From assembly GCA_018806915.1 (NCBI GenBank), contig JAGKQI010000073.1, positions 1,054,001 through 1,118,000 on the forward strand: a stretch of 64,000 nt of DNA, written 5' to 3'. The first letter of the stretch is position 1, and each line of letters begins with the position of its first letter. Of the stretch, positions 1-64,000 are shown in pieces. The DNA comes from Phytophthora colocasiae (lineage: Eukaryota > Oomycota > Peronosporomycetes > Peronosporales > Peronosporaceae). A model generated the notes under the pieces. It made no database searches and was not told the origin of the DNA. It was given only the letters and a program-made list of their open reading frames with translations. Both the position numbers and the translations under genes were made by a program.

Positions 1-1792
1 TGTTCCTGTTGGTCCAGCAGTCAACTCAACTGAAGTGTGCAGCTCTCTTGAGACTAAAGTCTGTAATCGCCTGGCACGATGGGGATGTCGTGCACGCACC
101 CTCCGTGGTCGTCTGCTCATTTTGAACGCCATGGTATTCTCGGTTTTGTGGCACTTTACTCCTCACTTCTCGATTCCGGGACCTGTGGTCCGACGTCTAC
201 AATTTCTTGCCGAAAAGTATTTACTTACGCGGAAATGGGATCCTGGTGGGCGATTTTTCAAACTGGCGAAAGCTAGTATCTGTCAAGCTTCGTTCAGACA
301 AGGTGGCCTGCAAATTCCAAGCCTTTCGGACACTATCCAGACCCAGCGTGTGATTGTGCTACAACAACTATTCTGGTTGGACCCAGGTGACCTATGGAAA
401 GCAACGAGCACAGAGCTTTTTCGATGTGTCCTTCCCTCTGAATTGCTCCTCTGCATTTGATTTCCTAGCCTGCCCCTTTTCGAGGCGGTCTACTGTAATA
501 CCGTTCAAAACCATTCCAAGTTGGTGGGCCGCATCGTGGTATGTGGCGTCCAAACTACCGCAGCTCTCAGCTCAGTTTCAAGACGGTGTCGAACACCAAA
601 CCAGATTTCTCAACGCAAACGTGTGGCACAATTCCTGCCTTCGGATACAGATTTACACGGACAAGTGGTGCTCCTTGATGGTACGGGCCGGCGCGGTACG
701 AGACTTCCGCATAGCTTTTGCTAAGGCTTCTGGCTGTCGCTGTTTGATGGATTTTTTTTTTCACGGGGAGAGTGGCCCATGGTTACGCAGTTTTTGGCTC
801 GTTTTGTCCTAACTCTTCCGACTAATAACCTTCGCACTCGTATCCGGCAACTTGTCCGACTTTACGACGACTTAACCACACTGGTGGGCCAAGTTGTACG
901 TCCCGATGGTTTACTACAAGGGCCGGTCATGCTAGGTGCTTATGCTCCGCCGTTTGGGGTATTTCAAAACGGTGGGCTCAGTGCTTTTCCGTCTCTAACC
1001 AAGCGCAATATCCGCCGGATCTTCATGGATGGTACGCAGGAGCTGCAAAACCACCCCCTTGTTTATCATTTTGCTGGATTTACTCGAGAGAAGTTGGTGG
1101 ATACCCTTCTGGCGCTCAAAGACCTTCGTCAGGTGGTCCTTCCTGTGTACGCTGATCTACAATTCCGCTTGTGTTGGAAGCTTTGCCAACACGCTCTCGG
1201 TTTTGGTTTCTTCAACATACGTCAGAAACTTTCTTGCAGTGCGGGTACCCTGACTGCACGTCTGTTGAGACCGAGAAGCACTTGTTTTTCGAGTGTGCTC
1301 GTGTCGCCGTGCTATGGGGCATTGTTGCCGATGACTGGAGACTCTTCTTACCTGCACTTACTTGGGAAATAGTTTGTGTTCCGCTAGAACCCACCTGGCT
1401 GCGCTCACAGATTTCTTACGCGCCTGAACTCAAGATTCTCTGGACGATTCTCCGCAGTGTCACACTCCACTGCGTTTGGACAGCCCGCAACAAGCACCAC
1501 TTTGAAAATCGGCCGCCTTTGGAAGCGCGGAATGCAATCTATCAAGTTTACTCGATTTTCAGCAGCCACTTTCGGGCTATACTACTTTCTTCTACTGCGA
1601 ACGAGCGATCTCGTTTTCAAAGGTGTCTTCATCAGTTCCCGCCCGGCTCCCGGTTCCATCGTTTCACTACAGCTCACCCACGACTATTCTCACTTCGACG
1701 GAAGGTACTCTGTGCTGACGAAAATGGTTGCCTCCAAGCCCCACCCTGTTCCCGCACCACTGACTAACACTACTACCCGCCGTAGTCAGTAG
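1..1792 (+). pseudogene. LINE (non-LTR retrotransposon) ORF2 3' end, frameshifted
   Basis: Remnant of the downstream part of a non-LTR retrotransposon polyprotein, spread over at least three frames (35-460, 779-1372, 1171-1767). The first segment resembles the thumb/connection region that follows the RT domain in LINE ORF2 (RLARWGCRARTLRGRLLILN and following). The segment near 1230-1330 has the Cys/His pattern of the C-terminal LINE zinc finger: CGYPDC, then HLFFEC about ten residues later, then a W-rich stretch. The RT catalytic core would lie left of the window. Frame changes and the lack of a single ORF show it is dead. The family assignment is by recognition of the pattern, not by a search. 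Confidence 0.72.
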
Positions 1793-1981
1793 CCGCTAGC
1801 TTTTTGAGAAGTCCGGTTGCTAACCCCGTTGGCAACTGATAAACATTCAACACGAATAGTTCTCCCCCCCCCCGGATCAAACCATCATCGATTTTCTACG
1901 GGACACTTACAGCTGCCAGCTACACGGACAACACGCCTTCGAATGTGTCGTGAACCACTGGAAACGCCATAAGTAAGGTGC
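1793..1981. other. Short unassigned spacer
   Basis: Non-coding spacer between the LINE relic and the YR-retroelement repeat. It contains a run of ten C residues near 1865. I see no gene in it. Confidence 0.4.
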
Positions 1982-2158
1982 AGTGCACGGTTCGGTGAAC
2001 CGGTTAGGCGGCGAAGCGAACCGGATGTTTCCGAAGAAAGGCGAAACTCACGGCATTCGCGAGTTCGCTGGCTGAACAGCAAATGTTCCAGCGCAAGGAA
2101 GGACACATAGTCCTGGACACATAGTCCTCGGAGAAAGGAGCCGGGCTCCCGCGAAAAT
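1982..2158 (+). repeat. 177-bp repeat X, left copy
   Basis: It is matched on the opposite strand by 19049-19225 with about two mismatches by eye. It holds an internal short direct repeat (GGACACATAGTCCT next to GGACACATAGTCCTC). Its last bases overlap the ATG of the first ORF of the YR element (2157), so here it works as the leader of that element. The other copy lies directly downstream, in coding sense, of the YR gene. The pair forms a long inverted repeat able to mediate an inversion of the DNA between them. Confidence 0.85.
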
Positions 2159-3101
2159 GAACCCCCCAGCGTCGGTGTCGCGCGCAGACAGTCTGCGTCA
2201 GGCTATCGTACGCCTAGAGTGCCCCCACGAGCTGTCGGACGGCTCATGGGACGGGCCCGTCCGCCTACGTGAGCCACGCCATATCACGCCGGATACCGCG
2301 TGTGACTTCATCGTGGACGACTCTTCTCGGAGACCTGGCTGGATGTGCGAGCTCATCTTCTACCCGAGCGAATTCGACACATGCCCCCCGCGCCCGGCAG
2401 GGCTCGCTGAGACCGACGTGCTTATTCCCTACACGCGCCTGACTCGCCCGGACGAGAACCTACGAGACGAGATTAACGAGCGTCCCCTGTTGATGCTATA
2501 CCGGTTCGTGCGCTTTCACACGTGCTTTGTAGCCGAGGAAGACAGTGGCCCTCGCCATTACGTGGAAGTGCAGCTGGGCGCCTACGCCCTCGGACAGATT
2601 GTTCTATACCGTACTACACGATCCCTATCATTCCGTACAGCCACCGTGGCCGTGCTCCAACCTGCAAGTCGTTTCGTATGCTTCGTGGAGATACGGCATC
2701 GGGCTACAGAGAGTCCGGTGTACGTATTGATCCCATGTGATGCCGCATGGCAAGCTCGAGTGGAGAGAGACGAGTTTATGGTCGGCTGGTGTCATGGAGT
2801 TCCTATTAACTCCAGACCCAACCAACGTGCGCGACGCTTTCGTTCGCGATGGAAGGAACTAGCGGTGCCGGACATTCCCGAAGCAGAGCTACAGAAACTA
2901 CTCAAGGACACGTTCGTACCAGCAGGATCGGACACTACAGTGGACTTCGGCTCGGAGCCGATTGCTGTGGTGACGGAGTTTGGCCGGGCCATTACCATAA
3001 CGTCATTGCAGTATGCTAAGCAGTTCTTGGGACCTCCCAACCCTCGACACGTATGGACATGGACGTCGACAGCGACGAGGAGTCTCCTTCGACGATCTTA
3101 G
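2157..3101 (+). CDS. ORF1 of YR retroelement, unknown function
   Basis: Open frame of 314 codons starting at the end of repeat X. The product is Arg- and Pro-rich with no domain I recognise. It has a compact central region (about residues 50-260) with regular hydrophobic spacing and a basic stretch RPNQRARRFRSRWKEL near residue 220. Position as the first ORF of a DIRS-like element suggests a gag-type structural protein, but that is inference. It overlaps the next ORF (3053) in another frame, so either a frameshift joins them or the overlap is natural. Confidence 0.5.
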   Translation: MNPPASVSRADSLRQAIVRLECPHELSDGSWDGPVRLREPRHITPDTACDFIVDDSSRRPGWMCELIFYPSEFDTCPPRPAGLAETDVLIPYTRLTRPDENLRDEINERPLLMLYRFVRFHTCFVAEEDSGPRHYVEVQLGAYALGQIVLYRTTRSLSFRTATVAVLQPASRFVCFVEIRHRATESPVYVLIPCDAAWQARVERDEFMVGWCHGVPINSRPNQRARRFRSRWKELAVPDIPEAELQKLLKDTFVPAGSDTTVDFGSEPIAVVTEFGRAITITSLQYAKQFLGPPNPRHVWTWTSTATRSLLRRS

Positions 3102-3898
3102 CCACGGGGCTCTCGAAGAGACGGCCTCTTCCTCTGTCGTTTCAGATCATTCAGCTGAGCAACTTTCAGGCAACTCCACTGGCGCAACCCCGCCCCGAAC
3201 CGTCGGACGTTTCGGGGGCGGCGATGTCTGAGAATCCGGCCGTGCCGGCGACGGCAGCAACGGTTACAACAGCGGCTTTGGATATGCCGATTCCAACGGC
3301 ACCGCCCGCGGCGGACGCGGTGCTGACGGCGATTTTGGATCTAACGAAGACTACTCAGCAGATACTTGCTGCACAAGCGGCGAGTCAACAACTTTTGCAG
3401 GAGCAATTGCTGCATCAACGCTCGCCGGCCGAGCCGTCTCGGCCTTTACCTCACAGCGCTCCTCAAGGTCCACCTCATCTTCAGGTGCACACCGACGGTG
3501 CGCACCGACATCACCGACGGCGGAGCCGCAGCCGTAGCCCGGTCGCCAGCCGTCTATCTCGTCGGAGACGATCCCGTAGCCGGTCACGTTCACGATCACG
3601 CGGCCGCAGAACCCCATCAGGCCGCCCTCAGCCTCCTGAACACAGCCTCCCGCCGAGGCATGAACGGCCGCCGACCCGCGGGCTCCATTCGAACGAGGAC
3701 CCCTCCTACACCAGGTCTAGTGGATATGACGACGGCCGTAGCCGTGCATCCCCCCGTGACGGAGTTACCACAGCACATAGCTATTGGGACAGTCCCAGAC
3801 TCGAGCATGGCCGTAGCCAGAGACAGGAGTCTCCTCGAGACTTCGCGCCCTCGTCACCTCGACAGGGACAGTGGAGATACCGACTTCCCTTTGCCTAA
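3053..3898 (+). CDS. RS-rich ORF of YR retroelement (gag-like linker)
   Basis: The 281-codon frame begins with an acidic stretch, then an Ala/Pro/Thr-rich region with a short predicted helix (residues about 90-125, ILDLTKTTQQILAAQAASQQ). A long Arg-Ser/Arg-His tract follows (residues about 145-190, with repeated RSRSRS). RS-type basic tracts are common in nucleic-acid-binding gag proteins. Its end near 3898 runs into sequence of a foreign transposase fragment, so the natural 3' end is uncertain. It could be continuous with the gag-like ORF at 4821 in an undisturbed copy. Confidence 0.5.
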   Translation: MDMDVDSDEESPSTILATGLSKRRPLPLSFQIIQLSNFQATPLAQPRPEPSDVSGAAMSENPAVPATAATVTTAALDMPIPTAPPAADAVLTAILDLTKTTQQILAAQAASQQLLQEQLLHQRSPAEPSRPLPHSAPQGPPHLQVHTDGAHRHHRRRSRSRSPVASRLSRRRRSRSRSRSRSRGRRTPSGRPQPPEHSLPPRHERPPTRGLHSNEDPSYTRSSGYDDGRSRASPRDGVTTAHSYWDSPRLEHGRSQRQESPRDFAPSSPRQGQWRYRLPFA

Positions 3899-3989
3899 CG
3901 CGTCACCGCATACAGGCGACACAGGGTTTCAACCAATCATAGCGATACGAATCACTACCTCTGTCAAAGGCGACATTGAACTTGGCGCT

Positions 3990-4495
3990 TCTATTTTTGT
4001 GGCGTGCTGCCATTCAAGATTCAGCCCGCATGAAGCCGAAGCCCGCGCAACAACAGCAGAGCCGCTCCAGGAGAAGCACAAGCCTGTCGGGCGCCCACGT
4101 CTCCGTGAAGATGGCGGTAGAACGGAAAGCACGGGAACGAGGGAGGCGTTCACGAACGCGATTAAGCTACGTGCAGCTAAGCGTTATCGCAGTACTGACA
4201 ACGCCAGGCAGACAATCAAGGAATTCTGGCCTAATCTACACCCAGCGGAATACAGCAACCGTCGCAAGCTTTTAAGTAAATGGAAGAAGAAGGTGACTAA
4301 GCTAGAGCAGGCCTGTGCAACTACCAAGGGCATGCTGAGAAAGAGAGAGCGTTTGGTAGGAACAGGAGTAAATATGCTGAAGGCGAGATCGTCGACTGGA
4401 TCAACGACCTGAGGCAAGAAGGCGTTCCAGTTTCGGCGCTCATGCTTAGCCTAAAAGCCACTGAAGTTGCTACAAGCTACAACGTCCAAGCTCAC
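3990..4495 (+). pseudogene. pogo/CENP-B-like transposase N-terminal fragment
   Basis: Two frames separated by an indel near 4365 encode the DNA-binding N-terminus of a pogo/Tc5-type transposase. The first holds a basic helix-turn-helix region (AAKRYRSTDNARQTIKEFWP, then RRKLLSKWKKKV). The second holds the HTH_Tnp_Tc5-like segment EGEIVDWINDLRQEGVPVSA followed by LMLSLKATEVA. The catalytic DDE part is missing. It interrupts the gag region of the YR element and is unrelated in type to it, so I read it as a nested fragment. No terminal repeats were found. Confidence 0.6.
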
Positions 4496-4820
4496 AAAGA
4501 CCGAGACTGCAATGCGAACGAGCTGCCGAGCTTACTGGCTTGCACGTTCTGGACGAACAGATCGGCGAAATCGACTCCGATACCGATACCGTATTGGCAA
4601 CGACGAGTGAATCTTTGCGTAGGCATTCTGCTAATCGATACCACGGTTTTGACTGCTCATCTCCGAAGATCAACTTTTTGGAGACCTGCTCATCACCCGA
4701 AGATAGGGTGCGCCTTAGACAAAGGGAAGTCGGTATGACGACCGCATCCAGGAGCGGTTCATAGCGCCGACCGAGTTCCAGACAGGATCGACATTCCGAC
4801 CATCCGCAGCTGAAGTAAAC
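4496..4820. other. Unassigned stretch inside the YR element
   Basis: Between the transposase fragment and the gag-like ORF. The frames are short and I recognise no product. It may be remaining YR-element sequence or the rest of the insertion. Confidence 0.3.
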
Positions 4821-5715
4821 GTGCATCAGACGACTCAAGTTGGTCCGAGACCAACAGGTAGGTACATTGAGTCTGAACTAACATCGTTTTGGCGCCTCAA
4901 TTGGCAAGACCGGGTCTCAACAATTCAGCAAAGGGAAACGAGACGTGGTCGGTACCGGGTCACGAAAGCGACAGCAAAAATGTTGTTCGCGGTAAACTTT
5001 GGAACACGGCAATTGGGTCATTTCCTACCGCCGGCAGCGGATGCTGGTGGTGGGAGAGCAGTACAACACGACCCAGCGACATGGGCTTCGGCAGATACGA
5101 GTCCGGTCGAGAGCATCCGCACTATGGAAGATCTACGGGCCACACTGTACTGTCTTCAAGGAGCAGCTGTTGAATGGTATCCGAGAGCCGTAGCCTCGGT
5201 GTTCAACGCGGTCCACACGGACTCTCTCGCTGGGCTGTATGATGACGCCCCGGAAAGCTTGGTGCATGCTGTGATTAACCTGTATTCGCACGTCTTCACG
5301 GTGCTGTTCACCTCCATTAACGACGGTCGACATGGTTCTCTTCTGGAAAGGGATGCCCGTAGCATCATGGCCCATGATTCCCCGGATTATATTCGCATGG
5401 TGCGTCATGTCATTGAACGCACTGATTCGGACTTGGGTACACAGTGGGTCTTCCGCTGCGACTGGATCTCATCTCATTACGCGTCGACAGCGTCGGGAAC
5501 GGACAACTACATCCCCGGTTCCACCGCACATCCTGCGCTTGATCCCCACGCACGCCGGCAAGGCGATCTGCTTGCGGAGCCAGACGCAGACTGGCTGCAG
5601 TTTTCGTTCCTGCAAGCACCCTCACGAGAAGGTGCAGCTCCCTAACGAGGTGACGTCGTACGTCACATCCAAGTATGGCGCATTGGCCACCGATCACCCG
5701 AACCTACAGCACTGA
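4821..5715 (+). CDS. gag-like protein with CCCH zinc finger (YR retroelement)
   Basis: Two overlapping frames, 4821-5645 and 5332-5715, make up a gag-like product with one frameshift near 5500-5560. The first gives a helical region resembling retroelement capsid (MEDLRATLYCLQGAAVEWYP, then VLFTSINDGRHGS). The second ends with a CX8CX4CX3H finger (CLRSQTQTGCSFRSCKHPH), a CCCH arrangement rather than the CX2CX4HX4C knuckle of LTR elements. Order and content fit the structural gene of a DIRS-like element. The frameshift means this copy would not make the whole protein. Confidence 0.55.
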
Positions 5716-5739
5716 CGCCTCGGAGGTGACAGTCAGAGT

Positions 5740-6372
5740 TTGCAGGCACCTACATTTTATTCAGCATCGACTTTCGACTCTACTTCACCTCGTTTTCCAT
5801 GTCATCGACCGTTAGCCCTAGCTCGGTCGGTGGTACCGGTGCCACGCACCTACACTACCGCGTCCTTATACGCTGCAATAGCCTCGGAGGTTTGCATTCT
5901 TGCGTTCGACGGTGGGTTCCGTAGAGCCCATCGACAAGGAGCGTTTGCATGTTGCGTTTGGACCTCGCCGGGCATTCCGGCGTGGTGGTTGGCCTGTTCA
6001 GTCCGTGGGGACTGCACCAACAACGAAATGGAAGCACGCGGGCTACTTGCTGGATTGCATTGGCTAGCAACAAACCGTCCTAACGGCTTCGTACGCGTCT
6101 TCGGCGATTCAGCTTTGATCATTTCCCTGGCACTATCGACATATCGGGTCAGCGCTCCAATTCTGGCTCCTCTAATTCGGTCAATCCGGGAGACATTCCT
6201 CCACACGGGCGTGACAGTAGCGAATGCAGTGCCGCGGAGATTCAATGTTGCTGCAGACGGTCTGTGCAACTGGGTCATGGATTTGAATTCGGACGCTACA
6301 ACATCGTTCACAGCGGAGTCGACTCAGTGGCCTACCACTATCGACCGGGCGGACCCAACATCACGGGGATGT
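5740..6372 (+). CDS. Archaeal-type RNase H (RVT_3-like) of YR retroelement
   Basis: It encodes an RNase H of the archaeal/plant RVT_3 kind. Visible motifs in order are a first-strand FDGGF (catalytic Asp), NNEMEARGLLAGLHW (catalytic Glu), VFGDSALIISLAL (catalytic Asp) and NVAADGLCNWVMD (last Asp with the N..AD.L.N..MD signature), all within about 5905-6285. The four acidic positions look intact. It lies upstream of, and separate from, the RT ORF of the same element. The frame is cut after 6372 by a gypsy insertion (target GATGT) and would have continued at 14261. Confidence 0.75.
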
Positions 6373-6784
6373 TGTAACGGGGTTACACGGCGCTGCGCGC
6401 CTTGGCTACAATAGGTGTGGTATACACCATCCAGGTCACAAGTCACAGATCCGTGTACAACACATAGTGTTTCTCACACGTCACACATGTAGCCAGTTGC
6501 TGGCTGTTAGCTCAGAGCCACACATTACATTTGATTAGGATTTAGTATGTTAGATACTAAATCTGTTACATTCAGGATTAGGGCAATAAAATAAATAAAA
6601 ATCAGTTTGCATTTTACATAATTAGTGTTAGTTCCTTTATTATAGGGACACTGATTGTGAGAGTCCCGTATTTAGTGGACTACTTGGTTCTTGTATAGAA
6701 CCGAAGGCTAGTGCCTTGCAAGCAGGACTCTACGAGTCAACCCAACTTCCTCTGTGCCGTGCACACCTACGCAGCCCCGCTGCA
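6373..6784 (+). repeat. Chromovirus 5' LTR
   Basis: It is 412 bp, TGTAACGGGG to CCCCGCTGCA. It is followed at 6787 by TGGTAGCACTTGTAGTC, in the place of a tRNA primer-binding site. It contains a short inverted repeat at its 5' end (TGTAACGGGGTTACA) and an AT-rich stretch, AATAAAATAAATAAAAATC, near 6584 that could carry a polyadenylation signal. Confidence 0.95.
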
Positions 6785-6841
6785 TCTGGTAGCACTTGTA
6801 GTCAATCCAACTCCTGAGTTGAAGACTGTTTCTCTGTGAGA

Positions 6842-8503
6842 ATGGAGCCAGAAGCATACGCTCACTTGACTCCGAGTCAGCGGGACACGCTTAACAAGCT
6901 TACGTCCTTGCTGGGCCCTGAAGGTATGGCGCACCTTGCGTCTCAAGGGCCGGAGGCCGTCAACGCGCGCCTGGAGGCATTTGCCTCGTACGAGAACGCT
7001 CTCGTTGAGCACATTCAGCGGAATGTAAAAGGAGTTAATCCCGCTCCGAGAGCTAAGCCCGTCACGCTCAGCGTGAAGACCTTTCACGGGCACGAAGGAG
7101 AGAACCTCCTATTGTGGACCCGAGAGGTCGAGATGGCCATGGGGGCCGCTATGCTCCAGTTGGAAGGCCAACGCGTGGCGTTCGCCATCTCTAAGCTCGA
7201 AGGTCGAGCACGAGAATGGGCCTTGACGTCTGGGACGTCGGTAGAAATGGCCTTCCCCACTTGGGGTGAGCTTAAGGCCAAACTTACGCAAGTATTTGCT
7301 CCACCTAACCAGGCGTATCGCGTGCGGTCACGCTTCCTCGCTTGCCGACAGGGCAAGAAGGACCTGGTGGACTATGTCCAAGAGCTGCGCACGCTCATTG
7401 CCGGCATGGCTGCCGATCCTCTACCTGAGGTGGTCACTGTGACTATCTTCATGGAAGGTCTGAGAGCTGGCGTGGCCAGGACGGGAGGCATTCCGTCAGA
7501 ATCCTCGCACCTTCGAGGACGCTGTTAGCGTGGCATTGAATGCTGAACACAACTTTAAGTTGTCGAGGGTCGGTGCTAATAGCACAGGGTCCGGGGACCT
7601 GAACCCATGGACCTCAGCTATGCTGAAGATGAAGTAGCCGAGCTACGAGCTGCGGTGCAGCGTATGAGCACTCGTCGGTGCTACACGTGTGGTAGTCCCA
7701 CACACCTGAGGCCCAACTGCCCTCTGCGCAAAGAGCGCCGGCCAGAATGGCCGCAACCCTGTCGCGGGTCCCGCTTTGGGCTCTGCCCAGGGAAACGACG
7801 GCTCCCAGTAGACGCGGGGCGGTCTACTGGGGAAGAACTGAGTTCTGCAGTGCGTGAGAGGCACTGGGGCTCAGCCCCGAAGAGCTCCGTGCTCTTGAAC
7901 ACGGAACGTGTGAGCAAGCAGGGCTTGCTGGTCGTCCATGTGGACGTGAAGGGCTTCGAGAAGCCGTGGATCGTGTTGATCGATTCAGGAGCGTCTGGCA
8001 ACTACGTCAGACGCTCCACCGTTGAGGGTAGTCAGCAATATGCTGAGGCGCTTCGAGCGCGAAGAGGTGACACTGTCACTGTCCGTTCAGCGACGGGCGT
8101 CCGTGTCACGGCAGCCAAGGTCCCGATGGACCTACGGCTGAAGTTCCTGGACTTCGACAGCGTGGAACGCTGCTTGGTCTTGGACCTGGATTCGAGGTAC
8201 GACCTCATCCTTGGTATGGCGTGGCTGGAGCGCCACGAGCCATGGATCGACTGGAGGTCGAAGACCTTAGGTGCTACGCACTTCTCTCCTAGTGGAGCTT
8301 TGGCGAGTCATGAACCCACCTCTGCTAGGGAAGCAGAAGCGCTATTGGCGCGAGCATCGAGCCGAGTCGGCAATGATAAGCTGGAAGTCGGTGTGTCCGA
8401 GTTAGTGGACAGCACCGAGTGCGAGGATCGCAGCCCTGTTGAGCGCATAGCGCTGGTTGGCAGTGAGTCAACGTGTGGGCAAAGCTCACGTAACCCGAAG
8501 TGA
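6842..8503 (+). pseudogene. Chromovirus gag-protease, two frame changes
   Basis: It starts at ATG 6842; the frame opens at a GTG two codons earlier. Residues about 60-220 form a Retrotrans_gag region ([20 protein letters not shown], then WALTSGTSV, then [16 protein letters not shown]). The frame shifts at about 7485 and returns by about 7605. A CX2CX4HX4C knuckle follows (CYTCGSPTHLRPNC, 7679-7720). The aspartic protease has the active-site motif IDSGASGNY near 7980 and the second signature LILGMAWL near 8205. The frame leaves at about 8500 into the RT frame. Shifts at 7485 and 7605 compensate each other, so they may be errors or recent lesions. Confidence 0.85.
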
Positions 8504-10481
8504 CGCCGGTCATGGACTGTCACTGGATGCCGATGGCATCGGGCCTTACCAGGCCGTGAACTGTGGGGCGGCACGTACTCCGTCGAGTGATACTGGTCGT
8601 GGACCAAGTCGATCGCTGAGTGTCTCTGACACTGGACCTGTTACGGTCATTGATTGTGCAGCGGCACGTACTCCGCTGAGCGGCATCGGTCGTCGACCGA
8701 GTGGATCGCTGAGTGTCCCTGACACTGGGCCGAGAGAGGCCGAAACTTGTGCGACGGCACGTACTCCGTCGAGTAGACGATCTTCGGCTAGGCGAAGACG
8801 TCGTAAGGCCCTTCGGGCGAGACGCTCTGCGTCTGAGTCATCCGTGACGTCAAGTGCCGACGCACCGGAGGGCTGTGGGCAGCTATACACTCTGGTTGAT
8901 GGAGTGGGCGGTAGTGCCGAAGGCAGTGTCCTGCTGGACGACTTGCCAAGTGTTGACAAGCTCCTTGAGCTAGAAGAGATGTCCTTCGCCGACTTTGGCG
9001 ATGCCTTGAAGGCTGGCGAATTCGCCGAGGTGGTCATCGTTCGACCTGAGGAGGAGTTAAACTCGTCGTCCCTCGTTGACGAGTCCGTCTTGGCCGAAGT
9101 CAAGAAGGCGTTGAACGCCAGGAGTGGATCGGAGATCCTCAAGAATCCCTCGGATCCCTTCCACTCCTTGCTGAAGGAATATGGAGACGTTGTCTCGAAG
9201 GAACCACCGAGTGGCCTGCCTCCCGACCGAGGCGTTCGTCATGAGATCGACTTAGTTCCCGGAACTAAGTACTGCGTGACCCGACAGTGGCCTCTTCCTA
9301 AAGAGCAATGCGACGTCATTGACGCCTTCTTCCGTGCGAAGCACGCGGCGGGTCTCGTGCGCGAGAGCAAGTCTCCGCATTCCGCGCCAACGTTCTGTGT
9401 CAGAAAGCCGAATGGCAAGTGGCGTATCGTTCACGCTTTTAACAAGCTCAACACTGCCACGATTCCGGCGCAGACGCCGATTCCTAGGAAGGATGTTCTT
9501 CAGAACAACATGGTGGGTTGCACCATGTACAGTGCACTCGACTTAGTCGATGGGTACTATCAGCTGCCCATGCGAGCCAGTGATATTCCGCTTACAGCGG
9601 TGAGCACCCCGAGCGGTATGCTCTGGGAGTGGCTCGTCATGCCCCAAGGGCTCTCGAACGCGCCCGCAACGTTCAATCGTCTAGTGACGCAGCTGTTCAG
9701 GCCCCTACGGGCATTCGCACAAACGTACTTTGACGACGTGTTCGTCCACAGTCAGGCCGAACACGGCAAGACTGACGTTGAGGTGCACGTGGAACACGTA
9801 AGAGCTGTGCTCGAGTGCATGCGCACGAACAAGCTGTACGCCAACGCAGACAAGTGCGTCTTTGGCGCGGAAGAAATCCCCTTCCTAGGGTGCTTCATTG
9901 GGAAGCATGGCCTTCGTGCTGATCCAGCAAAGGTCAAGGCCATTGTGGATTGGCCGGTTCCCTTGAACCAGAAGGACTTGCGTAAGTGGCTGGGTTTGGC
10001 CAACTACTTGCACAAGTACAGCGAGAACTACGCTGAGTTGGCTCGGCCACTGACGGATCTCCTTAAGAAGGATGCCGAGTGGGTATGGCGTGCCGAGCAC
10101 GAGAATGCGTTCACTTGTATCAAGGATAGCCTGCTTCAGGCACCGATACTGGCGCTGCCAGACCCCGCTCGTCCGTTTATTGTCGTCTGTGACGCCTCTG
10201 ACTTTGCCATCGGCAGTGCTTTGCTACAAGCGGACGCCGAAGGGCGCGAACGCGTCATTGCGTTTGAGTCGCGACAGCTCAAGGCTGCTGAGAAGAACTA
10301 TCCAGTTCATGACAAGGAGCTACTTGCGATGAAGTACGCTCTCGTCAAATTCAGGGTTCCACCTGCTCGGCTCCAAGCCGTTTGTGATCTACACGGATCA
10401 TGCGTCACTACGCACAGCGACGCAGTCGCCTCACCTCTCGCAGAGGATGGCCCGATGGCTCTCCTTCTTTGCGGAGTATAA
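8457..10481 (+). pseudogene. Chromovirus reverse transcriptase and RNase H, N-terminal frame
   Basis: After the repeat-bearing linker comes a complete RT domain: FNKLNTATIPAQTPIPRKD, then SALDLVDGYYQLPMR (first catalytic Asp), then MPQGLSNAPATFNRL, then the box YFDDVFVHS near 9730. The thumb LRKWLGLANYLHKY and the start of RNase H follow (VVCDASDFAIGSALLQ, then AFESRQLKAAEKNYPVHDKE). Near 10360 the frame changes and the rest of RNase H is read in the next frame (10384 on). The RNase H acidic residues visible here are intact, in contrast to the second gypsy element in this window. Confidence 0.9.
8560..8790 (+). repeat. 93-bp tandem repeat in pol linker
   Basis: The word GCGGCACGTACTCCG recurs at about 8569, 8662 and 8755, a period of 93 bp (31 codons). 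At least two full units and part of a third are present. The unit keeps the reading frame and encodes a Ser/Arg/Pro-rich block (AARTPxSxxGRxPSxSLSV). It sits between protease and RT, where gypsy polyproteins have a variable linker. Confidence 0.85.
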
Positions 10482-11934
10482 CTTCGAGGTGAAGTACAAG
10501 CCTGGCAGGCAGAACGTCCTCGCTGACGCGTTATCACGTCGCCCGGACTATGAGTTATCTCATGTCACCTCGGTGACGTCGTCCGTGACGGACATGGTTC
10601 GAGCAGCGTACGCTCAGGACGACTCTTGTGTCGCGTTGCTCCAAGCTCTGGGGAGCGATGAGTTTAAAGACTCAAAGGTGACTCTGTCACGACGCCTAAA
10701 GGCGAGACTCCAACGCTACAGCCTGGAAGGCGGTCTGCTGTACTACAGCACGGGTCAGGATGACCCACCACGAGTGGTAGTTCCTCACGATGAGGATCTG
10801 AAGTACCGTATCCTCTATGAGGCTCACGACACACCCACAGGCGGCCACCTCGGTCGCGAGAAGACGTACGGCTCGGTGAGCTCCATGTACTGGTGGCCGA
10901 AGATGTACAAGTGGGTCAGCACATATGTGCGCACGTGCGAGACGTGTCAGCGGGTTAAACCCTCGCCGCATGCGGCTGCGCCTTTGGCGAGCTTACCTGT
11001 ACCCTCTGGGTGTTGGCAGTCCATAAGTATGGACTTTGTGTTTGGCCTGCCGAAGGACTCGGCAGGCAACACGGGCGTGGTGGTCTTTGTTGACCGTCTG
11101 AGCAAGATGGCTCATCTGGCGGCTGTGCCGGACACCGTCGATGGTGCTGGTACAGCGACGATCTTCATCGATCGGGTCTTCCGCCAGCATGGGCTGCCTG
11201 AGACCATTGTCTCGGATCGAGATCCCCGTTTCACGGGTCACTTCTGGACGTCCGTCTTCAAGGTGCTGGGCACTCGACTGGACATGTCCACGGCGGACCA
11301 TCCGCAGACCGACGGTCAGACCGAACGCGTGAACCGCGTTCTGGAGGACATCCTCCGCAGCGTATGCGCTGAAACGCCGAAGCGTTGGAGCGCTATGCTC
11401 CCTCTCGTTGAGTTCTCCATGAACAATGCGGTGCATGCCTCGACAGGCTTCACCCCGTTCTACGTGAACGGCCTTGCGCACCCGCGCGTTCCGCTCACTC
11501 CGCCACGCGGTAGCCTTGGGCTTGGTGGGGGAGAGGCTGTGCCGTCGCTCGACTCCGAGCTTGCTGATATCAGCCCTTCTGCTGTGCGTAAACAAGTCGA
11601 TGACTTCCTCTCGGTGAGATTGAGCGTATTACGCCGTGTACGTGACGCGATGGCTGAAAGCCAAGACGTTCAGAAGGAACAAGCGGATACAAAAGGTAGA
11701 AGCAATGTATGGGAATTTAAGGTCGGTGACCAGGTTTTATTAAACGCTAAGAACCTACCTACACATGCAGTGTCAAATGTCTTTAAGACGAAATTGCGTC
11801 CGCGTTTCATCGGACCATTTACGGTCGTGGCCAAGAAGGGCCTGGCATACACGCTTGACTTGCCAAAGCGGATGCGAACACACCCGGTGTTCTACGTCGG
11901 CTTGCTTAAGCCATATCGGGACCCCGCGGGGTGA
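10384..11934 (+). CDS. Chromovirus RNase H end and integrase
   Basis: It begins in the middle of RNase H (YTDHASLRTATQSPHLSQRM, then QNVLADALSRRP). The integrase follows: an HHCC zinc region (H..H, CETCQRVKP near 10940-10970), the catalytic core with SMDFVFGLP (Asp), VSDRDPRFTG (Asp) and DGQTERVNRVLEDILR (Glu), and a GPY/F-type segment (KLRPRFIGPFTVVAKKGLAY). It ends at a TGA at 11932. The chromodomain lies just downstream in the next frame, so a +1/-1 change near 11930 probably joins them in a functional copy. Confidence 0.92.
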   Translation: MIYTDHASLRTATQSPHLSQRMARWLSFFAEYNFEVKYKPGRQNVLADALSRRPDYELSHVTSVTSSVTDMVRAAYAQDDSCVALLQALGSDEFKDSKVTLSRRLKARLQRYSLEGGLLYYSTGQDDPPRVVVPHDEDLKYRILYEAHDTPTGGHLGREKTYGSVSSMYWWPKMYKWVSTYVRTCETCQRVKPSPHAAAPLASLPVPSGCWQSISMDFVFGLPKDSAGNTGVVVFVDRLSKMAHLAAVPDTVDGAGTATIFIDRVFRQHGLPETIVSDRDPRFTGHFWTSVFKVLGTRLDMSTADHPQTDGQTERVNRVLEDILRSVCAETPKRWSAMLPLVEFSMNNAVHASTGFTPFYVNGLAHPRVPLTPPRGSLGLGGGEAVPSLDSELADISPSAVRKQVDDFLSVRLSVLRRVRDAMAESQDVQKEQADTKGRSNVWEFKVGDQVLLNAKNLPTHAVSNVFKTKLRPRFIGPFTVVAKKGLAYTLDLPKRMRTHPVFYVGLLKPYRDPAG

Positions 11935-13789
11935 GCGCGGAGGCGCTGGCACCGACGACACGTGCCCAGGCTGCGTCATCTGCAGCAGCAACGTCACCTG
12001 ACCTCGCAACTCAGCGAGCTGAAGCTCCTGCTGGTGCAGGCGAGCAGTCAGGGACTGAGGACCTTCGAGCCAAGCCATCCGGCTTTCAATCTCCTCCATG
12101 TCATGAGCGAGACGGGCATGCGAATGCCAAACACTCTCGACGTTCCCTTGAAGGGACTGAGTCTGACTCCGGAGAGTACCGATCGAGTGATCGAGTTGGT
12201 ACCAGGCGCGATGCGACAAATAGCGCTCGTCACACTCATCGAGTACGGCGTTCCGCAGCGAATCGGCCTCCTCCGCCGTTGCTCGATGAGCAGGGGACTC
12301 CCCACTACCACGTGGAGCGCCTGATGGCGCGGCGTCGCCACCGTAGTCAAAACCAGTATCTGGTGAAGTGGCGTGGATATCCTCATTCCCAAAACTCGTG
12401 GGAGTTTGAAGGGTCCCTGAGGCAGGACTGCCCTGACGTCGTGGACGCTTTTGATCGCGAAGATCGGGGGCGCCCGAAGGGCTCGAGGTCGACCACTCGG
12501 TCGACACCCGCTTCTCACCACTAGTGTGAGAAGCTGACGGACGAGCAGCCGAGCTCAGGCTCTGGTCCGTGGCTGGCACAGCCAGCGAGTCTCCCTCGGA
12601 GACTGAAGGAGCATCCTGCGAAGCAGGGATAGTGGCCTGAGAGGCGGGAGCCACTGCCGTCGTGTGACGAGGAAAGCGGCCGGGCCGCACGCGTATCTTC
12701 GCGTACTGGAAGAAGTAGACCTCGGGCGAGGCGGACGTCCACCTCGGCGCAGCTCTCCATGAGCCGGTCAAACGACGCGAGCTTCCGTGAAGCCTCGGCC
12801 CAGGTGGCCACATGGACCATGTAGTCCCGGGTGGTCTCTCCGGTTTGGAGCAGGAGTGGATAAGTCCTCATCTGAGGCACAGACTCCCGTCGCCGTTGCT
12901 TATCTAAGCGTTGCCGATACTCGGCGAGTGTGCACACCTGCGGGGTCAGGAAACGCTCATGGAGCCCCTGTCGCTGCTGAGTCTCAGCCACCGTACGTGG
13001 AGGATTGCCTATGGCGTAACCATGCAGGTTTGGCTGCGCCATCAACTGCTTCACCTGCTCGGCAGGGTCGCGAGGCTCGAAGCCGTAGTCGCGCCGCGAC
13101 GAAGTCCCCACGATGTCCCGTTGGACCGGTCGACGTGACTCTGGAGCACCGCTCAGGAAGCCTCCTGTGCCTCATCCAGAGGGTTGGTGATCGCGTCTTC
13201 GACTCCCTTGAGTGACTCTGGCTCATCGCGAGCAGGAAGCGGTGGTGCGTTGCGCAACGCGTTGAGCACGAGGCTCGAAGGTCCCTCCGGGAACGGATTG
13301 GGCTGCCGCAGCTGCCGAGGAATTGAGTACCGACGCGGATCGCGTGGAGAGCGCAGCTCAGATCGGGTCGTCCGAGGGCTCGCAGGGAGCAGGAGACGCA
13401 TGGGCATCGCCCTGTTCCGACTCCTCGTAGTCCACTTCGACCTCGCCTTCCTCTGTAGGGAGAGCGACGTGGGTCGCGCGTCGGCGACGCTGTCGTGTAC
13501 TCGAAGGGTGAGCCACCGCTACCACTTGACGTCGGCTGGCCTTGAACATCGCTCCGTAGCGAAGGCGAGACGCCGCGAAATACTCCGAATCGGAGAGCGT
13601 GAGAGGAGCCGAGGGCTCAGACCGGAAAGCGCTGAGGCGCTGGGGCGTAGACGCCTGGTCACTGGACACCCCAGGAGCGGTTGGCTCGCTGGGGAGAATT
13701 GAAGAATGTGCTCGTTGAGCCAGCGCACCCGCGCACTCTCGTTGAGAGATTTCTTTTATCGGAAAGTTGCCGGTGACAGGCCTTGACAA
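11773..13789 (-). CDS. Antisense ORF of the chromovirus, coiled-coil protein, frameshifted
   Basis: Antisense to the 3' part of the element, open frames run almost without gap: 13789-13358, 13407-13153, 13111-12521 and 12813-11773. The first begins at an ATG just inside the 3' LTR. Together they describe a protein of about 600 residues with small frame changes. It has a Ser/Pro-rich N-terminus with an acidic patch (EEGEVEVDYEESE), a helical middle (TLAEYRQRLDKQRRRE) and a heptad-rich region of about 80 residues (LRSQTQSLQGNVESV, then LTARLHQQELQLAELRGQ). The 1.3 kb between the chromodomain and the 3' LTR has no sense ORF, so this frame is the only coding candidate there. I recognise no family. 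Confidence 0.5.
11935..12524 (+). CDS. Chromodomain C-terminal extension of integrase
   Basis: A low-complexity Ala/Thr/Arg linker leads to a chromodomain at about 12319-12465: HYHVERLMARRR, then QYLVKWRGYPHSQNSWEFEG, then DVVDAFDR. Integrase-linked chromodomains direct chromoviruses to marked chromatin. The aromatic positions (Y, W, W) are present. The frame is entered from the integrase frame at about 11930, with no ATG of its own. The opposite strand of this same stretch also carries a long open frame with coiled-coil character. Confidence 0.9.
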
Positions 13790-13827
13790 GGCAGTTATGT
13801 CTACAGTTGTAGATACTCCGTATCCAC

Positions 13828-13843
13828 GGTTTGGTGGGGAGGG
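13828..13843 (+). promoter_or_regulatory. Chromovirus polypurine tract
   Basis: GGTTTGGTGGGGAGGG lies directly before the 3' LTR and is in the right place and composition to prime plus-strand DNA synthesis. Confidence 0.75.
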
Positions 13844-14255
13844 TGTAACGGGGTTACACGGCGCTGCGCGCCTTGGCTACAATAGGTGTGGTATACACCA
13901 TCCAGGTCACAAGTCACAGATCCGTGTACAACACATAGTGTTTCTCACACGTCACACATGTAGCCAGTTGCTGGCTGTTAGCTCAGAGCCACACATTACA
14001 TTTGATTAGGATTTAGTATGTTAGATACTAAATCCGTTACATTCAGGATTAGGGCAATAAAATAAATAAAAATCAGTTTGCATTTTACATAATTAGTGTT
14101 AGTTCCTTTATTATAGGGACACTGATTGTGAGAGTCCCGTATTTAGTGGACTACTTGGTTCTTGTATAGAACCGAAGGCTAGTGCCTTGCAAGCAGGACT
14201 CTACGAGTCAACCCAACTTCCTCTGTGCCGTGCACACCTACGCAGCCCCGCTGCA
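13844..14255 (+). repeat. Chromovirus 3' LTR
   Basis: It is 412 bp, identical to the 5' LTR except at 14035 by my reading, and is followed by the target duplication GATGT at 14256-14260. Confidence 0.95.
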
Positions 14256-14398
14256 GATGTGAATTCGGCGAATTTCCAGGATTTACCGAATTTTATCGGG
14301 ATCAATGGGTAGCCCGCTGGTCTCTGGTGCTATCGGACTACAACCGGGTGGTTCATAGTACGACACCGATTTCTTCGTGAACCTCCATACCGTTCTGA

Positions 14399-16270
14399 CA
14401 TACAGACGTCGGCCACGTTGGGGTCACCACCTTTGACACGCTCTACGACGAGGCATCTCCTTTCGACACAGACGTCAGCAGAGAGTGCGTCATTAACGGG
14501 ATCACGCGGTGCGTGCCGGCGGACATTTTCCGTACCTTCAAGGCCCTAGCCTTAACCAACGGCATTCCGTTTTGCGAGAACACATTGTTCATCAAACCAA
14601 ACGCAGATCGTTTGGAGATCCCTCACACTGATGTGGAATTCTTGACCGCGGTGGTTAACCTACCGAATGTAGGTATTGCAGGAGCCTTACGTATTCTCAG
14701 AGGGCAGACCTCAAGGGACCCTCGTCCCAATAAGGCTCTTCGTCCCAAGTTGTACCGAACACACTTGGCAGATTATCCAGGGTTACAGCGTCTCTGTGCA
14801 ATTGCAGAACACGGGGTCATACCACATTGGCGGACAGACGTGGAACGGATCGGAGTCCGACCACTACCGGCCAATTACCCAAGCGCTGTAAGCGGAGCAG
14901 CGATTGTGAATCGCCGTCTCTTGAAGGACTATTATCGAGGCCGTTGCCTTCTAGCCAATATAGAGATCCTGGTAGCTGATCCAGGATTTCAAGCGAGCGC
15001 CTTTGCGCTAGTCCCGAAGAAAGACATTCCCATAACGGAAGACGGTCGGACAATTCACAATCTAGCGGCCCCCGTAGGGGCATCCGTGAACGAGGCCACA
15101 GACACCGAGCTGACGCCGGACGCTCGGTGGGAAACATTCTTCCATATTGCCTTGCGAGTTACAGAACTTCGCCGTCGATACCCAGGTTGTCGCATCTTCG
15201 CGCTTGGGGCAGATATTGCGGAGGCATTCCTCCACGTGCCAGTGCACGAACGGCATGCACCCGCAATCGGGGGCTCCGTTCCCCAATCACAAGTCGGTAT
15301 CGTATCTGGATCAGCCGTATTCGGGTGGACAGCTTCTCCCGGATTCTTTGCCATAATGGGGAAAGCAGTAAGGCACTATCAGCGGGCAGGCACATCGTAT
15401 GTGCTCGGATTACCAGAACCCATGTGGATATACCAGTGGGTAGACGACATCGTGCTTATTGAGGTGGACATTGGAGACAGACTCCTGCGCACGGAGCGCC
15501 GTCTTCGAGATGCGGTTAAGTTGGTATTCGGGAATGACGGTTGGCACGAGGGCAGGTTCACCACGTGGTCGGAACAGTTCCATGCAGTCGGCATCGACTG
15601 GAATATTCCCGAAGCCACCGCTACTCTTCCACATAGGAAGATTGACAAGGTCAAGCAAACGGTGCAGGACACGCTCAAGCAGCGATTCGTATCACACAAA
15701 CGATTGGACTCTCTCGTGGGGATCCTTCGTCATGTGGTGACATTTATACCGATTGCAAAACCCTTCATGCAGCGAATCGTATTCGCGCAGCTGGCCTCCA
15801 AGAGAGCAGGTAGGAGCGGAACTCCTATGACGACATCTCTGAGGCTCGATCTGCTCTGGTGGAACAAACTGGTGTTCCAGAACGAGTTTGCAGGGGTTCC
15901 TCTGACGATGTTCGGTACGGAGCCCCCTGAATCGGACGGATGGGTAATTCTACATGACACATCGACTGTGTTCGTATTCGGTCTTACCCCTAAGCGTGTG
16001 CACCGGGTACATTGCGGGTTACAAGTTACCGAAGTTGACTTGCCACGAATACTTCTGGATCTCATGATACGATGGAAGGTGGCGGCACCGTCCGAGAAGT
16101 CGTGGAGCCTACTCCGTTTGTATGTACGCAATGCATGGGAGATCAGACTTCTGCGAACAATGTTCAGCCGGGACTCTACAGCGCAGCAACACTTGCGCTC
16201 ATTGGCATTGGTCCAAGCAGCTCGCAAGTGCATAATCACTGTGAACCGAATACTGGCCCGGTCGGCCGAA
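14399..16270 (+). pseudogene. YR retroelement reverse transcriptase-RNase H, 3'-truncated
   Basis: Open from a stop at 14396-14398 through the junction at 16270. The first ~170 codons are a helical lead-in (ADIFRTFKALALTNGIPF). The RT follows from about 14980: FALVPKKDIPITEDGRTIHN, then FALGADIAEAFLHVPVH (first Asp), then TASPGFFAIMGKAVR, then the box QWVDDIVLIE near 15435. The part after 15840 (LRLDLLWWNKLVF, then GWVILHDTSTVFVFG) matches the place of the DIRS-type RNase H, ending at CIITVNRILARSAEL where an N..AD motif would be expected. The frame then runs into M96 antisense sequence, so the end is cut off. Confidence 0.75.
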
Positions 16271-16628
16271 CTTTCAGGTGCTTCTTCAGCGCAACAACGA
16301 GCGTTTTCTGAACCGAACATATGCCTTGTAGGTCTTCTTGTAGCTGTTCGCTCTCGAGTCTCTTCTTGAGTTGTTGCTCAGCCTTATTTTTCCAAGTCGT
16401 GTCAATGATTCTTGTTCTGACGACGGGGGGCGAGTCGCAATTACTAGATTGTCTCTTCTTTAGTTGTCCCAGTCGAAGTTCGAGCTCTCGTGTCTGCTCA
16501 CGGAGATACTTGAGCTCCCGCGTTTCTCGATGCACACGCTTTTTCTTTGGTTGCACTGGCATCAAAACGATCGTCGTCGCTTGGTCTGTTTCGACCTGAG
16601 GTGGAGAATTTGGGTCGATGGGGCCCAT
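16271..16628 (-). pseudogene. M96-like gene copy B, N-terminal half
   Basis: The first ~120 codons of an M96 mating-specific-like protein: a basic cluster (QPKKKRVHRETRELKYL), a leucine-rich coiled coil (LREQTRELELRLGQLKKRQ) and a second helix (KAEQQLKKRLESEQLQED). It stops being related to copy A exactly at 16271, in the middle of the ALKKHLK codons. Its continuation lies at 20462-21321 on the opposite strand, where the homology resumes at the very next base, with no duplication or loss. The gene was therefore cut at one point and its halves separated by an inversion. Confidence 0.8.
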
Positions 16629-17057
16629 AACGAGAAAAATTGTCTCGTCACTGAACTTGTCACTACCGTTGTGGCGTAATATGCTGATTACTCTCCCGCA
16701 TTCTTCCTTATCTTATACCCTTCTTATACCGATCGACATTCGTGATAAGACCAGAACACTGTCACCGATTTGACAATGCAAGCCTGGATTTACTCACACG
16801 GAGAAGCTAACACCCCCGTACATGTACGCTATGGTAGTTCTTTTTGATTTATTTTGTGAGGTTCGCGATGGTCTACAAAAGTGCCTCAGGCATAGTCGCG
16901 TACTATCCCAGATAAGCCTCGCCCTATGGTTGGGTCGGCGCCAAGTATGATGTAGTCAGCAAAAGAAGTCCGATAAAGTTAATCAACTATCTTATGCACA
17001 GTACAATGCCCAGTAGTCTAGAGTCGTCAGCTAACCAGCAAACCAATCCATTTCATT
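16629..17057. other. Intergenic region between M96 copies
   Basis: About 430 bp upstream of the copy B N-half and downstream of copy A. I see no coding sequence. It should hold the promoter of copy B. No clear oomycete initiator was found. Confidence 0.4.
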
Positions 17058-18242
17058 TCACTCATCGCTCCCGTACGTGGCCTTCCAGTCCTCTTGCAAC
17101 AATAGTTCTCGAACCATGCAACAGTATATAGCATCTGTTTTGCTGTGGGCGCTTGCCATGGAGTCGAAAAACGCTTGAATCTGCCTTTTGTCATCAACTC
17201 CTTTCAAGAACAAGGGAGTCGTCTCCGAATACATTTCAACGAATGTGTTTCCTCCTGGTAGGCGTCGTAACTTGACCCAACCTGTTCTTCTGCACTGCAT
17301 TCCGAAGAACCTGGTGCCACTGACCTCAACGGGATTAGTCCAATTGACCAACATTATGATCTCGCTGTTGTCGTCGATGTATCTCCTGCTGGTCTGTTTT
17401 CCGCAAATGGTGGCGGTAAAATCCTCGCTCTCGACCGACCAGGTGAAAGACGCCGCAAAGTTACTTTGCGTGTGTAGGTCCTATCGCCGCAAACGCAGTT
17501 ACAAACAATGAATGTGCGGGGATAAAAGGAATACCATACCGTTTGTAGTCTTCCCTGTTGGATGTACGGTTCGGACGTCATCAACCGCCAATACGCGTTT
17601 CCTGCTACATGGACATCGAATGGGATCGACGTGCCGTAATGCATCTCAAATGTTGCATTGGAGCTGTTGCAGGAACCCGCTATCATGATTTCCCTCCCAT
17701 GGGAAACTCCTGTTGACATTTGCAGTCCAATTCTCGAATGGAACTCCGGCTGCTGCATCTTCAAATACATTTTCGCCACTTGAGTGAGTTGTTCCGCGTA
17801 GATCCCCGAATCGTCTCCAGAGAACAGATTCCAGAATTTCGTGACTTTGGGTTTCAGCAGAAATGGGAGTTTCTTGTCATTTGAACACGCTTTCAGGTGC
17901 TTCTTCAGCGCAACAACAAGCGTTTTCTGAACCGAACATATGCCTTGTACATCTTCTTGTAGCTGTTCGCTCTCGAGTCTCTTCTTGAGTTGTTGTTCAG
18001 CCTTATTTCCAAGTGGGGTCAATGCCATTGAGTCTATCAATGGAGGATAAGCCACAACCACTAGATTGTCTGTTCTTTAGTTGTTCCAGTCGAAATTCGA
18101 GCTCGCGCGTCTGATCACGGAGGCACTTGATCTCCCGAGCCTCACGACGCACGCGCTTCTTCTTTGGTTTCACTGGCGTCAGCATCAACGCTGCCATTTG
18201 GTCCATTTCGACCTGTGGAGGAGAAGTTGAGGCGATGGCCAT
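17058..18242 (-). pseudogene. M96 mating-specific-like protein, copy A
   Basis: Probable member of the oomycete M96 mating-specific family: N-terminal basic region plus leucine-rich coiled coil (PKKKRVRREAREIKCLRDQT), a middle helical region, and a C-terminal START-like half (GTRFFGMQCRRTGWVKLRR, then MVRELLLQEDWKATYG). It starts at ATG 18242. An intron of 59 bp lies at 17481-17539 (GTATGG...GATAG), placed by comparison with copy B. Near 18005 the A-run after the TGG codon is two bases shorter than in copy B, which shifts the frame and makes a stop, so as read the gene is broken. The family is linked to sexual development in Phytophthora; the role here is inferred. Confidence 0.7.
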
Positions 18243-18376
18243 AACGAGAGTGTCGGAACCTTAACTGTCACTGTCACTGGAGAATTTGTCAATGGCACTA
18301 TTATTAATAATACATGTACCGTTGTGGCGTAAGATACTCAAGTTTCCAGCGCTTGCGTGAGTCGCCGGATGCTATG

Positions 18377-18473
18377 GATCACATAAGTTTGAAAGCCTCA
18401 ATGTTGATTGAACGACCCCATACAGTAGTTCAATCAACATTGAGGCCTTTTTCACCATCAATCTTATGTGATC
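18377..18473. repeat. Nested inverted repeat (hairpin)
   Basis: Outer arms GATCACATAAG (18377-18387) and CTTATGTGATC (18463-18473). Inner 19-bp arms at 18395-18413 and 18428-18446 are perfect complements around a 14-base loop. The RNA or single strand would fold into a long stem. It lies about 135 bp upstream of copy A. It could be a tiny foldback element. Confidence 0.8.
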
Positions 18474-18820
18474 TGTCCATTTGTAGTTGATCAGGTCTGC
18501 CAAACACTCTACATCAGTTCGTGACGGAAAAGATCCAGCCATAAATGTCGTCAACTGTACCAGACAATCCTGAGATAGGGCCTCCTGGTGGTCCGCTGAC
18601 CAATGCACCACAAAGCTACTAGCTTTACGGCGGTAGTTTTCCGGTACGCATGGCAGGCGTTCTAGTCCTTATGATAAGAAGGATTACGATTCGAAAAATC
18701 AATATCCTAAACAATTCAATCAAACCTTCAGAAGCCAAGCGTAGTAGCAACAAGGAATAACCAGTTTCCAGACAATCCTGAGATCGTAATACAATCCTGG
18801 GGTTGTAATACATGTATGAT
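18474..18820. other. Unassigned spacer
   Basis: It contains two partial direct repeats (GACAATCCTGAGAT near 18562 and 18772). No gene is recognised; a 79-codon frame on the minus strand (18372-18611) has no recognisable product. Confidence 0.35.
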
Positions 18821-18895
18821 CTTTCCTTAGTTGTCTTCACGCACGGCGAGAGGGGCAAATACTTGATTAGTTAGCGAAGCTTGGCTTCTCAACCC
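18821..18895 (-). repeat. 75-bp repeat R, copy 1
   Basis: Direct repeat of 19224-19298 with one mismatch. In copy 2 this sequence encodes the last ~25 codons and stop of the YR gene, so copy 1 is a detached 3' end of a YR gene, 328 bp away. Confidence 0.85.
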
Positions 18896-19048
18896 TAACT
18901 AATCCGAATTCGAGTAGATTGTACCCCTCATGGAGAACAGTCTATAAACCCGCTGGGAAACTGAGTTTTGTGGGCAAGCCCAACCCAACTTGGGAGAAAA
19001 TACTAATCCCCACTTGGAACACAACCACGTTGGAGAAAGAAAAAAAAA

Positions 19049-19225
19049 ATTTTCGCGGGAGCCCGGCTCCTTTCTCCGAGGACTATATGTCCAGGACTAT
19101 GTGTCCTTCCTTGCGCTGGAACACTTGCTGTTCAGCCAGCGAACTCGCGAATGCCGTGAGTTTCGCCTTTCTTCGGAAACATCCGGTTCGCTTCGCCGCC
19201 TAACCGGTTCACCGAACCGTGCACT
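19049..19225 (-). repeat. 177-bp repeat X, right copy
   Basis: Inverted relative to 1982-2158. In coding sense of the YR gene it starts at the end of the R repeat, so the order is YR gene, R, X. It is followed by a T-rich tract instead of ORF1. Confidence 0.85.
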
Positions 19226-19298
19226 TTCCTTAGTTGTCTTCACTCACGGCGAGAGGGGCAAATACTTGATTAGTTAGCGAAGCTTGGCTTCTCAACCC
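19224..19298 (-). repeat. 75-bp repeat R, copy 2 (YR gene 3' end)
   Basis: Encodes the C-terminus of the tyrosine recombinase. The same sequence recurs at 18821-18895. With X it forms the order R-X here and X-spacer-R for the detached copy, a permuted pair that recalls the split terminal repeats of YR retroelements. Confidence 0.8.
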
Positions 19299-20399
19299 CC
19301 CTTGCGTCCCGGATGACAGATCCGGGCAATCCCAAGTTGACGCTCGAATCATGTGTTCTGCCACATCTCGAAGCATTCCAGGTCTGAGTCTTGTGTACAC
19401 CGAAAAACACCAGCTCGACCAACGTCCCATCAATTTGATGACCAGCTCGCTGCGTCCCGCCGCCAGAAGAGCGCACGCCCCACCGATCCGCAGTGAGTGC
19501 GCCGAATATTCGGTTGGGTCTGCCCCACATGCTTCCGCGGCTCCTTTGATCGTCCTTGCTACCACGGACTTGTTGATCAGCTTCCTTTGCCCTATCGACG
19601 TCAAGTAGGGCCCAGTCTGTTCTCCTCGACTTTGCAGTCGTTGTCTTGCTTGACGACAAGCTTCTGCGGCTGCAACCGGGCACAGTTCCGGTAGGCCTGA
19701 TCGATAATGGCGTATCACGCTTCCTTGTCTTGTTCGGTCCCCTTTGTGGGATCTGAAATGTATATCCACGGAGACTCCTCTGGATGATCCCGGTCCGACC
19801 TGGGATCCATGGCGGTCCCGAATGATTACATCCTCTGCTTTTACATAGTGCGCGGTGCCGGTTGATGAGCCACGGCTCACTGGTCCCCACAGCTCCGAGC
19901 TGCGGTCCAAGAAGAAGAACCCGAGGAGGATCGACCCCCATAGGATATCGGTGATCTCTCCATTCAGGTCTGTCCGCTGCCCCATAAGCTGCCGATGCAT
20001 CTCGAGCAGCATGGGTGTGGTGACTGGCTGCTTCCGTTCCACCTGGCTGTGGGTGCGCTTATAGCCTTGAGCAATGAGCTCAAATTCCGGAGTCTTGTAA
20101 TTGAGTCGTGCGTTCCGAACGCTACGGTGGGCGAAGGCGACTGCCGCCATCTTGCCATCAAATGTCTGATACTTGTTTCCTCGTCCCTGGGAATTGTGTC
20201 CTTCGAGAGCACACAGTCCTGCGTAGAGACCGACGATACGGGTTTGCCGTTCTTGAGGGAGGCCGTCGATCCACACCGGAAATCCGAACTCACTGCAGAA
20301 GTTCCTCCAGTATCGGAACTTCTTGTCGTACGTGCCGAGTGTAGACTCGTTGATAGCCGCTCGTTTAAGTCGAGTTGTCTCTCTTGATATGTCTGCCAA
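19230..20399 (-). CDS. Tyrosine recombinase (DIRS-type integrase)
   Basis: A 389-codon ORF for a YR integrase. A helical core-binding N-terminus (residues about 1-110, KRAAINESTLGTYDKKFRYW) precedes the catalytic domain. Active-site residues visible are Arg in FFLDRSSELWG, His-x-x-Arg in AHSLRIGGACALL, then GRWSSWCFSVYTR with the expected W and the nucleophile Tyr. It looks complete and uninterrupted. It would recombine circular element DNA into the chromosome without target duplication. It lies on the strand opposite to the gag/RT part of the element, with 60 bp between its ATG and the M96 junction at 20461. Confidence 0.88.
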   Translation of the reverse strand: MADISRETTRLKRAAINESTLGTYDKKFRYWRNFCSEFGFPVWIDGLPQERQTRIVGLYAGLCALEGHNSQGRGNKYQTFDGKMAAVAFAHRSVRNARLNYKTPEFELIAQGYKRTHSQVERKQPVTTPMLLEMHRQLMGQRTDLNGEITDILWGSILLGFFFLDRSSELWGPVSRGSSTGTAHYVKAEDVIIRDRHGSQVGPGSSRGVSVDIHFRSHKGDRTRQGSVIRHYRSGLPELCPVAAAEACRQARQRLQSRGEQTGPYLTSIGQRKLINKSVVARTIKGAAEACGADPTEYSAHSLRIGGACALLAAGRSELVIKLMGRWSSWCFSVYTRLRPGMLRDVAEHMIRASTWDCPDLSSGTQGGLRSQASLTNQVFAPLAVSEDN

Positions 20400-20461
20400 C
20401 CTGTCAGCAGGTCAGAACGGTCAGAGATGTTAGTCGGGTTGTGAACGTCACACGCCCTCGC

Positions 20462-21321
20462 CGTGTTCAAATGGTAAGGAACTCCCTTCTCTATTGAAAC
20501 CCAAAGTCACGAAATTCTGGAATCTGCTGTCTGGAGATGATTCGGGGATCTATGCGGAACAACTCACTCAAGTGGCGAAAATGTATTTGAAGATGCAACA
20601 GCCGGAGTTCCATTCGAGAATTGGACTGCAAATGGCAACAGGAGTGACTCAAGGAAGGGAGGTCATGAAAGCAGACTCTGCCAACAGCTCTGATGTAACG
20701 TTTGAGATGCACTGTGGAACGTCGATCCCATTCGATGTTCATGTAGCAGGAAACGCGTACTGGCGGTTGATGACGACAGAAGTGTACACCCAACAGTGAA
20801 CTCTACAAACGGTATGATGGCATTCTCACTAGAATACTCCCAAAGCTGTATATTAACTGAGATTTTGACGTTAGGACCTACCCACGCAAAGCAATTTCGC
20901 CTCAGCTTCTTTCAACTTGAAGGTGGAATGTGAGAACTTCACCGCCACTGTACGTGGAAAACAAACCAGCAGGAGATATATCAACGAGGACAGTGAGATT
21001 ATAGTGTGGACGGGATCTGCTGACCCTGTCGAGTTCAACGGCGCCAGGTTCTTTGGGATGCAGTGCAGAAAAACAGGATGGATCAAGTTGCGTCGGGTAG
21101 ACGGAGGAAACGTAGAAATGTATTCAGAGATGATTCCTGTGTTCCTGAGTGATGTTGAAGACAAAAACTGGCAGATCCAAGCACTCGTCAACTCTATGGC
21201 GAGTGCCCAAAGTAAAACTGACGCCATCTACTGTCAAATGGTTCGAGAGCTATTGCTACAGGAGGATTGGAAAGCCACTTACGGGAACGATGTACTGGGT
21301 TTGATTGGTACGGATGACTAA
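20462..21321 (+). pseudogene. M96-like gene copy B, C-terminal half
   Basis: It continues the protein cut at 16271: LLKPKVTKFWNLLSGDDSGI and following, then after an intron (20812-20874, 63 bp, GTATGA...GTTAG) the START-like end (GARFFGMQCRKTGWIKLRR, then LLLQEDWKATYGND), stop at 21321. Just before the intron the codon after Gln-Gln is TGA where copy A has GGG, a nonsense change. Copy A and copy B would lie head-to-tail in tandem if the inverted segment were turned back. Confidence 0.8.
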
Positions 21322-21340
21322 TAGATGTATAATATATGTG

Positions 21341-23121
21341 CTATGAATACAAAGCCGACACGTTGGAGGAAATGGAGAGGTCGTCCGTGATCTTGTGTAC
21401 AAATTGCTCCGGAATCGGCTTTTCGACGTAGCTGTCGCTGTTTGCCGTCATGGGAAGCATCACGTTCATCTCCGAGCTCTTTGACGTCACAAATTGCACC
21501 CTACGGCCGTCCCACGAGATGTACACGAGGCAGCCATCCGTCTTATCGATCTTTGCATTGCACTTGCACGCGTTTGCAATTGATGATCTCGATACAGGAA
21601 ACTGGGCTGTCGAAGATGAGTTTGGTTCTTGTGCACGAGTCGAGCACGATGTTCTTGGCTTTACCTTCCAGCAGAATGGTGGCCCCCTCGCACCCGAAGA
21701 TATAAATTTGCTGCGTTATTCTGATTCTGTTGACGGTGAGCGGGTCGGAGCTAGTTTGGTGCTCGATCAGCCAGTTCCCGTTGCGCTCCTCACAAATAGG
21801 AGCCTTTGCGGTTGGCTTGGGAGGCGCCTGGGGCCTCTTGCTGCTGGTCTTCACTTCCGCGAATGTCTGTACATTCTTCTTCTTAACCGCAGTTAAAGCA
21901 CTGACACTATGAGCCGAACCGTTCTTAACGGACTTGTCAATGGCTTTAGTGTTCCACGTTACCCCAACGAGATGGTACATCTTGATGTAAAGTGAAAGCT
22001 GTATCAGCAGAGTCTTCAACGTTGTGACGAATGCAACGTGATCAGGTTTGTTTTCCTTGACTTCCACACGAATCTTGTTACCCCAAAAGTCCAGCCCCTC
22101 CACGAACGAGTCAACTGCAGGCTTGGGGGTGCGTTCGACACACAGTCAACCCAGTGACTGCACAGCTTCGTAGACCATATTCTGGTGATTTACGAACTCA
22201 CTGCGGTTATCTCGGAGCTCTTGGACCATGTCGATGTAAAGCTGCACTTTCGAAAGGCTCTCGAACTCCGCTGGAATCACGACTGATGGTTTCTTGGTTT
22301 GACTGGCTTTCACCAGAAATTCACGTTGCGCCTCGAAAGCTTTTTCAAGAATTCCACCGAGTTTAGTGGTGTGGCCCAGGGTTTGGTAATTTTCCGTAAC
22401 TATTGCCGATATTGGCAATATCATATTGCCATAATTTATTGCTCCTCAACCCCAATAACATGCAATTTTTTACACAGGTCAATCTTGGCTATAGCCAAAT
22501 GTCGTTGACATGTGTGGTTGTTTTGGCAATGGATGGTAGCGAGAACTATCGCCAAACGGGTGGTGTGGCCATGTTTGCACACAGGGCACACGGGTTATTA
22601 CAGTTGCTTGTCATTTCCTAACTGAAATATATTATATCAGTTGATTTGTGTGTTGTATGTATGATGTCGAGGAATTCGGACTATGACTTGTGTGTGTTGG
22701 TTGGAGAGGTTGGACGCGGTGGGAGGGTTCTCGAGGTAACCCCTCCTGAATCCAGGCGCATCGACAGCAACCAACTCGTTCAAGAACTCATGAGAAAAGA
22801 CGACATAGTGTCACATATTCATGTGACCTACTGACTTGGTTGACATTGTCGAAAAAATTGGCAATAACTCAATTATTTATTGGCTTGGATGAAGGCCTCC
22901 AATCCGTATGATATTGTATTTTTCCTATCCCTGGTGTGGCCCCCGAGTTTCTCGCACGCCTTCAAGAAAGGAGGTAGATACATGTCGATGTAGTCGTCAT
23001 AGGCTTGGATCTGGAGTGGTTCTCCATCAGAGGCAGCATTAAGACCCAAGTAAGCCTCCACGAGTGTTAGCCGAGCACTGACGTTGTTCAGAGTACGCTG
23101 AAGATCCATCTGCTTGCTCAT
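21341..23121 (-). pseudogene. Cyclase-associated protein (CAP/Srv2) pseudogene
   Basis: Actin-monomer recycling protein. From ATG 23121: N-terminal helical CAP domain (SARLTLVEAYLG, then DMYLPPFLKACEKLGG), interrupted at 22378-22931 by an insertion. It resumes (KAFEAQREFLVKASQTKKP, then EGLDFWGNKIRVEVKE, then YHLVGVTWN), followed by a Pro-rich linker (KRPQAPPKPTAKAP) and the beta-helical CARP domain (IFGCEGATILLEGKAKNIVL, then IDKTDGCLVYISW, then SSEMNVMLP). Defects are the insertion, an in-frame TGA at 22146-22148 in place of a conserved Trp, and a small deletion with frameshift near 21555. It lies next to actin and cofilin, its working partners. Confidence 0.88.
22378..22931. mobile_element. 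554-bp insertion in CAP with 11-bp target duplication
   Basis: Flanked by perfect copies of TGGTGTGGCCC (22367-22377 and 22932-22942). The CAP reading resumes exactly when the insert and one copy are removed. Its ends are weakly inverted: AGGGTTTGG at the left, and GGGATAGG read inward from the right. It has no ORF of note. An 11-bp duplication points to a Mutator-like or related non-autonomous DNA element. Confidence 0.75.
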
Positions 23122-23694
23122 TGCTGTTGTCGCTCCCGCTGTGTTGTCCTGAAGGCTGAATTGCAAAGGGGGTCCTATCCAGAGGCAACTTGTTCTTACC
23201 GTAGTGGCGTATTCGCGATGATTATCTCTCCTGGCATGAGGTTTCGTGACAAGAATAATCATGAAGATTATGCCAGCACTGAGTGAGAACGCGAAAATTA
23301 TTAAGAGCAAGGTGGTTTGCAAAACGTTTACATAACACACAGATGCCACCACGAAGAAATGTACACCTAGCATTGGCTTGTCATGATTTGAGAGAAAGGC
23401 CACGCTTCATGTAGTTAGGACAAACAAACACAACTCTTGCATTTGTAGTGAGTACACCGAGCGTACCATGCTTCGGCAGCTAATGCATCGCTTATGATGA
23501 TAAAGTTTGGCATACATTTCACTTCTGTTATCGTTTGCCAACTCTAAGAGAAATTTGAGCATCATCCATCAGAATAACGGAAGAGGTATGCACTATCAAA
23601 GCAAATGGGATTTGAAAGTGAGACGCACGAAAAAAAAAAGCAGCTACGCTGTTCTAGCAAACGTAGTGCAGCACGTCGGAGATCCTATCGCAAA
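23122..23694. other. Intergenic region between CAP and actin
   Basis: About 570 bp between the CAP start and the actin stop codon. An open frame leading into CAP on the minus strand carries a hydrophobic segment (TLLLIIFAFSLSAGIIFMII near 23300). CAP proteins are cytosolic, so I do not treat it as part of CAP. No other gene is seen. Confidence 0.4.
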
Positions 23695-24824
23695 TTAGAA
23701 GCACTTGCGGTGCACAATGGACGGTCCAGATTCGTCGTACTCGGCCTTCGAGATCCACATTTGCTGGAACGTTGAGAGAGACGACAGAATGGATCCACCA
23801 ATCCACACCGAGTACTTGCGTTCGGGAGGAGCAACCACCTTCACCTTCATTGTGGAGGGAGCCAGATTTGTCAGCTCTTTCGTGAGTCGCTCGGCGATGC
23901 CAGGGTACATGGTAGTTCCGCCAGAGAGCACAATGTTGCAGTAGAGATCCTTACGAATATCAATGTCACACTTCATGATCGTCTGGAACGTGCACTCATG
24001 AATTCCCGAGGCTTCCTTCCCAATGAGACCCGGCTGGAATAGCACCTCTGGCGTCCGGAAGCGCTCGTTTCCAATGACGATGACGTTGCCATCTGGAAGC
24101 TCGTAGCTCTTCTCGAGACTCGAAGACTCAGAAGCCGTCGTCATCTCCTGGTCAAAGTCAAGAGCGACGTACGTCAACTTTTCCTTGATGTCACGCACAA
24201 TTTCGCGCTCGGCCGTCGTAGCGAACGAGTAACCACGTTCCGTCAGGATCTTCATCATGTAGTCGGTCAGGTCCCGTCCAGCCAAATCTAGACGGACAAT
24301 GGCACTTGGGATGGCGTAACCCTCGTAGATCGGCACAGTGTGGGAAACACCATCACCCGAGTCGAGTACGCAGCCTGTAGTACGCCCAGACGCATACAAG
24401 GACAGCACAGCCTGGATGTTCACGTACATGGCTGGTACGTTGAAGGTCTCGAACATGATTTGAGTCATGCGCTCGCGGTTGGCCTTGGGGTTGAGAGGGG
24501 CCTCAGTCAACAGCACGGGATGTTCCTCGGGGGCAACACGCAGCTCATTGTAGAACGTATGATGCCAGATCTTTCCATGTCATCCCAGTTCGTCACGATA
24601 CCGTGCTCGATGGGATATTTCAAGGTCAATACGCCACGCTTGGATTGGGCCTCGTCGCCGACGTACGTGTCTTTCTGGTCCATTCTAACCATGATTCCCA
24701 AGTGCTTGGCGCGACCTACGATCGACGGGAAGACTGCACGTGGAGCATCATCTCCAGCGAAACCGGCCTTGCACATACCGGGGCCGTTGTCGACAACCAG
24801 AGCTTGGACATCTTCATCAGCCAT
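23695..24824 (-). pseudogene. Actin, single-base frameshift
   Basis: Actin of expected length (about 376 codons) without introns. ATG is at 24824 ([20 protein letters not shown]) and the end [11 protein letters not shown] is at 23695. The two halves are in different frames, joined near 24572-24574, where a run has three T (plus strand) and the normal actin codons need four. This is either a pseudogene or a consensus error. It differs from typical actin at normally fixed places: GPGMC instead of GSGMC in the first phosphate loop, [11 protein letters not shown] instead of GRPKHPGIMVG, and YAIPSAI instead of YALPHAI. It is transcribed away from cofilin and towards CAP. Confidence 0.93.
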
Positions 24825-25178
24825 GTTGAATCTATGGGGATGTTTTTGAGCAAGGAGATCCGAAGCGAATACGACGAAAAGAGAAATGAGAGCTACAAAA
24901 TAGCAAGCGGTAGTAGAGCAAGTGGTGTCAACATGGTGAAGAGCAATCAGAACGGCCGATGCAGTTTTCTTTTCAATATTTCCGGATCAATTTTGTGTTG
25001 AAGCCCACATAATAAAACCAAGATTACGGAGTAATCTTGTCGTGCCATAAGCATCAGAAGAACGGCATAAACGGAAGATTACTCTTTTTATCAGGAAAAT
25101 GCCGATCTTGACATCACGGAGATCTCCACACTTACCAAAAAGCTACTACACGCACAAGAAAATCATCTGCAGCTAACT
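24825..25178. promoter_or_regulatory. Shared upstream region of actin and cofilin
   Basis: 354 bp between the divergent starts of actin (-) and cofilin (+). No ORF. Both promoters must lie here, which would allow joint control of two partners of actin turnover. Confidence 0.6.
24883..24889 (-). promoter_or_regulatory. Candidate oomycete initiator of actin
   Basis: TCATTTC on the minus strand matches the oomycete Inr consensus YCAYTYY. It lies about 60 bp upstream of the actin ATG and is followed by a T-rich stretch where the flanking promoter region would be. Confidence 0.45.
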
Positions 25179-25738
25179 ATGGTGCGTCTGCTCTTACATT
25201 CTCAGGTAGCTAAACAGGTTTTAACCATTTTTTTGCCTTTGTAGTCTTCCGGTGTCGGTGTCAACGACAATGTCATCATGCAGTTCAACGACTTCAAGCT
25301 GAAACGCGCCCCGCATGACTTCCGGTACTTCATCTACAAGATCGAGGACGACTCGCAAATCGCCATCGAAGCTACCGGCCCCAGATCCGAGTCGTACGAC
25401 GACGTGGCAGGGAAACTTGCTCAGATTACCGATGGATGTCGCTATGCCCTCGTGGACCTGGATGTGACTACCAAAGATGGCCGCCCTGTCAGTAAACTGG
25501 TTTTCCTCTCATGGTACGTTGCAAAAAGAACAGTAAAAATATCTCAACTGCGATTCTCACGTTGCTTCTGTTTGTAGGTCTCCTGACACAGCTCCCATCA
25601 AGTCCAAGATGATGTACGCGTCGTCCAAGGAGGCCATCTCTTATGGGTGTGGGTATCTATGTCACTGCCACTGACGCGTCGGAGCTGGCGCTCGAGTCCA
25701 TTATGGAGAGCGTAGCCATGTTTATCAAGAGAAGATAG
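25179..25738 (+). pseudogene. ADF/cofilin, three exons, frameshift in last exon
   Basis: Actin-depolymerising factor. Exon 1 is just the ATG (25179-25181), followed by a 63-bp intron (25182-25244). An intron directly after the start codon is also known from ADF genes of other eukaryotes. Exon 2 (25245-25513) gives SSGVGVNDNVIMQFNDFKLK through YALVDLDVTTKDGRPVSKLV. A 64-bp intron (25514-25577) follows, then exon 3 with W/SPDTAPIKSKMMYASSKEAI and, one base out of frame from about 25641, GVGIYVTATDASELALESIM to a stop at 25738. Without the indel the length would be normal (about 140 aa). Confidence 0.88.
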
Positions 25739-25929
25739 CTACATTCTGGTAGATTTGGCTTCTCTTGCTTGTCATGACAAGCAAAACTCAAATAAACCAA
25801 CATGTACTGTATACTCATGCGTCTTCATCTTCCTGTACACACTCTTATCTTGCTAATCAATGTCGATTTTGACAAGCAAACAGTAACAATTCCTTGCTTC
25901 TGACGACTTCATCCTTTTCACAGCTGAAT
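25739..25929. other. Spacer between cofilin and P450
   Basis: Short convergent intergenic region that must hold the 3' ends of both genes. AAATAAACC near 25791 could serve as a polyadenylation signal for cofilin. Confidence 0.4.
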
Positions 25930-27558
25930 TTATGCGGAATCCGCTGGCGTCAACGGAGTCAAGGGAGTGACTTCCACCTCCAGAGGCCCTTTAACTGGGA
26001 TAGTAAGTGAGAACTCGTACGTGAGTTTCCACGGGTCTTCGACGGTCTTGATGTCAAACTTACTGAATAGCGTAGCCATGGCCAGTTTGATCTCCATCTG
26101 AGCAAATTTCTGCCCGATACACACGTGTTTGCCAGAGCCAAACCCACTAAACACGTAAGGGGAAAGCACGCGAAGTTTCCCAGTTTCTGGGTCGATCATA
26201 CGTTCCGGTTTGAATTCAAGTGTGTCATCACCCCACGTTTTCGCGTTGCGAGCGTTGCAGTAGGACGAAACCATGACGGTTTGACCCTTCTCGACGAATG
26301 TGCCGTCCACCAACGTCGTGTCTTGCATCGCCTCCCGCACGATGAAACCAGTAGACGGGTGCAGACGGATATTTTCCTTCACAACCGCTTCCAAATACAC
26401 GAGATCGTTGATCTGCTCCTGCGTCGGCACCTTAATCTTCCCAGTAAGAAGACCTGGGAGTTTTTCCTTCATTTCCTCGCGAATCTTCTTCAGAACTTCA
26501 GGGTATCGGTTCATGTTGACGATGAACCAGCCCATGCTATGAGCTGTTGAGTCTTTACCTGCAAAGACAAAGGTCATGACCATATCACGCATAATGGTAG
26601 CGTCATCGTCTTCAATATGCATGTTCTCCGTCTGCTTGAGCTTCTTCTCCATGAAGAGCGTGATGAGATCTCTGGCCTCCATTGTTTCACCCTTAGCTGC
26701 AAGCTCCGCCTTCTTGTTCATGGAATCCAGGATCACTTTACTAATGAAATCGTGCATGATCTTGGTATCATCCATCAGAATCTTCTCCCAGCCAATGTTA
26801 AGGTATTTCTTGAGCTCCCAGAGCCACAGTGGCGACTGAATACGCACTCCGAAAGCCACAGATCCCTCGTTAAAGGCCTTGAGGAACTCATGGTCCTCTT
26901 CACGGTCAGGACTGTTCTTCAAAGTGTCCATGTCAATGCCAAACCCGATCTTGGCAATGGCATCCATAGTAAAATGACTCAACTCCTCCTTGATACTAAA
27001 TGCCTGACCACGTTCGTGGTAAATGTTCAGGACGTCCAAGAACACGGACAATTTCTCGCAGACAGTCGTTTCCATCACGTCCCTCATCATCTGCATGGAG
27101 AAGAGGTGACTTGCTGTCTTTCGGTGATAATACCATGGATCTCCATCAGAAATGACCATGCCATTGCCGAAGATGTCGTAGCTGATATACTGCCCCACTG
27201 GTCCACGCAGGAACACGTCGTCTTGAGTCACTAACACGTCCTCGAACATTTCAGGAGACGAGAGCACGATAGTCGCTGGACGACCAGGGATCTTGAACAT
27301 CCACGGCCGGTTCTCAAACTCAATCGACTGCTCATTCAGCCAATCGTGGAAGCGTTCAGCATGACCTCCGACATCCAGGATATTCTTGAGAATGGGGAGG
27401 GTGGTGGATGGCATGGGTGGAAGCTTCCGAGCTTCAGTGGGTTTGCTCTTCTTTGAACTGTGGAGAATCAACGACAGCCCCAAACTCACAGCAACTGCAG
27501 CAGCAACAGTGACGGCCACATCGTTCCTGTCGCCGAAAAGCTCCGATACGGATTTCAT
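25930..27558 (-). CDS. Cytochrome P450 (CYP86-clan-like), gene 1
   Basis: Intronless, 542 aa from the ATG at 27558. A membrane anchor is at residues about 12-33 (AVTVAAAVAVSLGLSLIL). The I-helix AGKDST is at about 333-338, the ExxR motif (KENIRLHP) at about 395-398, FKPERM at about 449-454, and the heme loop FSGFGSGKHVCIG at about 470-482 with the Cys ligand at 480. It resembles fatty-acid hydroxylases of the CYP86/CYP52 type, which would be ER-bound and need a reductase; the substrate is inferred. A longer frame opens 50 codons upstream, but the paralog starts at the equivalent of 27558 and an Inr match lies at 27587-27593, inside that extension. Confidence 0.93.
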   Translation of the reverse strand: MKSVSELFGDRNDVAVTVAAAVAVSLGLSLILHSSKKSKPTEARKLPPMPSTTLPILKNILDVGGHAERFHDWLNEQSIEFENRPWMFKIPGRPATIVLSSPEMFEDVLVTQDDVFLRGPVGQYISYDIFGNGMVISDGDPWYYHRKTASHLFSMQMMRDVMETTVCEKLSVFLDVLNIYHERGQAFSIKEELSHFTMDAIAKIGFGIDMDTLKNSPDREEDHEFLKAFNEGSVAFGVRIQSPLWLWELKKYLNIGWEKILMDDTKIMHDFISKVILDSMNKKAELAAKGETMEARDLITLFMEKKLKQTENMHIEDDDATIMRDMVMTFVFAGKDSTAHSMGWFIVNMNRYPEVLKKIREEMKEKLPGLLTGKIKVPTQEQINDLVYLEAVVKENIRLHPSTGFIVREAMQDTTLVDGTFVEKGQTVMVSSYCNARNAKTWGDDTLEFKPERMIDPETGKLRVLSPYVFSGFGSGKHVCIGQKFAQMEIKLAMATLFSKFDIKTVEDPWKLTYEFSLTIPVKGPLEVEVTPLTPLTPADSA

Positions 27559-27967
27559 GGCGAGTTCGAAATACAGCTGAACAGCGAAAGTGAGGAGGGA
27601 AGCATTCGACAGGTTCTGGAGGTTCATGTTGAGAAGAGACTTCCCTCTACAGTAGACGGGGCATGGAATCCAAACAGTTCCCTCTTCCCAATGCTGGTCT
27701 GCCTCCACGGCTGCCGAAATGCTGTAAGCTTACTGTACCATGTACATGATACAACAGCGTTGATTCCCAGTCATCTTAAGGGTTAATGCATACACTTTCA
27801 GAAGCAAACGGGACGGTAGTGACCTTTTTCTTCAAACTGACGTCGCATCTGGACATGGAGGTCAGTGACCTGGTCAAGGTCTCATCAACTAGGTCAAGGT
27901 CTGGTTCATGAATCAAAAGTCTCACTTGGCCTCTAGCTGACCATCGGAATCCCCCGTACCACCCGCC
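27559..27967. promoter_or_regulatory. Bidirectional promoter region of the P450 pair
   Basis: 409 bp between two divergent P450 starts. A near-match to the oomycete initiator (CTCACTTGG) lies near 27929 for gene 2. Contains tandem word AGGTCA/TGGTCAAGGTC around 27865-27905. Confidence 0.5.
27587..27593 (-). promoter_or_regulatory. Candidate oomycete initiator of P450 gene 1
   Basis: TCACTTT on the minus strand fits YCAYTYY about 30 bp before the ATG at 27558. This spacing suits the short 5' leaders of oomycete genes and argues against the upstream ATG at 27708. Confidence 0.45.
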
Positions 27968-29596
27968 ATGAAATCCGTATCGGAGCTTTTCGGCGACAGG
28001 AACGATGTGGCCGTCACTGTTGCTGCTGCAGTTGCTGTGAGTTTGGGGCTGTCGTTGCTGCTGCACAACACTAAGAAGAGCAAATCCACTGAAGCTCCGA
28101 AGCTCCCGCCAATGCCCAAGACTACGCTCCCTATACTGAAGAACATCCTGGACGCTGGAGGCAACGCCGAACGCTTCCACGACTGGTTGAACGAACAGTC
28201 TACGGAATTTGACAACCGACCGTGGATGTTTGCGATCCCCGGTCGTCCGGATAACATCATTCTCTCTTCGCCTGAGCTGTTCGAGGACGTACTTAAAACC
28301 CAAGACGACGTGTTCCTACGGGGCCCCACTGGTCAGTACATTAGCTACGACTTGTTCGGCAATGGAATGGTCATCACGGATGGAGATTTGTGGTTCTACC
28401 ATCGCAAAACGGCCAGTCATTTGTTCTCCATGCAGATGATGAAGGATGTTATGGAAGCTACTGTTCGCGAAAAGTTGCAAGTGTTTTTGGACGTCTTGGG
28501 CATCTACTCGAAGCGTGGACAACAGTTCAGTGCCAAGCAGGAGCTGAGTCACTTTACGATGGATGTGATTGCCAAAATCGCATTTGCTATTGAGCTGGAT
28601 ACGCTCAAGAACAGTCCCGACCGTGACGAGGACCACGAGTTCCTTAAGGCTTTTAACAAGGCGTGTGTGGCGTTTGGTGTACGCATTCAGTCACCGATGT
28701 GGCTCTGGAGACTCAAGAGATACCTCAACGTGGGCTGGGAACGAGTTTTCTACGAGAATAACACGATCATCCAGAACTTCATCAACGATGTCATTGTCAA
28801 GTCAATGAACAAGAAGGCAGAGATGGCTGCTAAGGGTGAGAAAATGGTGGCTAGAGACCTGATCACTCTCTTCATGGAGAGTAACCTTCGCCAAACTGAG
28901 GATATTCACATCGACGACGATGATGCCACGATCATGAGAGACATGGTCATGTCCTTTGCCTTTGCTGGCAAGGATTCAACTGCAGACAATATGTGCTGGT
29001 TTATCGTCAACATGAACCGGTACCCTGATGAGCTCCGCAAGATCCGCGAAGAGATGAAAGACAAGCTGCCTGGACTTCTCACTGGGGAGATCCAAGTACC
29101 GACCCAGGAGCAGCTCCGCGACCTCGTGTACCTTGACGCTGTCATCAAGGAAAACATGCGTCTCCATCCGTCCACAGCTTTCATTGTTCGCGAAGCCATG
29201 CAGGACGCGACTCTTGTAGACGGCACGTTCGTTCGCAAGGACCAGACACTCATGATCTCCTCGTACTGCAACGCTCGCAACAAGAGAACTTGGGGTGAAG
29301 ACTGTCTGGAATTCAAGCCTGAGCGCATGATCGATCCAGAAACCGGCAAGTTGCGTGTGATCTCGCCTTACGTTTTCAGTGGATTTGGGTCGGGCCAGCA
29401 CGTGTGCATTGGCCAGAAGTTTGCTATGATGGAGATCAAGATGACACTGGCGACGCTTTTCAGTAAGTTCGACATCAAGACGGTGGAGGATCCGTGGAAA
29501 CTCACGTACGAATTCTCACTCACCACCCCTGTTAAGGGCGGTCTGGACGTGGAATTCGCCCCGTTGGCTCCGTTGACGCCTGCTGCCTCTGCCTAA
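27968..29596 (+). CDS. Cytochrome P450 (CYP86-clan-like), gene 2
   Basis: Intronless, 542 aa, same length as gene 1 and collinear with it from the first residues (MKSVSELFGDRNDVAVTV). Motifs are FAGKDSTADNMCW (I-helix), KENMRLHP (ExxR), FKPERMID and FSGFGSGQHVCIGQKFA with the Cys heme ligand. The two genes arose by inverted duplication and share an upstream region. Differences are spread over the whole length, and both keep every key motif, so both are likely active. Expected role: hydroxylation of fatty acids or a similar lipid substrate at the ER (inferred from the clan). Confidence 0.95.
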   Translation: MKSVSELFGDRNDVAVTVAAAVAVSLGLSLLLHNTKKSKSTEAPKLPPMPKTTLPILKNILDAGGNAERFHDWLNEQSTEFDNRPWMFAIPGRPDNIILSSPELFEDVLKTQDDVFLRGPTGQYISYDLFGNGMVITDGDLWFYHRKTASHLFSMQMMKDVMEATVREKLQVFLDVLGIYSKRGQQFSAKQELSHFTMDVIAKIAFAIELDTLKNSPDRDEDHEFLKAFNKACVAFGVRIQSPMWLWRLKRYLNVGWERVFYENNTIIQNFINDVIVKSMNKKAEMAAKGEKMVARDLITLFMESNLRQTEDIHIDDDDATIMRDMVMSFAFAGKDSTADNMCWFIVNMNRYPDELRKIREEMKDKLPGLLTGEIQVPTQEQLRDLVYLDAVIKENMRLHPSTAFIVREAMQDATLVDGTFVRKDQTLMISSYCNARNKRTWGEDCLEFKPERMIDPETGKLRVISPYVFSGFGSGQHVCIGQKFAMMEIKMTLATLFSKFDIKTVEDPWKLTYEFSLTTPVKGGLDVEFAPLAPLTPAASA

Positions 29597-29884
29597 ACCA
29601 AAGGAAGTTGCTATGATCGGAAGAATTACGACCTTGAATGATAATCGAGAAGTGACGTTTGCTGTTAGATTCGTGATCCTGCAAACGGGATACTGAAGGA
29701 ATCCACCACAGATTGAGATGGCTAAGCTTGTCGCGTTGCTCTTCGATCGAGCAGCGCATATCAACTTTAATTATTAAGTTACAACTTTCTCCAGTAAACT
29801 ACACTTGAGTACGACACGGAACACTCAAACTAACTAGCTCCTAATGGTAGCTGCTTCCAGTCGCTGACTGCGCATGAATAAAAC
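29597..29884. other. Intergenic region
   Basis: Between the convergent ends of P450 gene 2 and the ankyrin-repeat gene. No gene seen. Confidence 0.5.
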
Positions 29885-30634
29885 TCACATGTACTCACGG
29901 ATGGCTGCTGCGATCTTGTGCAAACCCCGGGATGATGCATATTGAGCCAACATGAGGTCGTCCGTGACTTTAATCATCGGTTTAGCGTGGTGGAAGAGCA
30001 GAATTCGCGGCACTTTGTCATCATCGTCGTCATTCGAGATGACGGAAATCAGCAGTGGCGTCTGGTGTCGGTCATTTAAGGCATTCACCGACGCACCAGC
30101 TTTCATCAGCATGTAGACAATAGTAAATCCATCCGGGACATTAGGAGACGCAGCGTAGTGCAGCGGGTGATTGCCACGGTTATCAGCTTGATAAAGCAGC
30201 TCTGGCTCCGTTTCGAGAATCTTTTTGATAGCTTTCTTGTCCCCCTTACGAACGGCATTGTGAAGACTAGATCGTCCGTACTTGTTGCCTCTGTGTGATG
30301 TCTTTGGAGAAACCGGTTGTTTCTCTATCGTAGTTGGAGATGAAGCACGAGTCTCTGAAGTAGTTTGCGGCTTGTTGATTTTTTGGATTGATAGACACTT
30401 GGCCGACATGGACCGAACACGTTTTGAAGCTGCAGTAGGTAAACTTCGCTCCGTCGCTTCAGCTTCAGGAGGAGCTGAGTGTGATCGCTCGATTCTCGCC
30501 TCTTTCGAACGGGTAGAGGAGGCTTCACGCTGAACTTGACCGATCGGGGACTCTTTTTCCTTGCTTAATGAAGCGATCGTAGCCGTCTCGGAGATCGTCA
30601 CAAGGTGCGGAGAGTACTTCATTCGACGGGGCAT
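29885..30634 (-). CDS. Ankyrin-repeat protein
   Basis: 249 aa from ATG 30634. The first ~115 residues are Ser/Thr/Lys-rich and probably disordered. Residues about 119-200 hold ankyrin repeats: GRSSLHNAVRKGDKKAIKKI, then NRGNHPLHYAASPN, then ALNDRHQTPLLISVIS. The acidic run NDDDDDK and a short C-terminal helical segment follow. The frame extends 46 codons upstream to 30772, but an oomycete-type initiator at 30720-30726 lies inside that extension, which favours 30634. Ankyrin repeats bind other proteins; no partner can be named. Confidence 0.8.
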   Translation of the reverse strand: MPRRMKYSPHLVTISETATIASLSKEKESPIGQVQREASSTRSKEARIERSHSAPPEAEATERSLPTAASKRVRSMSAKCLSIQKINKPQTTSETRASSPTTIEKQPVSPKTSHRGNKYGRSSLHNAVRKGDKKAIKKILETEPELLYQADNRGNHPLHYAASPNVPDGFTIVYMLMKAGASVNALNDRHQTPLLISVISNDDDDDKVPRILLFHHAKPMIKVTDDLMLAQYASSRGLHKIAAAIREYM

Positions 30635-30719
30635 CGTTGAATGGAGATTTGAGTCTGCACAACCACGTGCAGGTGCAGTACTACCGAGGGCAGTTAGCGC
30701 TCTTGAGCTGCAAGAGACG

Positions 30720-30726
30720 AAAGTGA
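30720..30726 (-). promoter_or_regulatory. Candidate oomycete initiator of ankyrin gene
   Basis: TCACTTT on the minus strand, matching YCAYTYY, about 86 bp before the ATG at 30634. Confidence 0.4.
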
Positions 30727-30772
30727 AAATGCTTGAGCCCTTGACTTGAGCACGGTCCGCCTCAAGTCGCAT

Positions 30773-31694
30773 GGGTAAACTGCAGAAACAGCATGGAGAC
30801 CATGTGTCGTCGGGAATCCATCCGATACCATTCCAAACGCATCGGGAGCCACGAAAGATTGCTCGACGACCAGCCAGTGGAGTGACACCTGTCGCGATGC
30901 ATATGCCACGTTACACTCGGCTGTTTCCCGAGCTCTCGGTGCCTCGCCGTCTGGGCCAGACTCTGGCTGGCTCGTCGGCAACGCTAAAGTCTCAGACGTT
31001 TGACGTGTTGTCGAGTTGTCCATGAGCAGCGAAAGATCGATGGCCCCGACAGCGTTGCCAATCCGAAACCTTTTTTTCAGATCGTGCCTTCGCTGCAGTA
31101 CTATCGAGCGTGCATGTGCAGTGTACATGTAGTGTGGTCATTTATTGCGGCGCTTTTAGTCGGTATCATGTGTAGGAGAGTGTGTGATGCCTTATGTCCA
31201 TGGCAGGCCTTCGCTGGAATTTCCTCGGGTGCTGGCAAACAGAGTCAATTCCTTGACGACCTGAGTCAATTGTCAGCAGGATGTCGATACAAACTGCATA
31301 CGTCGAGTCTTAGGCAAGCTGGATCTATCTACCGACAGTGCCGTCACATTGAAAATCGAAACGCGATTGCTGCGCATCCAGCCGTTAGTGGACCACAAGG
31401 ACGTGCCACGCCTGGCCGTAGTGATGTCTTTCTTTTGATAGGTGTGCACGCATGTAGGGAGAGCGCAAACTCCATGGATTTCAAGACATGGCCATTCCCT
31501 GCCAACGTTTTCACGGCAGCTGGTTGTCTTTCATACGCTGTTTTGGCTGTTGCGGCGTTGAAGTTAAAGTATTTAGTCGAATGAACTTCAGCTTCAATCT
31601 TCAGCAAGATACTTTCGACGTTGTACGTCTATGCTGCTGTGTGGTTGGTTCTACACAAACACGCAACGTCTAGAGGCACAGGTTTATTGATCAT
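30773..31694. other. Intergenic region, no recognised gene
   Basis: About 920 bp between the ankyrin gene and the sphingomyelinase. A plus-strand frame of 194 codons (31000-31584) and minus-strand frames of 144 and 87 codons exist, but none has a recognisable domain. I cannot support a gene here. Confidence 0.4.
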
Positions 31695-33242
31695 TTACAA
31701 GTCCGCTTTCGCCTGGATCATCGCTTTGGTCCGATGTGCGTGGAGGTGGATGTGCAGCTGCACCTGGTTGATGAGCTCCGTGAAAGTCGAGCACTCGAAC
31801 GTCAGGAAGAAAAATGTCAAGACGTACTCCGTCACACTGATCATGGCGAACAGCAGCACAGCGACCCACGACCAATTGGACACCACGATCGACATCATGT
31901 GGGTCACAAACACCGCCAATGCAGCCACAAAGAACGCCGCAGCACGCCTTAGTCGCACGTGGCGAGCTGCAAACGCCTCGTTGCGGCCGAAGACAAGCAA
32001 GTTCTGCACCTCCTGAAGGCATGCGGCGTCCGCTGCAGCTTTTTCCTCCTGAGTCTGCTCGAGTCCGTTCTCATCACAGTGTGGACACGCGCTTTCTGCA
32101 ACTTTCGTTGCATTAGGTGACGCCAGTTCATCAGTAGAAACCACGTCGTAGCCCTCCTGCTGTTCGCACATTGGCGGTCTTGGCTCACTGAAGATAAATT
32201 CCGCTTGAACCCCAAAATGGTCTGAAAGTGGCGTCTTCTCGCCTCTCGAGTCCGTGAAGAATCCCTTGAAAATGCTGCTCTGCACTAACTGCCAGTCCGA
32301 CGCACCCTTTGGCTGCTTGTCGACCTTGTACATGACGTAGTCCATTCTCATCGGGTGTTCACCATGCGAGTACTTGTTGTCAGGCGAAGCGAACGTCAAT
32401 CCGTCCTCATCATTCGTGTCTGTGTAGGTGTCTCTCAAACACAGCAACTGCTTGGGCACTTTAAGCTCCAGACAATCCGGAGACGAATTAAAATCTCCAC
32501 AAACGATAGTGAGTTTGTTCCTGTTGGTAGCCAAGATGAACCGCGTGAGTTCGTAACTCTGACCCGTTCGATGCCATTGGTAAAAATCTCCAGGTCCTGG
32601 CTTGCCGCCTGTGTTGTAGTTGGCCAGCAGATGCGTCACGTACACGTCGATCTGCCCTGCAGGCGTCTCCACCCGCAGCAATCCGACACCTTTATTGGCG
32701 ATGAAGTCAGACTCATGGAGGGCATACGGACGTCCACTGAGACTGAACGAATGATACAGTGCGCTCGAGATAGGGAACTTCGACAGTACCAACAACCCCG
32801 TACCGAACGAATCTGCTCCCATCGGGAACGGGAACCCCACCGCTGAGTTAAAGTAGTGGTAATAATGGAAACCACTCTGTTGAGCCTTGGAAATAACAAG
32901 GTTCCGCTCACGGATGTGCCAGATTTCTTGCAACACTACCAGCTCATAACCTTCCGAAATGGCACTGGCGATCTCCGCTGCACGTTCAGTGCATCTAGGA
33001 GCAACAGGGAGACCTGTATCAACAATACATTATTATCATTCCTATCATATTTTTTTTCAATTGGGAGAGTACTTACCCCAAGCATTGAGACTTAGCACCC
33101 GCAGTTTGACAGTCTCCTTGTCCTGTTCCGTCCATTGTGGCCAATCAGCTCGAGAGGGCTCAGGCGTCGCTACAGGCTCCAAGTCGAACATCTCCAGCAA
33201 CACACGCTGGCGAATCCTCTCCACGACGTGGATCTCGGGCAT
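31695..33242 (-). CDS. Neutral sphingomyelinase (SMPD2-like)
   Basis: Hydrolyses sphingomyelin-type lipids to ceramide; endonuclease/exonuclease/phosphatase fold. Exon 1 is 33242-33077, the intron 33076-33014 (63 bp, GTAAGT...ACAG), exon 2 33013-31695; 494 aa. Motifs in order: LRVLSLNAWG (metal-site Asn), VVLQEIWH (Glu), VYVTHLLANYN (His), IVCGDFNSSP, MRMDYVMYK (Asp) and TPLSDHFGVQ (catalytic Asp-His). A Cys/His pair of CPHCDENG lies in the linker, and two membrane segments close the protein (AAAFFVAALAVFVTHMMSIV and WVAVLLFAMISVTEYVLTFF), as in animal nSMase1. All catalytic positions are present, so it should be active at an internal membrane. Confidence 0.92.
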
Positions 33243-33557
33243 TTTTCTATTGACACTTGGTACAGCTTGAGCTACAGACGTGAAGGTGGCGAATTGGACA
33301 CTGAGAGGAGACCTGAGAATTATTCCTGGTGATTGGAACAGACGCGGTGGATTGGGCGGAACGATTGGGCGAATCACGGCGCAGTATCGACCGGATCGTC
33401 GGGATCGTCTTGTGCGGTTGTGGGCTGTGGGTTTGTACTGTCGATGCCTCGCTGCTAGATTTTGTTGGTCTTTGAATTGTTCACGACAAGAGGTGAGCTT
33501 ACACGCTTCGACACTCAATCGAACAGGACAGTAAACAAATGGACGTCGGTTTGCCTG

Positions 33558-33836
33558 TGTTGAAGTTAGCATCTCTACAGTGATGACACCTATCTAAGGG
33601 TATTAAATTGTGCAGTTCCATTTAGAGAAATCCTATTTAACTGGACTGGTTGGTGGAGAATAACCCCCTTCCAGACACCAGACTCTCTAATTCATCACTT
33701 CTTCTTTTACCATCTTCAGCACACAAGCCCATTCTTCATCTACACTCAAGACTTCCTCTCCAATATTCTATGCATTATTTTTTTCGTCTCCATCCTTCGT
33801 CTACCTAACAACTCTGCGCAAATCATTACTTCAACA
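33558..33836 (+). repeat. 5' LTR of the non-coding element
   Basis: It is 279 bp, about 96% identical to 38538-38816 by eye, and preceded by the target duplication GCCTG. Confidence 0.88.
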
Positions 33837-34274
33837 GGTTATGAGCTCAACAGGTTATGGACTCCAACGCTTCACCTGCGTGGATGAAGAACCGGAGACG
33901 CTTGATTCAAGCTCCTCTCAAGAATCAACGAGGCAAGAGAATCGCCCCGGAGAAACCACGTGTCTAGCAAGCCTGACGGCTGCCACGTGTATTCCTGCAA
34001 ACGAAGCCCTACACTACCAAATGCGCCAGCCACTGAGCTGTAGCGCTGCATGAGCTGTACTATCACCATGCGGAGAGGCTATGAAGCCTCCGCGCCAGCG
34101 TTCGAGCTGTACCGCTGCATGAGTTACAATTTCCATGCTATTCCGGCTACTGCCGAGGTGTGAGGGCACGATGCCCTATGCGCCAGCTCTGACGATGCTG
34201 CGCTGCATTAGCAGAACATCTGCCATGCTCTGTCTTTATCCAGCAGGCCAAGAGCTCTGGAAAGCTAAGTGCAC

Positions 34275-34860
34275 TACCGCATCGCACATGTCCTAACCGA
34301 ACGGCAGTGTACAGTGAAAAGGGTAGTGTACTGATACAGCAGGTTATAATTAGCATTAAAATACTACATTTTAAACAAAGAAATATGGGCACAAATCGCG
34401 GTGCCGGGTTTGAGTTAATCCAGAGCACGATGTACTCTTCTGCGTCATGGGGCAAGACGATAGCCTCGCCGATTCTGCGCAGATTTTTGTGATGTCCTTT
34501 TCCTTGATTGCACATCAGCTCGATGCGCTCACGTTGACGTCGCCATGCTTTAGCTTCTTAGTTCGCTCAACTGAATTGTTAATTGAGGGGTAGAACTTTG
34601 CTATTGCTTTTCCTGTATCGTTGCATCTATCTAGAATTGAAGAACTTGTAGCTTATGTGTGTAGTCAATTGAAATGCGCTTGTAGTGTTTCGACTGCTCC
34701 GGTGGTGCAATTGACGAAATTTGAAATGAAGTGAACTACGTTTTAGTTGTCTGGTATAGCATTTTAATGCAACGCCATATGCAAATTTTGTTGTATGTGA
34801 TTGGCTAGTATTCACGTTCGCTTATGACAAAAGTTCGGTTAGGACATGAGCGATGCGGTA
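34275..34860. mobile_element. MITE-like element with 28-bp inverted ends
   Basis: Ends at 34275-34302 and 34833-34860 are inverted repeats with 27 of 28 positions matching (TACCGCATCGCACATG at the left end). The 586-bp interior has no ORF of note. The outermost TA on each side may be a TA target duplication, which would make it a Tc1/mariner- or pogo-derived MITE. Confidence 0.75.
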
Positions 34861-35066
34861 CTGCACGAGCACCACGCAGCCGTGTTATGCCGGCCGTAAC
34901 GCCGATGTTATAGGATAAATTCCCTTGTGCTCTACGTACATGTACGTGCCTTTACAAACTGTGGCGAAAGCTAGTATTGTACCGCCTTTTGAACCACGCA
35001 GCTCGCTGCAGCACTAGCCAAATGCAGTCTGGCAATTTAGTACTACGTAGTAGTACTACCAAATTG

Positions 35067-35121
35067 GTATATATTAATACCGTTTTATTGGTAGTACCAA
35101 TAAAACGGTATTAATATATAC
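35067..35121. repeat. Perfect palindrome with 27-bp arms
   Basis: Arms 35067-35093 and 35095-35121 are exact complements around a single base. They are surrounded by repeated TAGTACTAC words on both sides. It would form a hairpin or cruciform. Confidence 0.9.
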
Positions 35122-35969
35122 AATGTCGAGCAGTGCTGTAGCATTCTATGTACTACAGTAGTAGTAGTACAACTATACGTGCACTACCTAGTGTAACACT
35201 GACAAATCTCGTACACTGGCTCGATGCCAAGCTGTAGCGAACTACCCTAGTAGAACTACGGCTTGTAATTTGTTAAAGCAACATCAAATTCGGGCTATAC
35301 AGACTTGCGTCTATTATCAAAAGTATGTGCTGAAATGTACGAAACTGGGAGGCATTAGCGCCAAAACCCGAGCATTCATACGCCAAACTACATTCAGTCA
35401 CTGGCATGAATTTCAAACATTTCCAGCTTTACAAAACGTAAAGAAGAAAATTCTCAATACTTTCTGAAATACACGACACGCTTCTGTCTACAGAAAGCAA
35501 ACTATAGTTTTACTGCACCAATTCCAACTTCAATTGATTTGATAGTTTAAAATTCTTAGCACTTGAGAAGTAAAACATAAATAAAATCTTCTAAACGAGA
35601 AACAACTCGGGAGAATAATATCCCCAATGATGAGAGCCTGAGCACTAAGTGCAAAAATGATGCGTACGCTGCTGATGACACTGTGTGGTGTTATTTGTGC
35701 TGTAAAAGCTGTAGCTTTTCTTAAAAATCTTTGAACTATAAACTCTCATAGTTAAAACAGTTTAAAAATGAAGTATGAACCAGTTTCAGGAAACTGGGAG
35801 GCAGATGTACTTTGTAAGTCCAGCCAAAGAAACATAACTCAAAAACCGAAAGACAACACGTGAAGAAATACCCACAAAAGAGCACAAAACTGGCAGTTTA
35901 AAAATGACCAAAGTTAAACACTGCTTACACAAATATCAATTCGAACAGATGTATCCTCCGAGTAGCCTA

Positions 35970-38209
35970 CACTAACTACAGCATTTAGTGTTAGTGGATG
36001 AATAGTGTTAGTTTTTATATAGCGTTATTAACACTAATTTGTGTGGGCTCTGAAAGGCAAGAAAAACTAACACTATTTTAGGTATGGCGGCAGAGAAGCT
36101 CAGACCAATGCATATGCAGCTCAAACACTTCCTAACATTCTCCAAGAGCAGCACTTCGCCACCCACAACCTTTGCACGACACGAATTATCCTGCCGCACC
36201 AAGCACGCATCTGTCGATATCTCAAGCACCACCTACCGTTTCTACTCCGCAAGTGTGCTCGACAAAACGACCATACACGATTGTTGTGGCGATGGATCGT
36301 GCTAGACGACTAGCTCAACAGCAACGCGAATGCGCGCAAGCGCGTGAAAACGCTGGCTCACATGAACCTAGTGCGCCCGGAACTGGTGAAGATGACATCT
36401 CACAAGTCGCGCAAGTTGAAGTATCAAAAACTTCAGGAAAACGTAAACGACAGGTCCAACACGTCGTGACAAAGCAAGAGCGATATTCGGTTATTAATTG
36501 GATGATTGCTGAGAATGAGAAAAGCTCACGCTTTCTTTTCAAACGCACCATCGATGCCTTTCCCGGTTGCTTTAGAGCTTCATCAGACTCGGCCAATTTC
36601 ATGAAAGCTTCGCGTTGGTGGAATAACCATGAAGGATTTTTGGCAGCTTGTGCTGATCCAACCAATCGCATGTCGGTTCAGGCTTTGCAGTCAGGAATAA
36701 GGAAGCACGTCATGCTGAAGGCGTTGCCCGGACGTGGCCGCCGTCGCGATCCATGGACAGAATGGCTACATGTTGAGCTCCTGGACGAATTCCACAGACT
36801 GCGCAAGGCGGGACTGAAGATGTCACCATCAGTGTTAGTGGGTGTTGCTCAGCATTTACTCATTAACTCTCGTCATGCTGAGTATACAAAGACATTTACT
36901 CCGCCCGGTTCAGAAGTCTCACTGTACGATCGTTTAAATATTCGGTGGGTGCAGACATTCCAGGACAGATTTAACATCGTCCAGCGGAGACAAGCGGGAA
37001 AAAAGCAGCTCAGTCCCCAGAAACAACTTCAAATCGAAAAGGAGGTCGCATTTCACATGGGTACATTGAAGAGGGGGTTTGAGAGTGGCCAATTTAGCAA
37101 TGATCAAATGTACAATATGGACGAGACGCATTTTATCGTGGATATGGACAACGGAAAGACACTCAGTTTTAAAGGAGATCAGCATGTAAAATACGCCGAC
37201 GTTGTTTCGGGTACGACTGGAATGACAATGGTCGTGCTGATTCAAGGCGGATACTCGGCTAGAGTAGGGACACCGATGATGATATTCACCAGTTCAAGCT
37301 GCAACTACCCCATTCGAGGTGTCCCAGACAATGTACGAGGTAAGGTTTTTTGTTTCAAATTGATTGGTCCTAGCTGTACAGTCCAAACATTTTGTTTTAA
37401 AGGTGTGGCATACCGAACAGCAAAAAAAGGATTTATGACGTCGAAGGTTTTTGCTCAATGGCTCGGTGAAGCTCGGATTCTACGGAGACTACCGAGAGAG
37501 CAGAAAATGATTATCTGGGCTGATAACTACAGCGGTCATAGCCTTTCGGACGACGCAAAGCAGCAACTTACTCGTCTTAACGCGGAGATTCGCTTCTTCC
37601 CAGCCAACGCGACTCATTTGGTTCAGCCAGCAGATTCATTCGTCTTCTCCAAGATAAAAGACGCCTGGACTAAGCGTTGGGAAGCAAAGAAGGTGGAGAT
37701 GATCAGAGCAAATGAGTGGCAGAATGATATTCGGAGTGACGGTTCTTGGTCGGGCGCTCTGCGGAACCCGGGTAAATCCTTCTTGAACCTCGCAGCTGAT
37801 GCCGTTGAAGATGTGAACCTGCAGCGAACCAAAAAGGGCAACATCACGTACGCGCAAAAGGCGATGGTACGTTGTGGTCTTGTTACCGTAAATGGCAAGT
37901 GGAGAATTGATCAGCTAAGTGAAGAGCTTCAGTTTATCATTGCAGATCATTATGATCATTTTCAAGGCAAACCGGTTGAAGATGCTGGCCCAGCACAACT
38001 ACAACCGTCTAAAGATCTTACACTAGCACAGGCTCAGACGCAAACCCTGTCTGGAGAGCGGCTAGAGGCTATTGTATAAGAATTCCTTCTTATTTATACC
38101 ATCGCTAACACTAATTGTTTGTACCACAGATAGAACACTAATTTCAGTGCATAATCTCAGAGCAGGGCCTCATGAGTAGTGTTATTAACACTAAATGCTG
38201 TAGTTAGTG
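35970..38209 (+). mobile_element. pogo/Tc1-type DNA transposon, complete
   Basis: A 2,240-bp element with perfect 24-bp terminal inverted repeats (35970-35993 and 38186-38209, starting CACTAACTACAGCATTTA), flanked by TA on both sides (35968-35969, 38210-38211). One long transposase gene lies inside. Subterminal copies of AACACTAATT / AGTGTTAG occur several times at both ends. Intact ends and an open transposase suggest recent activity. Confidence 0.93.
36292..38079 (+). CDS. pogo-like DDE transposase
   Basis: DDE-superfamily transposase of about 595 codons from ATG 36292 (the frame opens further upstream without an ATG). The N-terminal DNA-binding region is residues about 40-190 (KQERYSVINWMIAEN; RGRRRDPWTEWLHVELLDEF), then RWVQTFQDRFNIVQRRQAG. 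Catalytic acids are in YNMDETHFIVD (first Asp), IIWADNYSGHSL (second Asp) and PANATHLVQPADSFVFSKIK (third Asp). A stretch at 37340-37402 begins GTAAGG, ends AAAG and is 63 bp, like the introns of neighbouring genes. It is in frame with no stop and interrupts the conserved NVRG/VAYRT segment, so it is probably an intron that can also be read through. Confidence 0.88.
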   Translation: MDRARRLAQQQRECAQARENAGSHEPSAPGTGEDDISQVAQVEVSKTSGKRKRQVQHVVTKQERYSVINWMIAENEKSSRFLFKRTIDAFPGCFRASSDSANFMKASRWWNNHEGFLAACADPTNRMSVQALQSGIRKHVMLKALPGRGRRRDPWTEWLHVELLDEFHRLRKAGLKMSPSVLVGVAQHLLINSRHAEYTKTFTPPGSEVSLYDRLNIRWVQTFQDRFNIVQRRQAGKKQLSPQKQLQIEKEVAFHMGTLKRGFESGQFSNDQMYNMDETHFIVDMDNGKTLSFKGDQHVKYADVVSGTTGMTMVVLIQGGYSARVGTPMMIFTSSSCNYPIRGVPDNVRGKVFCFKLIGPSCTVQTFCFKGVAYRTAKKGFMTSKVFAQWLGEARILRRLPREQKMIIWADNYSGHSLSDDAKQQLTRLNAEIRFFPANATHLVQPADSFVFSKIKDAWTKRWEAKKVEMIRANEWQNDIRSDGSWSGALRNPGKSFLNLAADAVEDVNLQRTKKGNITYAQKAMVRCGLVTVNGKWRIDQLSEELQFIIADHYDHFQGKPVEDAGPAQLQPSKDLTLAQAQTQTLSGERLEAIV

Positions 38210-38537
38210 TACAATACAGCGAACAGGTATTGATCCTTAAAATTAAAGGTTTTCCTGAATAGCTTTCTCAACACGCGTACAAAAGCGTTAATAACGACAT
38301 TCTACAACGGTGAACAGGTTTCATCCTCTAAGGTTTTCCTGAGTAGCCAAAATAACAATGAAAACAAGACATTGCACAGCCACGCCAAAATCGGCAAGAA
38401 AGTGACAAATCGGACAACGAAGTCAAAGAAAAAAGGTCATATTCATGTTCGCACAGGACTGTTAAAACAACCACCTGTGGAGCATTAAATTCTACTCGAC
38501 AGATAGAGCGTCATACACATTCCTCGATGTGGGAGGC

Positions 38538-38816
38538 TGTTGAAGTTACCATCTCTACAGTGATGACACCTATCTAAGGGTATTAAATTGTGCAGTTCCA
38601 TATAGAGAAATCCTATTTAACTGGACTGGTTGGTAGAGAATAACTCCCCTCAAGACACCAGACTCTCTAATTCATCACTTCTTCTTTTACCATCTTCAGC
38701 ACACAAGCCCATTCTTCATCTACACTCAAGACTTCCTCTCCAATATTCTATGCATTATTTTATTCGTCTCCATCCTCCGTCTACCTAACAAATCTGCGCA
38801 AATCATTACTCCAACA
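38538..38816 (+). repeat. 3' LTR of the non-coding element
   Basis: It is 279 bp, followed by the target duplication GCCTG (38817-38821) and preceded by the purine-rich GTGGGAGG. Confidence 0.88.
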
Positions 38817-38821
38817 GCCTG

Positions 38822-39574
38822 GACAAGCAAATGCATTCATGTTTGCCGTAACCCCGGGATACTTTCTACACCGCAAATCCAGCCAATAAATTTGCTCTTT
38901 GCGTCGAAGTCGCGGTGTGTCTACCTTCTACTTGGGAGAAAACTACTTAATGATGGTATTGTACCCCCGGAGCTCGATGATTAAGTCGTCTTCCTACACT
39001 CGAGCGTTTGTCGCTAAACAGTCCGTTTAACACGGAGCATCGATCACTAAAGTCAAAGCCGAAGCGAAGAAGGAAACCCGTTCACGGAACTGCCACATCA
39101 GCAAGGCACACGTTGATCAAGAAGAACATGAGACAGTGGCATCTGCTGATGATCTCAAACGAAAGCATAATGCACAACTCCAAATTGCACCTCTTTCTAC
39201 ATGTAAAACCCGTCTTCAACTCTCCTACTTTCAGCGGGCAATCCCACACATATTCGTGTCTGCTGATATAGACATAAAGACGCCAAACTCCCTCAAACCA
39301 GACACTAAGAAGGGATCAGAATATAAGCGGTATAGTTTCTGATCAGAGCACCTGTTAAAAAAAAGGTGTTTTTATAGTCCCGAAATACGTGAAGCAAAAA
39401 ATGACACTGTGATTTGTGCTAACATATTTATTGGTAACACCTAATGTGTGGCACATCTGGTACGGCATTTGGTCCACATGGAAATCTAATTTGTGGATGG
39501 GAGCTCTTTGGAGTATTGCTCTTTAGTACAAACACCTGGAGCTGTGCCACAACCCCCCAGCACTGTTTTGTAGT
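38822..39574. other. Region without recognised gene
   Basis: Between the LTR element and the MULE relic. One 87-codon frame (39008-39271) has no recognisable product. Poly-A/T runs near 39358 may mark an old insertion edge. Confidence 0.4.
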
Positions 39575-41103
39575 GTGATGATAGTAAATCAACCTAAAGT
39601 TCATACAGCGTTCTTTTACTCATTCGCAAATTTGCTCTGCACTTCACCAATGAGGGAACCTGTCGATGCAAGACATCCCATCTCCGACGTCGTCACCGCA
39701 TACAAAACGACAATTCAATGGGAAGGTTACCAAATGATGGAGTGCTACGCTTCCAGCATTAAGAAGACGTACCGATGCAGCTACTTTCGCCGACGACGAG
39801 GCCGACCCAGCTGTCAAGCGAAGTTGGACTGGATGGCGAACGGGGTAACACGTCAAAAACGCTTCCCTCACACGTGTGATACTCCGATCCCTCCCACATC
39901 GGCGCCTGTCGAGGTTATAACAGTATCGGATGACTCATCGGACAGCCTTTCCGGCTCGTCGTCTCATGATACCACCCACAACGCATCTACAGAACCGCTA
40001 GTCGACGGATTGGCTGAATCATTCGACATACACTTCGAGCACGCCTTCGCAGATGACGATACCGGATGCACAGATAGGCCGGCCGGTCGACATGAGTCAG
40101 CAAATAGCTGATGAGACCGAAAAGTTGGCTGTGATACACATTTCACATCCAGCTTCTGAGATTTGGGATATGGTCCGAGAGGAGTTTACTGCTCCAGGGA
40201 TGATAACGCGAGGTCTGTCACGTGAACAGGTGATCTCTCACGTGTATCGTGCTCGCCACAATCATTTTGGCGGCTCTATCTACGACTCATCGGGTGGGGT
40301 CACCCAGCATTAATTCGTCTACTCACGTACGACAACGTGCCCCTGTTCCTGGACGCAACTTTTCGATGCGTTCCAGCTTCATTTTACCAGTGCATCGTGG
40401 CCATGGTCTATGATCGCGGATCTCGGTGCTATGTTCCGTGCGTCACAATTCTTTCGACCACCAAGACGGAATGGTCCTGGTGGCACGCTTTACAAGGCGT
40501 GCAGGTCTGCACGAAAATGAGCATGCAACCAGGGACTATTAGGTGTGATTACGAGCGGGCCGTCCTTAATGCTGTACACGACCAGTTTCCTGAGTCCACT
40601 ACTGTAGGCTGCCTTTTTAACTTCAAGCAGGCCGTGCGAAGCGTATGCAAAAACTGTACATTCCGACAGAAGAGATCTCGGTGGCAATGCGGCGCCACAT
40701 GCTGGACATACTCACAGTTCTTCCCCATGACCAAATCGACCCTCAGGGTATCGAGCACGTTGTCACCCTGGTTAAGGAAGCACTTGCAGAATAGGAAATC
40801 GACTACAGTGAGGCTAAGTGGACCGATTTTTGGGCATACTTTAGGCGAACCTGGATTGTTCAGATTCCGCCACATCTTTGGAACGTGCGTGGCATTGACA
40901 AGCGCATTGTGAACAGAACAAACAACCCTCTGGAAAGAAACAATCGAGAGCTGAATGGCTCGTTTTCAACCCCACGTCCAAATTTGGCGAATTTTGTGGG
41001 TGTCATTGAAAAAAAACTCTCACTACTACGTCACTTTGCTGGAGGATATCGCTCGGAGACGTGCTCGAGCTCCTGTTCACGGCGACTATTTCGTGCCTCC
41101 TGA
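39575..41103 (+). pseudogene. MULE transposase relic with FLYWCH-like finger
   Basis: Four frame segments line up as a Mutator-like transposase. The first (39575-40111) has a FLYWCH-type region: AYKTTIQWEGYQMMECYASS, then YRCSYFRRRRGRPSCQAKL and a closing H.C. The next (40053-40313) is the linker. The catalytic part (40337 on) includes PLFLDATFRCVPASFYQC (first Asp) and TIRCDYERAVLNAV (second Asp). The end (40885-41103) has RTNNPLERNNRELNGSF, typical of the C-terminal part. Frameshifts near 40100, 40310 and 40800 make it dead. Terminal repeats were not found. Confidence 0.78.
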
Positions 41104-42199
41104 AATCATCACACCATGATCTCGGGAGAATCGGAGGATTACATCTCCACCTCTGGTTTTTCAGGGTTGTGCAATGCATAGACTTTCACGTTGCGTGTTT
41201 GAGAAGAAATGTTAGGTAGAAGACTCAGGTTTTTACCATGGGTTTTGTCATGAGGCCTAATGCAAAACAAGAAAACAAATACTATGCTTGTTAAGTTTTG
41301 GTACGAAGTTTCGTGGTCTGTAGGATCGGATGCAATTCAGTGATGGCAAGATCGGATACAGTTGAAGTTGATGGCCCGTCACATGAAATTGAAGACTCGT
41401 CTCATGGCTAGCGCCACAAATTATTACTGTATACGATTTATATATAAAAGCTTCTTCTAACGCCTATCTACCCCACATCGTTCTCGTGTACCTTACCTTT
41501 GCCCTGTCACCACTCGCAACTGGTTTGGTTAGACCAGGATTACCGCATGGGTGCACGGAACGGACACGGCGGCGGACGAGCGACGAACCTTACGTGAAGA
41601 TAGAACGCGACGGTGATTGAACCCGTGACCATCTGTTTAGAAATGCTGAGGCTACCCGAGCCCGACAGCAAGTTGCAAATATTATAGTCTCGCTGCACTT
41701 TGTTTTGATACTTCAATAGATTTGTGATGGGCATTTCTAATGCGTGAGTACACTATTTTGTTGATCCGGAACTAGATCTTGATCAGAGTTTTTAAAATTG
41801 TATACACTCAAATTGCATTTCGGACTATTTGGCTATTGAACTGGATCCAGTTCCATCCAGGAACTGATCCCAAAAAATGTAACCCTTCGCGTCATCTCCA
41901 ACATCCATTTAAATTCGAATAATATCGTTGACGGCCATTTTACTCAGATGATTTCCAGCTGAGCCAAAAAGACAGCAAGGCGCTAGTTCCTTAGTTGCGA
42001 ACTGGGTAAACTCCTCCAGAAAAGACTGGTTTTACACTTTTACCAGCAGCAACGACACCTCGTTGCTCCCATACTCACCCGTCGTCGACTCTGAGTTGCC
42101 GTCGGACTTCTTAACGAGCGGAATTAAGAGATCGGTGCCACTTGACTTCGTGGAAACACTCCTGCGGCCCGACGGCCCAGCAATATCACAGAGTGTTTT
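41104..42199. other. Region without recognised gene
   Basis: About 1.1 kb, no ORF with a recognisable product. Near 41590-41660 the minus strand has a tRNA-like word (GGGTTCAATCAC) that is not enough to call a tRNA or SINE. Confidence 0.4.
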
Positions 42200-44100
42200 C
42201 ATCAGACTTCAGCTTCATGTCCAAATGAAGAAAGTGTGTGGACCCCACGTACTATCCCCTCCACTTCATCAACCATTTGCTAAAAGCTGGGTTGGCATCC
42301 ACTGAGGGTGCTTCTTCTTCCATCTTGTGTACCTGCATCTTTGCCACTTCCAGCACCTCCAGAAACTTCTCCGCAGGAACAAGTTGACCAATACGGTCGC
42401 TATCAGCAAGGCCATTGTCGTCAACCGCACACTTGTCGATTGCGAGAAGTATCAGAATGCAAGCCACCACCTCATCAACTCCATCAGACTCCAGCACGTT
42501 GTTCACAATCAACTTCTTTTGTTCAGGTAAAACTTGACAAGGCTATTTCTGCACTTGTACCAAACTTTAACCCTTTCGCGCACATGGATGCATTTGCTGC
42601 CAACGACAGTCTTTGCAAAAGTGGATGACGTACTCAAAGGTAGCAAAATGCTACCATCGAGTCGAAGGGTCGTGTAAACACTACCACGTTTTGGAACTCG
42701 CAGATTAAAGTTATATTTTTGGCCAATAGCAGAGCTTATTTTAAAGACTTCGAAGACATCTGTGTTGTAGCCAACTTTACGATCGCCGACCCTTCGAAAT
42801 GGCTACACGTCGGAGGAGACGTTTTGCTACCTTCCATTTTCAATTGTCTTGAGTTTGTCTAGTATACAAAGTCACTGTGTTCGCGAAGGGGTTAACCGCT
42901 CCGAACGCGAGCACAAGGGTCGGACGAGTAGCTGCTGAGGAAAGAATATCTCTTGACAGTCACCAAGGCCAAAGTCGCCATGAAATTTGCCACAGCTCGA
43001 GACGCCAACGCCGACGTCGAGGACGGATTCAGACCCAGGTGGCACAGGCACAGGCGGCACAACATGGACGCGCCCGTGGACGGTGAAATGGCTCTCCCTC
43101 CAAGGACCCACCCCCAGCGTCAGCTTGTTGGCAGCGAATACGGCCTATTGATGCTTATGGACCCTTACAGAACACCATAACGGCCGTCCCAATACGCTTC
43201 AAAGCGTCTCAAGCCTCGTACTCGCCTCCAGTCACAACCCGCCTGTACATAACCAACTGGTCACTCATTGACACCTCCTTTTCCGTTTCTTCGCGGCAGT
43301 AGCTTCCAATAGTTTGTCGCTTTTCCATCCGGTCGCGTCGTGTACATTCCAACCCCGTGTACGCTTTCAAACCGATCCCGACAATATTGCTGCCAACACG
43401 CGTCCATAGTGTGCGTCAGGACAAAAGGTCGGAACGACGGCAGGTTTCTGCTACCTGGAGAGGAAAGATTTACCTGGTAAGGCGGAGGCAACGGATCACA
43501 AGTCGTAAATATGGGGTTTGTACCCACCAGCACGCTCCCATCTTGCCTATACTTTCGTTCACCGAAACAAGAGCACGTAGTAGCAACTGGGGGGGATGGT
43601 CCAATCCAATTGTAGAGCTGTCGACCAGGCGCCTCGCCTCGTCGATCACCACAACCACCAGCTTCTCACTCGCTTTCGTCTGCGTCCAGGATGGTTTGTC
43701 ACTCGACTTGGCTTCATGACGCTTTCGTGTTTCTTCCAACGAGTCTACCACTACAGCATCTGTCGACGGGTACGTGAAAAGACCCAACCATTGAACTTGA
43801 ACAGTGTCCCAGTACTCCATCGCGTAGTGGAATATCGCCTTCAATCGCTGGGTGGTCCCCTCCACTGTAGCCTGATTCTCAAACAGCCTGTCATTCAGCT
43901 TGGGTGTAGCCTTGGGATATCCTGTCGAGTTGTTCGCACGAATACATCTGTACAGCACTTTCATGTACAGATCTTGGTCCTTCTTCGCCTTGGCCGCAAG
44001 CTCCCAAATCATCCTACTCTTGCTGAAGCCGGAGCTCTGCACTTCCACGTATGGGGCCTTGAATCTACAAGGGTAGTGCTGGTTTGTTGCACAGCAACGA
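42200..44100 (-). pseudogene. Crinkler (CRN) effector C-terminal region, decayed
   Basis: Remnant of a CRN family protein, effectors that oomycetes deliver into plant cells. Segments in order on the minus strand: an NTPase-like start at 44048 (VEVQSSGFSKSRM, where the P-loop Gly before Lys-Ser is Ser), a Walker B-like LVVVVIDEARRLVD near 43660, the part around 43430 (TMDACWQQYCRDRF), a frameshifted stretch near 43270-42880 related to the tandem array unit, and an end near 42512-42252 (ILLAIDKCAVDDNG). Several stops and frame changes, no signal peptide or LFLAK-type leader seen. Not functional as read. Confidence 0.72.
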
Positions 44101-44325
44101 CGTAGATACTGAGCGAACTTGAGATGGACATCGCCGATGTACAGATTGGGTGTTGCCTTATGCTCTTGTTCAGAAACAGAACGTGTTCTCTAACAACGTA
44201 CACTCTTTATTGCTCTTGGTCAAAAATGGTTTTGGTACCATGTACCATTTTGCTAGGTTCGCGTTCTCAACCAATTTTTCTGGGAACATATTCAGTAGGT
44301 GTTCTAGTTTGGGCACGTTTGTACC

Positions 44326-44912
44326 ATGGACGATGTCACAGCTGCTGCAGTGCTAGCAGTTGTAGTGAATACCTGTGCTAGCGCTGTTATCGCCACGCCG
44401 ACAAACGTTGTCTACGCCAGCCGCACCAAGCATCCAAGACCCTTCCGACTCGAGCATTTGAGACAACACTACGCACCTCGGATTGGTTCCATCAGAAGCT
44501 ACGCTGTGATAAGAAGACATTTTTACAGATCTACGAGCTGGTACATGCATCTTTGAGGGCTTCTGGCAGCACAAAGCTATCAAGCACGTGGCACTGACGA
44601 TGAACTACCTAGCACAGGGAGGTACAATGAACCAAGCGGCCACAGGGCTGGGCATATCCAGGTCTCGAGCCTGCGTTTACATCAACGACACTGGATGTGC
44701 TCAGTACCATGGCCAAACGCTTCGTTGTGATGCCTATGTCTGAAGAACTAAACTCCGTCAAGAATGGCTTCTACGCTATTGTAGGCTTCCCTGACACATT
44801 GGGTGCTATTGACGACACACTCATTTGTATCCCTCGCCCTCACGACTTTGAATGATGGTACTGCCGCAAGAATTTTCCCGCGGTCAATGTACAAGCAATA
44901 GTAGAACCTCAA
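44326..44912 (+). pseudogene. PIF/Harbinger transposase relic
   Basis: The first segment (44326-44556) includes KHPRPFRLEHLRQHYAPRIG. The next, after frame changes, has the nuclease region LGAIDDTLICIPRPHDFE followed by a TGA and then WYCRKNFPAVNVQAIVEPQ (about 44797-44905), the GAIDGT...RP...Y..RK...N.QA pattern of Harbinger transposases. An intermediate helix LAQGGTMNQAATGLGISRSR lies near 44610-44670. Stops and shifts make it inactive. Confidence 0.78.
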
Positions 44913-44999
44913 GTTATTTTCCGCTCCATTTCTATTCGCTCAGGGTCTAACAACGATCAATCCCTGCGGAATGGATAGGAGGGAGGGGGGATTGCGAGT

Positions 45000-46114
45000 G
45001 TCGCTGTTGGTCAACCAACCAAAATCGTACTTAAAGCCCTAAAACTGGTTCCAAACCCTTGATCAAGTCCAAATTGAGGTTTTGACCTGATTTGATCAGG
45101 GCCGGTATTGGTCCATTTAAAATCCTTCGAATCAGAAGATCGGCGCCATACTGGCCTCGCGGAAACTCGCCTGCAGCCCGAAGCCCCAACAAGTACCACA
45201 ACGTGTCCTTGTTTGGCTCCAGCACTAATTGCACAAAATGGGTAAACCCCATCTGTCAATTCCCTCACTTCGATAGCCATTCGTTGCACTTTTGTGTTTG
45301 TTCCACCGAGAGTTTTCGGAACCCTTTGTGGTACATTTGCATTTTTTCGACTTGCAGCTCTGCCAGAAACCTGCTCACCGGGACAAGCTGACCAATAAGA
45401 TTGTGGTTCACTTTACCGTTATCATCAAGGACACTTCTATCCATCGCAAGCAGCAATATAATTCGAGCGACCATCTCCCCAACACCTCCAGCATCCAGAA
45501 CTTCGTTAAAAATCAGCTTCTTCAGCTAAGGTAGAATGCAGTTCACGAGTACGGTTTTGTGTTCGTACCACACCTTAATTGCACCACATGTGAGTGCAGG
45601 GTCTGACGCATAGTTGTTAAGGTGGCAATCGTGTTAAGGCGGCAATCGCGTTAAGGTGGTAATCGCGCTCAAAATTGACGTAGGCGAGAATGGCCATGAA
45701 GTCTCCGACGGCTCGAGACACGAATGACGAATTTGAGTAGGGGCGCACGCCCAATCGACACAGCATCGATGCAACTCCGAACAGGGTGCTTTCGTTGTAG
45801 TTACTTCTTTGCGACGGGCCAACCCCCAACACCAGCTTGTTTGCAGCGAGATCGATCACTTTGGTTTTATCTCCGATAATGCCGTACCATAATGGATGAC
45901 CCATACGGTTCAGCATACACCACGCAATCTCCTCGTTTCCTGTTACAACTTGCTTGTATATGATGATCTGGTTGGCCATCGGAACCTTGATCTCCTTCTC
46001 TTGGTTAGGGGCTAGTAACCCGTCCCCACTTTCGTTCGTCTCCTCGTCCTCAATGATGCCTGCGGCAGGCCCTGCCAATGTCTGTTGACAGTACTCCTTC
46101 CAATTCACATCCAT
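45000..46114 (-). pseudogene. CRN C-terminal fragment, left arm of the inverted repeat
   Basis: From 46114 on the minus strand: MDVNWKEYCQQTL, then IIIYKQVVTGNEEIAWCMLN, then VIDLAANKLVLGVGPSQRS and YVNFERDYHLNAIA, ending at an 18-bp triplicated motif near 45617-45660. Past a stop, the next CRN segments continue: ARIILLLAMDRSVLDDNG near 45450 and GFTHFVQLVLEPNKDTLWYL with GLRAAGEFPRGQYGADLL near 45150. This order is that of the far C-terminus of CRN proteins. It is the first (leftmost) unit of the tandem array and the only one with the natural downstream CRN sequence, besides its mirror image at 51844-52805. Confidence 0.7.
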
Positions 46115-49100
46115 AGTCTTTATATGTATACGCTGTAAATTTGTTGAAATAATTTCTACGTAGGTTCAAATCCTACTTTCTCCAAACCAAACAAAAGTAT
46201 TATGTTATATCTAATATTTAAAGTTCTTGATTTAAAAAGTATCTTTAATTGAACTTTTAATTACTAAAACTAATTTTATTTCATTTTCTTTAATTAAATA
46301 ATTAATTACTTTATTAAATGTTGTGTCCATAATTTTATTAGTTAAGGTGGCAATCGCGTTAAGGTGGTAATCGCGCTCAAAATTGACGTAGGCGAGAATG
46401 GCCATGAAGTCTCCGACGGCTCGAGACACGAATGACGAATTTGAGTAGGGGCGCACGCCCAATCGACACAGCATCGATGCAACTCCGAACAGGGTGCTTT
46501 CGTTGTAGTTACTTCTTTGCGACGGGCCAACCCCCAACACCAGCTTGTTTGCAGCGAGATCGATCACTTTGGTTTTATCTCCGATAATGCCGTACCATAA
46601 TGGATGACTCCATACGGTTCAGCATACACCACGCAATCTCCTCGTTTCCTGTTACAACTTGCTTGTATATGATGATCTGGTTGGCCATCGGAACCTTGAT
46701 CTCCTTCTCTTGGTTAGGGGCTAGTAACCCGTCCCCACTTTCGTTCGTCTCCTCGTCCTCAATGATGCCTGCGGCAGGCCCTGCCAATGTCTGTTGACAG
46801 TACTCCTTCCAATTCACATCCATAGTCTGTATATGTATACGCTGTAAATTTGTTGAAATAATTTCTACGTAGGTTCAAATCCTACTTTCTCCAAACCAAA
46901 CAAAAGTATTATGTTATATCTAATATTTAAAAGTTCTTGATTTAAAAAAGTATCTTTAATTGAACTTTTAATTACTAAAACTAATTTTATTTCATTTTCT
47001 TTAATTAAATAATTAATTACTTTATTAAATGTTGTGTCCATAATTTTATTAGTTAAGGTGGCAATCGCGTTAAGGTGGTAATCGCGCTCAAAATTGACGT
47101 AGGCGAGAATGGCCATGAAGTCTCCGACGGCTCGAGACACGAATGACGAATTTGAGTAGGGGCGCACGCCCAATCGACACAGCATCGATGCAACTCCGAA
47201 CAGGGTGCTTTCGTTGTAGTTACTTCTTTGCGACGGGCCAACCCCCAACACCAGCTTGTTTGCAGCGAGATCGATCACTTTGGTTTTATCTCCGATAATG
47301 CCGTACCATAATGGATGACCCATACGGTTCCAGCATACACCACGCAATCTCCTCGTTTCCTGTTACAACTTGCTTGTATATGATGATCTGGTTGGCCATC
47401 GGAACCTTGATCTCCTTCTCTTGGTTAGGGGCTAGTAACCCGTCCCCACTTTCGTTCGTCTCCTCGTCCTCAATGATGCCTGCGGCAGGCCCTGCCAATG
47501 TCTGTTGACAGTACTCCTTCCAATTCACATCCATAGTCTGTATATGTATACGCTGTAAATTTGTTGAAATAATTTCTACGTAGGTTCAAATCCTACTTTC
47601 TCCAAACCAAACAAAAGTATTATGTTATATCTAATATTTAAAGTTCTTGATTTAAAAAGTATCTTTAATTGAACTTTTAATTACTAAAACTAATTTTATT
47701 TCATTTTCTTTAATTAAATAATTAATTACTTTATTAAATGTTGTGTCCATAATTTTATTAGTTAAGGTGGCAATCGCGTTAAGGTGGTAATCGCGCTCAA
47801 AATTGACGTAGGCGAGAATGGCCATGAAGTCTCCGACGGCTCGAGACACGAATGACGAATTTGAGTAGGGGCGCACGCCCAATCGACACAGCATCGATGC
47901 AACTCCGAACAGGGTGCTTTCGTTGTAGTTACTTCTTTGCGACGGGCCAACCCCCAACACCAGCTTGTTTGCAGCGAGATCGATCACTTTGGTTTTATCT
48001 CCGATAATGCCGTACCATAATGGATGACCCATACGGTTCAGCATACACCACGCAATCTCCTCGTTTCCTGTTACAACTTGCTTGTATATGATGATCTGGT
48101 TGGCCATCGGAACCTTGATCTCCTTCTCTTGGTTAGGGCTAGTAACCCGTCCCCACTTTCGTTCGTCTCCTCGTCCTCAATGATGCCTGCGGCAGGCCCT
48201 GCCAATGTCTGTTGACAGTACTCCTTCCAATTCACATCCATAGTCTGTATATGTATACGCTGTAAATTTGTTGAAATAATTTCTACGTAGGTTCAAATCC
48301 TACTTTCTCCAAACCAAACAAAAGTATTATGTTATATCTAATATTTAAAAGTTCTTGATTTAAAAAGTATCTTTAATTGAACTTTTAATTACTAAAACTA
48401 ATTTTATTTCATTTTCTTTAATTAAATAATTAATTACTTTATTAAATGTTGTGTCCATAATTTTATTAGTTAAGGTGGCAATCGCGTTAAGGTGGTAATC
48501 GCGCTCAAAATTGACGTAGGCGAGAATGGCCATGAAGTCTCCGACGGCTCGAGACACGAATGACGAATTTGAGTAGGGGCGCACGCCCAATCGACACAGC
48601 ATCGATGCAACTCCGAACAGGGTGCTTTCGTTGTAGTTACTTCTTTGCGACAGGCCAACCCCCAACACCAGCTTGTTTGCAGCGAGATCGATCACTTTGG
48701 TTTTATCTCCGATAATGCCGTACCATAATGGATGACCCATACGGTTCAGCATACACCACGCAATCTCCTCGTTTCCTGTTACAACTTGCTTGTATATGAT
48801 GATCTGGTTGGCCATCGGAACCTTGATCTCCTTCTCTTGGTTAGGGGCTAGTAACCCGTCCCCACTTTCGTTCGTCTCCTCGTCCTCAATGATGCCTGCG
48901 GCAGGCCCTGCCAATGTCTGTTGACAGTACTCCTTCCAATTCACATCCATAGTCTGTATATGTATACGCTGTAAATTTGTTGAAATAATTTCTACGTAGG
49001 TTCAAATCCTACTTTCTCCAAACCAAACAAAAGTATTATGTTATATCTAATATTTAAAAGTTCTTGATTTAAAAAAGTATCTTTAATTGAACTTTTAATT

Positions 49101-51787
49101 ATTAAAACTAATTTTATTTCATTTTCTTTAATTAAATAATTAATTACTTTATTAAATGTTGTGTCCATAATTTTATTAGTTAAGGTGGCAATCGCGTTAA
49201 GGTGGTAATCGCGCTCAAAATTGACGTAGGCGAGAATGGCCATGAAGTCTCCGACGGCTCGAGACACGAATGACGAATTTGAGTAGGGGCGCACGCCCAA
49301 TCGACACAGCATCGATGCAACTCCGAACAGGGTGCTTTCGTTGTAGTTACTTCTTTGCGACGGGCCAACCCCCAACACCAGCTTGTTTGCAGCGAGATCG
49401 ATCACTTTGGTTTTATCTCCGATAATGCCGTACCATAATGGATGACCCATACGGTTCAGCATACACCACGCAATCTCCTCGTTTCCTGTTACAACTTGCT
49501 TGTATATGATGATCTGGTTGGCCATCGGAACCTTGATCTCCTTCTCTTGGTTAGGGGCTAGTAACCCGTCCCCACTTTCGTTCGTCTCCTCGTCCTCAAT
49601 GATGCCTGCGGCAGGCCCTGCCAATGTCTGTTGACAGTACTCCTTCCAATTCACATCCATAGTCTGTATATGTATACGCTGTAAATTTGTTGAAATAATT
49701 TCTACGTAGGTTCAAATCCTACTTTCTCCAAACCAAACAAAAGTATTATGTTATATCTAATATTTAAAAGTTCTTGATTTAAAAAAGTATCTTTAATTGA
49801 ACTTTTAATTATTAAAACTAATTTTATTTCATTTTCTTTAATTAAATAATTAATTACTTTATTAAATGTTGTGTCCATAATTTTATTAGTTAAGGTGGCA
49901 ATCGCGTTAAGGTGGTAATCGCGCTCAAAATTGACGTAGGCGAGAATGGCCATGAAGTCTCCGACGGCTCGAGACACGAATGACGAATTTGAGTAGGGGC
50001 GCACGCCCAATCGACACAGCATCGATGCAACTCCGAACAGGGTGCTTTCGTTGTAGTTACTTCTTTGCGACGGGCCAACCCCCAACACCAGCTTGTTTGC
50101 AGCGAGATCGATCACTTTGGTTTTATCTCCGATAATGCCGTACCATAATGGATGACCCATACGGTTCAGCATACACCACGCAATCTCCTCGTTTCGTTAC
50201 AACTTGCTTGTATATGATGATCTGGTTGGCCATCGGAACCTTGATCTCCTTCTCTTGGTTAGGGGCTAGTAACCCGTCCCCACTTTCGTTCGTCTCCTCG
50301 TCCTCAATGAGTGCCTGCGGCAGGCCCTGCCAATGTCTGTTGACAGTACTCCTTCAATTCACATCCATAGTCTGTATATGTATACGCTGTAAATTTGTTG
50401 AAATAATTTCTACGTAGGTTCAAATCCTACTTTCTCCAAACCAAACAAAAGTATTATGTTATATCTAATATTTAAAAGTTCTTGATTTAAAAAGTATCTT
50501 TAATTGAACTTTTAATTACTAAAACTAATTTTATTTCATTTTCTTTAATTAAATAATTAATTACTTTATTAAATGTTGTGTCCATAATTTTATTAGTTAA
50601 GGTGGCAATCGCGTTAAGGTGGTAATCGCGCTCAAAATTGACGTAGGCGAGAATGGCCATGAAGTCTCCGACGGCTCGAGACACGAATGACGAATTTGAG
50701 TAGGGGCGCACGCCCAATCGACACAGCATCGATGCAACTCCGAACAGGGTGCTTTCGTTGTAGTTACTTCTTTGCGACGGGCCAACCCCCAACACCAGCT
50801 TGTTTGCAGCGAGATCGATCACTTTGGTTTTATCTCCGATAATGCCGTACCATAATGGATGACCCATACGGTTCAGCATACACCACGCAATCTCCTCGTT
50901 TCCTGTTACAACTTGCTTGTATATGATGATCTGGTTGGCCATCGGAACCTTGATCTCCTTCTCTTGGTTAGGGGCTAGTAACCCGTCCCCACTTTCGTTC
51001 GTCTCCTCGTCCTCAATGATGCCTGCGGCAGGCCCTGCCAATGTCTGTTGACAGTACTCCTTCCAATTCACATCCATAGTCTGTATATGTATACGCTGTA
51101 AATTTGTTGAAATAATTTCTACGTAGGTTCAAATCCTACTTTCTCCAAACCAAACAAAAAAGTATTATGTTATATCTAATATTTAAAAGTTCTTGATTTA
51201 AAAGTATCTTTAATTGAACTTTTAATTACTAAAACTAATTTTATTTCATTTTCTTTAATTAAATAATTAATTACTTTATTAAATGTTGTGTCCATAATTT
51301 TATTAGTTAAGGTGGCAATCGCGTTAAGGTGGTAATCGCGCTCAAAATTGACGTAGGCGAGAATGGCCATGAAGTCTCCGACGGCTCGAGACACGAATGA
51401 CGAATTTGAGTAGGGGCGCACGCCCAATCGACACAGCATCGATGCAACTCCGAACAGGGTGCTTTCGTTGTAGTTACTTCTTTGCGACGGGCCAACCCCC
51501 AACACCAGCTTGTTTGCAGCGAGATCGATCACTTTGGTTTTATCTCCGATAATGCCGTACCATAATGGATGACCCATACGGTTCAGCATACACCACGCAA
51601 TCTCCTCGTTTCCTGTTACAACTTGCTTGTATATGATGATCTGGTTGGCCATCGGAACCTTGATCTCCTTCTCTTGGTTAGGGGCTAGTAACCCGTCCCC
51701 ACTTTCGTTCGTCTCCTCGTCCTCAATGATGCCTGCGGCAGGCCCTGCCAATGTCTGTTGACAGTACTCCTTCCAATTCACATCCAT
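45634..51787 (-). repeat. Tandem array: nine ~710-bp units of CRN fragment plus mitochondrial-type DNA
   Basis: Nine direct copies with starts (end of CRN part) at 45634, 46342, 47053, 47762, 48470, 49180, 49890, 50597 and 51307, giving periods of 707-711 bp. Each unit has about 480-490 bp of a CRN C-terminal segment (MDVNWKEY... to ...YHLNAIA). Between successive units lies about 215-220 bp of very AT-rich DNA. Copies differ mostly by single-base indels and rare substitutions (for instance 48652, C to T on the minus strand). The open frames of 151-222 codons in the units start at the internal MDVNWKEY Met and run into the AT-rich part, so they are not independent genes. Confidence 0.93.
46131..46342 (+). 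other. AT-rich insert with 3' half of mitochondrial-type tRNA-Tyr (first of eight copies)
   Basis: Starts CGCTGTAAATTTGTTG, matching the anticodon loop (GUA) and 3' anticodon stem of a bacterial-type tRNA-Tyr. A long variable arm and a T-arm follow (GTAGGTTCAAATCCTAC, 46160-46176), ending CTTTCTCC; the 5' half is absent. After it come about 150 bp with hardly any G or C, with a minus-strand frame (ENEIKLVLVIKSSIKDTF) of the codon usage seen in mitochondrial genes. I read it as a nuclear copy of mitochondrial DNA. It recurs near 46841, 47552, 48260, 48968, 49678, 50386 and 51095. Confidence 0.75.
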
Positions 51788-51843
51788 AGTCTGTATGCGT
51801 ATACATATACATATATGTATATATGCGTATACATATACAGACT
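51788..51843. repeat. Fold-back centre of the array
   Basis: 56 bp of alternating GTATAC/ATATAC words, itself largely palindromic, between the last direct unit and the inverted unit. Both sides read CATCCATAGTCTGTAT or its complement. Confidence 0.85.
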
Positions 51844-52805
51844 ATGGATGTGAATTGGAAGGAGTACTGTCAACAGACATTGGCAGGCCTGCCGCAGGCA
51901 TCATTGAGGACGAGGAGACGAACGAAAGTGGGGACGGGTTACTAGCCCTAACCAAGAGAAGGAGATCAAGGTTCCGATGGCCAACCAGATCATCATATAC
52001 AAGCAAGTTGTAACAGGAAACGAGGAGATTGCGTGGTGTATGCTGAACCGTATGGGTCATCCATTATGGTACGGCATTATCGGAGATAAAACCAAAGTGA
52101 TCGATCTCGCTGCAAACAAGCTGGTGTTGGGGGTTGGCCCGTCGCAAAGAAGTAACTACAACGAAAGCACCCTGTTCGGAGTTGCATCGATGCTGTGTCG
52201 ATTAGCGTGCGCCCTACTCAAATTCGTCATTCGTGTCTCGAGCCGTCGGAGACTTCATGGCCATTCTCGCCTACGTCAATTTTGAACGCGATTACCACCT
52301 TAACGCGATTGCCACCTTAACACGATTGCCACCTTAACAACTATGCGTCAGACCCTGCACTCACATGTGGTGCAATTAAGGTGTGGTACGAACACAAAAC
52401 CGTACTCGTGAACTGCATTCTACCTTAGCTGAAGAAGCTGATTTTTAACGAAGTTCTAGATGCTGGAGGTGTTGGGGAGATGGTCGCTCGAATTATATTG
52501 CTGCTTGCGATGGATAGAAGTGTCCTTGATGATAACGGTAAAGTGAACGACAATCTTATTGGTCAGCTTGTCCCGGTGAGCAGGTTTCTGGCAGAGCTGC
52601 AAGTCGAAAAAATGCAAATGTACCACAAAGGGTTCCGAAAACTCTCGGTGGAACAAACACAAAAGTGCAACGAATGGCTATCGAAGTGAGGGAATTGACA
52701 GATGGGGTTTACCCATTTTGTGCAATTAGTGCTGGAGCCAAACAAGGACACGTTGTGGTACTTGTTGGGGCTTCGGGCTGCAGGCGAGTTTCCGCGAGGC
52801 CAGTG
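51844..52805 (+). pseudogene. CRN C-terminal fragment, right arm (inverted copy)
   Basis: Mirror image of about 45150-46114: the same CRN segments on the plus strand, from the MDVNWKEY start at 51844 through VIDLAANKLVLGVGPSQRS and NFERDYHLNAIATL to ARIILLLAMDRSVLDDNG (52480) and AAGEFPRGQ at about 52790, where similarity to the left arm ends. It has its own small losses (near 51889, 51946 and 52203), several in short G/C runs. No mitochondrial-type insert is present here. Confidence 0.85.
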
Positions 52806-53400
52806 TGAAGCTGTGGATTCAAATTTTCTATCTGGACACCGCCTCCCAGAGCCACCCAATATGTCGAGAGGTGATTGGCTGAGGCATCGAGTACCTGGGA
52901 CTGAGCTGTGGAACACATTTTCACCTTATTGCTTTAGGACTTCCGGAATCCGGACTTCCAGAATCCGGATGCCCGACCATGATCGGAGTCCACTATTCAG
53001 GAATCAAGTCCACCATGTGGTGCCCAAGTGAATTCCTGGTGCGTACTTCCGGAATCCAGATCCAGATTTCGGGGATCTGGATGCCATTCCAGTCAGGGCT
53101 AAGGGCTCAAGAATCCAGTCGCCCATACACAGACCAAGTGTATTCCGGATACATGCTTCCAGTGCTGAACTGAGGACTTCCGGATTCCAAGGATCGGGAA
53201 TCCAGATGACCAAAGGCGTCCGGACCCTGCCTGATTTGTACCCAGTATGGACATTGAGGTTCGGAGTATACTCAAGCCAAGTCAAGATCGACCGACCAAG
53301 ACGACCGACCAGGATGTGTTCGGCACCAGCCGGAATTCTTCGGGGTTCCGCGCCAGAGACACGCGCCTCCTGATGAGTGTGCGCTTCCTATAGTGAAAAC
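52806..53400. other. Transition from CRN arm to gypsy element
   Basis: No gene. From about 52930 on the sequence is dense in TCCGGA/TCCAGA/TCTGGA words like the gypsy element that follows, so it is probably part of that element or a related copy. Confidence 0.4.
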
Positions 53401-53430
53401 AAGATGTTAGCAGAATCTTTAGCAGAAGAC

Positions 53431-53441
53431 TTGTATATAAA
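53431..53441 (+). promoter_or_regulatory. Possible TATA box of gypsy element 2
   Basis: GTATATAAATA at about 53431-53441 in the leader, upstream of gag, could be the LTR promoter. The LTR limits are unknown. Confidence 0.4.
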
Positions 53442-54524
53442 TAACAGAGAGTTCAATTTGCCACCAAGGGCGCAAGTGGTCTTCTGGAAGGTTTTCCTGG
53501 AGGATACTGCAAAGCACTGCGGACCAGCCTCTTGTCAGAGGGCTTCGAGTTAGCTGAGCCAGCGTACGGCCGCGTCGACTGCGTACATCGCCGCGGGACT
53601 CTCCACCAAAGGTTCGAGACCAAGTTGGGTAAGTGATCCGGCGGCGCATCCGGAAGGGATCTTCCTATTTCATATTTCCAGTTGGAATCCGGATTCCGGA
53701 TTCACATTTCATATTATAACTGCGTTTTGGGAGGTTGTTAGTAGTTGGCCCCTTGGAACTGTATTGAATTAACTACTGTGTGATTGGACGTTTGCATCTG
53801 GATTCCTAGTCTAGATTGCATTTGGATTTTGGATATTTGGATATACAGGCATCTGGATATCCTGATCTTGGATATTGTCTTCCGGAAACCAAGTGGTTAT
53901 CCGGAAGTGGTGCGCTTGTTAGGGTCCCGGAACTGAGTCAGTGTTCCGGAAGTAGACCCCGTCGACTGGCATTGGGAGTGCCCACCGCTCGAGGGCCACA
54001 AAGAATAAGAGCGGCTGCGTGTTTTGCATATTAACTCTCTGTATTGTATTGGTTAACTGTTGGAAGAGGACTCTGCTAATAGTCTTTTGCCTTCCAGAAA
54101 ACCAACTGCATTTGGAAGTACTTTTGGTACTTTGGATCTTTGGATCTGATCACACCTGAAAGTAACTCACCTGGTGATACCCTTCGGATACTCGAAGACA
54201 AACGACACCAAGGAGGATAACCACAAGGTCACACGCCAACTCCGCCTTCTGGATACCCATTTGGATCCCGGAAGGTAGAGACTGACCCCAGTTCTCAAGT
54301 GTCATCTGGAAGTTTCCTTCCAGAATCGGACTGGCCACCAGCTATACGTTCTGGGCGACCGGGTTTTTTCTTTCAGAAAGTCCGGAAAGTGTTCACCCAC
54401 CTCGTCACAGCTGGTGCGCGTGCCCGGATTCGATACCGAAAGGGTTTTACCGAGTTATTTTTATATATTTTTTGATTAGTTTCAGGGGTTCTGAGTGCTA
54501 ACTAACTTTCTGATCGTAGTTGTG

Positions 54525-56348
54525 ATGGTTGGAAGTGAAAGCGCACGCAGAGGAGGAGACGCGGATTCTGGAAGCGGAATGGCATCCAGATCGTCGCGTC
54601 GGTTGAAGGGGCAGCAGCCTGAAGAGCATGAGGATTTGGATACTATCATGAAGAAAGCTCGTCAGGCCAACGCTGCGAAGCGAAGGGCTGCCCAAGAGGT
54701 GAAGGAGTCGTCGGATCATCTGGAAGAAGAATCTGAATCCTCCGTTCAGGAAGCGCACCACGCAAGTCTGGATGGAAGTGATTCGGAAGAGATTTCGGAA
54801 GGAGACAACGACCCTGAGCAGGAGGAATCTGGATCCATGTCGGATCTGGATGCAGAAGAGTCCGGATCGGAAGGTGATCCGGATGTGGAAGCCGAGAACG
54901 AGTCCGGTCTGGAGGAGTTCACGGCTGGTGAGGAGTCTGAGGTCGTCGGAAGTGATGCTGAAGATTCTGGAAGAGAAGCGTCGAGAGATGATGCTGTCGA
55001 GATCGAAGACCCTACGGAGGATAGAATTCAGGACTCTCCTCCGGAAGGTGCGAATCCAGATGCCGAACCTGATGTTCGAGAAGAGTCGCCACGAGTCAAG
55101 CAGGAAGCTCGCCCGTTGTCGCCGGTTCAGGAAGAAACTGTGCTTGAGGATACCAACATGTCTTCGCCAGTGATTCCGGAAATCCGGATGCCAACATTGT
55201 ATCCTGATGAGCCGCCGTTCTCGGCGCCCCCAGAAGCGCCTCGTCAAGAAGCTGCCAGGTTTGGTTTTCCGGATTCCAGAATGGAAGAATCTCCGGAAGC
55301 ACCGCCGGGGACGCCGGAAGTCCAGATGAGCGGAATCCAGATGAAGGCATATGTGGCTGAACAAGTGAGGCGTTGGGAACGTGACAACTCCGAAAGGAGC
55401 TTCGCATCTGATGTCGGATATGATTGGCCGCCACTATACCTGAATCCTGAAGGTTTCATTCAGGCTGCCTTGATGACTTCGGAACACCTGAACCGCCGGA
55501 TGTTGATGCCGGCTCAGACGGACGCCTGGATTTCAGAACTCCAGATTCAACGTCGGTCATTTGGAAGGGCACAAGATCTTCAGGGTGCCATGATCCCGCC
55601 GAAGGAGTTTTCGCCTCGTGAATGCATCGCAGTCCTGCAGACAATGCTTTTCGAAGCGGGATTTGGATTTGTGAATTTGGTGCCTGGATGGTTCCGGACG
55701 CGAGTTTTCAAAGTGCATCCGGATCTGGTTCGGCAAGTTGTTGGGGAAATGTTGCAGCTATTGGTCGTGGAGATGATCGAATGGAGACAACTAGTGACGC
55801 GAGCTCAGGAGTACGCCCAGATCCTGATGACAACTGGAAGGGAACGACTTTGTCAAGTACATCCGGAAGCCCAATTTCAGGGTGAAGGTGTATTCATGTC
55901 GGATTACGAGGTATCTCTGCTGGGACGAGATTTCACTAGACAACTGAAGGCATCTGGATTCCGGAAGGTTCGGAGTCCTCGCGGACCCACCTATCAGGAA
56001 ATCCGGCCGAAGCGAGTGCAACGTGTAAGGCCTCGGCCACCGCCGTCGTCAATCCCGTCGCCGTCGCCCTCATCCCTGCAGTCTGTGCCATCTTCGCTAG
56101 TCCGGAATCTGGAAGCGGATCTGGAATCCGGAAGTCACATGTCTTCGTTCCATAGTCTTTCTGATAGGACGAATTCGGCACGTACCTCCAGTATGTTCGA
56201 GACTTCCGGAGGATCAAGTGAGTCAATGGCGAGTGCGACTTCCGGAACTCGGACTTCCAGAGAGAGCACCTCGGATTCTTCTGGATTCGGGATGGCAGAA
56301 GTGCAGGAACGCATATGCCATTCTCCGCCTTCAGGCCGATGGCGATGA
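54525..56348 (+). CDS. Acidic gag-region ORF of gypsy element 2
   Basis: Starts at ATG 54525 (MVGSESARRGGDADSGSG). Residues about 60-220 are strongly acidic (Glu/Asp/Ser-rich), then a Pro-rich stretch. A folded-looking part follows (residues about 270-480, EQVRRWERDNSERSFASDVG; WISELQIQRRSFGRAQDLQG; LVPGWFRTRVFKVHPDLVRQ), then a Ser-rich tail. No known domain recognised. It overlaps the next frame by about 30 bp (56315-56348), which suggests a frameshift fusion to the gag proper. Confidence 0.6.
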   Translation: MVGSESARRGGDADSGSGMASRSSRRLKGQQPEEHEDLDTIMKKARQANAAKRRAAQEVKESSDHLEEESESSVQEAHHASLDGSDSEEISEGDNDPEQEESGSMSDLDAEESGSEGDPDVEAENESGLEEFTAGEESEVVGSDAEDSGREASRDDAVEIEDPTEDRIQDSPPEGANPDAEPDVREESPRVKQEARPLSPVQEETVLEDTNMSSPVIPEIRMPTLYPDEPPFSAPPEAPRQEAARFGFPDSRMEESPEAPPGTPEVQMSGIQMKAYVAEQVRRWERDNSERSFASDVGYDWPPLYLNPEGFIQAALMTSEHLNRRMLMPAQTDAWISELQIQRRSFGRAQDLQGAMIPPKEFSPRECIAVLQTMLFEAGFGFVNLVPGWFRTRVFKVHPDLVRQVVGEMLQLLVVEMIEWRQLVTRAQEYAQILMTTGRERLCQVHPEAQFQGEGVFMSDYEVSLLGRDFTRQLKASGFRKVRSPRGPTYQEIRPKRVQRVRPRPPPSSIPSPSPSSLQSVPSSLVRNLEADLESGSHMSSFHSLSDRTNSARTSSMFETSGGSSESMASATSGTRTSRESTSDSSGFGMAEVQERICHSPPSGRWR

Positions 56349-58825
56349 CCGCACGGGGATCTGGAAGTGCTGCGCCGATGGATTCTGGAATCGCTTTTGA
56401 GATTTCCCACAGGAACCCGGAAGCCGAAGATCAAGACGTCCCGCAGGGATCAGACTTGAATCGCGAGAAGCCCAGGAAGAAGCGTACAAAGTCATCTTCA
56501 AGGAGGCGAGAAATGCTTCAGGAATCCCAGGCTGTAGACGCATCCCGATCACGAGGCATTCAGAAGTCTGGGAGTTGGGATCGTGAAGTTCCAGAAACTT
56601 CAGCAAGGTCTGAGCGCTCTTCGAAGTCCGCCAGTTCTGGATCCACGCAAGTTGCCCTGAACACCATGTTCCAACTTCAGAAGGTCATGGCCAGGATGGA
56701 AGATCAGCAAGGGTCTGCGCTGGAGAGGATGTCAGGCGATCTGGATGCGAAGCTTGAACGCCTTCTGGATTCCAAGTTTCAAAGACTCTTCCAGAAGAAG
56801 GAAGCGATCCCAGATCTGGTCTCGGACGAGGATTCACGCTTGACAGTCAAGAATCTGGAGGTTCGGTCATCCGGACACCAATCTCACAAGCGGCACCCGG
56901 AAGCAGTTCGAGGTTCCGCCGCCAAGTCGAGCTCCTCCAAGGACGCGAAGGTGAAGGAGCTTCAGCAAGAACTCGAAGCCTCGGAGTCTGCGCGGAAGAA
57001 GGAAGGAGAAGCAGCGAGGGCTGTCCAGAAGTTTTTGGCCACCCAAGTTCGCGACCTGAAATCGGTGACTGCCAAGACCCCTGTCGCAGCTGAGACAGAT
57101 GGGCGTAATCATGATTCTCAGGAATCAGGTGCGTCCTATCATCCGACTCTGTACCCAGTATCCAGTAACGCATCCCGAGGTGCATCCCATCTGAGTTCTC
57201 GTAAAACAGATGTTGGGAATCCAGATGAAGCCTTTGCCGCACAGCTTGAGGCAGCTCTCCAACTGGTCACTCGTGAATCCAAGACCCCTAGGGCTCAAGT
57301 GACCAAGTCCTCGACACCCCAGGCGCTCGTGGTGAAGAAGGAATCGACATCCAGAAGGAGAGAGGCGTCTGGAAGCGAGAGCCAGGGTATCCGGAAGCGT
57401 TCAGGTGAGGATGGCTCGAAGAAGCGTTCGTCCAAGGAGTCTGGATCGTCGAAGCGGGGTTCAACGTCCAAGCGTGAGAAGGGTGGAACTTCCAGAAGGA
57501 AATCCCCTTCAGGATATCCAAGTTCTTCGGATCCAAGTTCCGAATCGAGTAGTTCTTCGGATTCCGGAAGTTCGGATAGCAGTTCGTTCGAAGACAAGAC
57601 CCCTGTGGTGACGACGACCAAGTCCGGAGGGACGATGACATACATGTTCAAGCCATTCGTGAATGCAAGCACTTTGGAAGACTTTGATGAGAAGGCGGCG
57701 CTGGCCACTCGGATGCGCTGGCTGGAACGCTTCCAGAGTATGTCCGTTCAGGGTGGCTGGGCCGATAACGTGAAAATCTACGAGATGAAGCTCAAGTTGT
57801 CTCCGGCCGTCCGGAACTGGAGAGCGAATCTGGATCCGAAGGTCCGTCGCAACTGGAAAAGATTCCTGAAGGCTTTCAAGGAGCGCTACTGTAAGGCGAG
57901 GACTTCGGATGCGGAAAGGTACTATACGATGGTTCAGAAGAAGCATGAGACGCCTTTGGATTTCTATTACCGCCTGAACAAGGTGGCTGATAGAGCCGGT
58001 ATCCGGATCGACGGATCGACCAAGCTCCGTGAGCAGCATCTGAAAGCCTTCACCAAGAAGCTTCTGGATTCCAGACTCCGGACTACCCTCCAAGGTCAAC
58101 GCCTTCGGAGTTTGGAAGATGTCGAGTACGTCCTGAAGCAACATGAAGAACTGAATTTGGAAGACGACTACGACACTCCACCTCCGAAGCGGGATTTCCG
58201 GGCGGATAACGTACCTCGTGAGAAGTTTCGCCCAAAGCGTTCCGGATCCGGAAGAGCATACACTGCTCAGAGTGACGCTGACTCTGAAGATCCTGACCGA
58301 CACGTCCGTTTTCAGGATGAGGAAGGCAAGATGACTCTGGAAGCCTCGAAAGCATCTGCGTCTACGAAGTCTGGCGATCCAGATTCTGGATTCCCGACCA
58401 TGGATGATCTCTCAGATACCGTCTTCAAGATTCTTCAAGAGGGAGGCTGGAAGCCCCAATCCCCTTCAGGACGCCAAGGTGACCAACAATCTTCGGAGCA
58501 TCAAGACTCCAGACGCCAAGGTTTCCGGAATCCGAATTACAGTGCAAGATACTGTGAGAACTGCCGCAATTTCGGACATGTCAAGGAGGATTGTTGGGCA
58601 GATATCGAGTGTGAACGCTGTCATCGGAAGGGCCATCCTGTGCGATTCTGTCGGATGCGTCAGTGTGATTTCTGCAACAAGTATCACGATGGACATTGTG
58701 AAGAGCTGAAGGCCCTTCGGGATCTCAAGAGTCTCGTTCAACAAGGAGCTTTGGATATACCGACTGCTATCCGGAAGAAACTTCTGGATGGAGATGCAGA
58801 TTCTGGGGAACAACCGTTAAACTAG
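56315..58825 (+). CDS. gag of gypsy element 2 with zinc knuckles
   Basis: 836 codons. Ser/Lys-rich and coiled-coil first half (LQKVMARMEDQQGSALERMS; VKELQQELEASESARKKEGE). The Retrotrans_gag domain is at residues about 465-600 (LKLSPAVRNWRANLDPKVRR; WKRFLKAFKERYCKARTSDA; TPLDFYYRLNKVADRAGIRI). At residues about 748-805 it has a Cys/His cluster: CENCRNFGHVKEDC (CX2CX4HX4C), CERCHRKGHPVRFC (same spacing) and CDFCNKYHDGHC, three knuckles in a row, which is more than most gypsy gags carry. Ends at 58825. Confidence 0.85.
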   Translation: MPFSAFRPMAMTARGSGSAAPMDSGIAFEISHRNPEAEDQDVPQGSDLNREKPRKKRTKSSSRRREMLQESQAVDASRSRGIQKSGSWDREVPETSARSERSSKSASSGSTQVALNTMFQLQKVMARMEDQQGSALERMSGDLDAKLERLLDSKFQRLFQKKEAIPDLVSDEDSRLTVKNLEVRSSGHQSHKRHPEAVRGSAAKSSSSKDAKVKELQQELEASESARKKEGEAARAVQKFLATQVRDLKSVTAKTPVAAETDGRNHDSQESGASYHPTLYPVSSNASRGASHLSSRKTDVGNPDEAFAAQLEAALQLVTRESKTPRAQVTKSSTPQALVVKKESTSRRREASGSESQGIRKRSGEDGSKKRSSKESGSSKRGSTSKREKGGTSRRKSPSGYPSSSDPSSESSSSSDSGSSDSSSFEDKTPVVTTTKSGGTMTYMFKPFVNASTLEDFDEKAALATRMRWLERFQSMSVQGGWADNVKIYEMKLKLSPAVRNWRANLDPKVRRNWKRFLKAFKERYCKARTSDAERYYTMVQKKHETPLDFYYRLNKVADRAGIRIDGSTKLREQHLKAFTKKLLDSRLRTTLQGQRLRSLEDVEYVLKQHEELNLEDDYDTPPPKRDFRADNVPREKFRPKRSGSGRAYTAQSDADSEDPDRHVRFQDEEGKMTLEASKASASTKSGDPDSGFPTMDDLSDTVFKILQEGGWKPQSPSGRQGDQQSSEHQDSRRQGFRNPNYSARYCENCRNFGHVKEDCWADIECERCHRKGHPVRFCRMRQCDFCNKYHDGHCEELKALRDLKSLVQQGALDIPTAIRKKLLDGDADSGEQPLN

Positions 58826-58878
58826 GAAGCCCGCTGGATGGGGATCCAGAACGCGCCGGGCTCAAGAAACCCCCAGAA

Positions 58879-59538
58879 TTGTGTGTCTTAGCGTACGTTG
58901 GTCCAGAGTTGAAACGACAAGTTAACCATCAATGCATGACTGTGACTCAAGATGTCGACTTTCTCCTTCCAGATTCCAAACTTCCGGATGACAATGATTT
59001 CGGAAGGTCGGATGATTGGAATCCTGACAATCTGGATGACACTCCAATGGAATTCAGATTGAAGCCTGGTGAAAGTTACGGATGGTGGGAAGAACACCGT
59101 TCGGAGACGTCGAAGAGAGTTGCGATGGTGCATGGTGCAGTGAGCAATGTCAGGACAGACATCCTTCTGGATTCCGGAGCTTCCGTGAGCATGCTGAGTT
59201 TGGATTTTGCGCGTAGACTCAAACTCAAGCTGGATTTTGGAAAACAGCTTCGGGTATCCGGATTGGGAGGCGTCCCGACGATCATCACTGCCCGAACCGA
59301 AGTGAAACTTACCCTGGGTTTGAATGTGGTTTACATTCTGGAACTTTGGGTGGCGAATATTGGTGAAGGTGTTGACGTGTTGCTTGGAATGGATTTTATG
59401 TATTCTGCTGGAGTGCGGTTGTGCATTCGTGAAGGACTGGTCCAACTTCCTGATGAAGAAAACGTTATGCTTTCCGGAAGAACTTTCGACCAGCAGAAGA
59501 AGGGATTACGTTTGGAAGTCCGGAGTCCGGAAACCTGA
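58879..59538 (+). CDS. Aspartic protease of gypsy element 2
   Basis: Retropepsin-like. Catalytic motif ILLDSGASVSMLSLD near 59160, flap region GLGGVPTIITARTEV, and the second signature GVDVLLGMDFMYSAG near 59375. It lies 53 bp downstream of gag in another frame and stops at 59538; the pol linker continues in the next frame from about 59540. Confidence 0.85.
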   Translation: MCVLAYVGPELKRQVNHQCMTVTQDVDFLLPDSKLPDDNDFGRSDDWNPDNLDDTPMEFRLKPGESYGWWEEHRSETSKRVAMVHGAVSNVRTDILLDSGASVSMLSLDFARRLKLKLDFGKQLRVSGLGGVPTIITARTEVKLTLGLNVVYILELWVANIGEGVDVLLGMDFMYSAGVRLCIREGLVQLPDEENVMLSGRTFDQQKKGLRLEVRSPET

Positions 59539-59539
59539 T

Positions 59540-60311
59540 ACTTGGACCAGGTGAACAAGCTGTCGTCCGGATTAATTACGGGCAGAGCAATCCGCAACGT
59601 GAAGTGGTCTGGGCTGGCAGAGGTGATCGCTGGGTGACGCAGCTGATATATGGGGCGAAGTCCTGGGCGGTCGCTGTGAAGGTGGTAAATATTTCGGATA
59701 AGGATGTTTGGATCGACACAAACACCCCGGTCGCCCAGATTGTGGAATACGGATGTTATCCATTTGGAAGGTTCGTCAGACCTGGACTCCGGAGGTATCG
59801 TGAATGGGAAGTCCTGATATACGAGAACACCAATTCTCATCAGGAAGTATTACGTCAACGGAGATACCTTCAGGCGATCCAAGCTTCCCAACCCCCAAGT
59901 GTTCAGAAGCCGGAATATCCCTGGCCCAAGAAACTTTTGATGAGACCTCCCAGGGGTGGTTCTGAAGTCCGCATGGTTCGACTACAAGATCCCCCGAAGG
60001 ACATCCAGAAAGGTGAAAGCCCACTTCCAGATGCCGCCGTTTCGGAATTCCAGAATCCTGATAGCATATTGACTGTAAATGAACATCGGGAGGGAATTTC
60101 GAATGAGACTTCAGGAAGACAACAGGTTCCAGAAGGCGATGGTTTTCTGGATTCCGACGGTGACGAGTGGTTTGATGCGATCTCCATGGATGAGAATGTG
60201 CCAAGGGACGAGATTCCAGACGCAGAAGAGGATTCTGGAACGGATCCATCAGGAAGACAATTTAGACGCAGAAGAGGATTCTGGAACGGATCCATCAGGA
60301 AGACAATTTAA
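59540..60311 (+). pseudogene. Pol linker between protease and RT, broken by a tandem duplication
   Basis: Pol sequence between protease and RT (GDRWVTQLIYGAKSWAVAVK; VWIDTNTPVAQIVEYGCYPF). It continues the protease C-terminal part, then a variable acidic stretch. The frame ends at 60311 because of a 46-bp duplication at 60218-60309. Confidence 0.6.
60218..60309 (+). repeat. 46-bp tandem duplication
   Basis: Two adjacent identical 46-bp copies (60218-60263, 60264-60309; starting AGACGCAGAAGAGGATTCTG). 46 is not a multiple of three, so it shifts the reading frame of pol. Confidence 0.92.
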
Positions 60312-61650
60312 TCTGGAAGTTGTGAAGAAGGCCATCCTGAAGTTGGAAACGAAGTTTGTCAGGTGTCTGCATCTGAATGCGGAAGAGCTCGCCTTGGAAC
60401 CAGCTGTGTATGTGCATGAAGGGAGTGATATGTTGCCACACTTGAAGGATCAACTCGTCCTGCTTCCGGAAGTATACGAGCTAAGTCCGAAGTGTGATAT
60501 CGAGAAGGCAGATGTAGAAGAATCCGGAAAGACTACTCCAGAAGAAGAGCGAAAGCTTCGAGGAATCCTGAAACGGCATCACAGTATTTTTCTGGGCGAC
60601 GGAAATGCAGCTCCAGCCCCCGCCAGAGGTGTGATTTGCGATCTGGATGTTGGAACGGCTAAACCTGTCGCGCAACGCCCACGTTCTATCGCTCCTCACT
60701 TAGCGGTCAAAGTGTACGAACTTCTGAAGAAGCTTTTGGAAACTGGATTGATCGAGCACTCGGAATCTCCATGGGCATCCCCGATTGTTATTGTCCTGAA
60801 GAAGAACGGTGTTGACATCCGGATGTGTATTGACTATCGTGGTAAACGGATTTATTGTGTTATCCAACTATCCGCTTCCCTGATTGACGATCTCTGATTG
60901 GCTTCTGAAAGCGCAATGTGGTTCATGAGTTTGGATATGGCCAGTGGATTCTGGGCTATCAGGATGTCTGAACGTGCCAAGCTGATCTCCGCTTTCGTGT
61001 GCCCATTTGGACACTTTCAGTGGATCCGGATGCCATTCGGTTTGAAGAACGCCCCTTTGGTATATCAGGCAGTAATCAATAACTGCTTGTGGGGGTTTGT
61101 GCGCCTATCCCGGAAGAGGAAGCAGAAGTGGATCAGGAAGTCTTGGATTTTCTGAAGTTGACTCCATCTGAAAATCTGGATTCTGGAAGTTTAGAATCTG
61201 GAAGTTCCCCTTCAGGAATCCAAGTGCCAATTCTCTCAGATATAATGACCGTGTTCCAGAGGAATATCCCAGCTCCTTCACAGATGAACCCGGTACTGGG
61301 ACGCAGTTCGTATATCGACGATATCGCTCACGGCGCGCCGACTTGGGATCAGTTATGTGAAGATCTGGATGCACTACTATTCAGGCTGCGTTATTGGAAC
61401 ATCTCGGTGAGCCTCCCGAAGAGTGAATTTGGAAAGCTAGCCATCCCGTACCTGTCCCACGAAATCAGTGCTGAAGGAATCCGAGCTACCCCGAAGATTG
61501 CAAAAGGTGTTTTGGATCTTCCGTTTCCGGAAACCCTGAAAGGGGTGCAGTCGTTCCTCGGAAGCCTGAACTACTATCACAAATTCATTGAAGACTTCCC
61601 GGTTATTGCCGCTGTTCTCTATGAACTTTCGGATGAGCAGATCAGGGCGG
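60310..61650 (+). pseudogene. Reverse transcriptase of gypsy element 2
   Basis: RT begins near 60650 (PVAQRPRSIAPHLAVKVYEL; LIEHSESPWASPIVIVLKKN; IRMCIDYRGKRIYCVIQLSA). A TGA (60895-60897) interrupts it. The palm continues in the same frame with FMSLDMASGFWAIRMSE (first Asp) and MPFGLKNAPLVYQAVINNCL. Near 61090 the frame changes; an insert-like acidic stretch (EEEAEVDQEVLDFLKL) follows, then SSYIDDIAHGAPTWDQL with the YxDD box and SLPKSEFGKLAIPYLSHEI. The long insertion between palm motif and YIDD box is typical of this oomycete family rather than a defect. Confidence 0.85.
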
Positions 61651-62148
61651 GAAGGAATTTGGATCAGGCAGAAGGAGGCATTTGGAATCCTGAAGCACAA
61701 GATCGTCTCGACCCCATTGCTTCGGCATCCTGATAGAAATCGACCATTCGTGATCATTCCGCATGCCAATGCATGGGCCGCATGTGCTGTCCTCGGTCAG
61801 GAATACAACGGTGTGATCCACCCTGTCCGGTATACTGGCCGCGTCCTGAATGATTCCGAAATCCGTTATCATATTGCGGAAAAGGAAGTCATTGCGATCC
61901 TGAGAGTACTTCAGGTCTTCCGGACGCTGATTGAGCAGTCCGAACTGATTGTGTACACCCGATACTCCGTCCTGAAGTGGGTCATCACCTCGAAGTCTGC
62001 TGATGGTAGATGTGTTCCTTGGGGACTTGCACTTTCACATTGGAATCTGGATATCCGGAAGGTTCAAAGGGACGAAGACGGGTTGGCTGCGATAATGGGT
62101 GCTGGGATAACCACACGAGAGCATCTGGATAAGATTTCGGAATCCTGA
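61650..62148 (+). CDS. Degenerate RNase H (tether-like) of gypsy element 2
   Basis: In the place of the usual gypsy RNase H. The usual first-strand DAS is IIPHANAWAACAVLG, lacking the Asp. The Glu is kept (AEKEVIAILRVLQVFRTLIE). The usual TDH is replaced by YTRYSVLKWV. The element carries a second, intact RNase H directly downstream, so this domain probably keeps only a structural role, as in the tether of vertebrate retroviruses and the first RNase H of plant Tat elements. Frame entered near 61670 by an indel. Confidence 0.75.
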
Positions 62149-62180
62149 TCCCTTCGAAAGGACGCATCCGGAAGCCGCCA

Positions 62181-63785
62181 GTGGTGAGCATCGAGATGTT
62201 GGAAGCGAACTACGAAGGTGTTATCCTGAGTTTCGATGGTGCTGCCAAGACTTCCACCCGGAAAGGAAGTTGCGGGTGTGTTCTCTGGAAGCTACCTGGA
62301 TGGAAGGTTCTGGAAGCCCGAGGTTTCATTCTGGATGACGTCACCGTGAATGACGCTGAGTACCATGGACTTCTGAAGGGCATGAATATGGCATCTGGAA
62401 GAGGCATTCAGGATTTGGTGGTTGTGGGAGATTCCAGAATTGTGATTCAGCAAGTACAAGGACTGATCAACTGTAACCAACCACATCTTCAGAAACACCT
62501 TGCGGAAGCGGAAGTTCTGAAATCCAGATTTCAGAAGGTCAGATTTGTGCATCTCAAACGAGAGTACAATCAGACTGCCGACTACCTGACGACCAAGACA
62601 TTGGTTCAAGGAGAATCCTTGGAGGTTTCCGACGAAAGTGACCTGATGCATTTAGAACTTGTTTCTAAAATCCAAGAGAAGTTGGTGAAATCAGAACTGT
62701 CGGAGGCCCATCCTTCAGATATCCAGATTCAGGAATCCGGAATCCCGGATGACAACGACCTTCCCGGACCAGATTCGGAACCGTTACCAGAGTCTGCGCG
62801 AGTGATGGCTGTCATTGCGGAAGCTGGGGATCCAGAAGGAAACGATCCGGATGCCCCTCCGATGGGACCATTGGAACTTCAAGCCGAGCGTTGGAGACGG
62901 ATCAAGGTCCATCAGGATGCCGACGAGTACCTGTCTGAGCTGAAGGATTTCCAGAGGTTTTCGCATAAACGTCTCCGGAAGATTGCAAAGGTTGCTGACT
63001 TGTTCACTTTGGATTCCAGAAACATTCTCTTCAGGATGTCCACAGTCACCCAGAAGCGACCTCGAGATTTTCTGGGAGAACTTCGATTGGTGGTTCCGGA
63101 ATCCTTACGTTCTGATATGCTTCACTATGCCCACGAAGATTTCCAAGGTGGACACCAGGGCATCCGGAGGACTCATGAGAAATTGCTTTCGGAATACTAT
63201 TGGCCTGGAATGTATGCAGATGTGGAACGTCATGTGAAGGAGTGTGTGGATTGTGCATCCGGAAAGGGACGGCCTCCGAATCCAGGTCCGTCACCTGGAA
63301 ACATCGAGCCATCATGTCCTTTCGAAGTTGTCTCGATGGATTTCGTGACGCACCTTCCAAAATCCGCACGCGGAAACACTTTCCTACTCCTGTTTCAGGA
63401 TATGTTTTCCGGATACGTGATGTGCAAGCCCATGTCTTCGACGACTGCCCAAGATGTTGCAGAAGTGTATGAACAAGTGGTATTCCAGAAGTTTGGATCA
63501 AGTTCCCTGATCCGACACGATCAGGATCCCCGATTCATGAGTGCCGTCTTCGAGTGCTTCCGGAATCTACTTGGGAGTTTTCAAAGGGCAACATTGGGAT
63601 ACCGTCCGCAGGCAAATGGCCAGCAGGAACGTTCCGTTCATACGGTAGTTCGAAGCATCCGGGCGTATATTATGGAAGCGGATCAAAGTGATTGGGATGA
63701 CCATGTGGAAAGGCTGATGTTCGCTCTAAATACCTCTTTCGATGCAACGCGCCTGGAAACCCCCTTCTATCTAATTCATGGTTGA
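62181..63785 (+). CDS. Archaeal-type RNase H plus integrase of gypsy element 2
   Basis: 534 codons open. Residues about 12-145 are an RVT_3-type RNase H with four acidic positions: ILSFDGAAKTSTRKGSCG, NDAEYHGLLKGMN, VVVGDSRIVIQQVQG and YNQTADYLTTKTL. The integrase follows: an H2C2 zinc region (HYAHEDFQGGHQG ... CVDCASGKGRPP), the core with VSMDFVTHLP (Asp), IRHDQDPRFMS (Asp) and ANGQQERSVHTVVRSIRAYI (Glu). The stop at 63783-63785 comes early. Integrase-like sequence (MLGPKPHSIPERSAYEWRRK) continues in another frame after it. Confidence 0.9.
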   Translation: MVSIEMLEANYEGVILSFDGAAKTSTRKGSCGCVLWKLPGWKVLEARGFILDDVTVNDAEYHGLLKGMNMASGRGIQDLVVVGDSRIVIQQVQGLINCNQPHLQKHLAEAEVLKSRFQKVRFVHLKREYNQTADYLTTKTLVQGESLEVSDESDLMHLELVSKIQEKLVKSELSEAHPSDIQIQESGIPDDNDLPGPDSEPLPESARVMAVIAEAGDPEGNDPDAPPMGPLELQAERWRRIKVHQDADEYLSELKDFQRFSHKRLRKIAKVADLFTLDSRNILFRMSTVTQKRPRDFLGELRLVVPESLRSDMLHYAHEDFQGGHQGIRRTHEKLLSEYYWPGMYADVERHVKECVDCASGKGRPPNPGPSPGNIEPSCPFEVVSMDFVTHLPKSARGNTFLLLFQDMFSGYVMCKPMSSTTAQDVAEVYEQVVFQKFGSSSLIRHDQDPRFMSAVFECFRNLLGSFQRATLGYRPQANGQQERSVHTVVRSIRAYIMEADQSDWDDHVERLMFALNTSFDATRLETPFYLIHG

Positions 63786-64000
63786 GTACAATTTCAGCAA
63801 TGCTGGGTCCAAAGCCACATAGTATTCCTGAAAGGTCAGCGTACGAATGGAGACGAAAAATGCAGAGGGACTACAGCTACGCTGTGGCTTTTGCAGAAGG
63901 ACTTCAGAAGAAAGCCAAGCGTCACCGTTCCGAAATCCAAACGCAAAAGTGGAAAGAGCTTTCGGAAAGGCTGAAATCCGGATTTTCGGAAGGCGATTCC
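63786..64000 (+). pseudogene. Integrase C-terminal region, frame-shifted, cut by window end
   Basis: From about 63800 the next frame reads MLGPKPHSIPERSAYEWRRK and AFAEGLQKKAKRHRSEIQTQ up to the last base, the expected post-core part of a gypsy integrase. Confidence 0.6.

Follow-up and report, generated by a model that had tools for sequence, protein, structure and literature searches.

The content of nuclear sequences derived from mitochondrial DNA (NUMTs) in Phytophthora sojae and Phytophthora ramorum was reportedly addressed in a study of 2006. Tabulated counts for the genus are 675 NUMTs in P. infestans, 152 in P. sojae, and 8 in P. ramorum (table in PMC2820518). The same source lists two tandem NUMTs, one of the cat (7.9 kb, 38–76 copies) and one of human chromosome 12 (47 bp, repeated 18 times), and describes the capture of mitochondrial DNA at double-strand breaks by end joining. 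As with the tandem NUMTs of cat and human, DNA of mitochondrial origin is repeated head to tail here at a single nuclear locus. Unlike those, its unit is chimeric and combines 490 bp of a nuclear gene with what are probably two tiny mitochondrial scraps; the repeated length is mostly nuclear and lies within a palindrome. The locus shares with the other Phytophthora NUMTs the presence of organelle pieces in the nucleus of this genus; the source cited above gives counts for them, with no comparable structure in the passages concerned. Among the titles listed by a narrow literature search of incomplete coverage, none concerned a chimeric array of NUMTs from Phytophthora. NUMTs of Phytophthora and tandem NUMTs of other organisms are known; the chimeric unit and its readable link to a palindrome are new.

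The window, which is the whole stretch of 64,000 nucleotides analysed from Phytophthora colocasiae, is located on contig C46 (1.49 Mb) of a 92.5-Mb assembly comprising 105 contigs. The initial annotation had described a nine-copy satellite, in which a fragment of a CRN effector gene was fused to DNA of mitochondrial type. The tandem array of gene fragments and AT-rich spacers was confirmed (Table 1). It contains nine gene fragments, as was claimed, and eight rather than nine mitochondrial spacers. The near-identical gene fragments (487–490 bp, n = 9) begin at positions 45634, 46342, 47053, 47762, 48470, 49180, 49890, 50597, and 51307. The spacers (n = 8) are 219–221 bp long, or 210–212 bp if measured from the GCTGTAAA border. 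The longest self-match extends over 5,475 bp with 99.4% identity. The GC content of spacer 2 is 19.3%, and that of gene fragment 2 is 50.4%. The initial annotation correctly placed the right-hand border of the AT-rich part in a microrepeat of the gene, the period of which is 17 bp according to Tandem Repeats Finder and not 18 bp; the left border, at the anticodon loop of a half tRNA and adjoining TATGTATACGC, was also read correctly.

Full units were confined to the array locus in whole-genome DNA searches, in which scoring is limited to the top candidates (7 of 7 and 9 of 9 in this case). Without a spacer, the gene fragment also matched the right arm of the palindrome and C46:1126078. The spacer was found eight times in the array and once more as a partial match (92%) at C58:2635407–2635544; a second row for C58 was at chance level (E = 0.8). 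The term satellite, which implies long or multi-locus repeats, is therefore an overstatement, and the nine copies found at this single locus are better named a local tandem array.

Table 1. Features of the array, the palindrome, and the adjoining retrotransposon (positions in the window)
Feature	Position	Strand	Remarks
Tandem array, nine gene-fragment copies and eight mitochondrial spacers	45634..51795	-	period ~709 bp
17-bp microrepeat GTTAAGGTGGCAATCGC of the gene	45616..45667	.	3.1 copies; every spacer rejoins inside it
Left palindrome arm, 3' part of a degenerate, putative NTPase-family gene	44985..46122	-	distal 489 bp are array copy 1
11-bp TA-rich filler TATGTATACGC, copy 1	46123..46133	.	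between gene fragment and tRNA half
First mitochondrial piece, copy 1: tRNA 3' half (to 46184) and downstream DNA	46134..46220	+	
Second mitochondrial piece, copy 1: internal rps2 fragment (~residues 110–152 of 197)	46221..46341	-	antisense
Palindrome centre, TA-rich, 40 bp	51796..51835	.	hairpin fold with flanks
Right palindrome arm	51836..52803	+	one inverted gene-fragment copy and flank, without mitochondrial DNA; resumes past the LTR element, L010 5699
5' LTR	52804..54409	+	3' LTR at C46:1122095-1123698; target duplication CCAG
Pair of open frames (617 and 867 aa) following the 5' LTR	54495..58825	+	second gag-like

Judged by its sequence, the AT-rich spacer is mitochondrial in origin, and the initial annotation was right in this respect. 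With an antisense frame of the spacer as query, matches were obtained for 52 of 55 candidate proteins (weakest E value, 5.3e-10). A ribosomal S2 domain was present in every one of these 52 proteins, and those named by organism belonged to Phytophthora or Peronospora. The match with the best E value was rps2 of P. pluvialis (93% over 64% of the query). The frame tracks rps2, a protein of 197 residues in its full form, from about residue 110 to about residue 152 and then departs from it; the inner border of the rps2 piece was set at this point, while both borders of the tRNA-half piece were set by eye.

The tRNA half was recognized by Rfam at 46143–46184 with 19.6 bits (E = 0.094), that is, below the gathering score of 29. 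Its anticodon is GTA, and the tyrosine identity was assigned by eye from this anticodon and the long variable arm. All four Rfam matches obtained at E up to 10 are under their gathering scores. Three of these were set aside, namely a viral snRNA family and two plastid UTR families that matched the same tRNA bases on the opposite strand (E = 0.0005 for the better one, with 27.7 bits versus 68). ARAGORN reported no tRNA in the window, as is expected for a half tRNA.

Two traits of a NUMT are present at this locus: derivation from mitochondrial DNA, as seen from the S2-domain protein matches and the partial tRNA under its gathering score, and nuclear location. Namely, contig C46 is about 40 times as long as a Phytophthora mitogenome (37.6 kb), and the window has a GC content of about 50%. 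A search for a mitochondrial contig in the assembly found none (COX1, two short fragments; PF00361, 0; PF00146, 1; PF00033, 1). A patchwork of mitochondrial DNA at C30 and a second rps2 insertion at C58 indicate that short organelle scraps occur elsewhere in this nucleus.

The spacer was originally regarded as one captured mitochondrial segment. It is probably composed of two separate scraps joined together, half of trnY and an internal piece of rps2. In the 37,561-bp circular mitogenome of P. nicotianae, trn-Tyr (GTA) occupies positions 4350–4433 and rps2 positions 36278–36871 (PMC5550686), which places them about 5.0 kb apart on this map. Gene order is conserved across ten Phytophthora mitogenomes except for three inversions (PMC7224479), and the reported inversions stop short of trnY and rps2 when placed on the P. 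nicotianae map. Given this gap of about 5 kb and the inversions sparing both genes, two scraps are the most likely composition of the spacer, and the two parts were presumably separate at capture. Alternatively, trnY may already lie next to a portion of rps2 in the mitogenome of the strain, if this has been rearranged. The insertion at C58 likewise departs from rps2 near residue 152; this is either a coincidence or a hint of a mitogenome rearrangement.

The nuclear part of the unit appears to derive from a member of a degenerate NTPase-type family, which resembles the NTPase-type part of CRN proteins. The combination of NTPase, HTH, and REase is given in a review as a common C-terminal layout of Phytophthora CRN proteins (PMC5289972). 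Like CRN genes with NTPase-type C-termini, the relatives of the gene possess a Walker A motif (SSGFGKS), which was found in four of five loci. Unlike CRN genes, the long relatives tested have neither the Crinkler N-terminal domain nor LFLAK, and a fuller copy of the gene region likewise gave no Crinkler match. This copy is located about 20 kb away (C46:1125013–1127213; L010 7013–9213) and contains no mitochondrial DNA; more inverted partial copies adjoin it. The label of a CRN effector is thus not supported.

In particular, the Pfam Crinkler family (PF20147) gave no match at E up to 1 in any of four pieces of the fuller copy, one of which showed a chance-level match to another family. Crinkler was also absent from the relatives L013 and L014 in the Pfam search and from all four long-ORF relatives scanned in the same genome (open frames of 732–958 aa). 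No LFLAK or HVL motif was present in eight frames of at least 250 aa from five relative loci. For the 93 family matches, drawn from the 82 of 196 candidates that were scored, a comparison by eye with the listed Crinkler matches (150, from 532 candidates) revealed no same-strand pair within 2 kb. Among these listed Crinkler matches, the nearest to a family match lies on C47, at a distance of 1.3 kb and in opposite orientation.

A profile search of the 7,996 candidates with most words in common retrieved 40 homologues. For nearly all of the named ones, the label is uncharacterised, unnamed, or hypothetical protein and the source is Phytophthora, Bremia, or Peronospora; a few are named after domains, for example HECT, 2Fe-2S ferredoxin-type, or AAA+ ATPase. 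One of the 40, P0082, has the Crinkler domain PF20147 and also an RXLR match, which counts against dropping the CRN label. AAA-type matches in the relatives were weak and below the cut-off, and NCBIfam gave no match for two relatives. The part of P0087 around Walker A matched L014 and the window at 43752–44141, with no match in L010. The local gene copies are broken, with their pieces in different frames. A match to a fluorescent protein among solved structures (E = 1.9) was taken as chance, and a further search of solved structures produced no match.

The initial annotation mentioned neither the palindrome nor the LTR element in its right arm, and it also lacked the fuller copy. Positions 45147–46133 match 52807–51825 in inverted orientation at 98.9%. 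The left arm matches the fuller copy (C46:1125430–1126567; L010 7430–8567) at 99.3% and the right arm as its inverse. An LTR retrotransposon splits the right arm at 52803/52804, and past the 3' LTR the arm is found again: L010 5699–5868 matches 45154–44985. Since the right arm resumes beyond the 3' LTR, each arm must have measured about 1.14 kb before the insertion. The element shows the features of LTR retrotransposons, namely paired 1.6-kb LTRs with TG...CA ends and a target duplication. Both LTRs start with TGTGAAG and end with CGTCACA, CCAG is present on either side, and the alignment of the pair, 1,606 columns long, shows 6 substitutions and 2 gap columns. The second open frame behind the 5' LTR was matched by Retrotrans_gag (E = 0.0024) with 18.5 bits, below the cut-off of 24.1; no family match was obtained for the first one.

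The organization of the spacer borders is informative with regard to the founding event. The junction of gene, filler, and tRNA, including the 11 bases of TATGTATACGC, is the same in all eight spacers, which supports the earlier proposal of a single founding junction that was subsequently amplified. Read from the right arm, the 40-bp palindrome centre opens with the same 11 bases as the filler, and the sequences diverge thereafter. The naive chance of such an agreement, calculated from the composition of the centre, is 2.8e-6, an underestimate because alternating TA-rich DNA agrees more often by chance. The identity of the filler to the edge of the centre as seen from the opposite arm suggests that the break probably occurred at the palindrome centre.

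To the left of the spacer, the gene fragment stops at L010 8567; to the right, it resumes at about L010 8079 in the microrepeat. Since these two sides are non-contiguous in the fuller copy, the mitochondrial DNA appears to fill the junction of a tandem duplication beside the palindrome centre, rather than a single insertion point in the gene, and the simple capture at a gene break that was first envisaged is not supported. The rps2 piece and the microrepeat have 2 bp (GT) in common at their junction, as determined by eye against the C58 copy. A short organelle filler with so little microhomology resembles NUMT capture by end joining as outlined in PMC2820518; the difference is that the filler here closes a duplication junction and not an insertion point. 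The edge of the ninth copy (from 51796) reads unlike the other eight, which suggests that the palindrome centre was remodelled at some point.

We propose, with a probability of roughly 0.65, that a composite NUMT came to form the junction of a tandem duplication and subsequently underwent amplification, within one arm of a palindrome derived from a dead NTPase-family gene. The sequence itself establishes the palindrome, the tRNA-half and rps2 parts, the common junction, and the array, as well as both LTRs and the target duplication around them. A degenerate gene copy would initially have been duplicated as an inverted pair around a TA-rich centre, and this hairpin-capable centre would have broken. 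The broken left arm would then have been bridged by the trnY half, followed by the rps2 piece, to its own 17-bp microrepeat about 490 bp back. The target microrepeat would probably have been on a sister chromatid, and a pair of gene-fragment copies flanking a single mitochondrial spacer would have resulted. Unequal exchange between the copies would finally have generated nine fragments and eight spacers. The LTR retrotransposon split the right arm in a separate event. Nine fragments, eight spacers, and one junction fit a single founding duplication plus unequal exchange; we infer the break, the bridging with mitochondrial DNA, and the growth by unequal exchange from this arrangement.

Four substitution events were counted within the 6,162 bp of the array: two are private to copy 1, one is private to copy 5, and one is common to spacers 5 and 6. 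The remaining unit differences are indels, many of them short and several located in homopolymers. Such a very low unit divergence, together with the identical junctions, would also be in line with a rolling-circle origin, in which the gene fragment and the mitochondrial scraps were circularised once and the concatemer was integrated or extended in place. We consider this explanation unlikely. Copy 1 runs on into the native left flank, microrepeats included, and all nine copies have C at a position occupied by T in the right arm and in the fuller copy. The common C and the continuity of copy 1 with the flank indicate growth of the array in place, out of the left arm. Also, the variant common to the neighbouring spacers 5 and 6 is of the kind that results from unequal exchange or conversion. 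The 4 substitutions of the array versus the 6 of the LTR pair do not make the array significantly younger than the LTR insertion (P = 0.09). The 487-bp flanks of the three copies show 1–3 differences.

A bolder version of the proposed scenario has a low probability. According to it, the palindrome centre would be a recurrent break site, healed each time with organelle DNA and re-expanded, so that the locus would be a satellite at birth, and isolates would still differ in the number of copies.

Assembly errors typically arise at palindromes and tandem repeats, and polishing can make tandem copies falsely alike. An assembler might have made or miscounted both structures, and the abundance of short and homopolymer-associated indels among the unit differences would fit this explanation. 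Several features make it improbable. The two arms differ by substitutions, the array is present in one arm only, and the other arm is interrupted by an LTR element that has a target duplication. The private substitutions in copies 1 and 5 also argue for real copies, and an artefact leaves the mitochondrial DNA in the junction unexplained.

The near-perfect inverted arms with their 40-bp centre could, in principle, be transcribed into double-stranded RNA that silences the NTPase gene family, and small RNAs from CRN genes are reported in P. infestans (PMC3522703). The palindrome has 957 21-mers in common with the neighbouring fuller copy (L010) and 100 with the mitochondrial insertion at C58 (L012), but only one with the eight family loci outside the cluster (L013–L015 and L026–L030), which renders a functional hairpin highly improbable. 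A function is, in general, unlikely given the occurrence at one locus, the broken frames, and the single 21-mer in common with these outside family members, and the array is probably a scar without function. Amplification of the unit head to tail by a Helitron, a type of element tied to CRN genes of P. infestans in a review (PMC5289972), is already disfavoured and can be given almost no weight, since the CTRR|TC junction has no occurrence on either strand of unit 2 read across its border and no dispersed units were found in the genome.

The birth records of tandem repeats are usually wiped out by age. In the locus described here, where a composite NUMT probably served as the junction of a tandem duplication, the repair steps are unusually clear. 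Within about 30 kb, the locus and its surroundings retain the founding junction with its filler, the arm free of the array, and the fuller copy, which makes the sequence from palindrome breakage through organelle-DNA capture to tandem amplification testable. If the palindrome centre were a site of recurrent breakage, this would be a fragile, mitochondrial DNA-patched locus that converts a decayed member of a gene family into tandem DNA.

Directly left of the array lies a further broken copy of the NTPase-family gene, which is more diverged and matches protein P0058 at 39–58% in pieces of more than 14 aa. At L010, a locus near the array on the same contig, the fuller gene copy is adjoined by an inverted partial copy of itself. 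Substitutions between the two amount to 2.47%, compared with 0.2–0.7% in the other comparisons, and the inverted partial copy is thus clearly more diverged.

Other repeats were also present in the window. These include a second large inverted repeat, two direct repeat pairs that may represent LTR pairs, and, behind the 5' LTR of the retrotransposon, a tandem unit that overlaps open frames.

Repeats, gene copies and mitochondrial insertions in the window and at related loci
Feature	Location	Size, identity or copies
Direct repeat pair	window 6365-6784 and 13836-14255	420 bp, 99.3%
Direct repeat pair	window 33558-33837 and 38538-38817	280 bp, 96.4%
Inverted repeat	window 25929-27565 and 27961-29597	1.6-kb arms, 77%
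Broken NTPase-family copy	window 41891-44141 (-)	
Tandem repeat	window 60218-60310	46-bp unit, two exact copies
Inverted partial copy	L010 6323-7017 vs 9213-8526	
rps2 insertion (borders by eye)	L012 about 4869-5273 (C58 about 2635368-2635772)	
PF16810 match	L012 4623-4868	
PF16810 match, neighbouring copy	L012 5898-6254	
Mitochondrial patchwork	L025 about 1100-1900 (C30 about 248.4-249.2 kb)	

On contig C58 (locus L012), an RXLR-type gene copy appears to contain a second insertion, whose rps2 region is that of the array spacer. Matches to PF16810 lie immediately before the insertion and again in a neighbouring copy of this gene. The piece at L012 5216-5533 gave no family match; within it, positions 5274-5329 are identical to part of the neighbouring copy.

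Mitochondrial scraps also form a patchwork on contig C30 (locus L025). Fragments of the cob and cox1 families, spanning at most 320 bp, were found there, each represented by a single match that falls short of the curated cut-off, together with a tRNA-like stretch recognized by eye. The array is not the sole case of a composite organelle insertion; the C30 patchwork is another.
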